Assembly: GCF_023208015.1 (NCBI RefSeq)
Contig: NZ_CP051627.1
Span: forward strand, 4,508,422-4,572,421
Reading direction: 5' to 3'
Origin: Thermobifida alba
GTDB lineage: Bacteria; Actinomycetota; Actinomycetes; Streptosporangiales; Streptosporangiaceae
DNA length: 64,000 nucleotides
Shown: one piece after another, positions 1 to 64,000 of the stretch
Position numbering within the stretch: the stretch's first letter is position 1
Layout: every line of letters starts with the position of its first letter
Translations under genes and position numbers: made by a program
The notes under the pieces: model-generated
What the model was told of the DNA's origin: nothing
Database searches by the model: none
Seen by the model: the letters and a program-made list of their open reading frames with translations, nothing else

Positions 1-615
1 GAGCAGTTCGTAGGCGACCGCGCCCAGCGAGTAGACGTCCGCGCGCACGTCGATGTCGCCGCCGATGACGCTCTGCTCGGGGGACATGTAGCCGGGGGTG
101 CCCGCGGACGCGGTGAACCCGGAGGCCTCGTCGATGCTCTTGGCGAATCCCAGGTCGGCGACGAGCACCCGTTCGCCGACCGGACTGGACTGCAGCAGTA
201 CGTTGGACGGCTTGATGTCGCGGTGGATGGTGCCGTGCCGGTGCAGCACGGTGACGCCCTGGCCGATCTCGGTGAGCAGGCGCAGCGCCTCGTCCATCGG
301 CAGGGGGCCCGCGGCGATCCGGTCGGCGACGCTGCCCCGGTCGGCGTAGGTCATGACGAAGTAGGGGCGGTCGTCGGGCAGGGTCCCGATGTCGTGGACG
401 CGCACCAGCCACTCGGAGTCGGCCTGGCGCAGGATGCGCGCCTCCTCGACGAAACGCTGGTGGATGTCGAGGTTGTGTGCCCAGTTCTCGGCGAGCACCT
501 TGATTGCGACCGGGGTGTCGAGCAGGTCGTCGTGTCCTAACCAGACCGTGGCGAACGAGCCCGAACCCAGTCGCCGTAGGACGCGGTAACGCCCGAAACG
601 TTCCGGTTGTGCCAC
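1..615 (-). CDS. Serine/threonine protein kinase, N-terminal 205 residues (cut by window edge)
   Basis: Catalytic domain of a Hanks-type Ser/Thr kinase, which phosphorylates proteins with ATP. The reading frame runs open from a GTG at 613-615 to the left edge, so the C-terminus is missing. Visible motifs are the glycine-rich loop LGSGSFATVW (residues 16-25), the ATP lysine K39, the catalytic HRDIKPSN (D133, N138) and a metal-binding DLG (D154) instead of the usual DFG, followed by GTPGYMSPEQ. The protein begins almost directly with the kinase fold, so sensor or membrane parts would lie downstream, outside the window. No clear Shine-Dalgarno precedes the GTG. It is divergent from the sigma-factor gene, sharing a roughly 190 bp upstream region. 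The family assignment is firm; the substrate is unknown. Confidence 0.9.
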   Translation of the reverse strand, partial: MAQPERFGRYRVLRRLGSGSFATVWLGHDDLLDTPVAIKVLAENWAHNLDIHQRFVEEARILRQADSEWLVRVHDIGTLPDDRPYFVMTYADRGSVADRIAAGPLPMDEALRLLTEIGQGVTVLHRHGTIHRDIKPSNVLLQSSPVGERVLVADLGFAKSIDEASGFTASAGTPGYMSPEQSVIGGDIDVRADVYSLGAVAYELL

Positions 616-810
616 AGGTATTGCTTACCACGTCTTGGTGACGTCAACACCGTGATCCGGTCACCGGGACGGGGAACCGGGGGGTGCACCCCGTCTTCGG
701 CGCGGAATTCTGTCACGGCGGGGTCGGGCGTCGCGGAAATGTGTCAACCTTTTTGCGGAGGTATGCGTGTAATACCTGGACGAGACTATCGTCAGTGGGG
801 AGTGTCCGCC

Positions 811-1410
811 GTGACCCAAGCAGACCAGTCTTCCGGATCAATACATCCTGCCCCCGCCCCGGGCGAGGAGGAGTCCCTGGAGCAGTTGGCGCTGCGTGCC
901 AAGGAGGGGGACCAGGCCGCGCTCGAAGAACTCCTGCGCCGTATCCAACCCGATGTCCTGCGCCGCTGCGCCCGCTTCCTGCCCTACCGGCAGGACGCGG
1001 AGGAGGCGTGTCAGGACGCGCTGATGCGGGTGGCCGCCAACATCCACCGGTTCCGTGGCGACTCGATGTTCACGACCTGGCTCTACACCGTGGTCTCCAA
1101 CTCCGCGCGGCAGACCTACCGGTCGCTGAAGCGGCGGGCCGCGGAACTGCCCACCGAGGCCGACCGCCTCCCGCACCGCAGCGACCCGCGCACCACCAGC
1201 GTCATCGCGGGCTCGCGGATCGACCTGCTGGAGGCGCTCGACCAGCTGGAGCGCGACCGGCCCAACCTGGTGGCGCCGCTGGTGCTGCGGGACCTGTGCC
1301 AGATGGAGTACGGGGAGATCGCCGCCCAGCTCGACCTGGCCCTCGGCACGGTCAAGTCACGCATCCACGAGGGCCGCAAGCGGGTCCGCAAGGCCCTCGC
1401 GGTGAACTGA
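811..1410 (+). CDS. ECF-type RNA polymerase sigma factor
   Basis: Extracytoplasmic-function sigma-70 family protein of 199 residues. Region 2 is in the first half (a run from LLRRIQPDVLRRCARFLPY through the DAEEACQDALMRVA helix to FTTWLYTVVSNSARQ). Region 4 is at the C-terminus (YGEIAAQLDLALGTVKSRI, the helix-turn-helix that reads the -35 element). Start GTG 811 is chosen because GGGGAG at 797-802 lies eight bases upstream. A second in-frame GTG at 802 is possible, since a TATCGT hexamer at 787-792 could start transcription near it. No anti-sigma gene is adjacent: the next gene downstream is a prenyltransferase and the upstream neighbour is a divergent kinase. Which promoters it reads cannot be told from the sequence. 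Confidence 0.88.
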   Translation: MTQADQSSGSIHPAPAPGEEESLEQLALRAKEGDQAALEELLRRIQPDVLRRCARFLPYRQDAEEACQDALMRVAANIHRFRGDSMFTTWLYTVVSNSARQTYRSLKRRAAELPTEADRLPHRSDPRTTSVIAGSRIDLLEALDQLERDRPNLVAPLVLRDLCQMEYGEIAAQLDLALGTVKSRIHEGRKRVRKALAVN

Positions 1411-1614
1411 ACCGCGCGGTCCCGTTCCGGCGGACCGGGGCCGGAGGTCGTCGGTGGTCCGCTTCCTTGACTACTGTTGGGGACTGACCGGCGGCCCCGA
1501 GCCCGTCGGGTGACCATGCCAGCGGTGGTGTCCCGGCCCGGTGCCGTGTCGGGGACCCGCGGTATCCGGTGCCGTGTCCGCGGCCTTGAGCGCATCAGGA
1601 GAGGTAGACCGTCC

Positions 1615-2379
1615 ATGTGGCTGTTGCGCATCCCTCTCTACCGGCTGTACGAGCGACGTCTGGAGCGGGCGCTCAGCACGGTCGAGAAGCCCCGGCACGT
1701 GGGAGTGATCCTCGACGGGAACCGTCGGTGGGCCAAGCTCAGCGGGTTGTCCAGTCCCAGGGAGGGGCACCGGGCCGGAGCCGAGAAGATCTTCGAGCTG
1801 CTCGGCTGGTGCGACGAGGTCGGGGTGCAGGTGGTCACCCTGTGGCTGCTGTCCACCGACAACCTCTCCCGGCCGCGCGAGGAGCTGGAACCGCTGCTGG
1901 AGATCATCGAGAACACCGTGCGGCGGCTCCGCGAGGAGGGGCGGCGGGTCAACCCCATGGGCGCCCTCGACCTGCTGCCCGACTCCACCTCCCGGACGAT
2001 GAAGGAGGCCGGCGACGCCACGGCGCACAACCCGGGCCTGATCGTGAACGTCGCGGTGGGCTACGGGGGGCGCCGCGAGATCGCCGACGCCGTCCGGTCG
2101 CTGCTGCTGGCGGAGGCCGCCAAGGGCACCACGCTGGAGGAGCTGGCCGAGCGGCTGGACATGGACCACATCGCCGAGCACCTCTACACCCGCGGCCAGC
2201 CCGATCCCGACCTGCTCATCCGGACCTCGGGGGAGCAGCGCCTCTCCGGTTTCCTGCTCTGGCAGAGCGCGCACTCGGAGTTCTACTTCTGCGAGGTCTT
2301 CTGGCCCGCGTTCCGCAAGGTCGACTTCCTGCGCGCACTGCGCTCCTACAGCGTGCGGCAGCGGCGTTTCGGCTCCTGA
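1615..2379 (+). CDS. Isoprenyl transferase (cis-prenyl diphosphate synthase, UppS family)
   Basis: Cis-prenyltransferase of 254 residues that condenses isopentenyl diphosphate onto an allylic diphosphate to make Z-polyprenyl diphosphates, the lipid carriers for cell-wall assembly. The catalytic motif is VILDGNRRW with Asp34. The C-terminal RTSGEQRLSGFLLWQSAHSE region that binds substrate and Mg2+ is intact. ATG 1615 follows AGGAGAGG at 1597-1604. The short N-terminal amphipathic stretch and RTSGEQRLSGF signature resemble the actinobacterial short-chain (Rv1086-like) subgroup, but product chain length cannot be decided here. It lies alone on its strand between the sigma gene and phoH, with about 270 bp before the latter. 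Confidence 0.9.
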   Translation: MWLLRIPLYRLYERRLERALSTVEKPRHVGVILDGNRRWAKLSGLSSPREGHRAGAEKIFELLGWCDEVGVQVVTLWLLSTDNLSRPREELEPLLEIIENTVRRLREEGRRVNPMGALDLLPDSTSRTMKEAGDATAHNPGLIVNVAVGYGGRREIADAVRSLLLAEAAKGTTLEELAERLDMDHIAEHLYTRGQPDPDLLIRTSGEQRLSGFLLWQSAHSEFYFCEVFWPAFRKVDFLRALRSYSVRQRRFGS

Positions 2380-2449
2380 CGGCTCTGCTCTCCGGGGGCG
2401 CCGGAGGGCGAGGGTCACGAGTTGTTCACGAACAGGTCGAACAAAGGTC

Positions 2450-2477
2450 TTGCTCTTTCAGGTGAGCGGGGTACCGT
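2450..2477 (+). promoter_or_regulatory. Candidate vegetative promoter for phoH
   Basis: TTGCTC (2450-2455) and TACCGT (2472-2477) are separated by 16 bases and fit the actinobacterial housekeeping pattern. They lie in the 270 bp gap before phoH, which would leave an untranslated leader of about 170 bases. This is pattern matching only. Confidence 0.4.
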
Positions 2478-2652
2478 CGATAGCAGTGGCGGGGTGCGCA
2501 TCCCTGCCACTCGGGAGGCCCCGACTCATTGATGCTCCTGGCACGACAGGAAACCATCACGACGGGGGCCGGTCCCGGCCCTCGCGGGGCTGGTCCCGGT
2601 CCTTGGATTCCCATGAGTCTAGGGCGCTCCGCCGCGCCCAGGGGGAGAACGA

Positions 2653-3993
2653 GTGGCTAGTTCCTCGACCGTTCACCGCGACCCTGCCCACCTCAGCTCC
2701 GCCGAGGGGAGCAACCGGCGCACCTACGTGCTCGACACCAGCGTCCTGCTGGCGGACCCCCTGTCGATCACCCGTTTCGCCGAGCACGAGGTGGTCCTGC
2801 CGATCGTCGTCATCACCGAACTCGAAAGCAAGCGGCACCACCCCGAACTGGGCTACTTCGCCCGCGAGGCGCTGCGCAAGCTCGACGACCTGCGGGTCGC
2901 CTTCGGCGCCCTCGACTCCCCGGTGGCGGTCAACGACCAGGGCGGCACGCTGCGGGTGGAACTCAACCACAGCGATCCCGAGATCCTGCCGGCCGGGTTC
3001 CGGCAGGGGGACAACGACACCCGCATCCTGACCGTGGCGCGCAACCTCGCCGCCGAGAACCACGACGTGGTGCTGGTCAGCAAGGACCTCCCGCTGCGGA
3101 TCAAGGCGTCGTCGGTGGGACTGGCCGCGGACGAGTACCGTGCCGAACTGGCCATCGAGCACGGGTGGACCGGCATGGCGGAGCTGGAGGTGCCGGCGTA
3201 CCGGATCGAGGAACTCTTCGCCCACGGCACCACCGAGATCGACGAGGCGCGCGACCTGCCCTGCCACACGGGTCTGGTGCTGGTCTCCGAGCGCGGCAAG
3301 GCGCTGGGCCGGGTGCTGCCCGACAAGTCGGTCAAGGTGGTGCGCGGCGACCGCGACGTGTTCGGGCTGCACGGCCGCAGTGCCGAGCAGCGCATCGCGT
3401 TGGACCTGCTCACCGATCCCGAGGTCGGCATCGTCTCGCTGGGCGGTCGGGCGGGCACCGGCAAGTCGGCGCTGGCGCTGTGCGCCGGTCTGGACGCGGT
3501 GCTGGAGCGCCGGCAGCACCGCAAGGTCGTGGTGTTCCGGCCGCTGTACGCGGTGGGCGGCCAGGACCTGGGCTACCTGCCGGGCACCGAGTACGAGAAG
3601 ATGACGCCGTGGTCGCAGGCGGTGCACGACACCCTCTCGGCGCTGACCACGCAGGACGTCATCGACGAGGTCGTCGACCGGGGCATGCTGGAGGTCCTGC
3701 CGCTCACCCATATCCGGGGCCGCTCCCTGCACGACTCCTTCGTGATCGTGGACGAGGCGCAGTCCCTGGAGCGCGGTGTGCTGCTGACCGTGCTGTCGCG
3801 GCTCGGCGAGAACTCCCGGGTGGTGCTCACCCACGACGTCGCGCAGCGTGACAACCTCCGGGTGGGCCGCTACGACGGGGTGGTCGCCGTGATCGAGAAG
3901 CTCAAGGGGCACCCGTTGTTCGCGCACATCACGCTGACCCGTTCGGAGCGCTCCCCGATCGCCGCGCTGGTCACCGAGATGCTGGAGGGCTGA
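2653..3993 (+). CDS. phoH: PhoH-family ATPase with N-terminal PIN domain (PhoH2 type)
   Basis: Two-domain protein of 446 residues. An N-terminal PIN ribonuclease-like domain (about residues 24-150, starting [12 protein letters not shown] with Asp28, later acidic positions in [11 protein letters not shown] and the VLVSKD strand) is joined to a C-terminal PhoH P-loop domain. The latter has Walker [11 protein letters not shown] near residues 265-274 and Walker B VIVDEAQS near 366. Proteins of this architecture are described in mycobacteria as RNA-unwinding and RNA-cutting PhoH2. GTG 2653 follows GGGGGAG at 2640-2646. No small antitoxin-like gene (as in mycobacterial PhoAT) is visible just upstream. 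A clear terminator follows the stop codon. Confidence 0.9.
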
Positions 3994-4008
3994 CCGCCGT
4001 CGGTTCCG

Positions 4009-4047
4009 GGCGCCCGGCCGGGGTTCCGGTCGGGCGCCATCTTTTTT
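4009..4047 (+). terminator. Intrinsic terminator after phoH
   Basis: An 11-bp stem (4009-4019 with 4028-4038, one G-U pair) is followed by a run of six T at 4042-4047. It is the only classical hairpin-plus-T-tract terminator noticed in the window. Confidence 0.85.
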
Positions 4048-4066
4048 GGACGCAGATGCCGTGGGA

Positions 4067-4096
4067 TTGGTTGTCGGAAAAATCCCCATAGATAAT
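4067..4096 (+). promoter_or_regulatory. Candidate promoter for the secreted lysozyme-fold gene
   Basis: TTGGTT (4067-4072) and GATAAT (4091-4096) are 18 bases apart. The A/T-rich -10 region stands out in its surroundings and ends exactly where the Crp-like palindrome begins. The remaining leader of roughly 240 bases to the start codon holds no recognised riboswitch. Confidence 0.45.
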
Positions 4097-4111
4097 GTGA
4101 TCCATGTCACC
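4096..4111. promoter_or_regulatory. Crp-type binding site
   Basis: TGTGA-N6-TCACC at 4096-4111 contains a perfect match to GTG-N6-GNCAC, the palindrome known for Streptomyces Crp, and is one base from the enterobacterial CRP consensus. It overlaps or directly follows the candidate -10 element, a position that would suit control of transcription start. Mycobacterial Crp is known to act on rpfA, another secreted lysozyme-fold gene, so the context is sensible. The site is seen; its use is inferred. Confidence 0.65.
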
Positions 4112-4339
4112 CACGGTTCTGGTGTTACGGACCTGAGATCATGCGGCAAGGTTGATCCTGTTCCGTCAGGTGCCCCGAGCGCGCATCCCGCAGACGTCTG
4201 CGGTGACTCCCCGAACACACCGCGCGCGGTGATCTTCCGGCGACACGGCGGCCGGTGGCCCAGGCCAGTCCGCCCGTCGCCCCCGACATCGACTCCGAAA
4301 GATCCGGGGCACGTTCGAGCGCATGCGAGGCCACCGGGC

Positions 4340-4990
4340 ATGCGACCGTCGAAAGGCCGATCCTTGCTGAAGAACCGGATTTCGCTGCGGCTCGCCACCG
4401 CGGCAGGGACGGCGGCGCTCACCGTCGCGGGCGCGACGTTCGGCTTCTCCGCCTTCGCCGCCGACACCGGCGCCGCGCCGGAGCAGGCCGCCTCGGCCGC
4501 CGTCCTGCCCAACGAGGCGGACGCAGAGCCTTTCTTCCCCGACAACGGCGAGGGGATCCCCGCAGGCCGGCTCGAACAGGCCAGCAGCCAGCGCGACCAG
4601 GCACTGGGCCAGGCCCTCGCCACGGCCAACGGCACCCTGGAGGAGGAGAAGGAGGAGGAACCGGAACCGGAGCCCGAATCCATCCCCACCGGAGACCCCA
4701 GGGGGATCGCCCAGGCCATGCTCGCCGACTACGGGTGGAGCGCCGACCAGTTCAGCTGCCTCGACTCGCTGTGGCAGCGGGAGAGCAACTGGAACCACCT
4801 GGCGCAGAACCCCAGCTCCGGTGCGTACGGCATCCCGCAGGCGCTGCCCGGCAGCAAGATGGCCAGCGCCGGAGCCGACTGGCAGACCAACCCCGCCACC
4901 CAGATCAAGTGGGGGCTGGGCTACATCCAGGACCGCTACGGCAGCCCGTGCGCGGCCTGGGAGCACTCGCAGAGCGTCGGCTGGTACTGA
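4340..4990 (+). CDS. Secreted transglycosylase-like (lysozyme-fold) protein
   Basis: Exported protein of 216 residues. A basic N-terminus and hydrophobic stretch (LRLATAAGTAALTVAGATF) end in a likely signal-peptidase site after AFA. An acidic spacer with runs of Glu and Glu-Pro follows. The C-terminal domain (about the last 80 residues) has the SLT-like pattern SLWQRESNWNHLAQN, SSGAYGIPQALPGSKM and a closing WGLGYIQDRYG. This compact domain is found in actinobacterial resuscitation and peptidoglycan-remodelling proteins. ATG 4340 has GAGG nine bases upstream; TTG 4364 with GAAAGG at 4351-4356 is an equally good start. It is probably controlled by the Crp-type box upstream. The cut in peptidoglycan is inferred from the fold. 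Confidence 0.82.
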   Translation: MRPSKGRSLLKNRISLRLATAAGTAALTVAGATFGFSAFAADTGAAPEQAASAAVLPNEADAEPFFPDNGEGIPAGRLEQASSQRDQALGQALATANGTLEEEKEEEPEPEPESIPTGDPRGIAQAMLADYGWSADQFSCLDSLWQRESNWNHLAQNPSSGAYGIPQALPGSKMASAGADWQTNPATQIKWGLGYIQDRYGSPCAAWEHSQSVGWY

Positions 4991-5050
4991 CCCGTCCCGC
5001 CGCATCCTGGACACCGCGCGTCCGGCGCACCGCCGGACGCGCGCCGCACA

Positions 5051-5092
5051 CGAGGCGGCGGTGGCTCCGGCTCCGGAGCCACCGCCGCCTCG
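5051..5092. terminator. Bidirectional hairpin between convergent genes
   Basis: A perfect inverted repeat of 20 bases per arm (5051-5070 and 5073-5092) lies between the secreted lysozyme-fold gene and fumC, which converge. It has no T-tract, like most actinobacterial terminators. Confidence 0.75.
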
Positions 5093-5105
5093 TCACGTCA
5101 CACCA

Positions 5106-6494
5106 CTACTGCGAGTTGGTCATCGACAGCACGTCGAGCGCCTCGTCCAACTGGGCCTCGGTCAGCTTGCCCGCGGCGACGTACCCGCGCTCGATGACGA
5201 CCTGGCGGATCGTCTTGCGCTCCGCCAGCGACTGCTTGGCGACCTTCGCGGCCTCCTCGTAGCCGATGTAGCGGTTGAGCGGGGTGACGATCGACGGCGA
5301 GGACTCCGCGTACTCGCGGCAGCGCTCCTCGTTGGCGGTGATCCCCGCCACGCACCGGTCGGCGAACACCCGGGAGATATTGGCCAGCAGCCGGATCGAC
5401 TCCAGCACGTTGCGGGCGATCAGCGGCAGCTGCACGTTCAGCTCGAAGTTGCCGGTCGAACCGCCGAACGCCACCGCCGCGTCGTTGCCGACCACCTGCG
5501 AGGCCACCTGGAGCATCGCCTCGCACAGCACCGGGTTGACCTTGCCCGGCATGATCGAGGAGCCCGGCTGCAGGTCGGGCAGGAAGATCTCGGTCAGACC
5601 GGTGCGCGGCCCCGAGCCCATCCACCGGATGTCGTTGGCGATCTTGCAGAAGCTCACCGCGATCGTCCGCAGCTGGCCGGACAGCTCCACCAGGCCGTCC
5701 CGCGCGCCCTGCGCCTCGAAGTGGTCGCGCGCCTCGGTCAGCGGCAGCCCCGTGGCCCGCGCGATCTCGGCGATCACCTTCGCGGAGAAGCCCTCGGGCG
5801 TGTTGATGCCGGTGCCCACCGCCGTACCGCCCAGCGGCAGCTCCGCCACGCGCGGCAGCGCCGCCTCGACCCGCTCGATGCCGTAGCGCACCTGCGCGGC
5901 GTATCCGGCGAACTCCTGGCCCAGGGTCACCGGGGTGGCGTCCATCAGGTGGGTGCGGCCGCTCTTGACCACCGTGGCGAACTCCGACGCCTTCGCCGAC
6001 AGCGCCTCCTCCAGGTGCCGCAACGCCGGAACCAGGTCGTTGATCAGCGCGGAGGTCGCCGCGATATGGATCGAGGACGGGAACACGTCGTTGGACGACT
6101 GCGACGCGTTGACGTGGTCGTTGGGGTGGACCGGCTCGCCCAGCCGCTCGGTGGCCAGCGTCGCGATGACCTCGTTGGTGTTCATGTTGCTCGACGTGCC
6201 CGAACCGGTCTGGAACACGTCCACCGGGAAGTGGTCGTTCCACTTGCCCTCGGCGACCTCCAGGGCCGCCTCGCGGATCGCCGCGGCCACGTCCCCCTTG
6301 ATCACGCCGAGCTCGGCGTTGACCGTGGCGGCGGCGGCCTTGATGTGGCCCAGCGCGGCGATGTGCGCGGCCTCCAGGCCCTGCCCCGAGATGGGGAAGT
6401 TCTCGACCGCGCGCTGGGTCTGCGCCCGCCACTTGGCCTCGACGGGAACCCTGACCTCGCCCATCGAGTCGTGCTCGACGCGGAATTCAGTCAT
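5106..6494 (-). CDS. fumC: Class II fumarate hydratase
   Basis: Fumarase C, 462 residues, interconverts fumarate and L-malate in the citric acid cycle; homotetrameric and free of iron-sulfur clusters. The superfamily signature loop [10 protein letters not shown] is intact, as are the [13 protein letters not shown] and [17 protein letters not shown] motifs that form the shared active site. ATG 6494 has GGAGG about 12 bases upstream. A longer in-frame extension upstream has no family similarity and was rejected. The length is normal for the family. Neighbours are unrelated, and the gene is probably a single unit ended by the hairpin at 5051-5092. Confidence 0.97.
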
Positions 6495-6602
6495 CGTTGA
6501 AAGACACCTCCAGGACAAAACCTCAGACCAAAGACTGCCAGACCCGCACGTGACCCCCGCGGCCAACCCTCCCGCAACGTGGGAGAACGCGGCGGGTCCC
6601 GG

Positions 6603-7196
6603 TCACTCCAGTTCCCGCGGCCGCCGTCCGCGGCCCAGCCGCCGGCGCCGCCGGGGCGCGCTGACCCGTACCGAACCCAGCAGGGAGAACCCGTCGACTT
6701 CCAGGACCGGGGCGTCCCGCAGCGGCGAGGGACGGACCGCGGCACTGCGCCGGCCGAGGAAGGAGCGGCCGCGCAGGCGCACCTCCATCCCCTCGGGCAC
6801 CCGGATCACCACCCGCCCGAACAGCGCGGAGGCGGTCACCACCACCCGGTCCCGGGACAGCAGCGCGTCCCGCAGGTCCACCTCGGCGGTGCCGAAGAGG
6901 GAGAACACGAACTGGCGCACCGGCACCACCCAGCGGCCGGCGCGCCGCTCGCTGCCGAACAGCGCGGAGACCGGGCCGGAGCCCAGACGCAGCGGCTGGG
7001 CGTCGGGCGGCACCAGGTCGGCGGTGATCCCCACCAGGTCGCCGAGCCGACGCGCCGCGTGGACGCGGTCGCTGCGCTCCTGGAACTCCTCCAGGTCCAG
7101 ACGGCCGTCCTCGACCGCCGCACGCAGTACCGCCAGCACACGTTCCCGGTCGGCGTCGGAGGCGCGCAGCCGCTCCGGGGGAGGTCCTTCGATCAC
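6603..7196 (-). CDS. DUF1707 (SHOCT-like) domain protein
   Basis: Protein of 197 residues. The N-terminal DUF1707 domain begins RASDADRERVLAVLRAA and continues GRLDLEEFQERSDRVHAARRL, a short three-helix module common in actinobacteria. It is followed by a basic beta-rich part (VSALFGSERRAGRW, VPEGMEVRLRGRSFLGRR) resembling the cell-wall-active DUF2154/LiaF-type C-terminus. No membrane segment is evident. GTG 7196 is chosen because TACCGT (7204-7209, minus strand) ends seven bases before it, the spacing of a leaderless transcript; GTG 7226 is an alternative. It is divergent from the ABC transporter pair. Its function is unknown. Confidence 0.75.
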   Translation of the reverse strand: MIEGPPPERLRASDADRERVLAVLRAAVEDGRLDLEEFQERSDRVHAARRLGDLVGITADLVPPDAQPLRLGSGPVSALFGSERRAGRWVVPVRQFVFSLFGTAEVDLRDALLSRDRVVVTASALFGRVVIRVPEGMEVRLRGRSFLGRRSAAVRPSPLRDAPVLEVDGFSLLGSVRVSAPRRRRRLGRGRRPRELE

Positions 7197-7203
7197 ACCG
7201 TCA

Positions 7204-7209
7204 ACGGTA
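7204..7209 (-). promoter_or_regulatory. Leaderless -10 element of the DUF1707 gene
   Basis: TACCGT on the minus strand, seven bases before the GTG at 7196, with no Shine-Dalgarno sequence between. Confidence 0.5.
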
Positions 7210-7266
7210 CTTCCCGACACCCCCACGGCAGGAGAAAACCATTAGGAACGGCCCACAACCGCCAAC

Positions 7267-7272
7267 TACGGT
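7267..7272 (+). promoter_or_regulatory. Leaderless -10 element of the ABC ATPase gene
   Basis: TACGGT ends seven bases before ATG 7280, so transcription would begin at or next to the start codon. The upstream TTAGGA (7242-7247) is a weak -35 candidate. Confidence 0.5.
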
Positions 7273-7279
7273 GAAGGAC

Positions 7280-8239
7280 ATGACTTCGTCACCACAGTCC
7301 GGCCGGTCGGCGCTCCACCCCGGATCCCCCTCCGCGACGCCGGCGATCTCCCTGCGCGGAGTGGTCAAACGCTTCGGTGACATCACCGCGGTGGACGGTC
7401 TCGACCTCGACGTCCCCGAAGGCACCGTGCTGGGCCTGCTCGGCCCCAACGGCGCGGGCAAGTCCACCACGATGCGCATGCTCACCGCGCAGAGCCGGGC
7501 CGACGCGGGACAGATCAGCATCCTGGGCCACCCCGTCCCCAAGGAGTCGAAGTGGGCGCGCTCCCTCATGGGGGTGGTGCCCCAGCACGACAACCTCGAC
7601 GAGGAGCTCACCGTCGAGGAGAACCTGTACAGCTTCACCTACCTGTACCGAGTGCCGCGCCGCGAACGCGCCGCCGCGGTGGAGCGGGCACTGCGCATCG
7701 CCCACCTGGAGCACCGGCGCGACACGTTCACCGAGAACCTCTCCGGGGGCATGCGCCGCCGGCTGCTCATCGCCCGCGGCCTGGTGCACCGGCCCCGCGT
7801 GGTGCTGCTCGACGAACCGACCGTCGGCCTGGACCCGCAGGTCCGCCAGGAACTGTGGGGGCTGATCACCGCCCTGCGGGAGGAGGGCGTCACGGTCCTG
7901 ATGTCCACCCACTACATCGAGGAGGCCGAACGGCTCTCCGACGAGGTGGCGCTCATGGCGAAGGGACGCGTCGTCCGGCGCGGCGTCCCCGCCGACCTGA
8001 TCGCCGAGTACGCCGGGAAGACCGTCGAGGAGTACGCGGTCGGCCTCGACGGCATCGAGGAGCTGGAGAAGATCGTCCACGACGCCGGCTTCACCACGCG
8101 GCGCACCGGATCGGCGCTGTCGGTGCTGCGGGCCGAGGAGCTGCCCGACTCGCTGCGCGACCGGCTGGGCCCCGGCATGCGCCGGGCCAGCAACCTGGAG
8201 GACGTGTTCGTGACCCTGACAGGGGAGACAGTGGAATGA
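7280..8239 (+). CDS. ABC transporter ATP-binding protein (DrrA/NodI type)
   Basis: Nucleotide-binding subunit of 319 residues of an ABC-2 exporter. In order: Walker A GPNGAGKST, the signature LSGGMRRRLLIARGL, Walker B VVLLDEPTVGLD and the switch histidine in STHYIEEAE. The roughly 90-residue C-terminal extension after the H-loop is typical of the DrrA/NodI branch, which exports drugs or lipo-oligosaccharides. The stop codon overlaps the permease start by the sequence ATGA, so the two are translationally coupled. ATG 7280 is preferred over GTG 7271 because of the leaderless -10 at 7267-7272. The substrate is unknown. Confidence 0.93.
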   Translation: MTSSPQSGRSALHPGSPSATPAISLRGVVKRFGDITAVDGLDLDVPEGTVLGLLGPNGAGKSTTMRMLTAQSRADAGQISILGHPVPKESKWARSLMGVVPQHDNLDEELTVEENLYSFTYLYRVPRRERAAAVERALRIAHLEHRRDTFTENLSGGMRRRLLIARGLVHRPRVVLLDEPTVGLDPQVRQELWGLITALREEGVTVLMSTHYIEEAERLSDEVALMAKGRVVRRGVPADLIAEYAGKTVEEYAVGLDGIEELEKIVHDAGFTTRRTGSALSVLRAEELPDSLRDRLGPGMRRASNLEDVFVTLTGETVE

Positions 8240-9057
8240 CGGCGACCGAGGACACCGCCGCCCCGCGCGCCACCGACCTGCGCACCCGACCCGGAGGCTT
8301 CGAGTTCGCACCGATCGCCGGGGTCCTGGCCCGCGAGTGGGCGCTGTACCGGCGCACCTGGGCGCCCATCACCTTCTCCGCGATCGTCGAACCGGTGCTG
8401 TACCTGCTCGCCTTCGGCATGGGCATGGGCGCGCTCATCGGCAGCATCGGCGGCTACGACTACATCGAGTTCCTGGGCACCGGCATCGTCGCGATGTCGG
8501 TGCTGTTCTCGTCCATGTTCCCGGGACTGATCAACACGTTCGTGCGCCGCCGTTTCCAGCACACCTACGAGGGGGTGCTGGCCGCCCCGGTGGACGTGCG
8601 CGAACTGGTCACCGGCGAGGCGCTGTGGATCGCGTTGAAGGCGGGCGTCTACGGCTGCGCCCCGCTGCTGGTGGCGATCGTGTTCGGCCTGGACCCCACC
8701 TGGGCGATGCTGCTCGTCCCGTTCGTCGGGGTGGTCACCGGGTTCGGGTTCGCGCTGCTCGGCATCCTGCTGGCGGCGGTCATCCCGTCCATCCGGATGA
8801 TGGACTACATCATCTCCGGGCTCATCACGCCGCTGTTCCTGGTCGCGGGGACGTTCTTCCCCATCGACCAGCTGCCGGGATGGGCGCAGACGGCGGCCCA
8901 GGTCAACCCGCTCTACCACTGTGTGGAGCTGGTGCGCGGCCTCGCCTTCGGCATCGGCCTCCTGCCCGCCCTGGGGCACCTCGCCGTGATCGCCGTCTTC
9001 ACCGTGCTCGTGTGGTTCCTGGCGGTCCACCGGATGCACCGCCGGCTCATCGACTGA
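8236..9057 (+). CDS. ABC-2 type transporter permease (DrrB/NodJ type)
   Basis: Integral membrane subunit of 273 residues forming the exporter with the preceding ATPase. Six hydrophobic segments are visible, beginning around FSAIVEPVLYLLAFGMGMGAL and ending VIAVFTVLVWFLAVHR. The conserved EGVLAAPVD stretch in the cytoplasmic loop and PLFLVAGTFFPIDQLP before the last helices are typical of NodJ/DrrB permeases. Translation starts inside the stop codon of the ATPase gene (ATGA overlap). Two hairpins follow the stop. Which molecule is exported cannot be inferred from neighbours, which are unrelated. Confidence 0.92.
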   Translation: MTATEDTAAPRATDLRTRPGGFEFAPIAGVLAREWALYRRTWAPITFSAIVEPVLYLLAFGMGMGALIGSIGGYDYIEFLGTGIVAMSVLFSSMFPGLINTFVRRRFQHTYEGVLAAPVDVRELVTGEALWIALKAGVYGCAPLLVAIVFGLDPTWAMLLVPFVGVVTGFGFALLGILLAAVIPSIRMMDYIISGLITPLFLVAGTFFPIDQLPGWAQTAAQVNPLYHCVELVRGLAFGIGLLPALGHLAVIAVFTVLVWFLAVHRMHRRLID

Positions 9058-9109
9058 CGCGGCGGCCGCCCCGGCGGCGGCCACCGGCACGACCGGTACC
9101 AGCGGAGAA

Positions 9110-9155
9110 AGAGGACCGGGCCGCTCCAGTTCCTCCTGGAGCGGCCCGGTCCTCT
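9110..9155. terminator. Terminator hairpin after ABC permease
   Basis: A perfect 20-bp stem (9110-9129 with 9136-9155) with a 6-base loop, directly downstream of the permease gene. Confidence 0.8.
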
Positions 9156-9164
9156 GCCCGCTGC

Positions 9165-9200
9165 GGCGGGGTCCGTCCGCGCCGCCGGACGGACCCCGCC
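9165..9200. terminator. Second hairpin, serving the convergent DUF3352 gene
   Basis: A 15-bp perfect stem (9165-9179 with 9186-9200) just past the stop of the minus-strand DUF3352 gene. Together with the hairpin at 9110-9155 it separates convergent transcripts. Confidence 0.7.
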
Positions 9201-9205
9201 CGCGG

Positions 9206-10876
9206 TCACGCCGGGCTGGGCACCCAGCGCAGGTTGAGCGACATCGAGCCGCCCTCGTGGAACGTCAGGGCGCCCCCCAGGCCGCCCCACTGCTCGGGCC
9301 AGGAGTCCTCCGACTCCTCCGCGACGACCCGCAGGTCCATGTAGAGCGCCAGGTGCGCCTCCTCCAGCCCCCGCATCGTCTGCTGGAAGACCGGATCGTC
9401 GCCGAGCCGTCCCGTCCCGGCGGTCCCCAGGGAGACCACCGTGGTGTCGCCGTCGGCGGTGACCGTGGGGGTGGGGCCGTAGGTGTAGTCGGAGGGGGCC
9501 ATCAGGTCGCTCCACAGGTCGTGGTCCGCACCGGTCAGCCGCAGGTCGAAGGAGACGTCGCCGGTGCCGAAGAAGTCCAGGCCCTCCAGGTCGGTGATGC
9601 CCAGGGCGGTCTTGGTGCCCAGGATCTTGTGGAAGTCGGCGGGCAGCCGCACGCCCAGCTCCCGCATGATGCCGTCGAAGTCGTCGTAGTCGGGGGTGGA
9701 CTCGATGCTCGCGCTGTTGGCCTCCCACACGGCCTGCGCCACGGAGTCCAGGCCGTCGCCGCCGAGCGCGATGACGGAGTTGTCCGGCAGGTCGTGCAGT
9801 GCGCTGATGCCCCCGGGGGGAACGGAGTCGGCGAACAGGGTGTTGCCGTCGATCCCCGCGTCGAACACGTTGGCCTCGAACTCCAGGTACTCGCTCTCCA
9901 TCCGCACGACCGCGGCGAAGCGGCCGGTGACCTCTCCGACCTCGGACAGGTCCTCCAGGTCGAATTCCGCTGCGGCCGTCTCGTCCCGCGCCATCGCCCC
10001 GTAGTCGGCCCACAGCATGGCGATCCCGTCGCCGATCTCGCGGAGGTCGGCGGAGAAGGTCTCGTTGTCCTTCAGCGACCCGTGCTGCTCCACCTGGGAG
10101 TTCCGGTCGTTGAGCGCCTCCTGGGAGTCAGTGAGGATCGCGAAGCCGTCGACGATGTCGAAGAAGAGGCGGTCGTCCTCGGTCTGGATGCGGGTGAGGG
10201 TCTCCTCGGCGCGGTCCTCGTCCTCGACGGCGACGGCCACCGCGTACAGGAACTCCTCCTGGGAACTCACCCACACGGCGACGCCGAAGCGCTGCCCCAG
10301 CCACGGCTCGACCTCCGTCGCGTAGTCGAGGTTGAGGTCGGGGTAGAGCTCCTCGAACAGTTCCTCGCCGAAGTCCTCGTCGGAGCCGCCGAGGTCGTCC
10401 TTCACGGTGTCGGGCAGCCGTTCGTAGAACTGGGCGTAGGAGGCCCACTGCCCGCCGCTGGGTTTGAGGTCGACCTTGGCGAACGCCAGGGAGGAGCCGG
10501 GCAGCACCGACTCGGGCTGCGGTCCGCCGAACAGGTTGTTCACCAGCGCCATCGACGCCCACACGCCGCCGCCGACCAGGGCCACCGCCAGCACGATGGA
10601 CAGCGGGATCATCCAGACCGGCTTCTTGCGGGGCGGCGGGCCCCCCGGACCGCCGTACACCGGCTGCCCGGGCGGCGGAAAACCGGGACCGCCCGGTCCC
10701 ATCGGCTGCCCCGGCGGCGGACCCATCGGCTGTCCCACCGGCGGCCCCGAGGGGGCCGCCGGCGGCTGTCCCACGGGCTGCGGCTGCCCCAGCGGAGGGT
10801 GCCCCGGACCGGTCGGCTGGCCCGGCGGCTGCTGACCCCACTGGGGTGGCTGGTTGGGCTGGTCAGGGTAGGACAT
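9206..10876 (-). CDS. DUF3352-type membrane-anchored protein with Pro/Gln/Gly-rich N-terminus
   Basis: Protein of 556 residues. Residues 1-85 are a low-complexity cytoplasmic tail built of GQPxGPP-like units. One membrane segment follows (IPLSIVLAVALVGGGVWASMALV), then a roughly 440-residue extracytoplasmic part with the DUF3352 pattern (VLPGSSLAFAKVDLKPS, WLGQRFGVAVW, DGFAILTDSQEAL, LHDLPDNSVIALGGDG). ATG 10876 has GGAGG four bases upstream. The role of the family is unknown. Pro-rich tails like this one often bind cytoplasmic partners, and the kinase at 61954 carries a similar Pro/Gln/Gly-rich segment, but no link is shown. Single gene. Confidence 0.78.
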   Translation of the reverse strand: MSYPDQPNQPPQWGQQPPGQPTGPGHPPLGQPQPVGQPPAAPSGPPVGQPMGPPPGQPMGPGGPGFPPPGQPVYGGPGGPPPRKKPVWMIPLSIVLAVALVGGGVWASMALVNNLFGGPQPESVLPGSSLAFAKVDLKPSGGQWASYAQFYERLPDTVKDDLGGSDEDFGEELFEELYPDLNLDYATEVEPWLGQRFGVAVWVSSQEEFLYAVAVAVEDEDRAEETLTRIQTEDDRLFFDIVDGFAILTDSQEALNDRNSQVEQHGSLKDNETFSADLREIGDGIAMLWADYGAMARDETAAAEFDLEDLSEVGEVTGRFAAVVRMESEYLEFEANVFDAGIDGNTLFADSVPPGGISALHDLPDNSVIALGGDGLDSVAQAVWEANSASIESTPDYDDFDGIMRELGVRLPADFHKILGTKTALGITDLEGLDFFGTGDVSFDLRLTGADHDLWSDLMAPSDYTYGPTPTVTADGDTTVVSLGTAGTGRLGDDPVFQQTMRGLEEAHLALYMDLRVVAEESEDSWPEQWGGLGGALTFHEGGSMSLNLRWVPSPA

Positions 10877-10981
10877 GGGACCTCCGGACACGCGGGGATC
10901 GTCACACAGAACTCTTCCGGTGGTCTGATCCCACGTGGGATTTTCCGGTTCCTCCCACCACCGGTTTGTGCCTGAAAAGTG

Positions 10982-11012
10982 ACCGGGCCCGGTCGCGGCG
11001 GCCGGGCCCGGT
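10982..11012. terminator. Hairpin downstream of glpX
   Basis: An 11-bp inverted repeat (10982-10992 with 11002-11012) starts 17 bases past the glpX stop on the minus strand. Confidence 0.6.
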
Positions 11013-11028
11013 CGGGGGCGTTCCGCGG

Positions 11029-12054
11029 TCAGCGGGCGCCGGAGAAGTCCACGCCGCTGTAGGAGGACAGCTTGCTCAACCGGTGCTCGCTGCTCACCCG
11101 GCGGATGGTGCCGCTGCGGCCGCGCATGACCAGGGACTCGGTGACGGCGCCGCCGTCGGCGTAGCGCACCCCGCTGAGCAGCTCCCCGCCGGTGATCCCG
11201 GTCGCGGCGAAGAACACGTCCTCGGAGGAGACCAGGTCGTCGGTGAGCAGCACCCGGGACAGGTCGTGTCCCGCGGCCTCGGCCTTGCGCCGCTCCTCGT
11301 CACTGCTCGGCCACAGCTTCCCCTGGATCACGCCGCCCAGGCACTTGAGGGCGCACGCGGCGATGATGCCCTCGGGGGTGCCGCCGATGCCCAGCAGCAG
11401 GTCGACGCCGGTTCCGTCGCGCGCCGCCATGATCGCCCCGGCGACGTCGCCGTCCGAGATGAACTTGATGCGGGCGCCGGTCTGGCGCACCTCGTGGACC
11501 AGCTGCTCGTGCCGGGGCCGGTCCAGGATGACCACCGTGATGTCCTGCGGGTCGCCGCCCTTGGCCCGGGCCACCGCGCGGATGTTGTCGGCGACGGGGG
11601 CGTTGATGTCGACGACGTCGGCCGCGGCCGGTCCGGTGACCAGCTTCTCCATGTAGAACACGGCGGACGGGTCGAACATGGAGCCGCGCGGGCTCACCGC
11701 GATCACCGAGATCGCGTTGGGCATGCCCATCGCGGTCAGCCGGGTGCCGTCGATGGGGTCCACCGCGACGTCGCACTCGGCGCCGTTGCCGTCGCCGACC
11801 CGCTCGCCGTTGTACAGCATGGGGGCGTTGTCTTTCTCACCCTCACCGATGACGACCGTGCCCTGCATCGACACGGTGCTGATCAGGTGGCGCATGCCGC
11901 GGACGGCGGCGCCGTCCGCGCCGTTCTTGTCTCCGCGGCCCACCCAGCGGGCGGCGGCCAGCGCCGCGGCCTCGGTGACCCGTACCAGTTCCAGGGCCAG
12001 GTTGCGGTCGGGAGCGTCGTGCGGGATCGGTACCGGAGCGTTCGCAGTGGTCAT
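11029..12054 (-). CDS. glpX: Class II fructose-1,6-bisphosphatase
   Basis: GlpX-type fructose-1,6-bisphosphatase of 341 residues, hydrolysing fructose 1,6-bisphosphate to fructose 6-phosphate in gluconeogenesis. It is usually the only such enzyme in actinobacteria. The metal and phosphate sites are intact: [36 protein letters not shown] and [24 protein letters not shown] 12054 has AAAGGG seven bases upstream; longer in-frame extensions lack similarity and were dropped. It is divergent from a TetR gene and lies close to a DUF4245 gene. GlpX-DUF4245 proximity is common in actinobacteria. Confidence 0.96.
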
Positions 12055-12208
12055 GGCAAGCCCTTTCCGATTCGGCTCTTCCGCCCGGGTGGGTGCGGAG
12101 AACGCGCTGATTCTCTCAGCCTCGGTCGCCGCTGGGTCGTGCGGGACCCGCTGGCGTACTCTCTTCAACACTAGGCGAGCCTTTCGCAGGCGATTGGGGA
12201 CGATTGAG

Positions 12209-12820
12209 TTGACAGTGGAGAAGGTGGAAAAGCCGGTGCGTGTCTCGGCCCGGGGCGCGGCCACACGCAGCGCGCTGCTGGAAGCGGCGTCGCACGTGTT
12301 CCGCACGGTCGGTTTCGACAAGGCCGGGGTCAGCGAGGTCGTCGCCCACGCGGGGGCCAGCGTCGGCAGCCTGTACCACCACTTCACCGGTAAGGCGGAC
12401 CTCTACCTGGCGCTGTACGAGGAGTTTCAGCAGCGCCAGCAGGACAGGACGCACCAGGCGGTGGTCCGGGCGCGGGAGGCCGGGGAGAGCGACCCCCGCC
12501 GGCTCATGAACATCGCTGCGCGCGCCTACCTGGAGGGGTGCATCGAGGAGCGGGAGATCACCCGGCTCTTCTACAGCGGTGACAGCCCGCCCGGGTTCGA
12601 GGCGCTCATGCGCCGGCAGCTGCGGGAGTGGACCGGCCGCAACGCCGCCCTGTTCCGCAAGGCCGACGAGCCGGTGGACGAGGCGCTGCTGATGATCGTC
12701 ACCGGTTCGATCTCGCTCGCGGCGACCGAGGTCATCGACCGGGAGGACCGCGAGGAGGCCCGGGAGCTCGCCGACGCGGTGGTGGAGCGGCTCAGCTCAC
12801 TCGCACCCCGGGCGGAGTGA
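12209..12820 (+). CDS. TetR-family transcriptional regulator
   Basis: Regulator of 203 residues. An N-terminal helix-turn-helix ([20 protein letters not shown] followed by [26 protein letters not shown]) is joined to a ligand-binding helical C-terminal domain. The ligand is unknown. The start is uncertain: TTG 12209 has GGGGA eight bases upstream, while GTG 12215 and GTG 12236 are in frame. It is divergent from glpX with about 150 bp between them, so it could act on itself or on glpX. No clear palindrome was picked out in that gap. Confidence 0.88.
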
Positions 12821-12887
12821 CCCGCGACCATCGGGCAAGCTGGGAGGCGACAGAACCGAGACGCGGGGACGGAGTGGGAAGAACCGC

Positions 12888-13460
12888 ATGAGCAGTGGTG
12901 GTCGCCGGACCGACAACACCTTCCTGGGCTACACGATCGTGCTGGGCGCGCTCGTGCTGCTGGTCGTGCTGGTCACGGTGGTGGTGGACGCGCGGCGGGA
13001 GGAGCGGATCCCCGCCGTCGACTACACCGCCGACGCGCTCTCCCTCAGCGAGATCGCGCCGTACCAGGCGTACGCCCCCGACCGGGAGCAGCTGCCCGAG
13101 GGCTGGACGCCGACCAGTTCGCGGCTGCGGGACGGCGGCGCGCTGGCGGGCGAGGAGCCGACCGAACCGATCCGCTGGTCGGTGGGGTTCGCCACCCCCG
13201 AGGACCGGCACGCCGCGTTCCACATCGGCGACGCCGACGCGGAGGGCTTCGTCGCCGAGGTCACCATGAAGGGCGAGGCCGACGGGGAGTCCACGGTGGA
13301 CGGCCGGACCTGGGAGCGCCGGTACAACGAGGCCGAGGACGAGCGCTCCCTGGTGCTGCGCGCCGACGACGCCGTCCTCGTGGTCAGCGGGGGCGCCTCC
13401 TACGAGGAACTGGAGACGCTCGCGGGGACACTGGAGCCGCAGACGCCCCCACAAGAATGA
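12888..13460 (+). CDS. DUF4245 membrane-anchored protein
   Basis: Protein of 190 residues with one N-terminal membrane helix (YTIVLGALVLLVVLVTVVV) and an extracytoplasmic DUF4245 domain (YAPDREQLPEGWTPTSSRL, IRWSVGFATPEDRHAAF, WERRYNEAEDERSLVLR). ATG 12888 is preceded by GGAGTGGGAAG. The family has no known activity and is often encoded next to glpX in actinobacteria. It lies 67 bases after the TetR gene on the same strand and may share its transcript. Confidence 0.85.
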   Translation: MSSGGRRTDNTFLGYTIVLGALVLLVVLVTVVVDARREERIPAVDYTADALSLSEIAPYQAYAPDREQLPEGWTPTSSRLRDGGALAGEEPTEPIRWSVGFATPEDRHAAFHIGDADAEGFVAEVTMKGEADGESTVDGRTWERRYNEAEDERSLVLRADDAVLVVSGGASYEELETLAGTLEPQTPPQE

Positions 13461-13562
13461 CATTACGGACATAAGGGGCTAGTGTCTCCGTGCTGACGCC
13501 GGACGGAGGTGTCAGCGGTCCCGGTGCGCGTCCACGCGCGCCCGCCGACAAGGAGCACCCCC

Positions 13563-14467
13563 ATGCCGTGGACGGTCCCCGGCCAGATCGAGTTCGGCCC
13601 GGTCGCGACCCTCCTGGCCATCACCCTCCTGGCGGCCTCGGTCACGGTGAAGCCGTGGGTGGGACGCAGGGAGTACGCGCGACTGCTGACCGCCGCAGCC
13701 CACGACCCCGCCGCGCTCCTGCGGTTCCACCGGCGCTCCGCGGCCTCCAGCGCGGTCCTGCTGGCGGCCGAGGCCGCGGTGCTGGCCACGGCCGTGTCGC
13801 TGCCGTGGGCCGCGGTCGGACTGGGGCCGGTCGACACCGCCGCCGCGGTACGGAACTTCCTGACGCTCGGCGAGGCGACGGCCGCCCTGCCGCCGCCCCT
13901 CGGCGAACTGGGCCACGGCCTGGCGGTCGCGGCGGTCCTCGCGGCGGCCCTGGTCGCGGCGTTCACCGTGCTCAACACGGTGTCGGACCTCCGCACCCAG
14001 CGCCGGGCCGGACAGCCGCTCCTCCTGCTCGTCCAGGCCGCGCAACCCGACCACCCGGACCTCGGCGCGCTGCGGGCCCTCACCCCCGCACCCGGCAGCA
14101 GCGCGGGTGGGCGACGCTGTCCGCGGCCGCCCGGGACGTCGAGGTGGTCCTGCGGTTCCACGCCCTCCTGCCCGCCCTGCTCGTCGGCGACTTCGGACTC
14201 CCCGCGCTGCCCGCCTGGGCGGTGCTGGTCGGCCTGTTCTTCCTGAGCGTCCTCCGGGGCCCCGGAGGCTGGCGGACCGCCGCCCACAGCGTCCCGCCGC
14301 ACGCCGCGGCCGCGGCGCTGTACCTGTTCTTCCTGCCCGGCAGCCTGCTGGTGCCGCTGCTGGTGACCGCCCTCAACGGCCCGGCCGCGGCCCTGACACC
14401 GCTGGCCGGACCGCAGGCGCCGCCGCGGGTCCTGGAAGTACTGCCCGACACCGAGGAACCCCGCTGA
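13563..14467 (+). pseudogene. Frameshifted first copy of a tandem membrane-protein family
   Basis: First member of a three-gene tandem array. The N-terminal half reads from ATG 13563 (MPWTVPGQIEFGPV, RFHRRSAASSAVLLAAEAAV). Similarity to the intact neighbour at 14502 continues only in the -1 frame from about 14080-14090, where a C5 run lies at 14083-14087, giving PRTRQQRGWATLSAAARDVE, LLPALLVGDFGLPALPAWAV, LYLFFLPGSLLVPLL and the closing TEEPR. So one base is missing near 14085, or a -1 ribosomal shift occurs. AAGGAG precedes the ATG. If decoded it would be about 300 residues with several membrane helices. Function unknown. Confidence 0.75.
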
Positions 14468-14567
14468 GGCCGCGGGCCCCGTTCGGAGAGGAGCATCCCC
14501 CATGCCGTGGACGGTCCCCGGCGAGGTCGAGTTCGGCCCGGTCGCGCTCACGCTGACCCTGGTGCTG
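14449..14567 (+). repeat. Junction repeat, copy A
   Basis: 119-base segment spanning the end of the first array gene, the 34-base spacer with its ribosome-binding site, and the first 22 codons of the second gene. It is nearly identical to 15389-15507, differing only by one-to-two-base indels and a few substitutions. Confidence 0.85.
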
Positions 14568-15407
14568 CTGGCGACCGCGGTCGCGCTGTCGCTGTGGCCG
14601 GAACACCGGAGGATCGTGGCGGCGGTGCGGTCCTGGGAGAGCGTCCCCGACGAGCTCTTCCGGTTCCACCGGACCCGGATCCTCGTGTACACGGCGCTGC
14701 TGGCGGTGGAGGTCGCGGTGCTGGCCACGGCCGTGTCGCTGCCGCCGGAGGCGGTGGGGTGGGCCCCGGTCGACCTGTCCGCCACCGTGCACACCTTCCG
14801 GTCGCTCGCCGCGGTCCTGGACGGCGTCCCGCCGCCCATCATCTGGTCCGTGTCCGTCATGGTCGCCCTCCTGGGACTCCTCGCGCTGGGGGTCGTGGCA
14901 GCCCAGGGGGCCGTCAAGATCTGGGCGGTCCGCCTCCAGCGCCAGGCCAAGCTGCCCTTCGACGTGCTGTTCCAGGCGGCGCGGGAGAGTTCGCCCGAGG
15001 AGCGGGCCAGGGCGGCCCGGGCCGCCTATCCCCGGACGGTCGCCCAGCGCAGGCGGGCCACGGCGGTGACGGCACTCGGCGAGGCGGAGACCGCCCTGCG
15101 GTGCTACGGGATCTTCCCCGCCCTGCTCATCGGCGAGCTCGGCCTTCCCGTGCCCGTCGCCTGGGCCGTGCTGGCGGCGTACTTCCTCCTGTCCTACCGG
15201 CCGTTCGCCGAGGACTGGCGGGAGGCCGCCCTCCAGGCCCACGTCCACGTCGCGGCCATGGCGCTGTACCTGTTCTTCCTGCCCGGCAGCCTGCTGGTAC
15301 CGCTGCTGGCGACCGCCGGCAACAGCCTGTACACGGCCCTGTCCCCGGTCGCCGGAGCGGACCCGGAAGGGACCGCGGAGACCCCCGGCACCGAGGAACC
15401 CCGCTGA
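14502..15407 (+). CDS. Membrane protein of unknown family, intact copy of a tandem array
   Basis: The only complete member of the array, 301 residues. Hydrophobic segments lie near residues 13-31 (VALTLTLVLLATAVALSLW), 63-84, 110-135, 205-235 and 250-275. The last is LYLFFLPGSLLVPLLATAG, also present in the first copy. A charged stretch after residue 140 (RLQRQAKLPFDVLFQAARES, then an Arg-rich segment) is probably cytoplasmic. GGAGAGGAG precedes ATG 14502. I do not recognise the family. Both flanking copies are degraded, so this is probably the retained functional gene. Local context (DUF4245 upstream, xseB downstream) says nothing about its job. Confidence 0.72.
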   Translation: MPWTVPGEVEFGPVALTLTLVLLATAVALSLWPEHRRIVAAVRSWESVPDELFRFHRTRILVYTALLAVEVAVLATAVSLPPEAVGWAPVDLSATVHTFRSLAAVLDGVPPPIIWSVSVMVALLGLLALGVVAAQGAVKIWAVRLQRQAKLPFDVLFQAARESSPEERARAARAAYPRTVAQRRRATAVTALGEAETALRCYGIFPALLIGELGLPVPVAWAVLAAYFLLSYRPFAEDWREAALQAHVHVAAMALYLFFLPGSLLVPLLATAGNSLYTALSPVAGADPEGTAETPGTEEPR

Positions 15408-15507
15408 GGCCGCGGGCCCGTTCGGAGAGGAGCATCCCCATGCCGTGGACGGGGTCCCCGGCGAGGTCGGGTTCGGCCCGGTCGCGCTCACGCTGACCCT
15501 GGTGCTG
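15389..15507 (+). repeat. Junction repeat, copy B
   Basis: Second copy of the 119-base junction segment. It has lost one C in the spacer and one C before the ATG, and gained two G after the fourth codon; the last change puts the third array gene out of frame. Confidence 0.85.
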
Positions 15508-16173
15508 CGGGTCACCGCGGTCACGGTGGAACCGTGGCGGGAGCGCCGGACCACGCGCCGGATGCGGGCGGCCGGGAGCGGCGCCCCCCACGCGCTCACC
15601 CGGCTCTGCCGCGACTCACCCGGCGCCGCCGCGGTCCTGCCGGCGGCCCGGGACCGGTCGACCCCGTCGCCGCGGTACGGAACTTCCTGTCGCTCGCCGC
15701 GACCACGGCCGACGCACCGCCCCCTTCACCCGGCTGGGGGAGGTCGCCGCCCCCTCCTGGGCGGCTTCGCGCTGGTGGTCGTGGCCTCCTACGCGACCGC
15801 CAGGACCCGGTGGGGGCACGCCGAACGCACGGCGGGACCGCCCGCCCGCTTCCCGGGGCCGGGGAAGCGGCCGCGGCCGGACCGGGGCAGGAGCGGCCCC
15901 CCACCCCCGGGACCGCGGCGCAGCGCGGGATGCCGGCGTGGACGGTGGCGGCCGAGGAGGTCGGGATCGTCCTGCGGTGCTACGGGATCGTCCCCGCCCT
16001 GCTCATCGGCGAGTTCGGCCTTCCCGTGCCCGTCGTCAGGGCCGTGCTGACGGCCCTGTTCTTCCCGCGCGCCGTACCGGTGCTCGGCCGGTGGGACTCC
16101 TCCGCCTCCGCCCGGCCGCGCGCCGCGGCACGGGAGCCTGGAGGTGCTGTGCGACACCGAGGAGCCCCGCTGA
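15440..16173 (+). pseudogene. Degenerate third copy of the tandem membrane-protein family
   Basis: Relic of the same family. Identity to its neighbours is patchy and changes frame several times. The ATG at 15440 is followed by a two-base insertion. Later pieces match GPVDTAAAVRNFLTL of copy one, then LRCYGIFPALLIGELGLPVP of copy two, and the end restores TEEPR before a stop at 16171-16173. It is about 170 bases shorter than the intact copy, showing internal deletions. No single frame could give the protein. It sits just before the convergent xseB gene. Confidence 0.78.
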
Positions 16174-16199
16174 GAGCCCCGCCCGGGCGGTGGGAACGC

Positions 16200-16445
16200 T
16201 CAGAACGGGGTGTCGCCGTCCTCCCCGGGGGCGTCCTCGGCCAGGGCCGCGGCGAGCTTGGCACGGGCCCCCTCCAGCCACGCCTCACACGTCTTCGCCA
16301 GCTCCTCGCCGCGTTCCCACAGCGCCAGCGACTCCTTGAGGGTCAACCCGCCCGACTCCAGGCGGCGCACCACCGTCGCCAGCTCCTCGCGGGCCTCCTC
16401 GTAGCTCAGCTCCGGCTCGGCCGCCGTGTTCTCGCCCGTCGTCAT
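16200..16445 (-). CDS. xseB: Exodeoxyribonuclease VII small subunit
   Basis: XseB, 81 residues, a small helical protein that wraps the large subunit to form the ssDNA-specific exonuclease. The family signature [20 protein letters not shown] followed by [16 protein letters not shown] is complete. The ATG at 16443-16445 overlaps the xseA stop (ATGA), so the pair is translationally coupled and expressed from the xseA promoter. Confidence 0.95.
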
Positions 16446-17665
16446 GCTTCCTCATCATCCTCTCGGTCCTTGGCGATCGCGACCAGTCCGTCCTCGGCGA
16501 ACCGCAACCGCAGCTCCTCGCCCGGCGCCACCTCGGAGGCCGACCGCACCACCGTGCCGTCGGCGCGCCGCACGATCGCGTACCCCCGCGCCAGGGTGGT
16601 GGCCGGGGACAGCGCGTGCAGCCGGGCACGGGTGTGCGCCAGGTCGTCGCCCGCCCGGTCCAGGGACGCGGTCAGCGCGCGGCGGCCCCGGTCGCGCAAC
16701 CCCAGCACCTGCTCGATCTGCCGGTCCAGTTCCCGCGTCGGGCTGGCCAGCACCGGACGGGACCGCACCCCCGCCAGCCATGCCTCCTCGCGGGCGATCC
16801 CGCCCTGCAGCACCCGACGCGCCCGGTCCCGCAGCTGGTGGACGAGCTGCACCTGCTCGCCCACGTCGGGCACGACCTTCTTGGCGGCGTCGGTGGGGGT
16901 GGAGGCGCGCAGGTCCGCCACGTGGTCCAGCAGCGGGGAGTCCTGCTCGTGGCCGATCGCGCTGACCACCGGCGTGCGGGTGGCGGCGACCGCGCGCACC
17001 AGGGCCTCGTCGGAGAACGGCAGCAGGTCCTCCAGGGAGCCGCCGCCGCGCGCGATGATGATGACGTCGACCTCCGGGCGCGCGTCCAGCTCCTCCAGCG
17101 CGGCCAGCACCTCGCCCACGGCGCGGTCCCCCTGCACCGCGACCTCGCGCACCTCGAACCGGACGGCGGGCCAGCGCCGCCGCGCGTTCTCCAGCACGTC
17201 GCGTTCGGCGGCGGAGTCGCGCCCGCAGATGAGGCCGACCACGCCGGGCAGGAACGGCAGCCGCCGCTTGCGGGACTCCGCGAACAGGCCCTCGGCGGCC
17301 AGGGTCTGCCGCAGCCGTTCCAGCCGGGCCAGCAGTTCGCCCAGGCCGACGTGGCGGATCTCCAGGGCCTGGAGCGCGAAGGTGCCGCGCGGCACGTAGA
17401 AGTCGGGTTTGGCGTGGACGACCACCCGGGCGCCCGGCTCGGGGGCGGGATCGGCGGCCCGCAGCACCCGGATCGGGCAGGTCACCCGGGCCGACACGTT
17501 CGCCACCGGGTCGCGCAGCGTGAGGTAGGCCATGCCGCCGCGCCGGTTCAGCTCCGCGATCTGCCCCTCGACCCAGATGCGGCCGAGCCGCCCGATCCAG
17601 CCGCCGACGGCCTGCAGGACCACCCGCACCGGCTGCGGGGACTCCGGGGAACTCTCCATGCCCAT
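16442..17665 (-). CDS. xseA: Exodeoxyribonuclease VII large subunit
   Basis: XseA, 407 residues. The N-terminal OB-fold nucleic-acid-binding domain (about 1-105; [20 protein letters not shown]) precedes the catalytic domain with [18 protein letters not shown], the acidic/glycine motif [20 protein letters not shown], and [21 protein letters not shown]. The last is a variant of the usual GHExD..L.D box. A coiled-coil region and a short C-terminal beta segment follow. With XseB it degrades ssDNA in repair. TAGGCT (17673-17678, minus) ends seven bases before the ATG, so the message is probably leaderless; ATG 17659 is the alternative start. Confidence 0.96.
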
Positions 17666-17672
17666 GACGACG

Positions 17673-17678
17673 AGCCTA
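17673..17678 (-). promoter_or_regulatory. Leaderless -10 element of xseAB
   Basis: TAGGCT on the minus strand, seven bases before the xseA ATG at 17665, with no Shine-Dalgarno sequence. Confidence 0.5.
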
Positions 17679-17713
17679 GACGCAGCCGGTGACAGCGTCG
17701 CGGGAGTGCGTCC

Positions 17714-18541
17714 TCACACGCCCCACGTCTTGGCGACGCGGACCGCCACCTCCACCGCCTGCATCCGCCCCGCCCGGGCCGCCGCGGCGCGCCGGGCCGG
17801 GTCCAGCGGGTCGCGGCCGAACGCGGCGCGGGCCTCCGGGCTCGGGACGACCAGCGTGTGCCGGGTGCCGTCGGGCAGCGCCGCCAGCTCCGCCTCCGGC
17901 CGGGGCCGCAGGCCCGTCGCGCCGGGGGCCAGCACCACCACCCGATCGTGGCCGGCGGCCAGGTCGGCGTTGGCCGCGGACCGCACACCGCCGTCGACGT
18001 ACCACCGGCCGTCGATCTCCACCGGCGGCCACAGCCCCGGCACCGCGCTGCTCGCCGCGACCGCCCGCACCAGGTCGACGCCGTCGGCGCGGGAGAACGT
18101 CCGCAGCGCCCCGGAGCGCGCGTCCACCGCCGTGACCACCAGGTTGTGCTCGGGCCAGGCGGGGACGGGCAGCCGGGCGGCGATCACCGGTTCCCGCACC
18201 GCCTGGGAGAAGCGGGCCGTGGTCGAGGCGATCAGGCCGACGCGGGCGCGTCCCGCCTCCGGGGAGCGCGCCGTCAGCAGCGCGCCCGCCACCCGCAGCG
18301 TGCTCCACCACCGCGGCCGGGCCGCGATCTCGGCGTCCGCCGGAGCGAGCTGCCGCTCGTACAGTTCGTCGAGGTCCAGACCCGAGGTGAGCTGCGCCCC
18401 CGCCGAGGCGCCCGCCGAGGTGCCCAGGACCAGGTCGGCGTCGCGCAGGTCCACCCCCGCGTCGCCCAGACCCGCGAGAATCCCGATCTCCCAGGCGAGC
18501 CCGACGATGCCGCCACCGCCCAGCACCAGCGCCTTGCCCAT
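17714..18541 (-). CDS. Patatin-like phospholipase
   Basis: Patatin-family serine hydrolase of 275 residues. It has the oxyanion-hole motif [12 protein letters not shown] at the N-terminus, the nucleophile elbow GTSAGA (GxSxG) in the first quarter, and the catalytic-dyad DGG in WYVDGGVRS in the last third. The family cleaves acyl esters of phospholipids or acylglycerols. ATG 18541 has GGAG about eight bases upstream. No signal peptide is seen, so it is probably cytoplasmic or peripheral. It lies between xseA and a lipid-droplet-type gene; a role in lipid turnover is conceivable but inferred. Confidence 0.88.
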
Positions 18542-18746
18542 GGGGGAGCACTCCTTCGCGTCCGCGTCCCGCTCGCGTCGTTCCCACGATACGAGTCGGA
18601 GGTCACACTGGTGGAACGGTGGTCCGGCGGCGGACACGCGCCCGGCCGCGCTGGTCGGACCGGACGGAACCGGGGCTGGACGGAATCGGGGCCGGGCGGT
18701 TCACCGCCCGGCCCCGGTCCGGCGCCGTCACCCCCGTGTGGAACCC

Positions 18747-19508
18747 TTACTCGGCGGACTGCTGGGCCTCCAGCTTCTTCACCCGGTTCTCGAACATGCG
18801 CACGAACTCCGGCCGGTTGGCGTGGGCGGCCTCGTAGGCGCGGAGTTGCCGGACCTCGTCGATGGTGAGCTTGCGCAGCCGGGCGCGGACCGACGGCAGC
18901 GTCAGGGAGTCGTAGTTGGGCAGCGGGGCCTCGGCGGGCGCCTGCTCGGGGGCCGCGGCCTGCCCGGCCGGCTCCTCCCCGGCGGCCTCCGCCTTCTCGG
19001 CCTCCTGCACGGCCCCGGTGAACGCCGAGGTGGGCGCCGCCACGGTGGTGGCCTCCGCGACGTTCAGGGTCTCGGCGATCTCCGCCTTCTCCTCGGCCGT
19101 CAACGACTCGGCGCCGGACGGTTCGGCGGTCTCCGGCTCCGCCTTCTTCTCCGGCTCCGCGTCCTTCGCGGGCTCGGCTCCGGCGTCGGCGGAGGGCTCT
19201 TCGGGCGCCTGTCCGGGGGCGGCCGCGGCCTCGGGGGCCTGCGCGGTCTCCAGCGGCTTGACGGGCGCGGGCGGCTGGCTGGGCTGCTGCTCGCCGGAGG
19301 AGACCGCCTCGGTGGCGAACTCCGCGGCGGCGTCGGCGTCGGCGGTCTCGGCCGGGGTCGTCTCGGTGACGGCGCCCTCGGCGCGCTCCGCCGGGACGTC
19401 GCCGGCGGCCATGTCCGCGGGTTTGCTGGACACCACGGGACGGGTGGACCTGCCGAACAGACGCTTGAACGCGTCACTGATTCTGCTGGTCAGGGAGGGC
19501 TTCGACAT
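18747..19508 (-). CDS. Lipid-droplet-associated-type protein (Rv1109c position), Ala/Glu/Pro-rich
   Basis: Protein of 253 residues. A basic amphipathic N-terminus ([20 protein letters not shown]) is followed by a long Ala/Glu/Pro-rich disordered part. The conserved C-terminal roughly 55 residues ([46 protein letters not shown]) resemble actinobacterial proteins annotated as lipid-droplet associated. The gene sits between xseA and divergent ispH, like Rv1109c of mycobacteria, which supports orthology. ATG 19508 has an AGGAG about 12 bases upstream; an in-frame GTG at 19535 is a possible leaderless start. The middle region is much longer than I would expect for the family. Confidence 0.68.
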
Positions 19509-19753
19509 GGGACTCGGAGGCTCCTGAGTGGTCACGGTCAAAACGGTGCGGGCACATCCGACAGAGTCGCTCCGGGACGCTGTCGGGACGGCAGTGATGT
19601 GTTGTGTTGCGCAGATAGCCAGAATAGGGGAGTTTCCCTCGCCGCAGCCGGAGGGCGCAAGAGAGTTCGCCAGGTCGGGACCGGCGCGAGCCTTCGGTGT
19701 GACCCCCGGAAGGCGCTGGTTCCCCGGCTGGCCCGGTCGAGGGGCACGGCCCG

Positions 19754-19759
19754 TAGGAT
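19754..19759 (+). promoter_or_regulatory. Leaderless -10 element of ispH
   Basis: TAGGAT ends seven bases before ATG 19767. Confidence 0.5.
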
Positions 19760-19766
19760 GGGGGGC

Positions 19767-20768
19767 ATGACTGCGACGAACCGCCGCCGTGTCCTCCTCG
19801 CCAAGCCCCGTGGTTACTGCGCCGGGGTCGACCGCGCTGTCATCACGGTCGAGAAAGCCCTCGAACAGTACGGGGCGCCGATCTACGTGCGCAAGCAGAT
19901 CGTGCACAACACCCACGTCGTGCGCACGCTGGAGGAGCGCGGCGTCATCTTCGTCGAGGAGACCTCCGAGGTGCCCGAGGGCGCCACCGTGGTCTTCTCC
20001 GCCCACGGGGTCTCCCCCCAGGTGCACCAGGAGGCGGCCGAGCGCAACCTGCGGACCATCGACGCCGCCTGCCCGCTGGTCACCAAGGTGCACAAGGAGG
20101 CGCAGCGCTTCGCCGCCGAGGACCTCGACATCATCCTCATCGGGCACACCGGCCACGAGGAGGTCGAGGGCACCAGCGGACACGCGCCCGAGCACATCCA
20201 GATCGTCGACGGCCCCGAGGAGGTCGCCTCCATCCAGGTCCGCGACCCCGACCGGGTGGCCTGGCTGTCGCAGACGACGCTGTCGGTCGACGAGACCAAC
20301 GCCACCGTGGAGGCGCTGCGGGAACGCTTCCCCAACCTGATCGACCCGCCCAGCGACGACATCTGCTACGCCACCTCCAACCGCCAGGCCGCGGTCAAGG
20401 CGATCGCGCCGCAGTGCGACCTGTTCGTCGTGGTCGGCTCCGCCAACTCCTCCAATTCGGTGCGCCTGGTGGAGGTGGCCCGCGACGCCGGGGCCCGCGC
20501 CTCCTACCTGGTCGACAACGCCACCTTCCTGGAGGAGGAGTGGCTGGAGGGCGTCACGACCATAGGCGTCAGCAGCGGCGCCTCGGTGCCCGAGATCCTG
20601 GTGCAGGAACTGCTCGACCGGCTGGCCTCGTACGGCTTCACCGACGTGGAGGAGATCGAGACCGAACGGGAGAAGCTCACCTTCGCCCTGCCCAAGGAAC
20701 TGCGTTCCCGGCGGGCCAGGGACAACGGCTCCCTGGTCGGCAGGCCGCTTCCGGTCTCCCCCGCCTGA
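19767..20768 (+). CDS. ispH: 4-hydroxy-3-methylbut-2-enyl diphosphate reductase
   Basis: IspH (LytB), 333 residues, the last enzyme of the MEP pathway. It reduces HMBPP to isopentenyl and dimethylallyl diphosphate with an iron-sulfur cluster. The three cluster cysteines are present at about C18 (RGYCAGV), C102 (AACPLV) and C200 (DICYATSNR), and the catalytic glutamate lies in [11 protein letters not shown] 19767 is chosen because the TAGGAT hexamer ends seven bases before it; an ATG nine bases further upstream overlaps that hexamer. It supplies precursors for the prenyltransferase at 1615. It is likely transcribed alone, between two minus-strand genes. Confidence 0.97.
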
Positions 20769-20772
20769 CCGC

Positions 20773-21288
20773 TCAGGAGGGACCGCGCCGGGGCCTGCGG
20801 CGACGGCGGCCGTTCAGCTCGTCGCCCAGCTCCCGCACATTGCGCGCCAGGCCCCGCAGCACGGTGATCACCAGCAGCAGCGCGGTCCCGCCGAACAGCC
20901 AGGGGGCGGCCTCGGCGAGCCGGGCGCCCAGGCCGACGGCCACGCCCCGCACGAAGTTGTCGCCGCCCAGGGTCAGCAGGCACTCGGCGGCCAGCGCGCC
21001 GCAGAAGTAGGCCAGGGGCGGGCTCACACTCAACGCCAGCAGGTCGCTGGAGCGCACGGTCAGGGCGGCCAGCACGCAGGCGGCCGCGAAGGCGGCCCCG
21101 TTCACCGCGGAGTGCCCGACGGCGGTGGCCGCCAGCGCCGAGACCAGGCTGGCCAGCACGATGCACAGGACCGCGCCGCGCGCGGTGAGCCGCAGCGGGG
21201 CCCCGCCCGGAGAGGGCGGCGCACCGCTGCGGTGCCGGGGCGCGCGAGCGGACCGCCGGGGCGCGTGGGTGTCCCGCCGAGTCGTCAT
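20773..21288 (-). CDS. DUF6542-type membrane protein
   Basis: Protein of 171 residues with four predicted membrane helices (LTARGAVLCIVLASLVSALA, FAAACVLAALTV, SPPLAYFCGALAAECLLTL, LFGGTALLLVITVL). The Arg/Pro-rich N-terminus and strongly basic C-terminus are cytoplasmic. LTARGAVL at the first helix is characteristic of DUF6542. The position between ispH and ychF matches Rv1111c in mycobacteria. GGAGGGAGG precedes ATG 21288. It converges with ispH, with only four bases between the stop codons. Unknown function. Confidence 0.78.
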   Translation of the reverse strand: MTTRRDTHAPRRSARAPRHRSGAPPSPGGAPLRLTARGAVLCIVLASLVSALAATAVGHSAVNGAAFAAACVLAALTVRSSDLLALSVSPPLAYFCGALAAECLLTLGGDNFVRGVAVGLGARLAEAAPWLFGGTALLLVITVLRGLARNVRELGDELNGRRRRRPRRGPS

Positions 21289-21316
21289 CGCGCCTCCCTC
21301 CTGTCACCAGTGGTGA

Positions 21317-22606
21317 TCAGTGTCTCACTTCGGGCGAGGTGTCCGGTTCTCCGGTACCCGCCGTGTCGCCGTTTCCCTCCGCGACGGTCCCGTCCAGCAG
21401 TTCCGGCGCGGTCAACGACCGGGGCTGCTCCCGCACCCCCCGCGGCGCGTCCAGGTCGCCGTCCACCAGTCCCAGTTCCCCGAACCGGCGCGCCGTCACC
21501 AGCACCCGGTTCTCCAGGGAGCCCACGGCCTGGTTGTAGGAGGTGACCGCGCGCGACAGCGCCCGCCCCAGCCCGCCCATGTGCCCGCCGAGGGTGGCGA
21601 GCCGCGCGTGCAGCTGCCTGCCCAGCTCGAACACCTGGCGGGCGTTGCGGCTCAGCGCCTCCTGCTGCCACGCGTACCGGGCGGTGCGCAGCAGCGAGAC
21701 GAGCGTGGTGGGCGTGGCGATGTGCACCCGCCGGGCCAGGGCGTACTCCAGCAGGTCCGGGTCGCGTTCCAGCGCCGGGGCGAGGAACGCCTCCCCGGGG
21801 ATGAACAGCACCACGAACTCGGGGGCGGGGGAGAACGCCGCCCAGTACGCCTTGGCGGCCAGCCGGTCCACGTGCGCGCGGACCTGCCGGGCGTGCGCGG
21901 CGAGCCGGTCCTCGCGCGCCTCGGGGGAGTCGCTCTCCACGGCCTCCAGGTAGGCGGAGAGCGGCACCTTGGAGTCCACGACGACGTTCTTGCCGCCCGC
22001 CAGCCGCACCACCATGTCGGGGCGGAGCACACCGTCGTCGGTGGCGGCGTGGGCCTGCTCCTCGAAGTCGCAGTGGGCCGCCATGCCGGCCAGCTCGGCG
22101 GCGCGGCGCAGGTGCAGCTCTCCCCAGCGGCCGCGGGCCTCCGGCCGCCGCAGCGCGGTGACCAGGGCGTCGGTCTGGTCCCGGAGCCGCTCGGAGCCCT
22201 CCCGCACCAGCTCGACCTGCTTGACGAGTTCGGCGTGGGCGGCGCGGCGGCCCGCGTCCACCTCCCGCAGCTGCTCCTCCACCCGGGACAGCGTGTGGCG
22301 CAGCGGGGCGAGGAGGTGCTCGATCGCCTCGCGGCGGTGGTCCAGGTCGCTCTCGGCCGCCAGCCGCGCCGCCCGGAACCGCCCCTCGGCCAGTTCCAGG
22401 AAACGCTGGTTGGCGCCGTCCAGGGCGAGCGCCGCCAGCGACCGGAACCGTTCCTCCAGGTGCTCTTCGAGGTAGGCGGCCCGCTCCTCGGCGGCCCGGG
22501 CCCGCGCCTCGGCCCCCGCCCCCCGCGACCGCGCCAGCGCCCAGCCCAGGGCCGCTCCCGCGCCCAGCCCCACCAGCAGCGCGAGAACCACGGAGATCCC
22601 GTCCAT
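21317..22606 (-). CDS. rmuC: DNA recombination protein RmuC family
   Basis: RmuC-type protein of about 429 residues. One N-terminal membrane helix (VVLALLVGLGAGAALGWALA) is followed by a long coiled coil (about 35-150) and the conserved RmuC nuclease-like core (RGRWGELHLRRAAELAGM, RPDMVVRLAGGKNVVVDSKV, PAPEFVVLFIPGEAFLAPAL, IATPTTLVSLLRTARYAWQQ). In E. coli RmuC limits inversions at inverted repeats; the biochemical role here is by homology. ATG 22606 has no strong ribosome-binding site, and TTG 22624 is an alternative start. It is divergent from ychF and probably cotranscribed with the DUF6542 gene, 28 bases downstream. Confidence 0.88.
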   Translation of the reverse strand: MDGISVVLALLVGLGAGAALGWALARSRGAGAEARARAAEERAAYLEEHLEERFRSLAALALDGANQRFLELAEGRFRAARLAAESDLDHRREAIEHLLAPLRHTLSRVEEQLREVDAGRRAAHAELVKQVELVREGSERLRDQTDALVTALRRPEARGRWGELHLRRAAELAGMAAHCDFEEQAHAATDDGVLRPDMVVRLAGGKNVVVDSKVPLSAYLEAVESDSPEAREDRLAAHARQVRAHVDRLAAKAYWAAFSPAPEFVVLFIPGEAFLAPALERDPDLLEYALARRVHIATPTTLVSLLRTARYAWQQEALSRNARQVFELGRQLHARLATLGGHMGGLGRALSRAVTSYNQAVGSLENRVLVTARRFGELGLVDGDLDAPRGVREQPRSLTAPELLDGTVAEGNGDTAGTGEPDTSPEVRH

Positions 22607-22706
22607 GTCCAGCCATGCTGCCAAGCCCGGCGGGACGGGGAGGCGAACGCCACGCGGGGACGGTCCGTGCCCGCGCCGACCAGCACGGGGGTGCTTGGCG
22701 ACGATC

Positions 22707-22712
22707 TAGACT
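22707..22712 (+). promoter_or_regulatory. Leaderless -10 element of ychF
   Basis: TAGACT ends eight bases before GTG 22721; no Shine-Dalgarno is present. Confidence 0.48.
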
Positions 22713-22720
22713 CGATTGTC

Positions 22721-23815
22721 GTGAGTCTGTCTATCGGGATCGTCGGTCTGCCGAACGTCGGCAAGTCCACGCTGTTCAACGCACTGACCAAGAACGACGC
22801 TCTGGCCGCGAACTACCCGTTCGCCACCATCGAGCCCAACATCGGCGTGGTCGGTGTCCCCGACCCGCGCCTGGACACCCTGGCGGAGATCTTCGGGTCG
22901 GCCAAGACCGTCCCGGCCACCGTCACCTTCGTGGACATCGCGGGGATCGTCCGGGGCGCCTCCGAGGGCGAGGGCCTGGGCAACAAGTTCCTCGCCAACA
23001 TCCGGGAAGCCGATGCGATCTGCCAGGTCATCCGGGTGTTCGAGGACCCCGACGTGACCCACGTGGAAGGGGGCGTCGACGCCGCGCGCGACATCGAGAC
23101 CATCAACACCGAGCTGATCCTGGCCGACCTGCAGACCCTGGAGAGGGCGCTGCCGCGGCTCGCCAAGGAGGCGAAGACCAACGCCAGGGACAAGGACAAG
23201 CAGGCGGTCCTGGCCGCCGCCGAGACGGCGCGCGAGGTCCTCGACGGGGGCCGGACCCTGTTCGCGGGCGCCGAGGAGGCGGGGCTCGACGTCTCGCTGC
23301 TGCGCGAGCTGAACCTGCTCACCGTCAAGCCGTTCCTCTACGTGTTCAACGTGGACCTGGAGGAGTTCGCCGACGAGGCGCTGCGCGCCAAGCTGTCCGA
23401 CCTGGTGGCTCCGGCCGAGGCGATCTTCCTGGACGCCAAGATCGAGGCGGAGCTGACCGAGCTCGACGACGCGGAGGCGGCCGAGCTGCTGGAGTCGATG
23501 GGCCAGACCGAGTCCGGTCTGGCGCAGCTGGCCCGGGTCGGTTTCGCCACGCTGGGGCTGCAGACCTACCTGACGGCGGGCCCCAAGGAGGCGCGCGCCT
23601 GGACCATCCGCAAGGGCGCCACCGCGCCGGAGGCGGCGGGCGTCATCCACACCGACTTCCAGCGCGGCTTCATCAAGGCTGAGGTGGTCTCCTTCGCGGA
23701 CCTGGTGGAGGCGGGCTCCATGCAGGCGGCCCGGGCTGCGGGCAAGGTCCGCATGGAGGGCAAGGAGTACGTGATGGCCGACGGCGACGTCGTGGAGTTC
23801 CGCTTCAACGTCTGA
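22721..23815 (+). CDS. ychF: Redox-regulated ATPase YchF (OLA1 family)
   Basis: YchF, 364 residues, an Obg-superfamily P-loop enzyme that binds ribosomes and prefers ATP to GTP. G1 GLPNVGKST lies at residues 9-17 and G3 is FVDIAG. The G4 position reads NVDLEE instead of NKxD, as expected for the ATP-preferring YchF branch. A helical insertion (residues 130-190) and the C-terminal TGS domain ([18 protein letters not shown] to the end) complete the fold. GTG 22721 is the start consistent with family length. A short GGGC-GCCC hairpin near 23887-23900 may end the transcript. Confidence 0.97.
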
Positions 23816-24628
23816 TCCCCCGGACCGGGCAGGGCATCCGGCACCGGGACGGCCGGGGCCGCGGCGGACAGCGGCGACGCGGGGAAGGGCGGAGCCGCCC
23901 CGCCCGCCGACCGGGCCGAGGCGCTCCGGCCCCGCGGCGGAACCCCGGTGACCGGTCGAGGTGCCCCTTCGCCGCAAAGCGGGCGAAAGGTTCGACGCCT
24001 TTTTCTCGGCCGCCTGCGCAAACACCGGTCCCGGAAACCGCAGAGCGTCAGGATCCCTCTCTCCCGCACGGCGGCGGGCGTGCCGGAAGCGCTATCGATG
24101 CCGTCGGCGGTGGAAACCACGACGCCGTCCGCCGAGGAACTCGAACCGCTCCGGGGCGGGACCGGGATCCGCCACTCGAACACGGACGAGACCGAAGCCT
24201 CCTCCGGTTCGCTGTCCGGGGCCGTTCTCCGGCTTGAGCAGAAACCGCCCGGACGGCTGGTCCGGCCGGGAGCGCGGACTCCGGACGTGCTCCCGGCCGG
24301 ACCTCCGGCCCCGCAGAGCGGCCGGACCACGGGCGGCGGCCTCCACCGGAACCCGCTATCCGAACTGACATTTCCCTATTTCCGGACAACCCGTAAATCG
24401 CGTCTTGATCTTGTCCAATCCCTCTATGGTGTAGAACATTGACCCAGTCATGCCGTTTCCTTGCGGACCACCTCGGGTAGAGACGCCGAGTCGGGGAGAA
24501 AACACGATCTGGTAATGCTGCCGTAGATCCCGGGTCATGCCGCACCATGGAAGATGGGATAAACAACAGACGGATGGCGGAACCGGCGCCCCCGCGGCGG
24601 GGGGCGCCCGTGTGTGGATGGAGGCGCG
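23816..24628. other. Long intergenic stretch, no convincing gene
   Basis: About 810 bases between ychF and the secretion cluster. Open frames here lack domain-like sequence and have no plausible ribosome-binding sites, so none is called. It contains a 12-bp inverted repeat (24262-24273 with 24289-24300). From about 24360 it becomes clearly more A/T-rich, probably the promoter region for the cluster. The 10-mer TTGATCTTGT at 24405-24414 recurs at 39439-39448 at the other end of the accessory region. No RNA gene was recognised. Confidence 0.6.
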
Positions 24629-25606
24629 ATGGCTGGCAGGTCGGCCGCTGGGCGCGGGAGCGTCATCGACGAGGGCTCCTCCGCCGCGGCGGAGGAGCCC
24701 CTCGACGCCGCCCCCCGACGCGGCGGGACACGGCGGCCCCGCGCCGGGGCGGGAGGGCGCTGGTGGGTGTGGGTCGGCCGCGCCGTGCTGTGGGCATTCA
24801 TCATCGTGGTGCTCTTCAACGGCCTGTGGCTGCCGCTGCGCGAGAACTTCTTCCCCCGGGCCGCCCAGGAACCGGTCGTCGACGACACCGTGGACTTCCC
24901 CGAGACCGCCGCGGCCTCCCTGGCGGTGCGGTTCGCCGAGGTCTACCTCAACGCCGACCCCGACAGGGCCGGTGAACGCGCCGAAGCCCTCGCCGAGTTC
25001 GTCCCCGAGGGCCGCGCCACCGCCTTCGACCTGCCCGGCGCGCACCTGTCCGCCACCGGCGTGGAGGTGCTCGTCGTCGACGTCCGCGACGAGCACAACG
25101 CGCTGGTGCGCCTGGCCGCCGACGTCAACGGCGAACCCATGACCCTGGACGTGCCCGTCTACGCCGACCAGGACGGAACCGCGCTGGTGGTGTCGGGCCG
25201 CCCCGCGCTGCTGGCCGCCCCCGACAAGGCCGTCCTGCCCGACACCTCGTTCGAGACCGACCCCGACGCCCGGGCCGCGCTCGAACCGACCCTCAAGGGG
25301 TTCTTCGAGGCCTACGCGCAGAACCACGAACACCTCGACCCCTACCTCGAACGGGGCGCCGACATCGCCGCGCTCCCCGACGGGCTCCTGCGGTTCGGGG
25401 CGGTCACCGAGGTCAAGGTGCCCGCCGCGGTCCGGGACGCCGCGCAGGACGTGCGCGTCGCCCAGGTCACCGTGGTGTGGCTGCTTCCCGGAGAGGGCGA
25501 GGAGGACGCCGCCGAACTCACCCAGAGCTACGACGTCACCGTCGTCGGGGACGACGGGGACTGGCGCGTGCGCGACATCCGGGGCGCGCTCAACTCGTTC
25601 GGGTGA
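24629..25606 (+). CDS. TcpC-like conjugation/type IV secretion protein
   Basis: Protein of 325 residues. A cytoplasmic Arg-rich N-terminus and one membrane helix (VGRAVLWAFIIVVLFNGLWL) precede two extracytoplasmic NTF2-like domains (SLAVRFAEVYLNADPDRAGE, then TLKGFFEAYAQNHEHLDPYL and a closing WRVRDIRGAL). This is the architecture of TcpC of pCW3 and Orf13 of Tn916, VirB8-like scaffolds of Gram-positive DNA transfer channels. ATG 24629 follows ATGGAGG at 24618-24624. It is the first gene of a run of collinear secretion genes reaching 36950. The assignment is by architecture and context, since sequence conservation in the family is low. Confidence 0.78.
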   Translation: MAGRSAAGRGSVIDEGSSAAAEEPLDAAPRRGGTRRPRAGAGGRWWVWVGRAVLWAFIIVVLFNGLWLPLRENFFPRAAQEPVVDDTVDFPETAAASLAVRFAEVYLNADPDRAGERAEALAEFVPEGRATAFDLPGAHLSATGVEVLVVDVRDEHNALVRLAADVNGEPMTLDVPVYADQDGTALVVSGRPALLAAPDKAVLPDTSFETDPDARAALEPTLKGFFEAYAQNHEHLDPYLERGADIAALPDGLLRFGAVTEVKVPAAVRDAAQDVRVAQVTVVWLLPGEGEEDAAELTQSYDVTVVGDDGDWRVRDIRGALNSFG

Positions 25607-25664
25607 CCGGCGCGCCACAATGGTCGCGACCGGCCCAGCCACCGTTCAAGGAGAGGCAAGGACC

Positions 25665-25703
25665 ATGCAGGACAGCACCCAGGACACGGAGGGGGTCGGC
25701 TAG
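25665..25703 (+). CDS. 12-codon mini-ORF coupled to the next gene
   Basis: ATG 25665 follows AAGGAGAGG and encodes 12 residues (MQDSTQDTEGVG). Its TAG stop is immediately followed by the ATG of the next gene (TAGATG). The Shine-Dalgarno of the next gene (GGAGGGGG) lies inside it. It may serve only to couple translation; the peptide itself has no recognisable function. Confidence 0.4.
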   Translation: MQDSTQDTEGVG

Positions 25704-26015
25704 ATGCTCTCCCTCCTCACCGGCTCCGCGGTCGACCTGGCCGACACGGCGTCCCCCGCGCTGCTGTGGGCGGCCCAGGTCACCGACAGCCCCAACACCA
25801 CCGGGCTGGCCGACTGGCTCCGCGGCTTCTTCGGGCCGCTGTTCCTGGTGATCGTGTCGATCGTCGCGATCTTCTTCCTCTTCACCAGGGAGATCACGCG
25901 GTTCGCGCAGTTCATCATCCTGGCGATCTTCATCGGGATCGTGTTCTACGTTCCCGGGATCATCGAGGTTCTCGCCGTGGCGATCGCGCGAGCCATGGGC
26001 GTGAACACCGAGTAG
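25704..26015 (+). CDS. Small two-helix membrane protein (TcpD/VirB2-like position)
   Basis: Protein of 103 residues. After an Ala-rich start it has two adjacent membrane helices (FFGPLFLVIVSIVAIFFLFT and FAQFIILAIFIGIVFYVPGI) joined by the short charged loop REITR, and a short tail. Size, topology and position between the TcpC-like and TcpE-like genes match TcpD or VirB2-type small membrane components of Gram-positive transfer systems. Sequence alone would not identify it. ATG 25704 has GGAGGGGG within the upstream mini-ORF. Confidence 0.62.
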   Translation: MLSLLTGSAVDLADTASPALLWAAQVTDSPNTTGLADWLRGFFGPLFLVIVSIVAIFFLFTREITRFAQFIILAIFIGIVFYVPGIIEVLAVAIARAMGVNTE

Positions 26016-26027
26016 GAGGCCGGGGAC

Positions 26028-27212
26028 GTGGATCTGCCCACATACACCAGGATCTGGCGTATCGAGAAGCGGCTGTACAAGCTGTACGACTTCCGACTGC
26101 CGGTCCCGGTCTCACTCGTCACCATCGGTGTCTTCGTGGGCACGTCCGTCGTCTGGTGTCTGCTGATGGGACTGCTGGGAGTCCCCTTCCAGACCCCCTG
26201 GCACGTGGTGTGGCTCGTCCCTCCCGGGGTGATCACGTTCCTGGCGACCCGCCCCGTCATCGAGGGCAAGAGCCTCACCGAACTGCTGCGCTCCCAGCTC
26301 GTCTACGCCGCCGAGGCGAGGGTCTACACCCGGCTCGCCCCCGAGTACGAGTCGGACCGGGTGGTCGTCACGGCGCGGGTGTGGCGCCGCGACCCGGCCG
26401 CCGGGCCGCTGCCCGCCCTTGGCGGGCAGACCGCCCGGAGCGCCGAGCAGCAGCGTGCCCCGCACGCCGAGGCCGCCGAACCCGAGGCGGTGGAACGGCC
26501 CGACCCCGCCGGGGCGCCGGAGCCGGCCGGCTCCGGCGACGCGCCCGCCGCCGAACCGGTGGCCGCGCACCACTTCGCGGAGAGCGGCCGGGACGCGGGG
26601 GAGCGGCGGGCCCCCCGGCCGCCGTTGTCCCGGCGCGTCCTCAACTACTTCGGTTTCGGGCTCCGACCGGAACCCCCCTCCACCGCCGGGGAGGAGCCCC
26701 CCGCCCTCCCGCGCCCGGAGCCGGGAGCAGCCGCCGACCGGCGGGCGGGACTGGCGTCCGCCCGGAGCCGCGACGACGCGCCCAGCCCGCTGTTCCTGCG
26801 GGAACGCGACCGGCCGGACGGCGCGGACGGAACGCGCGAGGACACCGACGCCGAGGCGGCCCCCGAGGTGGCCCCGGGGCAGACGCCGTGGCCGGAGTCC
26901 GAGTGGATGGTCGGGGACGCCGACGCCCCCGGACCGCAGCCCCGGACCGCCGAACCGGAGGGCGCGGCGGCACGGGCCGAAACGGAACGCAGGACGGCCG
27001 AGGACCGCGCCGTGGCGCGCCGCCGAGCCGAGGAGATCATGGCCGCACCCGAACCGGAGCCGACACTCGACGCCGACCCCGGGGCCGTCCCGGAACCGGA
27101 GCGGGCGGAGCAGACCTCCCCCGCCGACGTCCCCACCCAGCCGTCCCGGGTCGAGGACCTCGCGGACGTCGCCGCTGAGAAAGCCCACCGCAGAGCCGGA
27201 CGATCGCCCGGC
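26028..27212 (+). CDS. TcpE-like membrane protein with long acidic tail (3' end frameshifted)
   Basis: The N-terminal ~130 residues are a TcpE-type module: MDLPTYTRIWRIEKRLYKLY, two membrane helices (VSLVTIGVFVGTSVVWCLL and VVWLVPPGVITFLATRPV) and a conserved basic end (VVVTARVWRR). A Glu/Pro/Ala-rich cytoplasmic tail follows with a coiled-coil-like segment (AETERRTAEDRAVARRRAEE). This frame has no stop until 28700. Beyond about 27180, however, it turns into meaningless Arg/Pro/Ser sequence, while a sensible coding frame continues in -1. The true product probably either continues into the MinD-like frame by a -1 shift or is broken. The end given here is where the good frame is lost, not a stop codon. 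GGAGGCCGGGGAC precedes GTG 26028. Confidence 0.6.
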
Positions 27213-27214
27213 GG

Positions 27215-29452
27215 ATGCAACGGGCCCGCGCCGCGGCGGAACAGGCCCGTGCCGCAGCGGAGCAGACCCGGACAGAGCCGGAGCAGGCCCGGGTCGAGGC
27301 GGAGCCGTCCAGCCCGCCCGCGCACGGGTACGGCGCCGGGCTGCCCGCCCCGCAGGAGGAGACCCGGCCGGAGCCCGACCCCTCCCGGCCGCGTCCCCGC
27401 CCGCACGCCGCCCCCTGGGACCTGCCGCCGGTGGCGCGCACCGGCGACACCGGGGTCCCCGAATCCGCCCCGGCCACCGCGCCGTCCCTGTGGGACGAGC
27501 CCGACGACACCGCGGCCGCGGACACCCCGTCCGGTGGTGCGACCGCCCCGGACCGGCGCGACGACGAGCCGTCGCCCGCCGCCGACCCCGGCGAGCCCGA
27601 CACCTGGACGGCCGACCTCTCCGCCGACCTGCCCTCCCTCGCCGAGCAGATCCGCGCCAGCGCGGCCGCCAAGCCTCCGCTGGAGCTGGACCACGGCACC
27701 GGCGAGCACGACAGCTTCACCGACGTCACCCGGCCCCGCCCCGAGGAGCGGCCGGCCGAGCCGGAGCCCGCGCCCGCCGAACCGGAGGCGCCCGGCGACG
27801 CCGCGACGGCGGAGTCCTCGGTCGGCGGCTCCTCCGGCGAGGACACGTCCGCCCCGCCGCGCAAGTCCCCCCTGCAGCTCGACCACGGCACCGGCGCGTG
27901 GGAGGAGCTCACCGCGCTGCGCGGAGCGTCCGCCGAGCCCGCAGAACCCGAGCCCGCCCCCGAACGGCCCGCGCCCGCCACGCCCCCCGCGCCGCCCCCC
28001 AAGCCTCCGCTGGAGCTGGACCACGGCACCGGCGAGCACGACAGCTTCACCGACGTCACCCGGCCCCGCCGCACCGAGGAGGAACTGGCCGCCATCGAAC
28101 AGGCCGCGCTGCGCCGCCGCGGCCCGACCGGGCCCGCGGAGCACACCGACGCCGCGACCGACGACACCCCGGCCGACGACGGCGCCGACCGCGGCGCCCC
28201 GAAACCGCCGTCCCGCCAGTCCAGCCGGCTCGCCCGCGGGGTGCGCTCATCGGGCAGCACCCCCGGCGGCGACACCCCCGACCCCCGGGAGCGGGAGGAG
28301 CGGCCCGCCGCGCCGGCGGCCGAACGCGGCCTGCTCACCCGGTTCGTGGACAACGCCCGCAGAGTCGGCGAAGCCCTCACCCCCGCCCGCGGCACCGCGA
28401 CCCCGCGACAGGACCCCGCCGAGGCGTCCCCCCAGCGGCCCGCCGACCACAAACCCGACCTGCAACTCGACCACGGCACCGGCGAGCAGCAGCTGTTCTC
28501 CGGCTCCACCACGCCCGGCGGCGGCAGCACCCCGCCCGCCGCCCCGTCCGACGGCGGCCCCGTCCCCGCACACGCCGAGAACTCCCCCGGCGGCGGCACC
28601 CGCGGCTGGCGCCGCCTGGCCCGCGTGGTCACCGGCGGCAACTCCGTCAGCAGGCCCCAGCTGCCGCCCGCCGAACTGGAGCGGCTGCGCACCCCGCTGA
28701 ACGCCCCCCGCGGCCTGGTCGTGCTCGGCTGCACCGGCGGCGCCGGACAGACCGTCACCACGCTCATGCTCGGCCACACCCTGGCCGCCTACCGCGACGA
28801 CCGCGTGGTCGCCGTCGACATCAACCCGGGCCCGCAGAGCCTGTCCCGGCGGGTCCGCACCGAGACCCCCGAGACCCTCACCTCCCTGCTCGCCAACACC
28901 GACGCGCTGCACGCCTACTCCACCCTGCGCGGCTACACCTCCCGCACCCCCAGCGGCCTGGAGGTCGTGGCCACCCTGGACGACCCCTACGTGCAGACCC
29001 TCGACGACCGCGACTACGTCACCCTCACCGGCACCCTGCGGCGGCACTACCAGATCACCCTGCTCGACCCGGCCGCCACCGGCGTGGCCCGCGCCCTGCC
29101 CGTGGTCGACGGACTCGTCCTGGTGGCGCCCGCCAGCGCCGACGCGGCCCGCTCGGTGGCGCTGACCTTCGAGTGGCTCGACGGCCACGGCTACGCCGAC
29201 CTGCGGTCCCGCGCGATCGTCGTGATCAACGGCGTCAGCCGGCGCAGCCTCGCCGACGTGGACGCCGCCGAACAGGTCGCCCGCGGCAACTGCCGCGCCA
29301 TCGTCCGGGTCCCCTGGGACGACCACATCGCCGCCGCCCGGTCCGTCATCGACGTCAAGGCGCTGCGCCAGACCACGCGCCGCGCCCACGCCGCCCTGGC
29401 GGCGGTGGTGGCCGCCCACCTCGCCGCACACACCACCGAGCCGAAACGGTGA
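27215..29452 (+). CDS. MinD/ParA-like protein with degenerate Walker A and LDHGTGE repeats
   Basis: Frame of 745 residues. Residues 1-490 are Pro/Glu/Ala-rich and contain four LDHGTG modules. Residues 490-745 form a MinD/ParA-type domain: VVLGCTGGAGQTVTTLML where Walker A should be, VVAVDINPGPQSLSRRV, YQITLLDPAATGVARALPVV and VVINGVSRRSLADVDAAEQ. The P-loop lysine is replaced by Gln (GAGQT), so normal ATP hydrolysis is doubtful. The start is uncertain: ATG 27215 lacks a good ribosome-binding site, and the frame opens after a TGA at 27176, close to the point where the upstream TcpE-like frame breaks. A fused protein by -1 shift is possible. It may act as an assembly or targeting factor for the secretion channel; that is inference. 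Confidence 0.65.
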   Translation: MQRARAAAEQARAAAEQTRTEPEQARVEAEPSSPPAHGYGAGLPAPQEETRPEPDPSRPRPRPHAAPWDLPPVARTGDTGVPESAPATAPSLWDEPDDTAAADTPSGGATAPDRRDDEPSPAADPGEPDTWTADLSADLPSLAEQIRASAAAKPPLELDHGTGEHDSFTDVTRPRPEERPAEPEPAPAEPEAPGDAATAESSVGGSSGEDTSAPPRKSPLQLDHGTGAWEELTALRGASAEPAEPEPAPERPAPATPPAPPPKPPLELDHGTGEHDSFTDVTRPRRTEEELAAIEQAALRRRGPTGPAEHTDAATDDTPADDGADRGAPKPPSRQSSRLARGVRSSGSTPGGDTPDPREREERPAAPAAERGLLTRFVDNARRVGEALTPARGTATPRQDPAEASPQRPADHKPDLQLDHGTGEQQLFSGSTTPGGGSTPPAAPSDGGPVPAHAENSPGGGTRGWRRLARVVTGGNSVSRPQLPPAELERLRTPLNAPRGLVVLGCTGGAGQTVTTLMLGHTLAAYRDDRVVAVDINPGPQSLSRRVRTETPETLTSLLANTDALHAYSTLRGYTSRTPSGLEVVATLDDPYVQTLDDRDYVTLTGTLRRHYQITLLDPAATGVARALPVVDGLVLVAPASADAARSVALTFEWLDGHGYADLRSRAIVVINGVSRRSLADVDAAEQVARGNCRAIVRVPWDDHIAAARSVIDVKALRQTTRRAHAALAAVVAAHLAAHTTEPKR
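27671..27740 (+). repeat. 70-base direct repeat, copy 1 (LDHGTGE module)
   Basis: Identical at all 70 positions to 28001-28070. It encodes PPLELDHGTGEHDSFTDV and the following TRPR. Two diverged modules lie at about 27863-27925 (LQLDHGTGAWEEL) and 28451-28510 (LQLDHGTGEQQLF). Confidence 0.9.
28001..28070 (+). repeat. 70-base direct repeat, copy 2 (LDHGTGE module)
   Basis: Second identical copy, 330 bases (110 codons) downstream of the first and in the same frame. Recombination between them would remove or add 110 residues without a frameshift. Confidence 0.9.
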
Positions 29453-29498
29453 CCCCCGCACCGTTCCACCGCCCCACACCCGCGCAGGAGGAGAGCCG

Positions 29499-31982
29499 AT
29501 GAACGTCAGCAGGCGCGCCAGCAGGCTGGCGGTCCGCTATTTCGACGATCGCGTGCTGCTCAGCGACACCGAAGCCTGGGCCTACTTCCGCCTGCCCACG
29601 ATCTCCTACGAGTTCTCCACCCCGGAGGAACGGGAGGCCCTGGCCACCAACATCACGATCGCGCTGGCCGCGATCCGGATGAACGACGCCGAGGTGCACC
29701 TGCGCATCGCCCACCGCACCTACCCGGCCGCGGAGTGGGCGACCCGGCTCGACGCCACCTCCGACTCCGGCCCCGGCTGGTACGACTACCTCGACGAGAT
29801 GTACCGGCACGTGTGGGCCAAGGACTTCTGGACCAAGGAGGTCTACCTGGGGGTGCGCCTGGGGCAGCGCGGAGTGCGCGCCCAGCTCTCCCAGGGCGTG
29901 TTCGCGCAGCTGTTCGGCGTCTACCAGCGCACCGAACAGGTCCTCGGCCTGGAGGACGACGCCGTCGACGACCGGGAGATCGCCCGCTGGACCGACCAGG
30001 CCGAACGCCTCGGCCGGGCGCTGGCCGCCAGCTCCCTGCACGCCCGCCACGCCCGCGCCGCCGAACTGGCCTGGCTGCTGCGGCACGCCGTCACCGCCAC
30101 CATCGAGGAGCCCCGCGAGTCGGCCGCGGGCCGCCGCCGCTGGGGCCGCGGCGAGATCGAGGCGCTCGTCGACGGCGTGATCCACAACGGACGCTCCCAC
30201 CTGCGCCTGGAACAGGCCGGCGGCGAAGCGTACGTGTCGTACCTGTCGTTCTCCCGCTTCCCCGACCTGATGCCGTTCCCCGACGGGGAGCCGTGGCTGC
30301 ACTACGCCGACGCGCTGCCGTTTCCCGTGGAGGCGTCGCTGCGCATGAAACTGGTGCCGCCCGCCAAGGCCAGCCGGGACGTCTCCCGCCGCCTCGCGCA
30401 CGCCCGCGACATGCAGGCCCACATGAGCGAAGCCGGCGCCGAACCCGACATCGCCCTGGTGGAGCAGATCAACGCCGCGCGCATGCTGGAGCACGGCATC
30501 ACCAAGGAGCGGCTGCCGTTCGTGTACGGCTGGTACCGGCTCATGGTGGCCGCCCCCACCCACGACCTGCTCGTGCAGCGGGTCGAGGCGGTCGTCGAGC
30601 ACTACCGGGACATGGGCATCGACATCACCCAGTCCACCGGCGACCAGTTCTCGCTGTTCTGCGAGTCGCTGCCGGGCGACCGGCTGCGGCTGGAGGCGTA
30701 CGTGCAGCGCCAGCCGCTGCGCACCGTCGCGGGCGGCATGCCCACCGCCACCGTGGAACTCGGGGACCGCCGCGACGCCGACGGCGCGGGCTGGATCGGC
30801 CCCTACATCGGGGAGACCCTGGGCCGCGCCCGCTCCATCGTGCACTTCGACCCGATGGTCGCCGCGGCCCGCAACCGGCCCACCGCCATCGCCATCACCG
30901 GCGAGCCCGGCGGCGGCAAGACCACGCTGGCGCTGCTGCTCATCTACCAGCTGGCGCTGCGCGGGGTCACGGTCGCCGCGATCGACCCGAAGGGCGACGC
31001 CGAGTCCCTGGTGCAGCTGCTGCGGCGGCGCGGCCGCAAGGCGCGGATCATGTCGCTGGAGTCGGCGCAGGCCGGACTGCTCGACCCGTTCGGGTTCGGC
31101 GACGACCTGCCCACGAAGAAGACGATGGCCACCGAGACGCTGCGGCTGCTGCTGCCCCGCATGAGCGAGGAACGCGAGTCCGCGATGATCCAGGCGGTGG
31201 CGGCGGTCGCCAACCAGCCGCAGCCCAGCCTCGGCAAGGTCGTCACCCACCTGGAGTCCGCCGACGACGCGGCCTCCCGCAACCTCGGCGCGGTCCTGCG
31301 GTCCATGTCGGAGATGCGGCTGGCCAGCCTCTGCTTCGACCCGCAGGGCGACACCCAGGTCGACACCGAGGGGTGGACCACCGTGTTCACCCTGGGCGGC
31401 CTGACCCTGCCGGACTCCACGATCCACCGCGACGACTACAGCTACGAGCAGCGGCTCAGCGTGGCCCTGCTCTACCTGGTCAGCCAGTTCGCCCGCCGCC
31501 TGATGAACGGCCTGGACCGGCGGCTGCCCAAGGCGATCTTCCTCGACGAGGCGTGGGCGGTGACCTCCACTCCGGAGGGCGCCAAACTGGTGCCCGAGGT
31601 GTCCCGCATGGGCCGGTCCCGCAACACCGCGCTCATCCTGGTCAGCCAGAACGCCGGCGACCTCCTCAACGAGCAGGTCACCAACTGCCTCTCCAGCGTC
31701 TTCGCGTTCCGCTCCACCGAGCGGGTCGAGGTGCGCGACGTCATGGCGCTGCTCGGAATCGAACCGTCCGAAGAGCACATTGCCGCGTTGCGCAACCTCG
31801 GGAACGGGGAATGCATTTTCCGGGATCTCGACGGGCGAGCCGGACGTATCGCCGTCGACCTCGTCTCAGAAGAGCTGCTTCGGTGGCTCGACACCAACCC
31901 GACACGGCGAAAGCCCCAGGTTGAGGAGGACGGCGCTTTGGTGGGCAGCACCGCGCGGGACATTCGGGAGCCGCTGTCATGA
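29499..31982 (+). CDS. VirB4/TcpF-like secretion ATPase
   Basis: ATPase of 827 residues, the motor of a type IV secretion channel. The N-terminal ~430 residues form the VirB4-type membrane-associated domain. The C-terminal P-loop domain has Walker A GEPGGGKTTLALLL (about residues 468-481), Walker B KAIFLDEAWAV and the RecA-fold glutamine strand ALILVSQNAGDLLNE. GAGGAGAGCCG precedes ATG 29499. The length agrees with Tn916 Orf16/TcpF. The last ~200 bases are visibly less G+C-rich than the rest, marking the start of a compositional change that continues into the next gene. The stop overlaps the next ATG by four bases. Confidence 0.9.
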   Translation: MNVSRRASRLAVRYFDDRVLLSDTEAWAYFRLPTISYEFSTPEEREALATNITIALAAIRMNDAEVHLRIAHRTYPAAEWATRLDATSDSGPGWYDYLDEMYRHVWAKDFWTKEVYLGVRLGQRGVRAQLSQGVFAQLFGVYQRTEQVLGLEDDAVDDREIARWTDQAERLGRALAASSLHARHARAAELAWLLRHAVTATIEEPRESAAGRRRWGRGEIEALVDGVIHNGRSHLRLEQAGGEAYVSYLSFSRFPDLMPFPDGEPWLHYADALPFPVEASLRMKLVPPAKASRDVSRRLAHARDMQAHMSEAGAEPDIALVEQINAARMLEHGITKERLPFVYGWYRLMVAAPTHDLLVQRVEAVVEHYRDMGIDITQSTGDQFSLFCESLPGDRLRLEAYVQRQPLRTVAGGMPTATVELGDRRDADGAGWIGPYIGETLGRARSIVHFDPMVAAARNRPTAIAITGEPGGGKTTLALLLIYQLALRGVTVAAIDPKGDAESLVQLLRRRGRKARIMSLESAQAGLLDPFGFGDDLPTKKTMATETLRLLLPRMSEERESAMIQAVAAVANQPQPSLGKVVTHLESADDAASRNLGAVLRSMSEMRLASLCFDPQGDTQVDTEGWTTVFTLGGLTLPDSTIHRDDYSYEQRLSVALLYLVSQFARRLMNGLDRRLPKAIFLDEAWAVTSTPEGAKLVPEVSRMGRSRNTALILVSQNAGDLLNEQVTNCLSSVFAFRSTERVEVRDVMALLGIEPSEEHIAALRNLGNGECIFRDLDGRAGRIAVDLVSEELLRWLDTNPTRRKPQVEEDGALVGSTARDIREPLS

Positions 31983-34339
31983 CGTTGTTGGGCCGGGTTC
32001 GGCGGCTCGACCTGCGACGGGTCGCTTTTTTGGCCGCGCTGTTGTTAGCTTTTGTGCTGGTTCCAATAGGTTCGGTCCAGGCCGCCGTTCCGGGCTGCGA
32101 GGGAGAACCGGCGCCTCAACCGGAGGCGGCGGGCTCGGGCGCGGACGGGTTGCTGGTGCCGCCCCAGGCGGCGGACGCCGCCGCCGCTTCCCCTGACGGC
32201 CTTCCCCCGGACGCCAGCCTTTACGGCCAATACGGAACCGCCGGACAGCAGTGGCACACCATCCGTGAATCCTGCGTGGACAAACTGAGTTCCAGTGCCG
32301 TCGCCACGCTGAGCAACACCGCCTGGGACCTGTCCAAGACCATCAACCAGTCCACGATCACGGTCTACCAGGCCGCCACCTCCGACGGTCTGCTGGACAG
32401 CTTCAACCGCCTGGTCGAGAGCGTCGTCGCCGAACTCCGCGAGGGGATCTGGCGTCCGCTCCTGCCGACAGTGATCATCCTCGGTGCGGTATGGCTGGGC
32501 TGGTACGGCCTCATCCGCAAGCGGGTCACCCTGACCCTCGAGAGCGCGGTGTGGATGGTGCTCGCCACGACTCTGGGGATCTGGATTCTGGTCAACCCGG
32601 GACAGATTCTCGGGTATGCGAGCACGGTGGTTAATGCGGGGGGTCAACTGGTCAATTCTGCTCTTTCTAGGATTTCCTATTCTGGGGTGGCTAGTGCTTG
32701 TCCTTTGGGGGCTCCTGGGCTGGAGAAGGCGGAATGGGAAAGCGATAATGATTTTGCAGTAAGACAAAACTCGCAGATGCTCTGGTCGGGGTTGGTGTGT
32801 CGTCCGTGGGTTGCTGGAGAGTTTGGAACCGACCCCGCTGTGAGTAGTGCGGCCGAACAGGAGTACGGTGTTGCTCTTCTCGAGGCTCAAGGAATAAGTC
32901 GGATAGAGCAGCAGAGAATCGCTGAAGGCGAACTTGCCGTTTCTGAGCTGATCCAAGAGAAGCAGGATGGTTATCAGAGTATAGCCGAAGGAATTCAAGA
33001 CAATTATCCAGCGATTTACCCGCTCTTTGAAGGAAGTCAGCAAGGAAGCCGGTTGGGTATTGCCTCTCTGGCTCTCTTTGCATCGATTTTCGCGGGTGGA
33101 CTGATACTCGCTGGGTCGGTTGCCCTTATCGTCCTTAAGATTGGCTTCCTTCTGTTGCTCCTCCTGGCTCCGATCTTCCTTCTGATCGGTATCCATCCAG
33201 GATACGGGCGGACTGTCCTGGTCAGATGGTTCGAAATGCTCCTCGGCTTGTTGCTCAAGCAGGTATTCATCGTTCTGCTCATCTCACTACTGGTCATGTG
33301 CTACGGCCTGGTGATGGCCACAGACCTCGGCTGGGGCCTCCAGATGATCCTGCTGGCCCTGTTCACCGTGGCCCTGTTCATCTACCGCAGGCCGTTCGCG
33401 AACCTGTTCGCCTCGGTGAACGCCAACACCTTCACCTCGCGCATGGTCAGCGACGCGGTCAACAGCAGGGTGCTGGAGGCCAGCGCAAACGTGCTGCCGC
33501 CGGTCGCCTACATGAAGGCGCAGAAGTGGGGCCTCAACCGGGCACCGCAACTGGCCGCGGGGGCCGCGGCGATTCCGGCCGGTGCGGCTGCCACGGCGGG
33601 CGCGGCGGCCACGGCAGAGGCGGCCGACGCGGCGGGCGGCGACACCGGGGCGGAGACCGAGGGCGAGGGTGCCACCGAGAGCGGAGGGCGCGCCCGCGCA
33701 CGGGGCGCTGCGGGTTACGGCCGGACCCAGGGCAGGGCGACACCGCCGCCGCTGAACCTCGACGGCGGCTCGGGAGGCGCGGCCCGGTCTGGTGCCGCGC
33801 CGCAGCGGGACTCCTCCCAGGCGCCGAGGCTTACCACGGCCGCTGCCAGCGGCGGCCTCTTCGAGGGAACAGGCGGCGGTGCGAGCAGCGGTGCCATCCC
33901 GCCGCGCCCCTCCGGTGGATACACCGGGGTCGGGGACACCGGGTGGAGTTCGGTGTTCGGCACCGGTTCCTCCGGCAATGCCCACCGGGCCGAGGCTCCC
34001 GCGCGGAACAGCGGGGACGCACCCCCGCCGCGAGCGGACTCCGCGGCCTCGGGAACCGGTCTGTTCGGCGGACGCACGGAGACTCCGCCGCAGGGCAGCA
34101 CACTGCCCCGCCCCTCCCGCTGGGCGGGGCCCGGCACCCGGGGGGAGAAGCGCACCCCGCCGCCCGCCCGACCTGCCCCGGCTTCCGCGCCCACCGAGCG
34201 GAGCGGCGGCGACGGCGACACCTGGTTGACCGGATCGCGCAAGGACAACGACGCGCCGATCAGCCCGTTCTGGACGGGGGAGTCCGCGCGCCGCGACCGC
34301 ACGCGGGACGTCCCCTTCTGGCTGGACAGCGATGACTGA
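31979..34339 (+). CDS. VirB6/TcpH-like channel membrane protein with low-G+C extracellular loop
   Basis: Polytopic membrane protein of 786 residues. A signal-like helix (residues 15-36), an extracytoplasmic segment, then helices near 157-176 and 182-203 are followed by a soluble loop of ~150 residues (210-357) and a group of four or five helices (358-470). The Ala/Gly/Pro-rich C-terminal tail (~300 residues) contains no domain I know. This matches VirB6/TcpH/Orf15-type channel subunits. DNA from about 32610 to 33290, encoding the loop and the following helices, is far less G+C-rich (29 of 60 bases at 32641-32700) than the flanks, as if replaced by recombination. ATG 31979 overlaps the VirB4-like stop. 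Confidence 0.82.
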   Translation: MTLLGRVRRLDLRRVAFLAALLLAFVLVPIGSVQAAVPGCEGEPAPQPEAAGSGADGLLVPPQAADAAAASPDGLPPDASLYGQYGTAGQQWHTIRESCVDKLSSSAVATLSNTAWDLSKTINQSTITVYQAATSDGLLDSFNRLVESVVAELREGIWRPLLPTVIILGAVWLGWYGLIRKRVTLTLESAVWMVLATTLGIWILVNPGQILGYASTVVNAGGQLVNSALSRISYSGVASACPLGAPGLEKAEWESDNDFAVRQNSQMLWSGLVCRPWVAGEFGTDPAVSSAAEQEYGVALLEAQGISRIEQQRIAEGELAVSELIQEKQDGYQSIAEGIQDNYPAIYPLFEGSQQGSRLGIASLALFASIFAGGLILAGSVALIVLKIGFLLLLLLAPIFLLIGIHPGYGRTVLVRWFEMLLGLLLKQVFIVLLISLLVMCYGLVMATDLGWGLQMILLALFTVALFIYRRPFANLFASVNANTFTSRMVSDAVNSRVLEASANVLPPVAYMKAQKWGLNRAPQLAAGAAAIPAGAAATAGAAATAEAADAAGGDTGAETEGEGATESGGRARARGAAGYGRTQGRATPPPLNLDGGSGGAARSGAAPQRDSSQAPRLTTAAASGGLFEGTGGGASSGAIPPRPSGGYTGVGDTGWSSVFGTGSSGNAHRAEAPARNSGDAPPPRADSAASGTGLFGGRTETPPQGSTLPRPSRWAGPGTRGEKRTPPPARPAPASAPTERSGGDGDTWLTGSRKDNDAPISPFWTGESARRDRTRDVPFWLDSDD

Positions 34340-34354
34340 CCCGACCCGTGGAAA

Positions 34355-34379
34355 GCGCGGGGCCGTGGCGGCCCCGCGC
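34355..34379. terminator. Hairpin between channel gene and NTF2-type gene
   Basis: A 10-bp perfect stem (34355-34364 with 34370-34379) with a 5-base loop in the 85-base gap. It could partly terminate the secretion transcript, or protect its 3' end, before the last genes. Confidence 0.5.
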
Positions 34380-34424
34380 CGCCACCCGTAACCCCCGACC
34401 CCGCCTCACCAGCAGGAAGCCCCC

Positions 34425-35072
34425 ATGCCCAAGCCACTCTCCGACGGTGCGCAGCGTCTCGTCTTCGGCGTCCTGATCGTGGTCCTCGTGTCCTTCGGCA
34501 TCTACTGGAGCGTGAGCGGCCCCGGCACGTCGGACCCGGAGCAGCAGGAACAGACCGGGGAAGGCGACGGAAACAACGCGGGCGGGGGAGACGAGGCCGA
34601 CGATCCCGCCGTGCCCCTCCCCACGGTGGCGGCCGAGGACATGGCACTCGCCGACTGGTTGCCCTTCACCGAGGAGGAGTTTGTCGCGGCGGCGGCCGTG
34701 GCGCAGGCGTTCGCCGCCGACTACGGCACCGTCGACTACTCCGAGCCGCCCGAGGAGTACTACGACCGGCTCGGCCGGTACGCTGCCGAGGAGTACGCCC
34801 GGACCCTCACGCAGAGTTCCGGGGCCGAGGCACTGTGGGGGGAGCGCGCCGAGCAGGAGGCGGTCTCCACCGGCCGGGCGGCCGTGGAGTCGGTTCGCGG
34901 CTTCGACGAGGGGTCGATCATCTTCGTCCTCAGGGTGCAGTCCATCACCGAGGGCAACGACGGCGAGTCCCAGAACCTCGGCGACTTCGCCGTCACCATG
35001 GTCAGGGAAGGCGGGGAGTGGCGGGTCTACGACTTCCAACCGGCTGACGCGGGCAACCTGGGAGGCGGCTGA
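34425..35072 (+). CDS. Membrane-anchored NTF2-like protein of the secretion cluster
   Basis: Protein of 215 residues with one N-terminal membrane helix (LVFGVLIVVLVSFGIYWSV), an acidic Gly/Asn-rich spacer, and a C-terminal domain of about 140 residues. The domain pattern (VAQAFAADYGTVDYSEPPEE, AEEYARTL, FAVTMVREGGEWRVYDFQP) resembles the NTF2-like fold of VirB8/TcpC proteins. CAGCAGGAAG precedes ATG 34425. Its TGA overlaps the start of the hydrolase gene (TGATG). I do not recognise a named family. Topology and position suggest a second periplasmic-side scaffold of the same channel. Confidence 0.68.
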   Translation: MPKPLSDGAQRLVFGVLIVVLVSFGIYWSVSGPGTSDPEQQEQTGEGDGNNAGGGDEADDPAVPLPTVAAEDMALADWLPFTEEEFVAAAAVAQAFAADYGTVDYSEPPEEYYDRLGRYAAEEYARTLTQSSGAEALWGERAEQEAVSTGRAAVESVRGFDEGSIIFVLRVQSITEGNDGESQNLGDFAVTMVREGGEWRVYDFQPADAGNLGGG

Positions 35073-36235
35073 TGCTCAGGATGTTCGTCCGCATGCCCCC
35101 GTCCGACGACGGCAGTTGCGCCACCCGCCTCGCGCTCGGCGTGGGACTGCTCGCCGCGGGCGTGGTGGGCATCGCGGTGATCGTCATTCCGCTGGCCACG
35201 GTCAACCAGAGCGTCGCCAACCTCACCGCTGGCGGTCTGAGTTGCACCAGCGAGACCGAGCAGGTGGCGGCCTCCGGATACGCCGAGGACTCCATCCCCG
35301 AGAATTACCTGGAGATCTACCAGCAGGTCGGCGAGGAGAAGGGCGTTCCCTGGAACGTCCTCGCCGGGATCGGCCAGGTGGAGAGCCATCACGGCCGCTG
35401 GGAGGGGCCGGGCATCACCGAGGGCCACAACGACTGGGGTGCCGCCGGGCCGATGCAGTTCGGTGCGTTGGACGGATCGGCGGCGGGCAACAGTTGGGGC
35501 GGCGAACCGATCATGCCGGTCGAGGACCGTCCCGAGGAGGGCTACGGCCAGGACGGCAACGGCGACGGCGTGGTGAACGTGTACGACCCGGCGGACGCCA
35601 TCCCGGCTGCGGCCGACTACCTGCTCGCCCACGGCGCCGAGGACGACCTCCGCCAGGCGATCTACGCCTACAACCACGCCTGGTGGTATGTGGAAGATGT
35701 GCTGGAGTGGGCGGAGAAGTACGCCGATGGCGACTACACCGCAGGCGCTTCGGTCGCCACCGCGGTCAACTGCACGCTGACCGCGGACGGTGGCATCATC
35801 GGCACCGCGCCGGACGACCTCACCCAGGCGGTGGTGGACTGGGCGCTGGCCCAGCGCGGCAAGCCCTACGTGTGGGGCGGCACCGGTCCGAACGGATTCG
35901 ACTGCTCCGGACTGGTGATGCGGGCCTACGAGAGCATCGGTGTGACGATCCCACGCGTCTCCCAAGACCAGTGGAACTACGGCCCCAGAATCCCCAAAGG
36001 ACAGGAGCAGCCGGGAGACCTGGTCTTCTTCGACGTGCAGCGCCCCGGAGAACCCCCGGGGCCGGGACACGTCGGCATGGTCATCGGCGACGGCCTGATG
36101 GTCGAGGCGTGGTGCACCAACTGCGGGCCGATCGCGGTCCGCGAATACGACAGTCCCAACAGATCACCGATCATGGGATTCACCCGGCCACTGGAAGCAC
36201 CGGAAGCTAAGGCGCAGTTGGAGAATCGTGAGTAA
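35072..36235 (+). CDS. Bifunctional lysozyme-fold / NlpC-P60 peptidoglycan hydrolase (TcpG/Orf14-like)
   Basis: Protein of 387 residues that opens the cell wall for the secretion channel. One N-terminal membrane helix (LALGVGLLAAGVVGIAVIVI) precedes an SLT-type lysozyme domain (about 75-220: VPWNVLAGIGQVESHHGRW with the catalytic Glu, GAAGPMQFG, YAYNHAWWYVEDVL) and an NlpC/P60 endopeptidase domain (about 255-375). The latter has catalytic Cys in PNGFDCSGLVMRAYES and His in GHVGMVIGDGLMVEA. The same two-domain design is found in Tn916 Orf14 and TcpG. The start is coupled to the previous gene (TGATG). The 3' end overlaps the next gene by eight bases. Confidence 0.92.
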   Translation: MLRMFVRMPPSDDGSCATRLALGVGLLAAGVVGIAVIVIPLATVNQSVANLTAGGLSCTSETEQVAASGYAEDSIPENYLEIYQQVGEEKGVPWNVLAGIGQVESHHGRWEGPGITEGHNDWGAAGPMQFGALDGSAAGNSWGGEPIMPVEDRPEEGYGQDGNGDGVVNVYDPADAIPAAADYLLAHGAEDDLRQAIYAYNHAWWYVEDVLEWAEKYADGDYTAGASVATAVNCTLTADGGIIGTAPDDLTQAVVDWALAQRGKPYVWGGTGPNGFDCSGLVMRAYESIGVTIPRVSQDQWNYGPRIPKGQEQPGDLVFFDVQRPGEPPGPGHVGMVIGDGLMVEAWCTNCGPIAVREYDSPNRSPIMGFTRPLEAPEAKAQLENRE

Positions 36236-36950
36236 GAAGCAGGGGCTCCACGGCTGGCGAGCATTTTTGGTCATCGTATTTTCGGGGGGTCTTGCGGGAG
36301 TCCTCTTTGTAGCAGTTGCTTTTGGTGGTGTGCGAAGTCTTTTGTCTAGTGAAACCTCGCTCTCTTCATCCGGGGGTGGTGTAGGGGGGAATTCGGTTGA
36401 ACCGAGGAAGCCGAGGGAGAGTATAGCCCCTGGCGTCATAGATCTATGTGAGATAGTTGAAGGAAAAGGATTGATGTCAGCTTCTTCGATGAATCGCGTG
36501 GATTCTCGGAAATTTTATCGAGATGGTAATGATCTGGAATTCGGTGTGAGGACTGTGGTGGATGATTGTACTTGGGAGGTGGTTGGAACTGGTGGGCATC
36601 TATGGGACTTGAATCTCTCTTATGTCGCCTTTATTGAAGATGGAGAGGACTCTTCAAAGGAAGACATGTCTCGAATGGAATTTGAAAGGAGGGTCGAAAG
36701 GGCGTCGGACCTCTTCTTGTCAATTTCTAGTGAAAGTGGATCTATTGGAAATGGGGAATGGTTTGCCTATGGGGAATTTGATGAAGAAGTTGATGGGTAT
36801 GTGGCGGTGCAGGAGGTCAAGAGCGGGATCTTTGAGATAAGAATCTCTGGAAGGGAGGGAATTCCTGTCCTGGAGAAGGATTTTAAAACTGCGGTTGGTA
36901 AGGCTGCCCCTCATCTTGTGGGAGCCTTTACTGCACAAATTCCAGATTGA
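36228..36950 (+). CDS. Membrane-anchored extracytoplasmic protein, low G+C, unknown family
   Basis: Protein of 240 residues with one N-terminal membrane helix (AFLVIVFSGGLAGVLFVAVAF), a Ser/Gly-rich linker and an acidic C-terminal domain. The domain has two cysteines (DLCEIV and VDDCTWEVV) spaced as in DUF3558-type secreted proteins; that link is tentative. GTG 36228 lies eight bases inside the hydrolase gene. Composition is strikingly unlike its neighbours (24 of 60 bases are G or C at 36481-36540) and codon third positions are A/T-rich, a sign of recent transfer. As last gene of the cluster it could be an accessory or exclusion protein acting with the low-G+C loop of the VirB6-like channel. 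Confidence 0.7.
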   Translation: MSKKQGLHGWRAFLVIVFSGGLAGVLFVAVAFGGVRSLLSSETSLSSSGGGVGGNSVEPRKPRESIAPGVIDLCEIVEGKGLMSASSMNRVDSRKFYRDGNDLEFGVRTVVDDCTWEVVGTGGHLWDLNLSYVAFIEDGEDSSKEDMSRMEFERRVERASDLFLSISSESGSIGNGEWFAYGEFDEEVDGYVAVQEVKSGIFEIRISGREGIPVLEKDFKTAVGKAAPHLVGAFTAQIPD

Positions 36951-36986
36951 TTAATTGTAGAGCTTTTTGGTTGTTCTGGAGGACTG

Positions 36987-38135
36987 TTGAGTACCGTTGC
37001 TCTGGGCGATGAAGGCATCAGGAAGCCTTTCGTTGATGGTGGTACTCCCCGGCTGGCCTCCCAAGAACGCCACCACCGCAACGAACTAGAACGCCTCCTC
37101 AAGACCATCCTCGGCCGCCATCGAAGTCTGTGGTCCCGTGCCGCCACTCCCGCGGAGCGGCGGGAGCTCCTGACTCAGGCCCGCCCCTATCAGGATGAGC
37201 TCAAGGACCTGGTCTTCCTCTCACCTGAGGACCAGCAGCGGATTCTGCGCGACTATCCGGCCGTCGCCGACTCCCTGGTTGCCGAGGGCCGCGCCCCCGT
37301 CTCCGAGGTTCGCGAGCCGTCCGACGCCGAACTGGCCGAGATCTTCGCCGACCACTACCGGGCCAAGGTCACCGGGGAGCCCAGAACCACCCCCCGCGTG
37401 TTCCTGTTCGGCGGGCAGCAGGGTTCGGGCAAGACCGAGATGCAAAAAGACGCGCTGCGCGTCCTCGGCCGGGGCGCGGTGAGCTACGACGGCGACGACA
37501 ACGCCGAGTTCCACCCCGACTACGAGGACCTGATGCGCGCGGACGACGTCAACGTGCAACCGCTGCTCGCCGAGTTGACGAGTCCGCTGCACGACATGGT
37601 CCTGGACCACGTCACCGCACACCGCTACGACACGGTGGCCAGCCACCCCCTGCAACGCCTGGAGTGGGCACGCCTGTGGGTGGACCGGTTCCGGGATGCC
37701 GGGTACCACGTCAGCGTCGTCTACCTGGCCGTGCACGAGTCCACGAGTCTGCTCGCCACCGTGGACCGCTTCCAGACCGACTGGCGGGAGCGGTACGGCT
37801 TCGGCCGGTGGGTGGAACCGGAGTCGCACGACGCGAGTTACCGCCTGGTGCCGGACACCGCGCACACGCTGGAAGCCGAGGGCTACGTCGACTCGATGCG
37901 CGTGATCTCCCGCGACGGGCGGGTGCTGTACGAGAACCATCTCGGCCCCGACGGGCGGATGCGTGACGCGCTCGGCGCCCGCCGAGCCATCGAGACTGAA
38001 CGGAACCGCCGCCGGACCTCCCAGGAGATCGCGGACTTCGCGGCGCGCCTGCGCCGCCTGCGGCGCACCGCCCCGAGTTGGGCGCAACCGGTGCTTGTCG
38101 ACGCCGAACGGCGGCACCGGGCCGTCGCTGCCTAG
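36987..38135 (+). CDS. Zeta-toxin-type kinase
   Basis: Protein of 382 residues of the zeta/PezT family; characterised members phosphorylate UDP-sugar cell-wall precursors. The P-loop is FLFGGQQGSGKTEMQK (about residues 138-153). The acidic substrate motif is SYDGDDNAEFHPDYEDLM, and the Arg-containing region WRERYGFGRW lies further on. A roughly 130-residue N-terminal extension (PAERRELLTQARPYQDELKD, LSPEDQQRILRDYPAVADSL) precedes the kinase. TTG 36987 has GGAGG four bases upstream. No short epsilon-like antitoxin gene lies next to it; the upstream neighbour is the low-G+C protein and the downstream one converges. The extension may hold the toxin in check; that is speculation. Confidence 0.8.
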   Translation: MSTVALGDEGIRKPFVDGGTPRLASQERHHRNELERLLKTILGRHRSLWSRAATPAERRELLTQARPYQDELKDLVFLSPEDQQRILRDYPAVADSLVAEGRAPVSEVREPSDAELAEIFADHYRAKVTGEPRTTPRVFLFGGQQGSGKTEMQKDALRVLGRGAVSYDGDDNAEFHPDYEDLMRADDVNVQPLLAELTSPLHDMVLDHVTAHRYDTVASHPLQRLEWARLWVDRFRDAGYHVSVVYLAVHESTSLLATVDRFQTDWRERYGFGRWVEPESHDASYRLVPDTAHTLEAEGYVDSMRVISRDGRVLYENHLGPDGRMRDALGARRAIETERNRRRTSQEIADFAARLRRLRRTAPSWAQPVLVDAERRHRAVAA

Positions 38136-38149
38136 GGGCATGCCGGAGC

Positions 38150-38180
38150 CCGGTGCGGGCCGTCGCGCGACCCGCACCGG
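38150..38180. terminator. Bidirectional hairpin after zeta-toxin gene
   Basis: A 10-bp perfect stem (38150-38159 with 38171-38180) between the convergent zeta-toxin gene and the hypothetical gene at 38189. Confidence 0.65.
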
Positions 38181-38188
38181 TGCGGTGG

Positions 38189-38614
38189 TCACTCCTCCAG
38201 TGACAGGACAGCCCGCTGCCACGGCCGGGGCAGGGTCCGACCCTGGCGCAGCCACTCGTCCAGGGCCGTGAACGCCAGGTCGGCGGCCTCCCGGGCGCGT
38301 TCCCGCAGCGCGTCGGAGAGCGCGTCGTAGAGCAGGTCGGCGTGGTCGGCCTCCCAGGAGCGGTCCGGCAGTGCCATCTCGGGTGCCTCCTCGTCCAGGT
38401 GCGCGTGTGCGGCGACCCACCGCGCCCCCTCGGCCAGGTCGCGGGTGTCCGGTCCGGGGCCGTGGCCGACGGCGGAGACCAGCCAGGCTCCGTCCAGATC
38501 GCGGGTGACGTAGCCGAGGGTGCGGCCCAGTGAGTCGGAGACGACGTAGTGCGCGGGGTCTCCGGCGGCGTCCTCGCACAGTTCCGGAACCGGGTTGACT
38601 TCGTAGTTCCGCAT
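38189..38614 (-). CDS. Hypothetical acidic protein, partner of the upstream 128-residue protein
   Basis: Protein of 141 residues, acidic, without signal peptide or membrane segment. The first half looks beta-rich (HYVVSDSLGRTLGYVTRDLD, GAWLVSAVG) and the second half helical (DHADLLYDALSDALRERARE, AADLAFTALDEWLRQG). I do not recognise a family. Its ATG overlaps the stop of the preceding gene by one base (TGATG), so the two are translationally coupled. They are probably expressed from the region carrying the palindrome at 39086-39112 and controlled by the divergent GntR protein. Confidence 0.65.
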   Translation of the reverse strand: MRNYEVNPVPELCEDAAGDPAHYVVSDSLGRTLGYVTRDLDGAWLVSAVGHGPGPDTRDLAEGARWVAAHAHLDEEAPEMALPDRSWEADHADLLYDALSDALRERAREAADLAFTALDEWLRQGRTLPRPWQRAVLSLEE

Positions 38615-39000
38615 CAGGACGCCTCCGCCATGAGCAGGTCCGAGCCGGGCCGCTGGACCCGGGCCGCGCGGGCGCGTGCCCGCTCCCGTTCCTCGTGGGC
38701 GAGGAGGTAGGGCCGGATCATGGCCGGTTGCGGCAGGCTGTCCTCGGCGGGGACGCGCGGAGCCCAGGGCAGGTCGGGTCGGGGCGGCAGTGCGGTGGCG
38801 AGCGGCACCCGTGCCGCGTAGGGGCGGACCCGGGAGGGAGCGGCCGGGGAAGTGCGGCGGGCCGCCGCAGGCCGGGGTCGTTGCCCGTCACCGGACGGGG
38901 CGGACCACTCCCACTGGTCCCGCCGGGACACCCGGTGCAGCCCTCGGGACGGACGGATCATGCGCAGCGCCAAAGCGCACACGCCGAGTAGAGTTCTCAT
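38614..39000 (-). CDS. Hypothetical basic Pro/Arg-rich protein
   Basis: Protein of 128 residues, strongly basic and rich in Pro, Ala and Arg. The short hydrophobic N-terminus (MRTLLGVCALALRMI) could be a membrane or signal segment. The middle (RRTSPAAPSRVRPYAARVPL) is probably disordered, and the end (YLLAHEERERARARAARVQR) is helical. The TTGGAG sequence lies seven bases before ATG 39000. It is divergent from the GntR gene with the palindromic operator in between. No known family; it could be a small regulator or scaffold working with the coupled 141-residue protein. Confidence 0.55.
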   Translation of the reverse strand: MRTLLGVCALALRMIRPSRGLHRVSRRDQWEWSAPSGDGQRPRPAAARRTSPAAPSRVRPYAARVPLATALPPRPDLPWAPRVPAEDSLPQPAMIRPYLLAHEERERARARAARVQRPGSDLLMAEAS

Positions 39001-39085
39001 GTCAGCGCTCCAAGGCAGTGCTGGCCATGCTCCCGGGCCGTGCCAGCGGTCGCGGGAGCCTTTTGTTTGCAACTTTACCTTGACC

Positions 39086-39112
39086 GTGTCATGCCCTGCT
39101 ATGGCATGACAC
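39086..39112. promoter_or_regulatory. Palindromic operator between GntR gene and divergent operon
   Basis: Perfect inverted repeat with 10-base arms, GTGTCATGCC and GGCATGACAC (39086-39095, 39103-39112), around a 7-base spacer. It lies 40 bases before the GntR start and about 85 bases before the divergent gene, the classic place for an autoregulated GntR operator. A TTGACC -35-like hexamer at 39080-39085 directly abuts it. Confidence 0.7.
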
Positions 39113-39151
39113 AAACTAAGCAGCTCTTCCTAGGTCTGGCATTGTCTGGCT

Positions 39152-39427
39152 ATGGACCAGAGGTCTATACCCGACGGATACGGACCAGACAGCGAGCTTG
39201 ACTACGAGGGACCCGACCCCGTGTGGCTGCAACTCGCAGCCGTCCTGATCGCACGGATCGGACGAGGGGACTACCAGCCGAATCGCCCGATCCCCAGCAT
39301 CACCCAGCTCGTCCAGGAGTTCGGGTTGGCGAGGGGAACCGTACGGAAGAGCGTCGCCCTGCTGGAGGCACAGGGGTATGTGCGCACCGTCCCCGGCAAG
39401 GGGAGTTATGTCCTCCCTCGCAAGTGA
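39152..39427 (+). CDS. Short GntR-family DNA-binding protein
   Basis: Protein of 91 residues consisting of little more than a GntR-type winged helix-turn-helix (VWLQLAAVLIARIGRGDYQP, RPIPSITQLVQEFGLARGTV, RKSVALLEAQGYVRTVPGKG). The effector-binding C-terminal domain of full-length GntR regulators is absent, as in many actinobacterial plasmid- and island-borne versions. It probably binds as a dimer to the palindrome at 39086-39112 and represses the divergent gene pair and itself. No Shine-Dalgarno is obvious before ATG 39152, and a CATTGT hexamer six bases before it suggests a leaderless message. Confidence 0.85.
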   Translation: MDQRSIPDGYGPDSELDYEGPDPVWLQLAAVLIARIGRGDYQPNRPIPSITQLVQEFGLARGTVRKSVALLEAQGYVRTVPGKGSYVLPRK

Positions 39428-39438
39428 TTCCAACTTTG

Positions 39439-39496
39439 TTGATCTTGTGCCCAGGGACATTTAGGCACGCCCGGATGCCCCTGGGTACAAGATCAA
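39439..39496. terminator. Long inverted repeat between GntR gene and helicase gene
   Basis: 18-base arms (39439-39456 with 39479-39496) pair with one G-U and surround a 22-base loop; pairing can extend two or three bases further out. It lies between converging genes, so a bidirectional terminator is the simplest reading. An attachment-site role is also considered in the findings. Confidence 0.65.
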
Positions 39497-39507
39497 CGAC
39501 CCGCCTC

Positions 39508-42500
39508 TCACCCCGCCCGGACCGTGGAGTACGTCCACACGTCCGTGGGCATCGCGTGGTGCAGCCGCCAGGTGACCGCCATCGGCCTGCTGCCCGTGTG
39601 CTCCACGTAGTCGGCCGGGCCCAGCAGCATCCACGGTGCGGCGGAGCCGACCTCGGTGCTCTTGCTGCGGCGCACGAACAGCAGCACGTGGCTGCCCATG
39701 TCCCGGTGGTGCTGGTAGCGCTGCCCGGTGGCGGAGGTGTCGGCGGTCCGGTTCTGCGACTCCCAGTGGAACAGCCGCTCGTTCAGCGCGTAGTCCCGGT
39801 AGCGGGTCTGCGGTGAGAAGTCCTTCTCGTCCTTGTCCAGGGTGATCAGCAGCGCGTCGGTGGCGATGTCCGGGCACCACCGCACCCCCTCGCGGAAGTT
39901 GGCGGGCAGCAGTCCGCCGCCCAGGCGGCTCTGGCCCAGCGCGGACAGGATCTCCTCGCGGCTGTAGGAGGCGTGCACCGCCAGCGGCAGGCCGGGCGCG
40001 GTGTCCAGCAGCAGCGGCACGGGCACGTGCCGGGTGTGCGCCAGGCCGTACGCGACCACCTGGCGCAGTTCGTCGCGGACCGCCGGGTGGCGCCGGAGCC
40101 GGTCCAGCCCCTCCTGGTAGGTGGCGAAGCCGCCGCCGTTCGGCCACAGCGAGAAGAACAGCATCCGGGCGAAAGCCCGGTCGCCTTCGTCCAGGTCCGC
40201 GTAGTCGGGGGCGTCGTCGGCCAGCAGACGCGTGTAGGCGGCGGCCCGCACCGGGTCGTCGACGTGCAGGAACCCGGTCACCCGCCGGAGCAGGGCGGCC
40301 TCCCCGTCGGGGGCGGGGCCCGGCAGCAGGCCCGCGAGGCGCAGCAGGCCCGTCCACGACCGCTTGGAACGGTAGACCTCGGTGATGTCGTGGCCGCTCT
40401 CGGCGAGGTACTCGCCCAGGTCGGTGGTGCCGTGGTCGCGGATCTCCCGGACCAGTTGTCGTGCGTTGAGGGCGATCCGCTCCCTGATGTTGGCGAGGAC
40501 CGTCTCCTTGGCCTTGGGTTCCAGCACGATCTGGCAGCCCGACGGCAGGTGCGGGAAGTCCCGTTCGATCGCGTCGACCAGGCGGCGGCGGGTGAGGTTG
40601 GTCAGGGCCCGGAACCGGTTCTCGAACCGGAACTCCCGGCGGTGCTGGCCGACGAGGTCGAGGACGGTCAGCACCGCCTTGTCCGGGGTGCGCCGCAGGC
40701 CGCGGCCGAGCTGCTGGAGGAACACGGTCGCGCTGGAGGTGGGGCGGAGCAGCAGCAGGGTGTCCACGTCGGGGAGGTCGACGCCCTCGTTGAACAGGTC
40801 GACGGAGAACACCGCCTGGACGGTGCCGCCGCGCAGCCCGTCGAGGACCTCGCGGCGCTCCCGTTCGGGGGTCTTGCCGGACAGGGCCCGGGCGTTCAGG
40901 CCCGCCCTGCGGAAGAACTCCGCCATGTACTCGGCGTGCGCGACGGACACGCAGAAGCCGAGGGCGCGCATGCGGTGCGGGTCGGCGACCTTGTCCCGCA
41001 CTGCCCTGAGCACCAGGCGGGCGCGGGCGTCGTTGCCGGTGAACAGCCGGTCCAGGGCGTCCGCGGCGTAGTCGCCGCGCCGCCAGGGAACCCCGCTCAG
41101 GTCGGTGGTGTCGGTGACCCCGAAGTAGTGGAACGGGCTGAGCAGGTCGTTGTCGAGGGCCTCCCACAGCCGCAGTTCCGCGGCGATGCGGCCGTCGAAG
41201 AACGCGTCCTGGACGTTGACGCCGTCGGCCCGCTCCGGGGTGGCGGTGAGGCCCAGCAGTTCGCGGGGGCGCACGTGGTCGAGGAGCGCCCGGTAGCTCG
41301 CGGCCTGCGCGTGGTGGAACTCGTCGACCACCACCACGTCGAAGTGGTCGGGGGCGAAGGGCCAGGGGCGGCGCGCGGTGAGGGCCTGGATTCCGGCGAA
41401 CACGTGCCGCCAGGCGCGGGGCCGTTCGGTGCCGACGAGCAGTTCCCCGAACTCCGCGTCGTCGAGGACCTCCTGGTAGGTGCGGCGCGCGTGCTCCAGG
41501 ATCTCCCGGCGGTGCGCGACGAACAGCAGGGTCGGCCGCTCCCCGTACCGGTGGCGCAGGTTCCGGTAGTCCAGGGCGGCCAGGACGGTCTTGCCGGTCC
41601 CGGTGGCGGCGACCAGCAGGTTGCGGTTCCGGCCGTGGACGGCGCGTTCGACCTCCAACCGTTCCAGCATGTCCCGCTGGTGCGGGAACGGCCGGACCGC
41701 CAGCCCGGACAGGGTGATGCGGCGGTCGGAGGGGCGTCGGCCGCCCGCCTCGGCCAGGGCTTCGTCGAGTCGCGCGGTGTCGCGGTCCGGCCGGTAGGCC
41801 TCGAAGGCGGGGTCGTTCCAGTAGGAGTCGAAGGTGGCCGCGAACTTCCGCAGCACCGCCGGGGTGGCCACCGCCGACAGGCGCACGTTCCACTCCAGGC
41901 CGTCCAGCAGGGCCGTCCGCGACAGGTTGGAGCTGCCGACGTAGGCGGTGTGGTAGCCGCTGTCGCGCCAGAACAGCCACGCCTTGGCGTGCAGCCGGGT
42001 GGCGCGGGTCTCGTAGTTGACCTTCACCTCGGCGCCGAACTCGGTGGCCAGCCGGTCCAGGGCGCGGCGTTCGGTCGCCCCGAGGTAGGTGGTGGTGATA
42101 ACGCGGACCGGCACCCCGCGGGCGTGCGCGGCCCGCAGCGGCTGCTCCAGCCAGCGCAGCCCGTGCCACTTGATGAAGGCGCACAGCAGGTCGACCCGGT
42201 CGGCGGTGTCCAGTTCCCGGCGCAGTTCCGAGCCGAGGCGGGGTTCGTCGGGCGCGTTGGTGAGCAGCGCGGCCTCCGACAGCGGGATGGCCGGACGCCT
42301 GGGCGGTGCGTCCTCCTCCCCGCCGACGAGGGCGAGCAACCGCCGGGGGCCGTCGGCCACCCGTTCTGGACGGTCGTCCCCGGTGCCGTCCAGGGGGTCG
42401 AGCAGGTCGAGGAGGCGGTTGGCGGCGGCCACCCGTTCCTCCGGTTCCAGGCGGTGCAGGGCCTGTTCCACCCGGTCGGCGACGTAGCGGGCCAGGACGT

Positions 42501-42645
42501 GCGGGGCGGAGTGGTCGCCCACCTCTTCGCGTACCGCCTGCCAACCCTGTGCGGACAGGGTTTCGACGTACTGTTCGAGCCGGTCGGTGAGCAGGCTCTC
42601 GTACAGCCCGGCGGCCGGGCGGGAGCCTCGTGGGGGATGGGGCAC
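39508..42645 (-). CDS. PLD-nuclease/DEAD-type helicase/DUF3427 protein, candidate defence effector
   Basis: Protein of 1045 residues in three parts. The N-terminal part (about 130-290) is a phospholipase-D-like nuclease domain with a single HxK motif (ATRLHAKAWLFWRD) and GSSNLSRTAL. A superfamily-2 helicase (about 310-700) has Walker A VAATGTGKTVLAALD, box II VVVVDEFHHA and motif VI QQLGRGLRRTPDK. The C-terminal ~300 residues are a DUF3427-type domain. Proteins of this build occur in bacterial genomic islands and are suspected restriction or anti-phage enzymes; the activity here is inferred. GTG 42645 has GGAGG about seven bases upstream. No methylase or second subunit is adjacent, so it would act alone. 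Confidence 0.88.
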   Translation of the reverse strand: MPHPPRGSRPAAGLYESLLTDRLEQYVETLSAQGWQAVREEVGDHSAPHVLARYVADRVEQALHRLEPEERVAAANRLLDLLDPLDGTGDDRPERVADGPRRLLALVGGEEDAPPRRPAIPLSEAALLTNAPDEPRLGSELRRELDTADRVDLLCAFIKWHGLRWLEQPLRAAHARGVPVRVITTTYLGATERRALDRLATEFGAEVKVNYETRATRLHAKAWLFWRDSGYHTAYVGSSNLSRTALLDGLEWNVRLSAVATPAVLRKFAATFDSYWNDPAFEAYRPDRDTARLDEALAEAGGRRPSDRRITLSGLAVRPFPHQRDMLERLEVERAVHGRNRNLLVAATGTGKTVLAALDYRNLRHRYGERPTLLFVAHRREILEHARRTYQEVLDDAEFGELLVGTERPRAWRHVFAGIQALTARRPWPFAPDHFDVVVVDEFHHAQAASYRALLDHVRPRELLGLTATPERADGVNVQDAFFDGRIAAELRLWEALDNDLLSPFHYFGVTDTTDLSGVPWRRGDYAADALDRLFTGNDARARLVLRAVRDKVADPHRMRALGFCVSVAHAEYMAEFFRRAGLNARALSGKTPERERREVLDGLRGGTVQAVFSVDLFNEGVDLPDVDTLLLLRPTSSATVFLQQLGRGLRRTPDKAVLTVLDLVGQHRREFRFENRFRALTNLTRRRLVDAIERDFPHLPSGCQIVLEPKAKETVLANIRERIALNARQLVREIRDHGTTDLGEYLAESGHDITEVYRSKRSWTGLLRLAGLLPGPAPDGEAALLRRVTGFLHVDDPVRAAAYTRLLADDAPDYADLDEGDRAFARMLFFSLWPNGGGFATYQEGLDRLRRHPAVRDELRQVVAYGLAHTRHVPVPLLLDTAPGLPLAVHASYSREEILSALGQSRLGGGLLPANFREGVRWCPDIATDALLITLDKDEKDFSPQTRYRDYALNERLFHWESQNRTADTSATGQRYQHHRDMGSHVLLFVRRSKSTEVGSAAPWMLLGPADYVEHTGSRPMAVTWRLHHAMPTDVWTYSTVRAG

Positions 42646-42743
42646 CGGGGTCCTCCGTGGGGGGATGCGAGGCGATTATGCCACCCGTGCCCGCGGGGGC
42701 CGGTGCGGTGGACGTCCCGGGCGGAGGAGCGGCGGCCGGGGGC

Positions 42744-42763
42744 GGACGAGCGTTCGCTCGTCC
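42744..42763. repeat. Perfect 20-base palindrome upstream of helicase gene
   Basis: Arms GGACGAGCG and CGCTCGTCC around TT (42744-42752, 42755-42763), about 100 bases before the helicase start. It could be an operator or a small hairpin in the leader of the helicase message. Confidence 0.45.
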
Positions 42764-42933
42764 TTCGACGAGAGAAGACCGGCCGGCGGAGGCCGGGCAT
42801 GGCCGTATCCGGCCACGGTGTTCCCCGGAGGGGAGGCCGGGGCGTGGTTTCGACGGTTCGCACGAGGGCCGGTGGCGGTGGACGACGGTACCGGGGCGCG
42901 TGCACGCTCCCGGCTCGGACAGAAGGCCGGACC

Positions 42934-43528
42934 ATGCCGCCGTTCCGTTTCCCCCGTCGCGCCGTGTCCCCGGACGAATCGGGCGGTTGCGGTGGGCGGG
43001 GCTCGTCGCGGTCGCGGTGGCGGGCTGTGCGGACGACACCCCCGCCGAGCCGCTCCCCGAGGCGTCGGGCGAATCCCGGTACGTGAAGCAGGGGACGCAG
43101 ACCGTCTACGAGGACATGCTGATCGGTCTGATGGACGCCTCCTCCGCGGGGGAGGCGACCCTCCACGTCCACACAGACGACGTCGAGAGCGAGATCGTGA
43201 CGGCTGTGGCGGGGACGCCTTCCGGGTGGGGCGCCGGTCGGTCACCGTGGTGCGGGTCGGCACCGATCCGGACGGGGTGCTGCTGGGCATCGTGGACCCC
43301 GAGGACACGCCCGCTCCTGACGGGTCGCCGTCCCGGCGGCCCACCGCGGAGCCGGAGCCCGAAACAGAAGACGCCTTCGGGGGCAACCAGAGATCAGGAC
43401 GAGCGTGCCGGAGGGGAACGTCAGCGGGAACGGCGGCCGCCGCTGCTGAGGAAGAAGAGGCATCCTGCCGGCAGTGGAAGAGGTCCGACCGCCGGTCCGT
43501 GGACTGGCCGCTTGTGGTCACGGCCTGA
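42934..43528 (+). pseudogene. Broken copy of the calpain-associated lipoprotein gene
   Basis: Relic of the gene at 45178. The start (MPPFRFPRR) is in one frame, the lipobox and central part (VAVAVAGCADDTPAEPLPEA, RYVKQGTQTVYEDMLIGLMD) in a second, and the continuation (VGRRSVTVVRVGTDPDGVLL) in a third, so at least two frameshifts occurred, the second near 43200-43215. Similarity to the second half of the intact gene is missing. It sits immediately upstream of the protease gene while the intact copy lies immediately downstream, so the protease is bracketed by a duplicated partner gene. Confidence 0.8.
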
Positions 43529-43666
43529 TGGGGCGGCGCGGCGGGCGGCCCGGAACCGCCAAGCTCCCTGAAACCCGCTACCACCAGGGATTTCACAGTT
43601 CACCGGGGGCGTACGGCGCCGCGCTCGTTCCGGACAGCGGCCAGATCGGAAAAACCGGTTGATCAG

Positions 43667-43672
43667 TATGAT
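43667..43672 (+). promoter_or_regulatory. Candidate -10 element of the calpain gene
   Basis: TATGAT, five of six matches to the -10 consensus, 44 bases before the GTG start in a locally A/T-richer stretch. No matching -35 was found at the usual spacing. Confidence 0.35.
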
Positions 43673-43716
43673 GCGTCACTGTTGCCCGCAAACCGGCCGG
43701 CCCAACAGGACAGGCG

Positions 43717-45165
43717 GTGGCGTCGACCGTGTCCCGAAGCCCCCACAGAGGCGACTCCGGTGCCTCGTTCGTTGAATACGCGGGAGTGATCGCCCTCGTC
43801 GCGGCCATCGCGCTCGTCCTCTTCGCTTCCGGGATCGCCGAGAGGATCGCGGCGGGGACGCAGAACACGGTCGCGGCCATCCTTGACGGCACCGGTGCGG
43901 AGACGACGGCGGGAGGGACACCGCCCCGGGACGGCGGGCAGCAGTACTGGAACGAGTCGAATCCCGACACTGGCGGCAATGGTCAGGGCAACGCGGACCC
44001 GGAACCTCCGGTTTCCCACCGGGGACCGCCGCCCGGGCATCCGGCGGGTCCGCCGGCCGAGCCCTACACCGGCCCCGACCCGGCGGACGCGGACCCCGAA
44101 GTGGTGGAAGCCGTCCTCGACGAGCTCGAAGGGTGCCTGGACCGGTGGAACGCGGACGCCCCCTGGTTCACCGGGACCTGTGCCTACGACCTCTACTCGG
44201 ACCTTTCCCCGGAGGAGTTCGCGGCCGTCGTGGCGGCCCTGTCCGAGGAGGAGCTGGGGCAGCTCTTCGCCTCCGGACCGATCCCCCTGGAGCAGGAGTA
44301 CTTCGACCTGATCGAGGAGATCCGGCGGACCGCCTCGCTGGACACGATCCGCCGGCTGCGGGACAGCGGCGTCGAGATGTTCGCCGAACCCTCACTGGAC
44401 AGGGTGAACGGTGACAGGGCCTCGGGGGCGAGCCCCAACCGGGTCGAATACGGTCAGCTCGACGAGTACCGCCTGTACGGGGAGGACGGCCAGGTCTCCT
44501 GGGAGCACGTCAACCAGCGGGCGCTCGGCGACTGCTGGTTCATGGCGACCCTGGGGGCGATGGCGGTGCAGAGTCCGGAACTGGTGGACGAGATGATCCG
44601 GGAAAACCTCAACGGCACCTTCACCGTGACCTTCCCCGGGCGGGAGCCGATCACGGTGACCCCCGACTTCCCGCTCGACGCGAACGGCAACCTCGCGTTC
44701 GCGGGCTCCCTGGAGCATCCCCCGGTGATCTGGCCCGCGGTCCTGGAGAAGGCCTACGCGCAGTTGCAGGGCGGAGACTACGCGAACCTGGAGAACTGGC
44801 ACGCGGGCGCGGCGATGGACCTGTTCTCGGAAGGTTTCATGCAGGGGTATGTGCCGGACTTCACCGACGTCGACCTCGACGACCTGGCTGACCGGTTCGA
44901 CTCGGGGGAGGCGATCACCTTCTCCACCCCACCGGAGATCCAGTGGGGGGGCTTCCCCAAGGACGGGACCGGAAAGGGAGACCTCGTGGGCCGGGACGGG
45001 CAGCCCCTGATCCCAGGCCACGTCTACTTCGTCATCGCAGTCGACGCCGAAGCCGACGAGGTGACGCTCCGCAACCCGTGGGGTCCCCACACCAAGGACA
45101 TCGTGCTCAGCATGGACGAGGTCAACGAGAATTTCGCCGCGATGCACGCCACCCGGCTCGGATGA
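43717..45165 (+). CDS. Calpain-type cysteine protease with Flp-pilin-like (class III) signal
   Basis: Protein of 482 residues. The N-terminus is a prepilin-like signal: basic residues, Gly15 followed by Glu20-Tyr21 (Glu at +5), then the hydrophobic AGVIALVAAIALVLFASG, the pattern cut by TadV/FppA-type prepilin peptidases. A Pro/Gly-rich linker (70-115) and a helical region follow. The C-terminal half is a peptidase C2 (calpain) domain with Cys273 (ALGDCWFMATLGAM), His435 (PGHVYFVIAV) and Asn453 (LRNPWGPH), so the triad is complete. AGGA lies about seven bases before GTG 43717. The intact lipoprotein gene starts 12 bases after the stop and is probably cotranscribed. It is probably exported or held in the membrane; the substrate is unknown. 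Confidence 0.85.
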   Translation: MASTVSRSPHRGDSGASFVEYAGVIALVAAIALVLFASGIAERIAAGTQNTVAAILDGTGAETTAGGTPPRDGGQQYWNESNPDTGGNGQGNADPEPPVSHRGPPPGHPAGPPAEPYTGPDPADADPEVVEAVLDELEGCLDRWNADAPWFTGTCAYDLYSDLSPEEFAAVVAALSEEELGQLFASGPIPLEQEYFDLIEEIRRTASLDTIRRLRDSGVEMFAEPSLDRVNGDRASGASPNRVEYGQLDEYRLYGEDGQVSWEHVNQRALGDCWFMATLGAMAVQSPELVDEMIRENLNGTFTVTFPGREPITVTPDFPLDANGNLAFAGSLEHPPVIWPAVLEKAYAQLQGGDYANLENWHAGAAMDLFSEGFMQGYVPDFTDVDLDDLADRFDSGEAITFSTPPEIQWGGFPKDGTGKGDLVGRDGQPLIPGHVYFVIAVDAEADEVTLRNPWGPHTKDIVLSMDEVNENFAAMHATRLG

Positions 45166-45177
45166 GAGGCTGCGACC

Positions 45178-45876
45178 ATGTCCCGGTTTCGTTTTCTCCC
45201 GGCGTCCCCCACCACCCCCGGACGGGTCCGGCGGTCCCGGTGGGCGGGGCTCGTCGCGGTCGTGGCGGTGGTGCTGTTGGCGGTGGCGGGCTGTACGGAC
45301 GACACCCCCGCCGAGCCGGTGCCCGAGGCTTCGGGGGAACTCCGGTACGTGAAGCAGGGGACGCAGACCGCCTACGAGGACATGCTGATCGGTCTGATGG
45401 ACGTCTCCGCTGAGGGGGAAGCGCTCCTGCAGGTGTACGCGGACGACGCCGAGAGCGAGGTCGTCCGCGCCGAGGAGGGGGACACCTTCCAGGTGGGGCG
45501 CCGGTCGGTCACCGTGGTGCGGGTCGACACCGATCCGGACGGGGTGCTGCTGGACGTGGTCGACCCCCGGGCGCCGGAGCCCTCCGCGGAACCGCGGTCC
45601 CCGTCCGAGGGCGGTGCGGCCGACAGCGGCGGGGACCCCATGGACGATCCCGAGGTCCAGGCGGTGAGCCTGGGCCGCCAGGTTGTCGCCGCCCCGGGCT
45701 TGCGCATCGGACTCGGGACCACCGTGGGCGACACCGCGCGCATCCTGCTGACCCCCGATGAGGGAGAGGGCCAGGAGAAGGAGGTCCGCGCGGGCGACGA
45801 GGTCGAGACGGCGGGGCACACCGTCACCATCGTGGAGGTCGGGGACGGCGTCCTCTACTTCCGCGTCGACCAGTGA
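45178..45876 (+). CDS. Lipoprotein encoded with the calpain-type protease
   Basis: Protein of 232 residues with a lipoprotein signal (RSRWAGLVAVVAVVLLAVAG then Cys, lipobox VAGC). The mature part has two similar beta-rich units of 70-80 residues. The first is LLQVYADDAESEVVRAEEGD with FQVGRRSVTVVRV; the second is RILLTPDEGEGQEKEVRAGD with VETAGHTVTIVEV. An acidic Pro-rich linker joins them. GAGAGG precedes ATG 45178. It follows the protease gene by 12 bases, and a broken copy lies on the other side of the protease. An inhibitor, immunity or docking protein for the protease is the natural guess; no known family was recognised with confidence. Confidence 0.78.
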   Translation: MSRFRFLPASPTTPGRVRRSRWAGLVAVVAVVLLAVAGCTDDTPAEPVPEASGELRYVKQGTQTAYEDMLIGLMDVSAEGEALLQVYADDAESEVVRAEEGDTFQVGRRSVTVVRVDTDPDGVLLDVVDPRAPEPSAEPRSPSEGGAADSGGDPMDDPEVQAVSLGRQVVAAPGLRIGLGTTVGDTARILLTPDEGEGQEKEVRAGDEVETAGHTVTIVEVGDGVLYFRVDQ

Positions 45877-45937
45877 CCACGACGGCCTTGACGGCAGCGG
45901 GCGCGCATCCGTGCGAAGCGGCCCGCCGATGTCGAGA

Positions 45938-46312
45938 TCACCGAGGACTGGGGGCGGTCGTGCGGCGGGACAGCACCAGGGTGGCGGCGGCGCGCCAGCC
46001 GATGAGCCCGGCGGCGAGGAACAGCGAGGTCACCGCGATGAACGACACGGCGATGCCGCCGCCGGACAGGGCGCGCAGCGCCATGCCCGCGGCGACGGTG
46101 ATGGCCCACACGCCCAGCCCGGTGCGGAGCGGAGCGATGGGCAGGCGCCACGCCCTGGTCACCAGCCAACCCAGAGTGAGGGAGGCGGCGAACGGCCACA
46201 GGGTGACGACGACGTCGAGCAGCGTGTTGGCTTCACCGTGGCTGGACCGTCCGATCAGCACGAACAGGAGGACCACGGCGGCGTCGACAACGGCGGCCGG
46301 AAGAGAACGCAT
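45938..46312 (-). CDS. DUF3054 membrane protein
   Basis: Protein of 124 residues with four membrane helices (AAVVDAAVVLLFVLIG, LLDVVVTLWPFAASLTLGWL, LGVWAITVAAGMALRAL, VSFIAVTSLFLAAGLIGW). The DUF3054 hallmark IGRSSHGE follows the first helix, and the closing helices have the family's GGGIAVSFI. TAGGCT (46319-46324, minus) ends six bases before ATG 46312, so the message is probably leaderless. Unknown function; a widespread actinobacterial core gene. It converges with the lipoprotein gene. Confidence 0.88.
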   Translation of the reverse strand: MRSLPAAVVDAAVVLLFVLIGRSSHGEANTLLDVVVTLWPFAASLTLGWLVTRAWRLPIAPLRTGLGVWAITVAAGMALRALSGGGIAVSFIAVTSLFLAAGLIGWRAAATLVLSRRTTAPSPR

Positions 46313-46318
46313 GCTGTC

Positions 46319-46324
46319 AGCCTA
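46319..46324 (-). promoter_or_regulatory. Leaderless -10 element of the DUF3054 gene
   Basis: TAGGCT on the minus strand, six bases before ATG 46312. Confidence 0.5.
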
Positions 46325-46365
46325 ACCGTGGGTGACCGGTGCGCCGGTCCGGGGTGGGCCTCCGA

Positions 46366-46402
46366 CGCCGTCGCGGCGGCCGGGTGGACCGCCGCGACGG
46401 CG
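46366..46402. terminator. Hairpin downstream of the S1 protease gene
   Basis: A 14-bp perfect stem (46366-46379 with 46389-46402), 70 bases past the protease stop and upstream of the next minus-strand gene. Confidence 0.65.
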
Positions 46403-46470
46403 CGGGGAGGGCTCCCGGGCGGGGCCGGGCGGTTGCGGGCCGCCGGGCCCCGGGGAGTGTCCGGCACCGC

Positions 46471-47616
46471 TCAGCCGGTGACCAGTTGCAGGCCGAAGTA
46501 GGACAGGAGCGGGTTGATGGGCTGGAAGTAGGTGACGCCGCCGAGCCGGCAGTTGCCGGTGCCGCCCGAGGTCACGCCCTGGGCCTGGGAGCCGGTGAGC
46601 CAGGGGCCGCCGGAGTCGCCGCCCTCGGCGCAGGCGGTGGTGCGGGTCAGGCCGGTGACCGTGCCCTCGGCGTAGTGGATGGTCTGGTTCTTCGACTGGA
46701 TGGTGCCGCAGCGCCACCCGGTCGTGGAGCCGGAACGGCAGACGGAGGAGCCGACGGCGGCCTCCTGCGATCCGGTGACCGTCACGGTCCCCCCGTTGTA
46801 GCGGTTGACGAGGGGGGTGACGGTGTCGGCGCTGGTGATGCGCACCCAGCCCATGTCCCGCCCGGGGAAGTACGATCCGGCGACGGTGCCCCTGGGGCTG
46901 CTGACGGTGGTGCCCGTCGAGCCGCAGTGGCCGGCGGTGGCGAAGCCGGCCTCCGAGCCCCTGCGGACCGAGAAGCCGATGGAGCAGCGGTAGCCCCCGA
47001 AGTAGTAGGGGTTGCCGCCGATGATGTTGGCGAACAGGCGCGGCTGCCCGGTGTCCTCGGTGATCCGCAGGGCGCGTTCGTCGACTCCGGCCCGGGCCGC
47101 CAGCTCCTCGGCGGCCGCGGTGCCGCCCCGGTAGGTGGTGATGACCACCGAGTCGTTGGCGAGGTCGGTGTACCAGCCGGTGATCTGCGGGTCGGCTTCG
47201 TCGGCGACCGCGTTGAGGGAGTCCACGAAGTCGTTCAGCGCGGCCTCGCCGAAGTCGACGACCTCGGGCTCGGCCCCCGCCTGTTCGACGGCGGGCACGG
47301 CGGCGGGGTCGGTGACCGCGACGGTGACCTCCCCGCTCTCGGGGTCCAGGTAGACGCCGCCGAAGTCGTCGCCGAGGGCGGCGCGCCACTCCTCCGCGTG
47401 GTCCATCGCCTCGGACTCGGCGGCGCGCAACTGGGCGACCTCGGAGTCGGACAGACCGAGGTCGCGTCGCAGCGCGGCCTCCTGGGTGGCCTCCTGGGTG
47501 GCGTCCTGGGGGGTCTCCTGGGCGGAGGAGGGGGCGGTCGAGGCGGCCAGCGTGGTCGCCGCCAGCGCGCAGGCGAGGAGGGTGCGAGCGGTTGTGTGGG
47601 CGGAGGGTGGCTTCAC
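46471..47616 (-). CDS. Secreted alpha-lytic-type serine protease (S1E), with prodomain
   Basis: Preproprotease of 381 residues. A signal peptide (TLLACALAATTLAASTAPSS) is followed by a prodomain of ~165 residues (LRRDLGLSDSEVAQLRAAES onward), which in this family assists folding and is then removed. The mature chymotrypsin-fold enzyme begins near Asn197 (NIIGG). The triad is His230 (TAGHC), Asp254 (GRDMGW) and Ser335 (GDSGGP). Six mature cysteines pair as expected (211/231, 293/303, 329/356). The sequence closely resembles Nocardiopsis and Thermobifida extracellular proteases. GTG 47616 has AGGAA about eight bases upstream. It degrades extracellular protein for nutrition. Confidence 0.95.
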   Translation of the reverse strand: MKPPSAHTTARTLLACALAATTLAASTAPSSAQETPQDATQEATQEAALRRDLGLSDSEVAQLRAAESEAMDHAEEWRAALGDDFGGVYLDPESGEVTVAVTDPAAVPAVEQAGAEPEVVDFGEAALNDFVDSLNAVADEADPQITGWYTDLANDSVVITTYRGGTAAAEELAARAGVDERALRITEDTGQPRLFANIIGGNPYYFGGYRCSIGFSVRRGSEAGFATAGHCGSTGTTVSSPRGTVAGSYFPGRDMGWVRITSADTVTPLVNRYNGGTVTVTGSQEAAVGSSVCRSGSTTGWRCGTIQSKNQTIHYAEGTVTGLTRTTACAEGGDSGGPWLTGSQAQGVTSGGTGNCRLGGVTYFQPINPLLSYFGLQLVTG

Positions 47617-47856
47617 GACCCGTTCCTTTCTGAGGTGTCGGGGTCCGCGGCGGGAAGAGGAGGCCGACCGGTCGGTTGGCGCACTTCCCAGGTGGGCCGA
47701 TCTCCCCGCATAGGGGGTACCGGTCCACCCAACGGACAATTGGTAATTCCCTATTTACCCTCCGTAGCCAAAAGCATGCTGGCTGCTTTCGCCGACCTGC
47801 CCCCAGGGGACTGAAATCACAGGTCAATCCCGCTGGGGGCGGTGCATAACGGCTGC

Positions 47857-49992
47857 TCAGCCCAGTCGCAGTGCGTCACGGAGGAACTCCACCTGCAGGA
47901 GCAGCAGGTTCTCCGAGACCGTCGGGTCGCTGGCCATGTGCGTGGCCCCGGACAGCGGCAGCACCGTGTGCGGACGCCCCGCCGCCAGCAGCGCCGAGGA
48001 CAGCCGCTGCGTGTGCGCGAACACCACGTTGTCGTCGGCCAGACCGTGGATCAGCATCAGCGGACGCTCCAGCCCGGGCGCGTCCGCCAGCAGCGACTCC
48101 CGGGCGTAGCGCTCCGGGTCGGCGTCCGGGTGCCCCAGGTAGCGCTCGGTGTAGTGGGTGTCGTACAGCCGCCAGTCGGTGACCGGCGCACCCGCCACCG
48201 CCGCGTGGAACACGTCCGGCCGGCGCAGCACCGCCAGCGCCGCCAGGTACCCGCCGAACGACCAGCCCCGGATGCCCACCCGCGTCAGGTCCAGCCGCAC
48301 CCCGAACGCCTCCGGCGCGGCCTGCAGCGCCGCCACCTGGTCCTCCAGCACCGTCCCCGCCATGTCGGTGTGGATCGCCTGCTCCCAGGCCAGGCCGACG
48401 CCGGGGGTGCCCCGCCCGTCGGCGACCAGGACCGCGAACCCCTGCTCGGCGAACCACTGCGAGGTCAGGTAGGCGCCCTGGGCGCCGAGCACGCGCTGGG
48501 CGTGCGGACCGCCGTAGGGGTCCAGCAGCACCGGCAGCGGATCGGAGTCGGGCGTGTGCCAGGACGGCAGCACCAGCGCGGCGGGGATGCGCCGCTCGCC
48601 CAGCCGCCGCAGCCGCACGTTCACCCCCGGCAGTTCGGGGCGTTCGGCGAGGCTCGCCACCTCGACGACCGGCTGCTCCGCCGCCGCGCCCCGCACGATC
48701 GCGGTGCGCACCCCCGGGGCGGACAGGTCGCGGCGCTGCACCACCAGGGTGCCGCCGCGCAGCCGCCCCGAGTGCACCCCGGCGGGGTCGTCGGCGCCGG
48801 GGAAGCCCACCTCGACGCGGGTGTCCTCGCGGCCGTCGTACAGCCACAGCCGCACGTCCTGCGGCTCCTGCGGCGGCGACGCCGAGTACAGCACCCGGGA
48901 GCCGTCCACGTCCAGCACCGCCCGGACGTACTGGCCGGGAGCGCTCACCACCCGGTCGCCCCGGTACAGCACCCGTTCGCCGGAGGCGTCCACCCCGAAG
49001 CGCAGGGCCGCGCCCGAGGCGTCGAACGCCGGGACGCCCGGCATGATCTCCACCCAGACGTCGGAGGTCTCCGTCCACAGGTCCCGCACGGAGCCGGTCA
49101 GCGGGTCCGCGGCGAACGCGCGCAGGGTGCGCTGGGCGCGGTCCTGCACGGTGAGGACCACCGTCGCGGCGCCGTCCAGCCGGTCCGTCCACCCCGCGGT
49201 GACCAGGTACGGCAGCTCCGCACGGTCCCACTCCACCCACACCGGCTCCCCGGAGCCGTCCGCGCGCAGCACCGCCAGCCGCACCTCGGCGTTGTCCGTG
49301 CCCGCCGCCGGGTAGGCGACCGTCTGCGCGGCGGTCTCCGGGCTGCCCGGGTCGCTGATGTGCCAGCGCCGCACCGGGGTGTCGTCGACGCGGGCGGCGA
49401 GCAGGAAGGTCCCGTCCGGGGACCACCACAGGCCCCGGTAGCGGCCCATCTCCTCGGCGGCGATGAACTCGGCCAGGCCCCAGGTGACGTTCTGCCCGTC
49501 GGGGGCGGCCACGACCCGGTCGCCGCCGTCGGCGACGTCCAGCACGTGGACCGCGCCGCCGCTGACGTAGGCCACCGACCGGCCCGTGGGCGCCAGCACC
49601 GGGTCGATGACCGGGGAGGCCGCGGGCAGCTCCCGGGGAGCGGCCGAGCCGTCCAGCTCCACGCTGTAGAGCTTGCCGGACAGGGTGAAGACCGCGCGGG
49701 TGAACGCCTCGTCGACGCTGTAGGAGACGATGCCGCCGCCCGCCTCGCGCAGCCGTTCCCGCCGGGCCCGCTCCTCCGGCGGCAGGTCCTCACCGGTGTC
49801 GCCGATCGTGCGCGGGTCGGCGACCACCCGCTCCGTGCCGTCCGGCTCGGCGACCCACAGGCAGGTCGCGGTGTCCGTGCCGTGCCGGCCCCGCAGGAAC
49901 GCCACCCGCCGGCCGTCGGGGGAGATCTGGAACGAACGGGGCACGCCGATGCTGAAACGCTGGGTACGGGCGTACTGACGTGGGAAGCTCAT
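47857..49992 (-). CDS. S9-family (dipeptidyl peptidase IV-like) prolyl peptidase
   Basis: Peptidase of 711 residues. The N-terminal ~450 residues form a beta-propeller with the DPP4-type glutamate pair region (WGLAEFIAAEEMGRYRGLWW). The C-terminal alpha/beta-hydrolase has the nucleophile GWSFGGYLA, Asp in IHGLADDNVV and His in SGATHMA. Such enzymes remove dipeptides after proline from peptides and would complement the secreted protease next door. No signal peptide is present, so it is probably cytoplasmic. CAGAAT (50000-50005, minus) ends seven bases before ATG 49992, hinting at a leaderless message. The gap upstream of it also serves the divergent mshB-like gene. Confidence 0.93.
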   Translation of the reverse strand: MSFPRQYARTQRFSIGVPRSFQISPDGRRVAFLRGRHGTDTATCLWVAEPDGTERVVADPRTIGDTGEDLPPEERARRERLREAGGGIVSYSVDEAFTRAVFTLSGKLYSVELDGSAAPRELPAASPVIDPVLAPTGRSVAYVSGGAVHVLDVADGGDRVVAAPDGQNVTWGLAEFIAAEEMGRYRGLWWSPDGTFLLAARVDDTPVRRWHISDPGSPETAAQTVAYPAAGTDNAEVRLAVLRADGSGEPVWVEWDRAELPYLVTAGWTDRLDGAATVVLTVQDRAQRTLRAFAADPLTGSVRDLWTETSDVWVEIMPGVPAFDASGAALRFGVDASGERVLYRGDRVVSAPGQYVRAVLDVDGSRVLYSASPPQEPQDVRLWLYDGREDTRVEVGFPGADDPAGVHSGRLRGGTLVVQRRDLSAPGVRTAIVRGAAAEQPVVEVASLAERPELPGVNVRLRRLGERRIPAALVLPSWHTPDSDPLPVLLDPYGGPHAQRVLGAQGAYLTSQWFAEQGFAVLVADGRGTPGVGLAWEQAIHTDMAGTVLEDQVAALQAAPEAFGVRLDLTRVGIRGWSFGGYLAALAVLRRPDVFHAAVAGAPVTDWRLYDTHYTERYLGHPDADPERYARESLLADAPGLERPLMLIHGLADDNVVFAHTQRLSSALLAAGRPHTVLPLSGATHMASDPTVSENLLLLQVEFLRDALRLG

Positions 49993-50089
49993 GCACCGAA
50001 TTCTGACAGCCCGGGACGGCGGCCCGGGGCGCCCGCGGGCCGCTGGCGTTTCGGCGCGGTGCGTCCGGGAGAGCACGGGGCGGCGCGGG

Positions 50090-50095
50090 TATCGT
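50090..50095 (+). promoter_or_regulatory. Leaderless -10 element of the mshB-like gene
   Basis: TATCGT ends seven bases before ATG 50103. Confidence 0.5.
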
Positions 50096-50102
50096 CACCG
50101 GC

Positions 50103-50963
50103 ATGAGAGACCGTCGCCTGCTGCTGGTGCACGCCCACCCCGACGACGAGACCATCGTCACCGGGGCGACCATGGCCAAGTACGCGGCCGAAGGAGCCCA
50201 CGTGACCCTGGTGACCTGCACGCTCGGTGAGGAGGGCGAGGTCATCCCGCCGGAACTGGCGCACCTGGCCAGCGACCGGGAGGGCGGGCTGGGCGAGTAC
50301 CGCGTCACCGAACTGCGCCGCGCCTGCGCCGAACTGGGCGTCCGGGACCAGCGGTTCCTCGGCGGCAGGGGCCGCTACCGCGACTCCGGGATGATGGGCG
50401 CGCCCACCAACGACCATCCCGCGTGCTTCTGGCGCGCCGACGTGGAGACCGCCGCGCACGAACTCGCCCTGATCATCCGCGAGGTCCGCCCCGACGTCGT
50501 CGTCACCTACGACGCCAACGGCGGCTACGGGCACCCCGACCACATCCAGACGCACCGCGTGACCGTGCGCGCCTTCGACCTGGCCGCCGACCGCTCCCTG
50601 GCCGGCACCCCCTGGCGGACCCGCAAACTGTACGCGATCGCCCAGCCCCGGACGCTGCTGGAGGAGTCGGTGGCGCGCATGCAGGCCGACCCCGGCCCCT
50701 TCACCGCGCCCAAGGCCGTCGAGGACGTCGCCCCCGGCACCCCCGACGACCAGGTGACCACCCGTGTCGACGCCTCCGCGCACTGGGCGGCCAAGGCGGC
50801 GGCCATGCGCGCGCACGCCACCCAGATCACCGTGGCGGGGGAGCGGTTCGCGCTGTCCAACGACATCGCCCAGGAGATCCACGCCGTGGAGTACTTCACC
50901 CTGCTGCGCGGCCCCGCGCCCCGCCCGGAGGCCGACGGCTACGAGACCGACCTGTTCGCCTGA
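50103..50963 (+). CDS. mshB: N-acetyl-GlcN-inositol deacetylase (MshB-like, LmbE/PIG-L family)
   Basis: Zn-dependent deacetylase of 286 residues. The metal site is formed by HAHPDDE near residues 10-16 (His13, Asp15, Asp16 region) and the GHPDHIQTH motif at about residues 143-151. MshB removes the acetyl group from GlcNAc-inositol in mycothiol synthesis, the main low-molecular-weight thiol of actinobacteria. The related mycothiol-conjugate amidase Mca is the main alternative; the following membrane gene is the usual companion of mshB, which favours MshB. A leaderless promoter precedes it and a hairpin follows at once. Confidence 0.87.
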
Positions 50964-50964
50964 G

Positions 50965-50988
50965 GCGGCCCGGGAGGAACCGGGCCGC
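50965..50988. terminator. Hairpin after mshB
   Basis: A 9-bp perfect stem (50965-50973 with 50980-50988) with a 6-base loop, starting two bases after the stop codon. The next gene has its own leaderless promoter 15 bases on. Confidence 0.6.
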
Positions 50989-51003
50989 GGCCCGGGGAGC
51001 GGC

Positions 51004-51009
51004 TAGGCT
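51004..51009 (+). promoter_or_regulatory. Leaderless -10 element of the DUF6113 gene
   Basis: TAGGCT ends seven bases before GTG 51017. Confidence 0.5.
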
Positions 51010-51016
51010 GCCAGGT

Positions 51017-51508
51017 GTGACTTCCTCGGCAGAGCACACCAGTCCACGACCGGAGGCCGCGGCGGACACCGAGGCGTTCGACCGCCGCCTGCACGGCGCG
51101 CTGGCCGTGCTGAACGGCGTCTTCCTGGCGGCGCTGGGCTTCGCCGGCGGGATCGTGCTGGGCCTGTGCGCCAGCTGGACGTCGTGGCTGTGGCTGACCG
51201 GGACGGTCGGCCGGGTCCTCGGCGTGGTCACCGTCCTGCTGTTCCTGGCGGTCCTCTTCTCCGGGACCCGGGCGGTCGGCTGGGCGACCGGTGCGAAGTG
51301 GGGACCGGGGACGTTCGCGGCGGGCTGGCTGCTCGCCGGCGTCGCCCTGACCGGGTACAGCTCCGGCGGCGACGTCCTGGTGACCTCCGCCGTCCCCAAC
51401 TACCTGTTCCTCTACGGCGGGGTGGGGGCGGTGATCCTGGGCACCGTGCTCACCCCCGAGACGGGCCGGGAGGTCACCAGGGACGCACGAACGTCTGCCC
51501 CCAGCTGA
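51017..51508 (+). CDS. DUF6113-type membrane protein
   Basis: Protein of 163 residues with four hydrophobic helices (ALAVLNGVFLAALGFAGGIV, VLGVVTVLLFLAVLF, TFAAGWLLAGVALTGY, YLFLYGGVGAVILGTVL) and short charged ends. Size, topology and position behind mshB match the DUF6113 family, whose role is unknown. GTG 51017 is set by the leaderless -10 element. Its last 35 bases overlap the 3' end of the convergent site-2-protease-like gene. Confidence 0.72.
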   Translation: MTSSAEHTSPRPEAAADTEAFDRRLHGALAVLNGVFLAALGFAGGIVLGLCASWTSWLWLTGTVGRVLGVVTVLLFLAVLFSGTRAVGWATGAKWGPGTFAAGWLLAGVALTGYSSGGDVLVTSAVPNYLFLYGGVGAVILGTVLTPETGREVTRDARTSAPS

Positions 51509-52310
51509 GGTAGAGCGCGTTCACCCCGATCAGGTCGAACAGGGCGAACATCCCGTCCATGAAGACGGCGTGGACCGGCGGGCACCACACCACGGCGAAG
51601 AGCGCCACCGTGCCGAAGATCGCCGCGTTGCGGCTGGGCCGCCACCGGTCGAGCGCCTCGGCGAGGGCGTCGTAGACGTCGGTGCCGGGCACGGGCAGCA
51701 GGTTGAGCAGGGCCGCGCTGGCGTTGAGGAAGCACAGGAACATCAGGGCCACGATGGTCCAGTTGTTCGTGATGGACCCCTCCGGCGCCAGCAGCATCAC
51801 CGCGACGGCCAGCGCCGCGGCCAGCACGGCGTTGGTCAGCAGGCCGCCCAGGGCCACCAGGGCGCGGCGGGAGCGGCCCCGGATGGCCGAGCGGTCCACC
51901 TGGACCGCGGGACCGTTCAGACCGAACGTGCCGACCAGCAGGAACGCGACCGGGAGTACCAGGGTGGCGCCCAGTTCCCGGAACGCGAACGGGTTGAGCC
52001 GCAGGTAGCCGCTGCCGCGCAGGGCCCGGTCGCCGAACCGGTGGGCCAGCAGCGAGCGCACGTACTGCTGCAGGGTCAGGCAGACCACCCAGCCGCCCAG
52101 GATGAACAGGAACGGGGCGAAGGCGCTGCCCCAGCCGAGCACGGTCTCCTCGGCGCGGGTCCACGACAGCCACCCGGCCAGCGCGGTCACCCCGACCAGC
52201 AGCAGGAACACCGGGCTGGGCAGGAAGTCCGTCCTGCTGGGGGCGGGGTCGGGCGCGGCGGCCGTCGGTTCCTCGGCCGCCGACTGCGGTGCCGGATCAG
52301 GCGTGGACAT
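51474..52310 (-). CDS. Site-2-protease-like (M50-type) membrane protein lacking the zinc motif
   Basis: Protein of 278 residues with about six membrane helices. The layout is that of bacterial M50/S2P proteins: a helix where HExxH should lie, the RFGDRALRGSGYLRLNPFAF strand, LVALGGLLTNAVLAAALAVA, and ALLNLLPVPGTDVYDALAEA. The key residues are changed: the HExxH position reads LQQYVRSLL, while NLLPVPGTD keeps the distal motif with its aspartate. It is therefore probably a pseudoprotease or membrane scaffold. ATG 52310 has GGGAG about seven bases upstream. It overlaps the DUF6113 gene tail to tail by 35 bases. Confidence 0.75.
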   Translation of the reverse strand: MSTPDPAPQSAAEEPTAAAPDPAPSRTDFLPSPVFLLLVGVTALAGWLSWTRAEETVLGWGSAFAPFLFILGGWVVCLTLQQYVRSLLAHRFGDRALRGSGYLRLNPFAFRELGATLVLPVAFLLVGTFGLNGPAVQVDRSAIRGRSRRALVALGGLLTNAVLAAALAVAVMLLAPEGSITNNWTIVALMFLCFLNASAALLNLLPVPGTDVYDALAEALDRWRPSRNAAIFGTVALFAVVWCPPVHAVFMDGMFALFDLIGVNALYLSWGQTFVRPW

Positions 52311-52415
52311 GCTGCTCCCGCTGGTCACGAAACGGATGGAACGGACAGGAAGGGGACTACTGCCAGGCTAGAGGGTCCCGGCGGCGCGCCGCGTCCGGGA
52401 GGACCGAACCGGAGC

Positions 52416-53750
52416 TCAGATGGACGCCGACGGGGACGTCGCCGACAGGTGGATCGCGGTCAGCGCGAAGGCCCGCCCCACCTTGGTCAACCGTTTGGCG
52501 CGCCCCTCGCCGAGCAGGTCGGGGCCGGCCACGCAGCCCAGGATCTCCAGCAGCCACACCACGGTGATCAGCACCGACCGCACCTGGTCGGTGCGCGGCC
52601 GGCCGCCCGTGACGTCGTCCTCCCAGCCGGCCTGGATCAGCAGCTTGCAGGCCTCGTCAGCGATGTCGACGTCCTCGTCCCGGCGCGGGGTGACCACCGA
52701 ACGCGGGGAGCGCAGCAGGAGCAGCCCCAGCAGGGTCTCGGTGGCGGCCTGCTCGAAACCGTCGGTCATCAGCACGCTCTCGGCGACCGCCCGCCACAGT
52801 TCGTCGATGTCCTCGCGCAGCTGCCGGCCGTGCCGGGTCAGCACCAGACGGCGGCCCGACCGGCGTACCGCCCGCATGGTGCGCAGCAGTTTGTGCAGCG
52901 CGATGAGCTGCATGGCGTCGGTCTCGCTGCGCGGCGGCGACGGCGAGGTCTCCCAGTCGAACTCCTCGCACAGCGCCCGCACCACGGTGGGCGACATGTA
53001 GCCGATCTGGGTGAGGCTGATGCCCTCGGCGGCGTAGTCGAGCAGCCGCCGCACCGGGGCGAGCGCCTTGGGCGCGTCGTGCGGGACCTCCGCGCCCGCC
53101 GCGAGCTGGCCGCGCAGCGGGATCAGGTGTTCGCGGTGCGGGTGGGAGCGGGAGGCCAGCCACTCGGCCACCCGCTCCTGGCGGATCTTGTCCAGGTAGC
53201 TGAGCCCGCTCGGGTCGGGCTGGGTGAGGAAGCTGCGGGCGCGCTCCTCCTGGGCGGATCGCCACCCCCGCGCCCCCGGACGCACCTCGCCCGCGGCGAT
53301 CGCCAGCTCCAGCGCCGCCGACGTCTCCCGGTACGCTTCGATCTCGGCGCTGCCCAGGGCGGTGCCCCAGGTCAGTTCGGGCAGGTCGGGCGGGGTGACC
53401 CCGGAGGAGCGCATGCTGCGCTCGTAGGCCGCCACCCCGGTGTCGTAAGACACCGCGTAGGCGCGCAGCACCTCGCGGGTGCGTTCCGAGACGCAGATGT
53501 CGGCGTAGCGGTCCAGGTCGAGCAGGCGGAACAGGCAGCTGAGCGAGTCGGTGACGAACTGCCACTCGCTGGGTTCGGAGGAGAACCGCACCGGGAGCAC
53601 GTGCCAGCAGAACTCCTGGACCGCGCGCTGGGTCAGCGACTCCAGCCGCCGCCCGGAGACGAGGGTGTCCAGTGCGCTCTCCGCGGTGCGTGCCGCGGCG
53701 GGATCGGTGCGTGCGAGGTGGGCGATGGCGGCTGCCACGGTCTCCTGCAT
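52416..53750 (-). CDS. Conserved hypothetical protein, winged-helix-like segment
   Basis: Protein of 444 residues, largely helical, with no signal peptide or membrane segment. A motif in the middle (EGISLTQIGYMSPTVVRALC, then a short loop to LHKLLRTMRAVRRSGRRLVL and TRHGRQLREDIDELWRAVAE) looks like a winged helix. It is seen in actinobacterial proteins annotated only as hypothetical. A DNA- or RNA-related role is possible but not shown. ATG 53750 has GGGGGA about seven bases upstream; GTG 53765 is an alternative start. It follows the small SH3-like gene in the same direction after 50 bases. Confidence 0.7.
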   Translation of the reverse strand: MQETVAAAIAHLARTDPAAARTAESALDTLVSGRRLESLTQRAVQEFCWHVLPVRFSSEPSEWQFVTDSLSCLFRLLDLDRYADICVSERTREVLRAYAVSYDTGVAAYERSMRSSGVTPPDLPELTWGTALGSAEIEAYRETSAALELAIAAGEVRPGARGWRSAQEERARSFLTQPDPSGLSYLDKIRQERVAEWLASRSHPHREHLIPLRGQLAAGAEVPHDAPKALAPVRRLLDYAAEGISLTQIGYMSPTVVRALCEEFDWETSPSPPRSETDAMQLIALHKLLRTMRAVRRSGRRLVLTRHGRQLREDIDELWRAVAESVLMTDGFEQAATETLLGLLLLRSPRSVVTPRRDEDVDIADEACKLLIQAGWEDDVTGGRPRTDQVRSVLITVVWLLEILGCVAGPDLLGEGRAKRLTKVGRAFALTAIHLSATSPSASI

Positions 53751-53802
53751 GACGCGGTCCCCCACCTCCTGCCTCGTCCCGCCCCGGGCCGGCCGTTCCG
53801 GA

Positions 53803-54063
53803 TCACGGGGAATCCGGTGCGCCGCGGCGTCGGGGCGGCTGTCGCGGCACGACCCGGCTGGCGGCCACGTCCCCGGCGGCGACCTGCGCCACGGACCCGT
53901 CGCGGCGGCGCAGGACCAGAACGTCGTCGTGCCATGACTCCAGTACCCCGACGATATCCCGGAATCTCCCGTCAGGCAGCCGGAAACGCACGGTGACGCG
54001 CTGACCGACGTCGTCCTTGGTCACGGAGTGAACCAGTCGAGCGACGTATCCCAATGTCGCCAC
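53803..54063 (-). CDS. Freestanding SH3-like domain of the Rv0428c acetyltransferase family
   Basis: Protein of 86 residues. It matches the N-terminal SH3-like domain of actinobacterial GNAT acetyltransferases of the Rv0428c type (VGQRVTVRFRLPDGRFRDIV, GVLESWHDDVLVLRRRDG, and VASRVVPRQPPRRRG) but stops where the linker to the acetyltransferase domain would begin. In related genomes the full gene lies divergent from fdxA, as here. So this is either a truncated gene or a domain that stands alone. GTG 54063 is the usual family start; no clear Shine-Dalgarno is seen. I found no acetyltransferase remnant downstream. Confidence 0.7.
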   Translation of the reverse strand: MATLGYVARLVHSVTKDDVGQRVTVRFRLPDGRFRDIVGVLESWHDDVLVLRRRDGSVAQVAAGDVAASRVVPRQPPRRRGAPDSP

Positions 54064-54286
54064 CCCCGATTGTGATCCACGCTTCTTGCACCGCAATACT
54101 AGAGACAGCGGTACCCGTGTCCTCTGGCCGTGAGACCCGTTCCGGGACGCTACCGGTTCTTCCGCGTTGGCCGTCCCGCGAGCGCGCCAAGCCCCGGTAG
54201 CCCACTTCGGTGGTGGTCGGTCAGAAGTATCGCGACGTAGCAGCCACTTACGCGGTCCACGTGGCGAGACCGAGGAGGAATACGAC

Positions 54287-54607
54287 GTGACCTACGTCAT
54301 CGCGCAGCCGTGTGTCGACGTACTCGACAAGGCGTGCATTGAGGAGTGCCCCGTCGACTGCATCTACGAGGGCGGGCGCATGCTCTACATCCACCCCGAC
54401 GAGTGCGTCGACTGCGGCGCCTGCGAGCCGGTGTGCCCGGTGGAGGCCATCTACTACGAGGACGACCTGCCCAGCGAGTGGTCGGATTTCTACAAGGCCA
54501 ACGTCGAGTTCTTCGACGAGCTCGGCTCCCCCGGCGGCGCCTCCAAGGTCGGCAAGATCGACCGGGACCACCCGCTGATCGTGGCCCTTCCGCCCCAGGG
54601 CGAGTAA
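54287..54607 (+). CDS. fdxA: Ferredoxin, 7Fe-8S type
   Basis: FdxA-like ferredoxin of 106 residues. The first cluster motif has Cys9, Cys17, Cys21 and Cys25, with the 7-residue gap typical of the 3Fe-4S site. The second is [12 protein letters not shown] (Cys40, 43, 46, 50) for the 4Fe-4S site. An acidic C-terminal extension follows. It carries electrons at low potential to unidentified partners. GAGGAGGAA lies six bases before GTG 54287, one of the strongest ribosome-binding sites in the window. The following dapC gene is separated by about 200 bases. Confidence 0.95.
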
Positions 54608-54810
54608 CCGGTACGGGTCCGGCCGCCGCCTTCGCGGTGGCCGAGCGGCGGCCACGCCGTCGCCGGTCCCCGCAGTGCGCAGCGGACCAGGGCGGCGGCG
54701 TGGCCGGTCTGTGCCCCGAAGCGGGGCGGACACGGCAGAAGACAGAGCAGGGCCCGCTCCCACCGGCGGAAACGGCGCGGGAAGCGGCGTGATGAGGGGA
54801 CGTGGCGATC

Positions 54811-55923
54811 ATGGCCGAGCGGCGTCCGGTGGCCGACCGGCTGCCGGTCTTCCCGTGGGACCGGTTGGCTCCGTACAAGGAGACCGCGGCGGGGCATCCG
54901 GACGGCATCGTGGACCTGTCCGTGGGCACCCCGGTGGACCCGGTGCCCGACGGACTGCGCGCGGCGCTGGCCGAGGCCGCCGACGCGCCCGGGTATCCGC
55001 AGACCTACGGCACGCGGGCGCTGCGCGAGTCCGTCAGCGGTTGGCTGGAGCGCCGCCACCGGGTACGGGTGGACCCTGATGCCACCCTGCCGACCATCGG
55101 CTCCAAGGAGCTGGTGGCCTGGCTGCCCACCCTGCTCGGACTCGGACCGGGCGACACCGTGGTCTTCCCGGAACTGGCCTATCCCACCTACGACGTCGGT
55201 GCGCGCCTGGCGGGGGCCACCCCGGTCGCGGCCGACGGACTGGCGCAGCTGGGGCCCGCGCGTCCCGGACTGCTGTGGATCAACTCCCCGGCCAACCCCA
55301 CCGGCCGGGTCCTCGGCGTGGAGCACCTGCGCAAGGTGGTGGCCTGGGCGCGGGAGCGCGGCGTCGTCGTCGCCTCCGACGAGTGCTACCTGGACCTGGG
55401 CTGGGAGGGGGAGCGGCCGCTGTCGATCCTGCACCCCGACGTGTGCGGCGGCTCCCACGAGGGGCTGCTCGCCGTGCACTCCCTGTCGAAGCGCTCCAAC
55501 CTGGCCGGCTACCGGGCGGGGTTCGTGGCCGGCGACGCCGACCTGGTGCAGCGGCTGCTCGCGGCGCGCAAGCACGCCGGGATGATGGTGCCCGCCCCGG
55601 TGCAGGCGGCGATGCGCGCGGCGCTCGACGACGACGCGCACGCGGCGGAGCAGAAGCGGCGCTACGCGGCCCGCCGCACCCTGCTGCGCGACGCGCTGGA
55701 GGGCGCGGGCTGGCGCATCACCCACTCGGAGGCCGGCCTGTACCTGTGGGCCAGCCACCCCGAGTACGACGGGTGGGGGTCGGTGCGGCTGCTGGCGGAG
55801 CAGGGGATCCTGGTGGCTCCCGGGGAGTTCTACGGCCCCTCGGGCGCCCGGCACGTCCGGGTGGCCTTCACCGCCACCGACGAGCGGGTGGCGGCGGCGG
55901 CCAAACGCCTCGCGCAGCTGTGA
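54811..55923 (+). CDS. dapC: Succinyldiaminopimelate transaminase
   Basis: Fold-type I PLP aminotransferase of 370 residues that makes N-succinyl-LL-2,6-diaminopimelate precursors in lysine and peptidoglycan synthesis. Motifs: NSPANPTGRVLG (cofactor Asn), ASDECYLDLGW (Asp/Tyr) and HSLSKRSNLAGYRAGF with the PLP lysine. The start region (DRLPVFPWDRLAPYKETAAG) and SVGTPVDPVPDGL are characteristic of actinobacterial DapC. Placement after fdxA and before dapD/dapE agrees. GTG 54802, three codons upstream and nearer to GAGGGGA, is an alternative start. A strong hairpin follows. Confidence 0.93.
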   Translation: MAERRPVADRLPVFPWDRLAPYKETAAGHPDGIVDLSVGTPVDPVPDGLRAALAEAADAPGYPQTYGTRALRESVSGWLERRHRVRVDPDATLPTIGSKELVAWLPTLLGLGPGDTVVFPELAYPTYDVGARLAGATPVAADGLAQLGPARPGLLWINSPANPTGRVLGVEHLRKVVAWARERGVVVASDECYLDLGWEGERPLSILHPDVCGGSHEGLLAVHSLSKRSNLAGYRAGFVAGDADLVQRLLAARKHAGMMVPAPVQAAMRAALDDDAHAAEQKRRYAARRTLLRDALEGAGWRITHSEAGLYLWASHPEYDGWGSVRLLAEQGILVAPGEFYGPSGARHVRVAFTATDERVAAAAKRLAQL

Positions 55924-55926
55924 CAC

Positions 55927-55958
55927 CGCGGCCCCGGCAGCAGCTTGCCGGGGCCGCG
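55927..55958. terminator. Bidirectional hairpin after dapC
   Basis: A 13-bp perfect stem (55927-55939 with 55946-55958) and 6-base loop between the convergent dapC and lysozyme-fold genes. Confidence 0.75.
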
Positions 55959-55962
55959 CGGG

Positions 55963-56808
55963 TCACCGCAGGACGAGTTCCTCCGAGACCGTCTCCGTGG
56001 CCTGCCAGCCCTCCTCGCCGGAGGCGGCGGTCCACTGCCGGTCGAGATAGGTCACCGAGGTGAGGCCGTAGGTGGCGGCGTGGGCGACCGCCCACTGGGC
56101 CATCGCCCAGCCGAGGTCGCCGGTCTGGCGCTGCGCGATCGGCACCTCCTCGGGGCCGACGCCGAAGACGCGCCGCATCTCCTCGACGGCCGCGGCCACG
56201 TCGGTGTCGCCCGCCTGCTCCTCGGGGAACCAGCAGGTCACCACGGCTCCCTCGGCGCCGGTGAAGGCGTCGGCCATGACCCGGGAGCGGGATTCGTGCT
56301 GGTCGTAGGCGAAGCCGTCGGCGCTGCGCTGCACGGCCTGGGCCGCCTCGTAGACCGGCAGGTCCAGGTAGCCCTCGACCTGCACGAGCTCCTCGTAGAA
56401 CTGGGTGCTGGCGTAGACGGGGTCGATGATCTCCTCGGGGGAGCCCCACTCCATGGAGGGGCGCTGCTGGAACAGGCCCAGTGAGTCGCGGTCGCCGTAC
56501 TCGATGTTGTAGAACTTCGACTCCTGCCACACCGTCGCGTAGGAGACGACCACGGCGTGCGGGGGGAGGTCCAGGGCGAAGGCCACGCCCGAGACGGTGG
56601 CGGCGTTGGCGGCCTGTTCCACCTCCAGCGTGTCGGTGTCCTCCTCGGTGGCGAGCCGGCAGCCCTCCTCGGGGGGCGGTGGGGACAGGTCAAGAGGCTT
56701 GATCGAGCGTATGGCGTAGATACCTGCGGCGACCAGCAGACCGCAGGTGAGGGCCAGGACGATCAGGATCTTGACGAACGCGGAAATCCTTCGACGCTTT
56801 CTGGGCAC
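55963..56808 (-). CDS. Membrane-anchored protein with lysozyme-like domain
   Basis: Protein of 281 residues. A basic N-terminus and one membrane helix (ILIVLALTCGLLVAAGIYAI) are followed by an extracytoplasmic part. Its central pattern VSYATVWQESKFYNIEYGDR, DSLGLFQQRPSMEWGSPEE and DPVYASTQFYEEL looks like a lysozyme/SLT-type fold with a likely catalytic Glu in WQES. A further ~100 residues contain one Cys that may pair with the N-terminal Cys. Homologues are often labelled heavy-metal transporter, which the sequence does not support. GTG 56808 has no Shine-Dalgarno, and TATGGT ends six bases before it. Cell-wall turnover is the likely role. Confidence 0.72.
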   Translation of the reverse strand: MPRKRRRISAFVKILIVLALTCGLLVAAGIYAIRSIKPLDLSPPPPEEGCRLATEEDTDTLEVEQAANAATVSGVAFALDLPPHAVVVSYATVWQESKFYNIEYGDRDSLGLFQQRPSMEWGSPEEIIDPVYASTQFYEELVQVEGYLDLPVYEAAQAVQRSADGFAYDQHESRSRVMADAFTGAEGAVVTCWFPEEQAGDTDVAAAVEEMRRVFGVGPEEVPIAQRQTGDLGWAMAQWAVAHAATYGLTSVTYLDRQWTAASGEEGWQATETVSEELVLR

Positions 56809-56814
56809 GAGCTG

Positions 56815-56820
56815 ACCATA
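56815..56820 (-). promoter_or_regulatory. Leaderless -10 element of the lysozyme-fold gene
   Basis: TATGGT on the minus strand, six bases before GTG 56808. Confidence 0.48.
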
Positions 56821-56822
56821 TA

Positions 56823-56838
56823 GATTTCGGATGAAATC
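56823..56838. promoter_or_regulatory. Inverted repeat next to the -10 element
   Basis: GATTTC-GGAT-GAAATC, arms 56823-56828 and 56833-56838, begins two bases upstream of the TATGGT hexamer. Position and symmetry suit a repressor or response-regulator site; the binding protein is unknown. Confidence 0.4.
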
Positions 56839-57038
56839 CTGCTATGAGACGATAAATTTCCCCGGCGCGACAGGGGTCCGGACGGCGGAGGTCCGGGACG
56901 GACGCACGGGTCCGCACCCGCCGCGGCTCAGGGGTTTCCATGGTCGATGGTACGGGTCCGACCGGCGCGGTGGCGGGGGAACACCGTGACCGACACCACG
57001 GGGCGCGTCCGGTTTTTCCCGGTCAGGGCGGAACCCAG

Positions 57039-57044
57039 TAGGCT
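57039..57044 (+). promoter_or_regulatory. Leaderless -10 element of dapD
   Basis: TAGGCT ends seven bases before ATG 57052. Confidence 0.52.
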
Positions 57045-57051
57045 CCCAGCC

Positions 57052-57888
<837 letters not shown>

Positions 57889-57901
57889 CCGCTCCTCTTC
57901 C

Positions 57902-57942
57902 CGCCGGTCCCGACCGCCTCGCGCGACGGGCCGGGACCGGCG
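57902..57942. terminator. Hairpin between dapD and dapE
   Basis: A 10-bp perfect stem (57902-57911 with 57933-57942) in the gap. It may end the dapD message or only attenuate reading into dapE. Confidence 0.5.
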
Positions 57943-57979
57943 TCCGCCCGCCCCTTCGACCCAGACCGGAAGCGCAGCC

Positions 57980-59044
57980 ATGCTGGATCTCACCGCGGAC
58001 GTCCGCGACCTCACCGCACGCCTCATCGACATCGAGTCGGTCAGCGGGGCGGAGAAACCCCTCGCCGACGCGGTCGAACAGGCGCTGCGGCCCCTTCCGC
58101 ACCTGACCGTGCTGCGCGACGGCGACGCGGTGGTGGCCCGCACCGAGCTGGGACGGGAGCGCCGCGTGGTGCTCGCCGGCCACCTCGACACCGTTCCGAC
58201 CGCCGACAACGTGCCCTCCCGCGTGGTGGACGGCAGGCTCTACGGCTGCGGCGCCTCGGACATGAAGAGCGGGGTGGCGGTGCAGCTCAAGCTGGCCGCG
58301 ACCGTCACCGAGCCGGTCCACGACCTCACCTTCGTCTTCTACGACTGCGAGGAGGTCGAGGCGGAGCGCAACGGGCTGCGGCGCCTGGCGGCCGGCCACC
58401 CCGAGTGGCTGCGCGGGGACTTCGCGGTGCTGCTGGAGCCCACCGGAGGCCAGATCGAGGGCGGCTGCCAGGGCACCATGCGGGTGGAGGTGGCCGCGCG
58501 CGGGGTCCGCGCCCACAGCGCCCGGTCCTGGGCCGGCCGCAACGCCATCCACGAGGCCGGACGCATCCTGGACGTGCTGCGCGCCTACACGCCGCGCCGG
58601 CCCGAGGTCGACGGCCTGCGGTACCACGAGGGGCTCAACGCGGTCGGCATCACCGGGGGCGTGGCGGGCAACGTCATCCCCGACTCCTGCATCGTCACCG
58701 TCAACTACCGGTTCGCCCCCGACCGCACGCCGGAGCAGGCCGAGGCGCACCTGCGGGAGGTGTTCGACGGGTTCGACGTGCGGGTCACCGACGTCGCGGC
58801 GGGGGCCCGCCCGGGGCTGGACCATCCCACGGCGGCCGCGTTCGTGGCGACCGTCGGCGCCGGACAGGCCCGTGCCAAGCTCGGCTGGACCGATGTGGCG
58901 CGCATGGCCGAGCTGGGCATTCCCGCGGTCAACTACGGCCCCGGCGACCCCATGCTGGCGCACACCAGGGACGAGTGGGTGGACCTGGCGGAGGTCGTCA
59001 CCGCGGAGCGGCGGATGGCCGCCTGGCTGACCGGAGCGGCCTGA
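57980..59044 (+). CDS. dapE: Succinyl-diaminopimelate desuccinylase
   Basis: M20-family metallopeptidase of 354 residues that removes succinate from N-succinyl-LL-DAP. The zinc ligands and catalytic residues are in order: [18 protein letters not shown] (bridging Asp), [16 protein letters not shown] (catalytic Glu pair) and a C-terminal His region [16 protein letters not shown]. The lid domain (about 175-285) includes the [16 protein letters not shown] motif. GGAAGC lies eight bases before ATG 57980. It works with DapC and DapD, encoded just upstream. It is the actinobacterial DapE subtype and slightly shorter than E. coli DapE. Confidence 0.94.
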
Positions 59045-59116
59045 CCTGTGCTGATCGGACCGCATCCGGACACCGCAACGTGACCTGGACTTCGGTGCGG
59101 GAGAACCTGGAGTGGG

Positions 59117-59122
59117 TAACGT
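59117..59122 (+). promoter_or_regulatory. Leaderless -10 element of the LOG-family gene
   Basis: TAACGT ends six bases before ATG 59129. Confidence 0.45.
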
Positions 59123-59128
59123 TGCGAC

Positions 59129-59938
59129 ATGACGGATTCTCGATCAGTGGAACGACAGGCAGGCCCCCTCACCTACCGGGGCAAGGAGATTCCCAGGAGC
59201 ACCACCGACCAGCGGCTGCTGGACCGCCGCGGCCCCACGGACTGGGTGCACACCGACCCCTGGCGGGTGCTCCGCATCCAGTCGGAGTTCGTCGAGGGCT
59301 TCGGCATGCTCTCCGAGGTGGGCCGGGCCGTGTGCGTGTTCGGCTCGGCCCGGATCAAGCCCGGAAGCCCCTACTACAAGCTGGGCGAGACCATCGGCGA
59401 CAAGCTCGTGCAGGCCGGGTACACGGTGATCACCGGCGGCGGGCCGGGGCTGATGGAGGCCGCCAACAAGGGGGCGGCCGAGGCCGGGGGGACCTCGATC
59501 GGCCTGGGCATCGAGCTGCCGTTCGAGCAGTCCCTCAACGAGTACGTCAACCTGGGCGTCACCTTCCGGTACTTCTTCGTCCGCAAGACGATGTTCGTGA
59601 AGTACTCCCAGGCGTTCGTGGTGCTGCCGGGCGGCTTCGGCACGCTCGACGAGCTGTTCGAGGCGATCACCCTGGTGCAGACCGGCAAGGTCACCCGCTT
59701 CCCGGTGATCCTGGTGGGCACGGACTTCTGGGGCGGCCTGGTGGAGTGGATCCACGAGCGGCTGCTCGCCGAGGGGATGATCTCCCCGCACGACCCCGAC
59801 CTGTTCTGCCTCACCGACGACCCCGACGAGGTCGTCGAGACCATCCGGCAGGCGCACGCCGAGTGGGCGCGGGCGCTGGAGGAGGAAGAGGCGGTGGCGG
59901 AACTGGAGGAGGCGCTGCACGAGGCCGAGAGCGCCTGA
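59129..59938 (+). CDS. LOG-family nucleotide phosphoribohydrolase (TIGR00730)
   Basis: Rossmann-fold protein of 269 residues of the lysine-decarboxylase-like/LOG family. Characterised members cleave cytokinin-type or other nucleoside 5'-monophosphates to base and ribose phosphate. The diagnostic PGGFGTLDELFE (residues about 170-181) and VITGGGPGLMEAANKGA are intact, as is the GSARI strand at the start of the fold. A roughly 50-residue N-terminal extension (SVERQAGPLTYRGKEIPRST, DQRLLDRRGPTDWVHTD) is typical of the actinobacterial branch next to dapE. The physiological substrate is unknown. Confidence 0.92.
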   Translation: MTDSRSVERQAGPLTYRGKEIPRSTTDQRLLDRRGPTDWVHTDPWRVLRIQSEFVEGFGMLSEVGRAVCVFGSARIKPGSPYYKLGETIGDKLVQAGYTVITGGGPGLMEAANKGAAEAGGTSIGLGIELPFEQSLNEYVNLGVTFRYFFVRKTMFVKYSQAFVVLPGGFGTLDELFEAITLVQTGKVTRFPVILVGTDFWGGLVEWIHERLLAEGMISPHDPDLFCLTDDPDEVVETIRQAHAEWARALEEEEAVAELEEALHEAESA

Positions 59939-59993
59939 CCGGCCGACCGCGCGCCCTCCCCTCCGGGGGAGCGGATATGGCACGATCGACACT

Positions 59994-60467
59994 GTGATAG
60001 CCATCCTGATCCTGACGGCACTGGCCGCCTTCGCGGTGCTCGTCGCCGTGGCGGCGCTGGTCATGGGGTACGGCGGGCAACTGGCGCGGTTCGAGGCCGA
60101 CCACCCCCCGCTCGCCCTGCCCACGGACCGTCCGGTGACCGGCCGCGACGTGGCGCGGATCCGGCTTCCCCTGGCGCTGTGGGGGTACCACGTGCGCGCC
60201 GTGGACGAGGTGCTGGACCGGATGGCCACCGACATCGAGGAGCGCGACGCGCGCATCGCCCAACTTGAGGCGAGGCTGGGGGGCCACATCTCCTTCCCGG
60301 AGCGGCCGCGGGTGTGGTACCCGCGTTCCCCCCGGGAGGCCTCCGCCGAGGAGGAGGGGCGGCAGACCCCTGATCCCGAGGAGTCCGACGCCGACCCCTG
60401 GCCGGTCCCGGAGCACGGCGCCGAGTACGCCGAGGGGCACCACGGGGTCGGGGGTGGCCGGCGGTGA
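59994..60467 (+). CDS. Short DivIVA-domain membrane protein
   Basis: Protein of 157 residues with one N-terminal membrane helix (ILILTALAAFAVLVAVAALV), a linker, and a DivIVA-type segment (VARIRLPLALWGYHVRAVDE, VLDRMATDIEERDARIAQLE) that continues as a coiled coil. The C-terminus is acidic and probably disordered. DivIVA segments bind curved membrane and organise polar growth in actinobacteria; this small version is often found between the LOG-family and tag genes. GTG 59994 has CACGAT seven bases before it, suggesting a leaderless start. It overlaps tag by four bases (GTGA). Confidence 0.85.
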   Translation: MIAILILTALAAFAVLVAVAALVMGYGGQLARFEADHPPLALPTDRPVTGRDVARIRLPLALWGYHVRAVDEVLDRMATDIEERDARIAQLEARLGGHISFPERPRVWYPRSPREASAEEEGRQTPDPEESDADPWPVPEHGAEYAEGHHGVGGGRR

Positions 60468-61123
60468 GCGCAGGCGACCCGCCCCGGCCCGCGGCCGGGG
60501 CGGACGTTCCCGAGGGCGCGGCCCGCAGCGGAGCGGACGGGCTGCGCCGCTGCCCGTGGGCGCTGGGCGCCGCGGATCTGACCCGCTACCACGACCTGGA
60601 GTGGGGGGTCGCGGTCCGCGACGACCGGGGCCTGTTCGAACGGATCAGCCTGGAGGCGTTCCAGGCCGGGCTGTCGTGGCTGACCGTGCTGCGCAAACGT
60701 GCGGCGCTGCGGGAGGTCTTCCGCGGCTTCGACCTCCCGGAGGTGGCCGCCTTCACCGAACGGGACGTCGCACGGCTGCTCGCCGACGCGCGGATCATCC
60801 GCAGCCGCGCCAAGATCGAGGCGGTGGTCGGCAACGCCCGCGCCGCCCTGGAGCTGCCGGAAGGGCTGGCGGAGTTCGTGTGGCGGTACGCGCCCGCCGT
60901 CGCGCCGCCCGCGCCGAGAACCGCCGCCGAGGTCCCCGCGTTCACCCCGGAGAGCACGGCCCTGGCCGGGGCGCTGAAGCGGCGCGGTTTCCGCTTCGTC
61001 GGCCCGACCACCGCCTACGCGATGATGGAGGCGGTGGGCATGGTCGACGACCATCTGGCGGACTGCCACCGCCGGGGCGTCGCCGCGGCGGTGGACGGTC
61101 CCGCCGCTGGTGCGCTGCGCTGA
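60464..61123 (+). CDS. tag: DNA-3-methyladenine glycosylase I
   Basis: Tag-family base-excision glycosylase of 219 residues that removes 3-methyladenine from alkylated DNA. The zinc-binding and base-binding residues are in place: CPWALG (Cys), YHDLEWGV (His, catalytic Glu), SLEAFQAGLSWLTVLRKR, and near the end DDHLADCHRRG with His and Cys. The N-terminus has about 25 extra residues compared with E. coli Tag. GTG 60464 overlaps the stop of the DivIVA-type gene, so translation is coupled. Confidence 0.94.
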   Translation: MSAGDPPRPAAGADVPEGAARSGADGLRRCPWALGAADLTRYHDLEWGVAVRDDRGLFERISLEAFQAGLSWLTVLRKRAALREVFRGFDLPEVAAFTERDVARLLADARIIRSRAKIEAVVGNARAALELPEGLAEFVWRYAPAVAPPAPRTAAEVPAFTPESTALAGALKRRGFRFVGPTTAYAMMEAVGMVDDHLADCHRRGVAAAVDGPAAGALR

Positions 61124-61275
61124 GCAGCGCCGCCGTACGGGAGTAGACCTCGACCACCCTGCCGTGTGGCTTTCGTCACAGTATTGGACGGCGTGGGGGT
61201 GGTTCGCGTGGCTTATCCTGATTCGCTGTATCGCGAACGGCCCTTCAGCGCACGTTCGCACCGTTGGAGGAAGCG

Positions 61276-61332
61276 ATGATCGATTCGCGCCGGAGTCCTC
61301 GCCCCGAACCGCCCCCCAGGAAACAGCGGTGA
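61276..61332 (+). CDS. 18-residue upstream ORF coupled to the sensor-domain gene
   Basis: ATG 61276 lies after a near-perfect Shine-Dalgarno (GGAGGAA). It reads 18 codons giving a basic, Pro-rich peptide ([18 protein letters not shown]), and its TGA overlaps the GTG of the next gene (GTGA). The next gene's own site (AGGAAA) is weaker and lies inside this ORF. It may act as a translational leader. It is too short for homology, and its function as a peptide is unknown. Confidence 0.5.
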   Translation: MIDSRRSPRPEPPPRKQR

Positions 61333-61889
61333 CCGCGCCCCCCGACTCGGAGCGGAGCGCCCGCCCCGCGGCCTCCCCGATCCGGGAGATGTCGCTGTGG
61401 CCCCCGCCGCGGTCCACCCGGCACAGCAGCCGACGGGGCAGGCTGCCGCTCGTCTTCGGCGCGGCCGCGGTGGCGCTGGCCGCCGTGGCCGGCGGCGTGC
61501 TCTGGGCGCTGCGCCCCGAGCCGGAGCAGGCCGCCGTCACCGACGGCATCCCCGAGAGCTACGCGGGAAGCTGGAGCGGGGAGATGGCCCAGCGCGACGA
61601 GAACGGCGAACCGGTCGCCGAATGGGTGGTCCGCCTCAAACTCGACGAGGGGACCGACCGGGGCAGCGCGGAGCTGATCCCCCTCGACTGCCGGGGCAGC
61701 ATCGTCCTGACCGAGCAGACCGACCGCTCCCTGGTGTTCGAGTACGCGGAGACCTACGACCCCGAGGACCGCTGCATCGACGAGAGCGTCCTGACCCTGC
61801 GCCAACGCATCCCGGGGGCCCTGGAGGCCGAGTGGGAGGGGACCTCGCGCGAGGGGACCGTGATGACCTCCACGGGTACCCTCAAGTAG
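61329..61889 (+). CDS. Membrane-anchored extracytoplasmic sensor-type domain, separate from kinase
   Basis: Protein of 186 residues with a basic Pro-rich cytoplasmic start, one membrane helix (LPLVFGAAAVALAAVAGGVL) and an extracytoplasmic beta-rich domain (SYAGSWSGEMAQRDENGEPV, WVVRLKLDEGTDRGSAELIP, LDCRGSIVL, YDPEDRCIDESVLTLRQRI). Two cysteines are spaced as for a disulfide. This pattern resembles the C-terminal sensor domains attached to some Streptomyces Ser/Thr kinases. Here it stands alone, 64 bases before a kinase gene whose own extracytoplasmic part is only a few residues. A two-protein sensor/kinase pair is a reasonable inference. GTG 61329 is coupled to the upstream ORF. Confidence 0.7.
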   Translation: MTAPPDSERSARPAASPIREMSLWPPPRSTRHSSRRGRLPLVFGAAAVALAAVAGGVLWALRPEPEQAAVTDGIPESYAGSWSGEMAQRDENGEPVAEWVVRLKLDEGTDRGSAELIPLDCRGSIVLTEQTDRSLVFEYAETYDPEDRCIDESVLTLRQRIPGALEAEWEGTSREGTVMTSTGTLK

Positions 61890-61953
61890 GTTCGTCCCAT
61901 GCCCGCCGCGCACCCAGGAGTACGGCGGCGGGCCCACACGACCGGGAGGACCG

Positions 61954-63345
61954 ATGGCCGATCCGGCCCCCTTGATCGACACCGACCCCACCCGAATCGG
62001 GGAGTACACGCTGCTCGGGAGGCTCGGGAAGGGAGGTCAGGGAGTCGTGTACCTCGGAAGCGGCCCCGACGGGACCCGGGTGGCGGTCAAGACGCTGCAC
62101 GCCGACGCCCTCGACCTGCCCGGCCTGCGCGCCCAGCTCGCCGAGGAGGTCGAGATGGCCCGCCGGGTCGCGCGGTTCTGCACCGCGCAGGTGCTCGCCG
62201 CCGACCTGGAGTCCGACCCGCCCTACGTGGTCAGCGAGTACGTGGAGGGCCGGACGCTGCAGGCCGTGGTCCGCCAGGAGGGACCACTGGGCGGAGCCTC
62301 CCTGGAACGGCTCGCGGTCGGCACCCTCACCGCGCTGGCCGCCATCCACCAGGCCGGAATCGTGCACCGCGACTTCAAACCGGGCAACGTGCTGATGGCG
62401 CCGGGCGGGCCCCGGGTGATCGACTTCGGCATCGCCCGGGCGCTGGAAGGCACGGCGATCCTGACCAGCAGGATCGCCGGGACGCCGGCCTACATGGCCC
62501 CCGAGCAGATCACCGGCGGCCCGCTGGGACCCGCCGTCGACATGTTCGCCTGGGGCGCCACCATCGTCTACGCGGCCAACGGGCGCGGCCCGTTCGGGCA
62601 CGACTCGCTGAAAGCCGTGGTCAACCGGGTGATCAGCGAGGAGCCGGACCTCGGGGAGCTGGGCGGGCCGCTGCGGGAGATCGCCGAGCGCTGCCTGGAC
62701 AAGGACGCGGCCCAGCGCCCCACCGCGGCCGAGACGCTGATGCTGGTCCTCGGGGTCGAGGAGGAGCCGCCGCCCGAGGAGCCCGCCACCGGCACGGCCG
62801 TGCCGGTGGCCCACCAGACCCTCGTGGCCGGCGCGATCGCCGCCGCCGACACCGGGGAGCAGGAGAGCGCGGCGGCCGAGCTCTACCGCTCCTACCCGCC
62901 GGTGCACCCCTCCCCGGCCGCCGGAAGGCCCGTGGGACCGCCGCCCGCGCCGCCGGGGCACCCGCGGCTCCCGTACTCCACCGGACCGCAGCCGCCCCAG
63001 CACCCGACCGGGCCGCAGCGGGCCGGATACCCGTATCCGACCGGCCCGCAGCAGCCCGGGTATCCGACGCTCCAGCCCCCGGGCACGGTCCCGCCCTCCG
63101 CGCAGCCGAGCGGCCCCTACCCGCCCGTCCAGCCCTGGACGCCGGCCCCCGGGCCGCCGACGCCCCCGGGCTACCCCCCGGCGCCGCAGCAGCCGCACTA
63201 TCCCGACCATCCCGGGCAGCTGCCCTACCCGCAGCAGCCCGAGGGCACCGGCACCGGCATGGTGATCGGCATCGTCGCCGTCGCCGTCGTGGTGGGGGTG
63301 CTCCTCTTCATCCTGGTGTTCCTGGCGATCGGCAACCTCGGCTGA
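61954..63345 (+). CDS. Transmembrane serine/threonine protein kinase
   Basis: Hanks-type kinase of 463 residues. The catalytic domain (18-270) has the glycine loop LGKGGQGVVYLG, Lys46 in RVAVKTL, the catalytic HRDFKPGN with Asp140, DFG with Asp157, and AGTPAYMAPEQITGG. A juxtamembrane segment of ~130 residues is extremely rich in Pro, Gln, Gly and Tyr (repeats such as TGPQ and PGYP). One membrane helix near the C-terminus (MVIGIVAVAVVVGVLLFILV) is followed by almost no outside domain. GGGAGG lies seven bases before ATG 61954. It probably works with the sensor-type protein encoded just upstream. Substrates unknown. Confidence 0.92.
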   Translation: MADPAPLIDTDPTRIGEYTLLGRLGKGGQGVVYLGSGPDGTRVAVKTLHADALDLPGLRAQLAEEVEMARRVARFCTAQVLAADLESDPPYVVSEYVEGRTLQAVVRQEGPLGGASLERLAVGTLTALAAIHQAGIVHRDFKPGNVLMAPGGPRVIDFGIARALEGTAILTSRIAGTPAYMAPEQITGGPLGPAVDMFAWGATIVYAANGRGPFGHDSLKAVVNRVISEEPDLGELGGPLREIAERCLDKDAAQRPTAAETLMLVLGVEEEPPPEEPATGTAVPVAHQTLVAGAIAAADTGEQESAAAELYRSYPPVHPSPAAGRPVGPPPAPPGHPRLPYSTGPQPPQHPTGPQRAGYPYPTGPQQPGYPTLQPPGTVPPSAQPSGPYPPVQPWTPAPGPPTPPGYPPAPQQPHYPDHPGQLPYPQQPEGTGTGMVIGIVAVAVVVGVLLFILVFLAIGNLG

Positions 63346-63366
63346 GGCGCCGGCCGCGGCGCCCGG

Positions 63367-64000
63367 TCAGCGCCCCCGGAAGGTCGGCCGCTGCTTCTCC
63401 AGGAAGGCCAGGGTGGCGTTCAGGTGGTCGGCGGTCTCGACGCACTGGTCCTGGAGGTTGGCCTCGATGTCCAGCGCTCCCGGCAGGTCCAGCGCCGCGC
63501 CGAACGCCACCTCCGCCTTGATCGCGGAGTAGGCCACGGTCGGCCCGGAGGCCAGCCGTTCGGCGAACTCCCGAGCGGTGCGCTCCAGGTCCTCCGGTTC
63601 GACCACCCGGGTGACCAGGCCGATCTCCAGCGCCCGGTCCGCCGTGACCGGTTCGCCCAGCAGGAGCATCTCCATGGCCCGCGCCTGCCCGACCAGGCGC
63701 GGCAGCGTCCACGAGGTCCCCGAGTCCGCGCCCAGGCCCACGTTGGCGAAGGCCGTCAGGAAGGACGCCCGGGTGGAGGCGATCCGCAGGTCGGCGGCGA
63801 ACGCCAGGCCCGCGCCCGCGCCCGCGGCCACGCCGTTGACCGCGGCGACGATCGGTTTGGGCATCCGGGTCATCGTCAACACAATGGGGTTGTAGTACCT
63901 GCGCACGGTGTCCCCGAGGCCCTCGTTCTCACTGAGCCGCCGACCGTGCTCGTCCAGGTCCTGTCCGGCGCAGAACGCTCGTCCCGCACCGGTGAGCAGG
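63367..64000 (-). CDS. Enoyl-CoA hydratase/isomerase family protein (N-terminus beyond window)
   Basis: C-terminal ~210 residues of a crotonase-fold enzyme; the frame runs open through the right edge. GRAFCAGQDLDEHG forms the first oxyanion-hole element, and PIVAAVNGVAAGAGAGLAFA with LRIASTRASFLTAFANVGLG form the CoA and oxyanion sites. GADSGTSWTLPRLVG places an acidic residue as in PaaG-type isomerases or hydratases rather than classic two-glutamate hydratases. The closing helix LNATLAFLEKQRPTFRGR is the family end. The pathway (fatty-acid or phenylacetate breakdown) cannot be decided. It converges with the kinase gene, with only 21 bases between the stop codons. Confidence 0.9.
   Translation of the reverse strand, partial: LLTGAGRAFCAGQDLDEHGRRLSENEGLGDTVRRYYNPIVLTMTRMPKPIVAAVNGVAAGAGAGLAFAADLRIASTRASFLTAFANVGLGADSGTSWTLPRLVGQARAMEMLLLGEPVTADRALEIGLVTRVVEPEDLERTAREFAERLASGPTVAYSAIKAEVAFGAALDLPGALDIEANLQDQCVETADHLNATLAFLEKQRPTFRGR

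Follow-up and report, generated by a model that had tools for sequence, protein, structure and literature searches.

A run of channel genes in the Thermobifida window (the whole 64-kb stretch of DNA that was analyzed) belongs to a core chromosomal machine of the order Streptosporangiales and is not a stripped mobile element. We propose, at a probability of roughly 45%, that this module is a domesticated, host-owned type IV (MPF-FA) pore, probably a protein exporter, which plasmids exploit.

Parts of the channel

The first-pass annotation had read the run as a Tn916/pCW3-like channel, and profile matches to TcpC, TcpE, VirB4, VirB6, and NlpC/P60 confirmed the genes at those positions (Table 1). 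Subunits of the VirB3 (TcpE), VirB6, VirB8 (TcpC), and VirB1 (SLT/NlpC) types are grouped in one operon-like run. As in an MPF-FA channel, the VirB4 motifs and the run of subunits are present; the coupling protein that would be expected with such a channel was not found in the window. YchF had been assigned to an ORF at 22615-23682 and is in fact encoded in a different frame (Table 1).

Table 1. Module genes and upstream neighbour in the Thermobifida window.
Feature	Position (nt)	Strand	Evidence or remark
ychF	22724..23815	+	conserved upstream neighbour; context, outside the machine
TcpC, VirB8-type subunit	24629..25606	+	PF12642, 3.8e-11
Small two-helix membrane protein	25704..26015	+	present in 328/345 genomes of the order
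TcpE (VirB3-type) domain and first part of linker	26028..27200	+	PF12648, 3.6e-22
Second half of fusion: remaining linker and ParA/MinD-fold domain (about 28664-29449)	27215..29452	+	
VirB4 ATPase	29499..31982	+	AAA_10, 2e-66; NCBIfam TcpF, 4.6e-74
VirB6-type polytopic membrane protein	31979..34339	+	TrbL, 3.5e-06; CD3337_EF1877, 4.1e-26
Second VirB8-fold protein ('NTF2-type')	34425..35072	+	AlphaFold2 model and Foldseek
VirB1-type cell-wall hydrolase, SLT and NlpC/P60	35072..36235	+	NLPC_P60, 2.9e-23; SLT_2, 4e-04 (below cut-off)
Protein without assigned function, optional member	36228..36950	+	in 26/95 distinct loci

The 'NTF2-type' protein had no Pfam match. Its AlphaFold2 model (pLDDT 84) resembles VirB8 proteins, and 22 of the 24 PDB matches found by Foldseek at E ≤ 0.001 were VirB8/DotI/TraM-type T4SS proteins, the other two being ARC6. 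Judged by its position, the two-helix protein is presumably TcpD-like; its profile score against TrbC/VirB2 was 0.076. A known defence system was considered and rejected, since the sole PADLOC match, that of VirB4 to mad8 (1.7e-17), was read as a shared ATPase fold. Six terminator-like sites were counted, as against 4.8 in shuffled sequences, and the two promoter-like matches (0.5 expected) are both within the VirB6 gene.

In the tcp region of pCW3, the genes are ordered TcpC-2TM-TcpE-VirB4-VirB6-hydrolase, and the locus shares this order with pCW3, ICEBs1, and Tn916 (MPF-FA T4SS). Unlike these three, it has no coupling protein or relaxase, carries a TcpE-MinD fusion and a second VirB8-type protein, and is part of the chromosomal core of an order. 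TcpE is taken as the likely VirB3 homologue in a passage of a T4SS review (PMC12857230).

The TcpE-MinD fusion subunit

TcpE and the MinD-like protein had been annotated as separate genes. In relatives they form one gene, as seen at 68 of 72 distinct loci. The copy in the window carries a frameshift near 27190-27215, so that either the fused form may be dispensable or the assembly is in error at this point. A second frameshift suspected in the fusion gene of T. cellulosilytica was dismissed, the break being a run of N; the fusion gene of locus L123 also contains Ns, and that of L173 is out of phase without any N. The two domains are joined in phase in the 73 fused loci (not deduplicated), whose linkers measure 175-1747 aa. 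The MinD-like part gave a weak profile match, below cut-off (3.2e-04), and is modeled as a ParA/MinD fold (pLDDT 90).

The deviant Walker A motif of ParA/MinD proteins is KGGxGK[TS], with its lysines. In all 98 readable chromosomal copies (not deduplicated), the P-loop lysine is absent, the sequence being GC...AGQ[TS], that is, GQ[TS] for GK[TS]. Both plasmid copies examined have KGGVGKT. The fused domain is a predicted ParA/MinD fold that lacks the lysines of the deviant Walker A motif, and the fusion as modeled is a new subunit architecture, with a VirB3-type protein at one end of a long linker and a MinD fold devoid of the lysine at the other. The abstract and outline of a study of Patescibacteria T4SSs make no mention of such a fusion (PMC12102498).

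Within the module, intact ATPase motifs are confined to VirB4, which in the proposed mechanism would power the pore. The VirB3-type TcpE may be anchored beside it, its long disordered arm ending in the ParA/MinD fold without the catalytic lysine. Such a fold would not cycle but would serve, on its tether, for docking or positioning, and could replace the VirD4 coupling protein in the choice of substrate. VirB6, the two VirB8-type proteins, the two-helix protein, and the wall hydrolase complete the channel. We infer protein export: the housekeeping substrate would most likely be at least one protein, whose destination could be the cell envelope, the surrounding milieu, or an adjacent hypha.

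Conservation of the module and search for DNA-processing genes

VirB4 was present in 340 of 345 Streptosporangiales genomes and in 284 of the 286 near-complete ones, and its Walker A and B motifs were intact in all 95 distinct loci. In a sample of the class, 29 of 296 genomes had a VirB4 match at E ≤ 1e-30 among the matches listed; 28 of these were from the window's own family and one, a weak match (1.1e-37), was from another family. VirB4 is conserved to the same degree as YchF next to it, with a mean identity to the window of 81.7% (80 loci) versus 82.7% (32 loci), and a dN/dS of 0.08-0.21 in four comparisons indicated purifying selection on VirB4. For TcpC, three comparisons within the genus gave a dN/dS of 0.55-0.87, a sign of weak constraint. 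As a rule the module occurs in single copy and in synteny: gene order was constant in 22 Streptosporangiales loci, barring those cut by a contig end and one in which MinD had no match, and ychF was present in 32 of the 58 named loci judged long enough to include it.

Comparison of the ychF interval showed that the module is kept in the order, while all seven genomes examined outside the window's own family have ychF without the module, three of them with Nudix or TypA downstream. In other genera, the module itself is followed by Nudix in 25 and by TypA in 13 of about 100 loci. Therefore, of the two core-gene flanks named in the first-pass annotation, the ychF side is kept in relatives, whereas the S9-peptidase/mshB side is not general. 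We suggest that the channel became fixed beside ychF ahead of the radiation of the families carrying it.

The hydrolase was found in 70 of 95 distinct loci, so some of the loci evidently stop short of its gene; in a search of 15 genomes (species mixed) it was present in every one. Its loss in ten Nocardiopsis loci proved only apparent: inserted genes amounting to about 6-12 kb account for it. The zeta toxin (profile match 3e-34), which is encoded beyond the hydrolase and had been regarded as possible cargo along with an adjacent calpain gene, was found in one of 95 distinct loci, namely the window itself, and does not belong to the module in any lasting way. The calpain gene had no match among the loci of relatives compared, most of which are too short to include its position.

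A Pfam scan of 50 window translations, which left out YchF and three small genes (81-112 aa) of the 51 called by a simple caller that may miss genes, detected neither a relaxase nor a coupling protein or integrase; this bears out the earlier remark that none lies nearby. There was also no tRNA gene in the 64 kb. Nine relaxase, coupling protein, and integrase probes had no match in 102 of 103 loci, of which 47 extend at least 9 kb upstream and 11 kb downstream of VirB4. The exception is G024, where a VirD4-like gene follows the hydrolase at a distance of about 5 kb. Searches of the window's own genome for the MobF, MobP, and Replic_Relax families gave no match, but this genome does encode a VirD4, which belongs to a second T4SS-like cluster located at 3.30 Mb, 1.2 Mb distant. 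In these two genomes, coupling in trans is therefore possible. T. fusca (G003) lacked MobF, MobP, and plasmid-type VirD4 (MOBQ, MOBV, MOBT, MOBH, and others were outside the search); its Replic_Relax match (8.7e-4) was below cut-off, and its only FtsK-domain matches were FtsK and one short protein, which we take to be AICE-like. In the sister genome G002, MobF, Replic_Relax, and VirD4-type genes were present. Across 41 genomes, MobF was found in 15, MobP in 7, and VirD4-type genes in 17, and neither a coupling protein nor a relaxase is regularly linked to the module.

The locus does not look like a conjugative element (ICE): no relaxase or integrase was found in the window, and the same locus is present in nearly all genomes of the order. 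A decaying or stripped ICE caught mid-loss could account for the missing integrase, relaxase, and coupling protein and for the frameshifted fusion gene of the window. This is very improbable: almost all of the order has the locus, at a fixed place, and its VirB4 has intact motifs and evolves under purifying selection. An ordinary ICE, with relaxase, coupling protein, and att sites immediately beyond the window, has even less to recommend it. The second T4SS-like cluster would speak for it, yet that cluster is 1.2 Mb away, nothing of the kind was found in the 64-kb window or among the MobF, MobP, and Replic_Relax searches of its genome, and the gene order beside a core gene is kept in other genera. 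The first-pass annotation had left the choice between a domesticated channel and a stripped element. 'Domesticated' is much the better reading, whereas 'stripped' does not fit a module that is nearly universal, syntenic, mostly single-copy, and constrained in VirB4.

The wall hydrolase, the two VirB8-type proteins, the MinD-fold subunit, and the order-wide core distribution would also suit a channel remodeled to take part in the development of the envelope or the hyphae (as septal or polar machinery, or in opening the wall). The MinD-like domain would then determine position, and translocation of a secreted substrate would be secondary or absent. We regard this as improbable, since VirB4 motifs intact in 95 of 95 loci and the keeping of the whole translocon fit an active translocator.

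Plasmid relatives and use of the pore in trans

Among the closest known systems are those of the Nocardiopsis plasmids NZ_CP099838, NZ_CP080600, and NZ_CP074136, whose VirB4 proteins are 72-75% identical to that of the window. All eight parts were matched on the first two, and NZ_CP074136 has the same annotated run. These presumed conjugative plasmids differ from the locus in that the genes are spread over two strands, TcpE is unfused, the MinD protein retains KGGVGKT (NZ_CP099838 and NZ_CP080600 examined), and MobF and a coupling protein are on the same plasmid. The N. exhalans plasmid combines the cousin channel (VirB4 75%) with a VirD4-type coupling protein, MobF, and an integrase. In quick VirB4 trees, one of which has a plainly misplaced long-branched outgroup row, the plasmid proteins nest among chromosomal ones, which shows that DNA-transfer genes and a channel of this type can occur together. 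An AU test on the VirB4 tree gave p = 0.034 for a group that was named after seeing the tree. Single-gene FastTree runs disagree on the plasmid: TcpE is nested with Nocardiopsis, TcpC and VirB6 are next to Nocardiopsidaceae, and MinD and the hydrolase are outlying.

Other plasmids and contigs carry parts of the system. G018:C2 (37.6 kb) has MobF, a coupling protein, and a two-helix protein (72% to the window), and VirB4 was not found on it. G015:C1 (62.0 kb) has MobF and apparently broken coupling-protein pieces, and no channel gene was found. pNPL1 (24.6 kb, record titled complete) carries the two-helix protein, VirB6, and an FtsK-type protein that also matches the VirB4 domain AAA_10 below cut-off (0.0014); VirB4, TcpC, TcpE, and the hydrolase were not found there. 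In total, the two-helix protein occurs on six plasmids or contigs where VirB4 was not found. An extra two-helix copy was present in 24 of 345 genomes, 18 of them with a single VirB4 match, a tally read by eye from a scoring that took the two best VirB4 candidates in nearly every genome. Of the extra copies in G093, G193, and G213, one lone copy was located, in G193:C3, by a search covering three whole small contigs (G093:C3, G213:C3, G213:C4) and the first stretches of six others. Plasmids with only channel pieces and no VirB4 found suggest use of the host channel.

Given the relatives on plasmids and the spare subunits that plasmids carry, a role for the channel in moving DNA in trans has to be taken seriously as a rival reading. 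On this view, the pore would serve mainly for DNA transfer: plasmids would bring to the host VirB4 a relaxase and a coupling protein, at times with replacement subunits, and chromosomal DNA may move likewise. The N. exhalans combination, the transfer genes or subunits on G018:C2, G015:C1, and pNPL1, and the extra two-helix copies beside one VirB4 match all speak for it. Nevertheless, we consider it rather unlikely. Relaxases and coupling proteins are sporadic in the 41 genomes whereas the channel is nearly universal, and the plasmid-like contig G002:C2 supplies its own, different VirB4, with an SCO6880-type protein and a hydrolase. A second relaxase and coupling-protein contig, G018:C5, has a single weak VirB4-profile match (3.5e-05), which, like the AAA_10 match of pNPL1, weighs against VirB4 being borrowed. 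Contigs may also be incomplete, what G015:C1 has of a coupling protein appears broken, and spare subunits might equally block the host pore.

A more specific version, which is slightly more doubtful, is that the order owns a chromosomal public conjugation pore. Its plasmids, having shed their own VirB4 machines, would bring just a coupling protein, either a relaxase or an FtsK-type motor, and swap-in subunits (two-helix protein, VirB6) that re-address the pore, and the host TcpE-pseudo-MinD protein would reserve the pore for its own substrate unless displaced by the plasmid. In the preferred reading of a host-owned protein exporter, plasmids of the same order would likewise use the pore in trans, supplying relaxase, coupling protein, and spare subunits. 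Points against the exporter are the weak constraint on TcpC, the frameshift in the window, VirD4 in G024 and at 3.30 Mb, the DNA-transfer genes of G002, the below-cut-off Replic_Relax match of T. fusca, and the nesting of plasmid VirB4s among chromosomal ones.

Among the literature titles and abstract openings listed, none described this system, and searches combining genus or order names were nearly empty. The Patescibacteria T4SS, as presented in the abstract and outline of its report, likewise lies on the chromosome, occurs throughout its lineage, shares homology with the conjugation systems of monoderms, and is mostly relaxase-less, but it groups with MPF-FATA and has VirB2-like pilins (PMC12102498); VirD4-like parts are included according to a section of the T4SS review (PMC12857230). 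Ptl, Brucella VirB, H. pylori ComB, and Bartonella Trw are, like the locus, channels without their own coupling protein; all are Gram-negative, and the review's section on VirD4-less systems names no Gram-positive case (PMC12857230). The T4SS of Streptococcus suis 89K is Gram-positive and has a protein substrate, but it lies on a pathogenicity island and has VirD4, as noted in the same review, which in this part treats dedicated non-conjugative Gram-positive T4SSs as a long-standing question (PMC12857230).

Hundreds of species, many of which are in culture, have the module as a fixed machine without linked VirD4 or relaxase, and chromosomal and plasmid versions are available for comparison. 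PLSDB types the Nocardiopsis plasmids with an annotated MobF as non-mobilizable. If plasmids live off a host-encoded pore, plasmids typed in this way, such as these, would need re-reading.

Composition and conservation of the module

The module genes lie on a single strand between ychF and the zeta toxin gene, in the order TcpC, two-helix protein, TcpE, disordered/MinD-like protein, VirB4, VirB6, a protein without a Pfam family, an SLT plus NlpC/P60 hydrolase, and a last optional protein. The protein without a Pfam family was modelled from 34 homologues (pLDDT 84.3), and at E≤0.001 22 of its 24 PDB matches were VirB8/DotI/TraM-type type IV secretion system (T4SS) proteins, the other two being ARC6. 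Counting this modelled part as a probable second VirB8-type component, the module comprises VirB1, VirB3, VirB4, VirB6, two VirB8-type parts and the two-helix protein. By VirB4 identity, the nearest named loci are those of T. cellulosilytica (96%) and T. fusca (95%). The zeta toxin had been proposed as cargo in the first-pass annotation; this proposal lost ground, as the gene was present at no other locus examined.

Features of the window, of its genome and of plasmids or contigs with channel pieces (G, genome; C, contig; L, fetched locus; window positions unless stated)
Feature	Position or length	Content or remark
ychF	22724-23815	5' neighbour of module
TcpE-MinD fusion gene	26028-29452	frameshift near 27190-27215
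Zeta-type toxin gene	36987-38135	directly 3' of module
Calpain-family protease gene	43717-45165	bacterial; Peptidase_C2 match 4.6e-16
Second T4SS-like cluster, own genome (G000:C1; L234, L235 = 3290000-3329999)	~3.301-3.316 Mb	SCO6880 family, CD1110-type VirB4, CD1115-type VirD4, SLT-NlpC; also a small MinD-like protein with GCHGGAGTST
G018:C2	37.6 kb	MobF, coupling protein, two-helix protein
G127:C10		two-helix protein, VirB6
G264:C140, G307:C6, G250:C32		two-helix protein
pNPL1 (L260), linear plasmid, record titled complete	24.6 kb	two-helix protein (about 22365-22637 of the record), VirB6 relative (pNPL1.21c), FtsK-type protein (5.7e-06)
G134:C307	7.2 kb	two-helix protein, MinD, VirB6; its genome has two VirB4 matches
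G015:C1	62.0 kb	MobF, broken-looking coupling-protein pieces; no channel gene found
G018:C5		MobF, coupling protein, weak VirB4-profile match (3.5e-05)

VirB4 was found in 340 of the 345 genomes of the order (Streptosporangiales), and in 284 of the 286 with completeness ≥90% and contamination ≤5%. By family code, it was matched in 338/341 genomes of the window's own family, in 1/1 of a second and in 1/3 of a third, where the match was weak (2e-11). The three own-family genomes without a match have a completeness of 67-74%; among near-complete genomes two lack a match, both from the third family. Of 296 genomes drawn from the class, 29 had a VirB4 match at E≤1e-30 (28 in the own family and one, weak, elsewhere), the listing of genomes without a match being incomplete. 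Across 22 loci compared within the order (L036, L038-L057, L031) the genes kept one arrangement, except at contig ends and at one locus without a MinD match; among the named loci, single small genes were also unmatched in L158, L163 and L164. The hydrolase was retained in all 15 family genomes searched.

The first-pass annotation had called for comparison of the ychF-mshB interval in related genomes. Of the 46 named loci reaching at least 9 kb upstream and 11 kb downstream of VirB4, 29 have ychF 5' of the module. In 7/7 genomes outside the family that have ychF, no module gene was found within 10-12 kb after it. Nudix or TypA genes, which follow the module in Actinomadura-type loci, were found 3' of ychF in three of these seven. 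Mean identity to the window was 81.7% for VirB4 (80 loci) versus 82.7% for YchF (32 loci with a YchF match). Against four relatives, dN/dS lay at 0.08-0.21 (VirB4) and 0.07-0.15 (hydrolase), but TcpC gave 0.55-0.87 against three. Judged from these sequence comparisons, the module is a core locus and not a mobile one, and the pattern fits a single insertion beside ychF early in the order followed by vertical descent. Some Nocardiopsis carry ~6-12 kb of additional genes between VirB4 and VirB6. These lineage-specific inserts (L123, L127, L131, L133, L134, L135 and others) encode a ~350-aa protein, a ~430-aa protein, a Ser/Thr kinase-like protein and membrane proteins, which are candidate regulators or substrates.

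A TcpE-MinD fusion without the P-loop lysine

TcpE and the MinD-like domain share one open frame in 73 of 77 loci (68/72 with duplicates removed), the probability of co-phasing by chance being one in three per locus. The linker between them spans 175 to 1747 residues (median 839) and consists to 85% of disorder-type residues, a set of our own choosing; codon-position GC favours coding in 65 of the 73 linkers. Many Nocardiopsidaceae loci have a repeated LDHGTG-type motif in the linker, which no other locus counted shows. The four loci not in one frame are two with runs of N, one unexplained, and the window itself, whose frameshift, apparently a small deletion relative to relatives, may be a real change or an assembly error.

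The MinD-like domain was modelled as a ParA/MinD fold (pLDDT 90.2), with ParA, FleN, FlhG, Soj and MinD as top PDB matches. Its P-loop ends in AGQ(T/S), with no lysine, in all 98 readable chromosomal copies (not deduplicated; one further copy is truncated); the predicted MinD fold is thus a conserved non-canonical one. The VirB4 motifs GEPGGGKT and I(F/V)LDEA are kept in 95/95 distinct loci, which leaves VirB4 as the sole predicted module motor with intact motifs.

DNA-processing genes are not regularly linked to the module

The first-pass annotation had seen no relaxase, coupling protein or integrase near the module, and this held: a profile scan found none among 50 window translations (covering all but YchF and three of 81-112 aa among the 51 genes given by a simple caller that may miss genes), and nine probes for these functions gave no match in 102 of 103 loci. 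The latter comprised the window, 100 other chromosomal loci including duplicates, and two plasmid stretches, 47 of them reaching 9 kb upstream and 11 kb downstream; the exception, G024, has a VirD4-like gene ~5 kb 3' of the hydrolase.

Genome-wide relaxase searches covered MobF, MobP and Replic_Relax. Neither a MobF or MobP match nor a Replic_Relax match above cut-off was obtained in G000 (the window's own genome), G001 and G003 (T. fusca), three of four Thermobifida genomes; G003 has one Replic_Relax match below cut-off (8.7e-4). In G002, the remaining one, MobF lies on a contig of 55 kb, and Replic_Relax was matched at 2.24 Mb, at a distance of 20 kb from a second VirB4 (29% identical). Over the 41 genomes examined, MobF was matched in 15, MobP in seven and a plasmid-type coupling protein in 17, the last in neither G001 nor G003. 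The two FtsK-domain matches of G003 are FtsK and one short protein, presumably of a type that AICEs of actinomycetes carry. The window's own genome has a separate T4SS-like cluster, the VirD4 of which might in principle serve the channel in this strain.

MOBless T4SSs have been described as probable protein exporters, and T4SSs as few in actinobacteria (Guglielmini et al., PMC3158045). The VirD4-less systems named in a further article are from Gram-negatives, and Gram-positive effector T4SSs are called an open question there (PMC12857230); Patescibacteria have a lineage-wide T4SS, mostly without relaxase (PMC12102498). The present system was not described in the titles and abstract openings surveyed, a coverage with few subscription journals.

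Plasmid copies and proposed working of the channel

The same gene run occurs on three Nocardiopsis plasmid records, rearranged over two strands, with VirB4 72-75% identical and all eight parts matched on two of them. Elsewhere on NZ_CP099838 and NZ_CP080600 lie genes for a MobF relaxase and for a coupling protein of VirD4 type; on these two plasmids TcpE and MinD are encoded separately, and the MinD motif is the canonical KGGVGKTT. Quick trees placed the plasmid VirB4s next to those from chromosomes of Nocardiopsis and its near relatives (SH-aLRT 96-97), and a Nocardiopsidaceae clade excluding them was disfavoured (AU p 0.034, for a group named after the tree was seen). This placement suggests, short of proof, that plasmids acquired the pore from chromosomes. 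PLSDB types Nocardiopsis plasmids carrying annotated MobF and coupling protein (L035, L037, L058, L261) as non-mobilizable.

Other plasmids and contigs carry pieces only. A second two-helix copy was present in 24/345 genomes, 18 of which had only one VirB4 found; these counts were read by eye from tables, over partly fragmented assemblies, and for nearly all genomes no more than the two top VirB4 candidates were scored. No VirB4 was found in G018:C2, G127:C10, G264:C140, G307:C6, G250:C32 and pNPL1 by tblastn with six VirB4 probes and by a profile of 14 VirB4s. The two-helix protein of pNPL1 lies in a stretch without an annotated gene, and its FtsK-type protein also matches AAA_10 below cut-off (0.0014). 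Either of two readings would account for these partial sets: the host pore supplies the remainder, or plasmids use decoy subunits to block that pore. G002:C2 is a counter-example to pieces-only plasmids, bringing its own, different T4SS genes.

In T4SSs, VirB4 energises assembly and translocation, with VirB3 sitting at VirB4; VirB8 and VirB6 form the translocon, and VirB1 opens the wall. T4SSs receive substrates from MinD/ParA proteins such as VirC1, and gonococcal ParA/ParB is reportedly a case of ParA-type proteins working with a T4SS. In the present channel, substrate may dock at the tethered MinD fold instead of at a VirD4, and what the channel moves in its housekeeping role would be protein.
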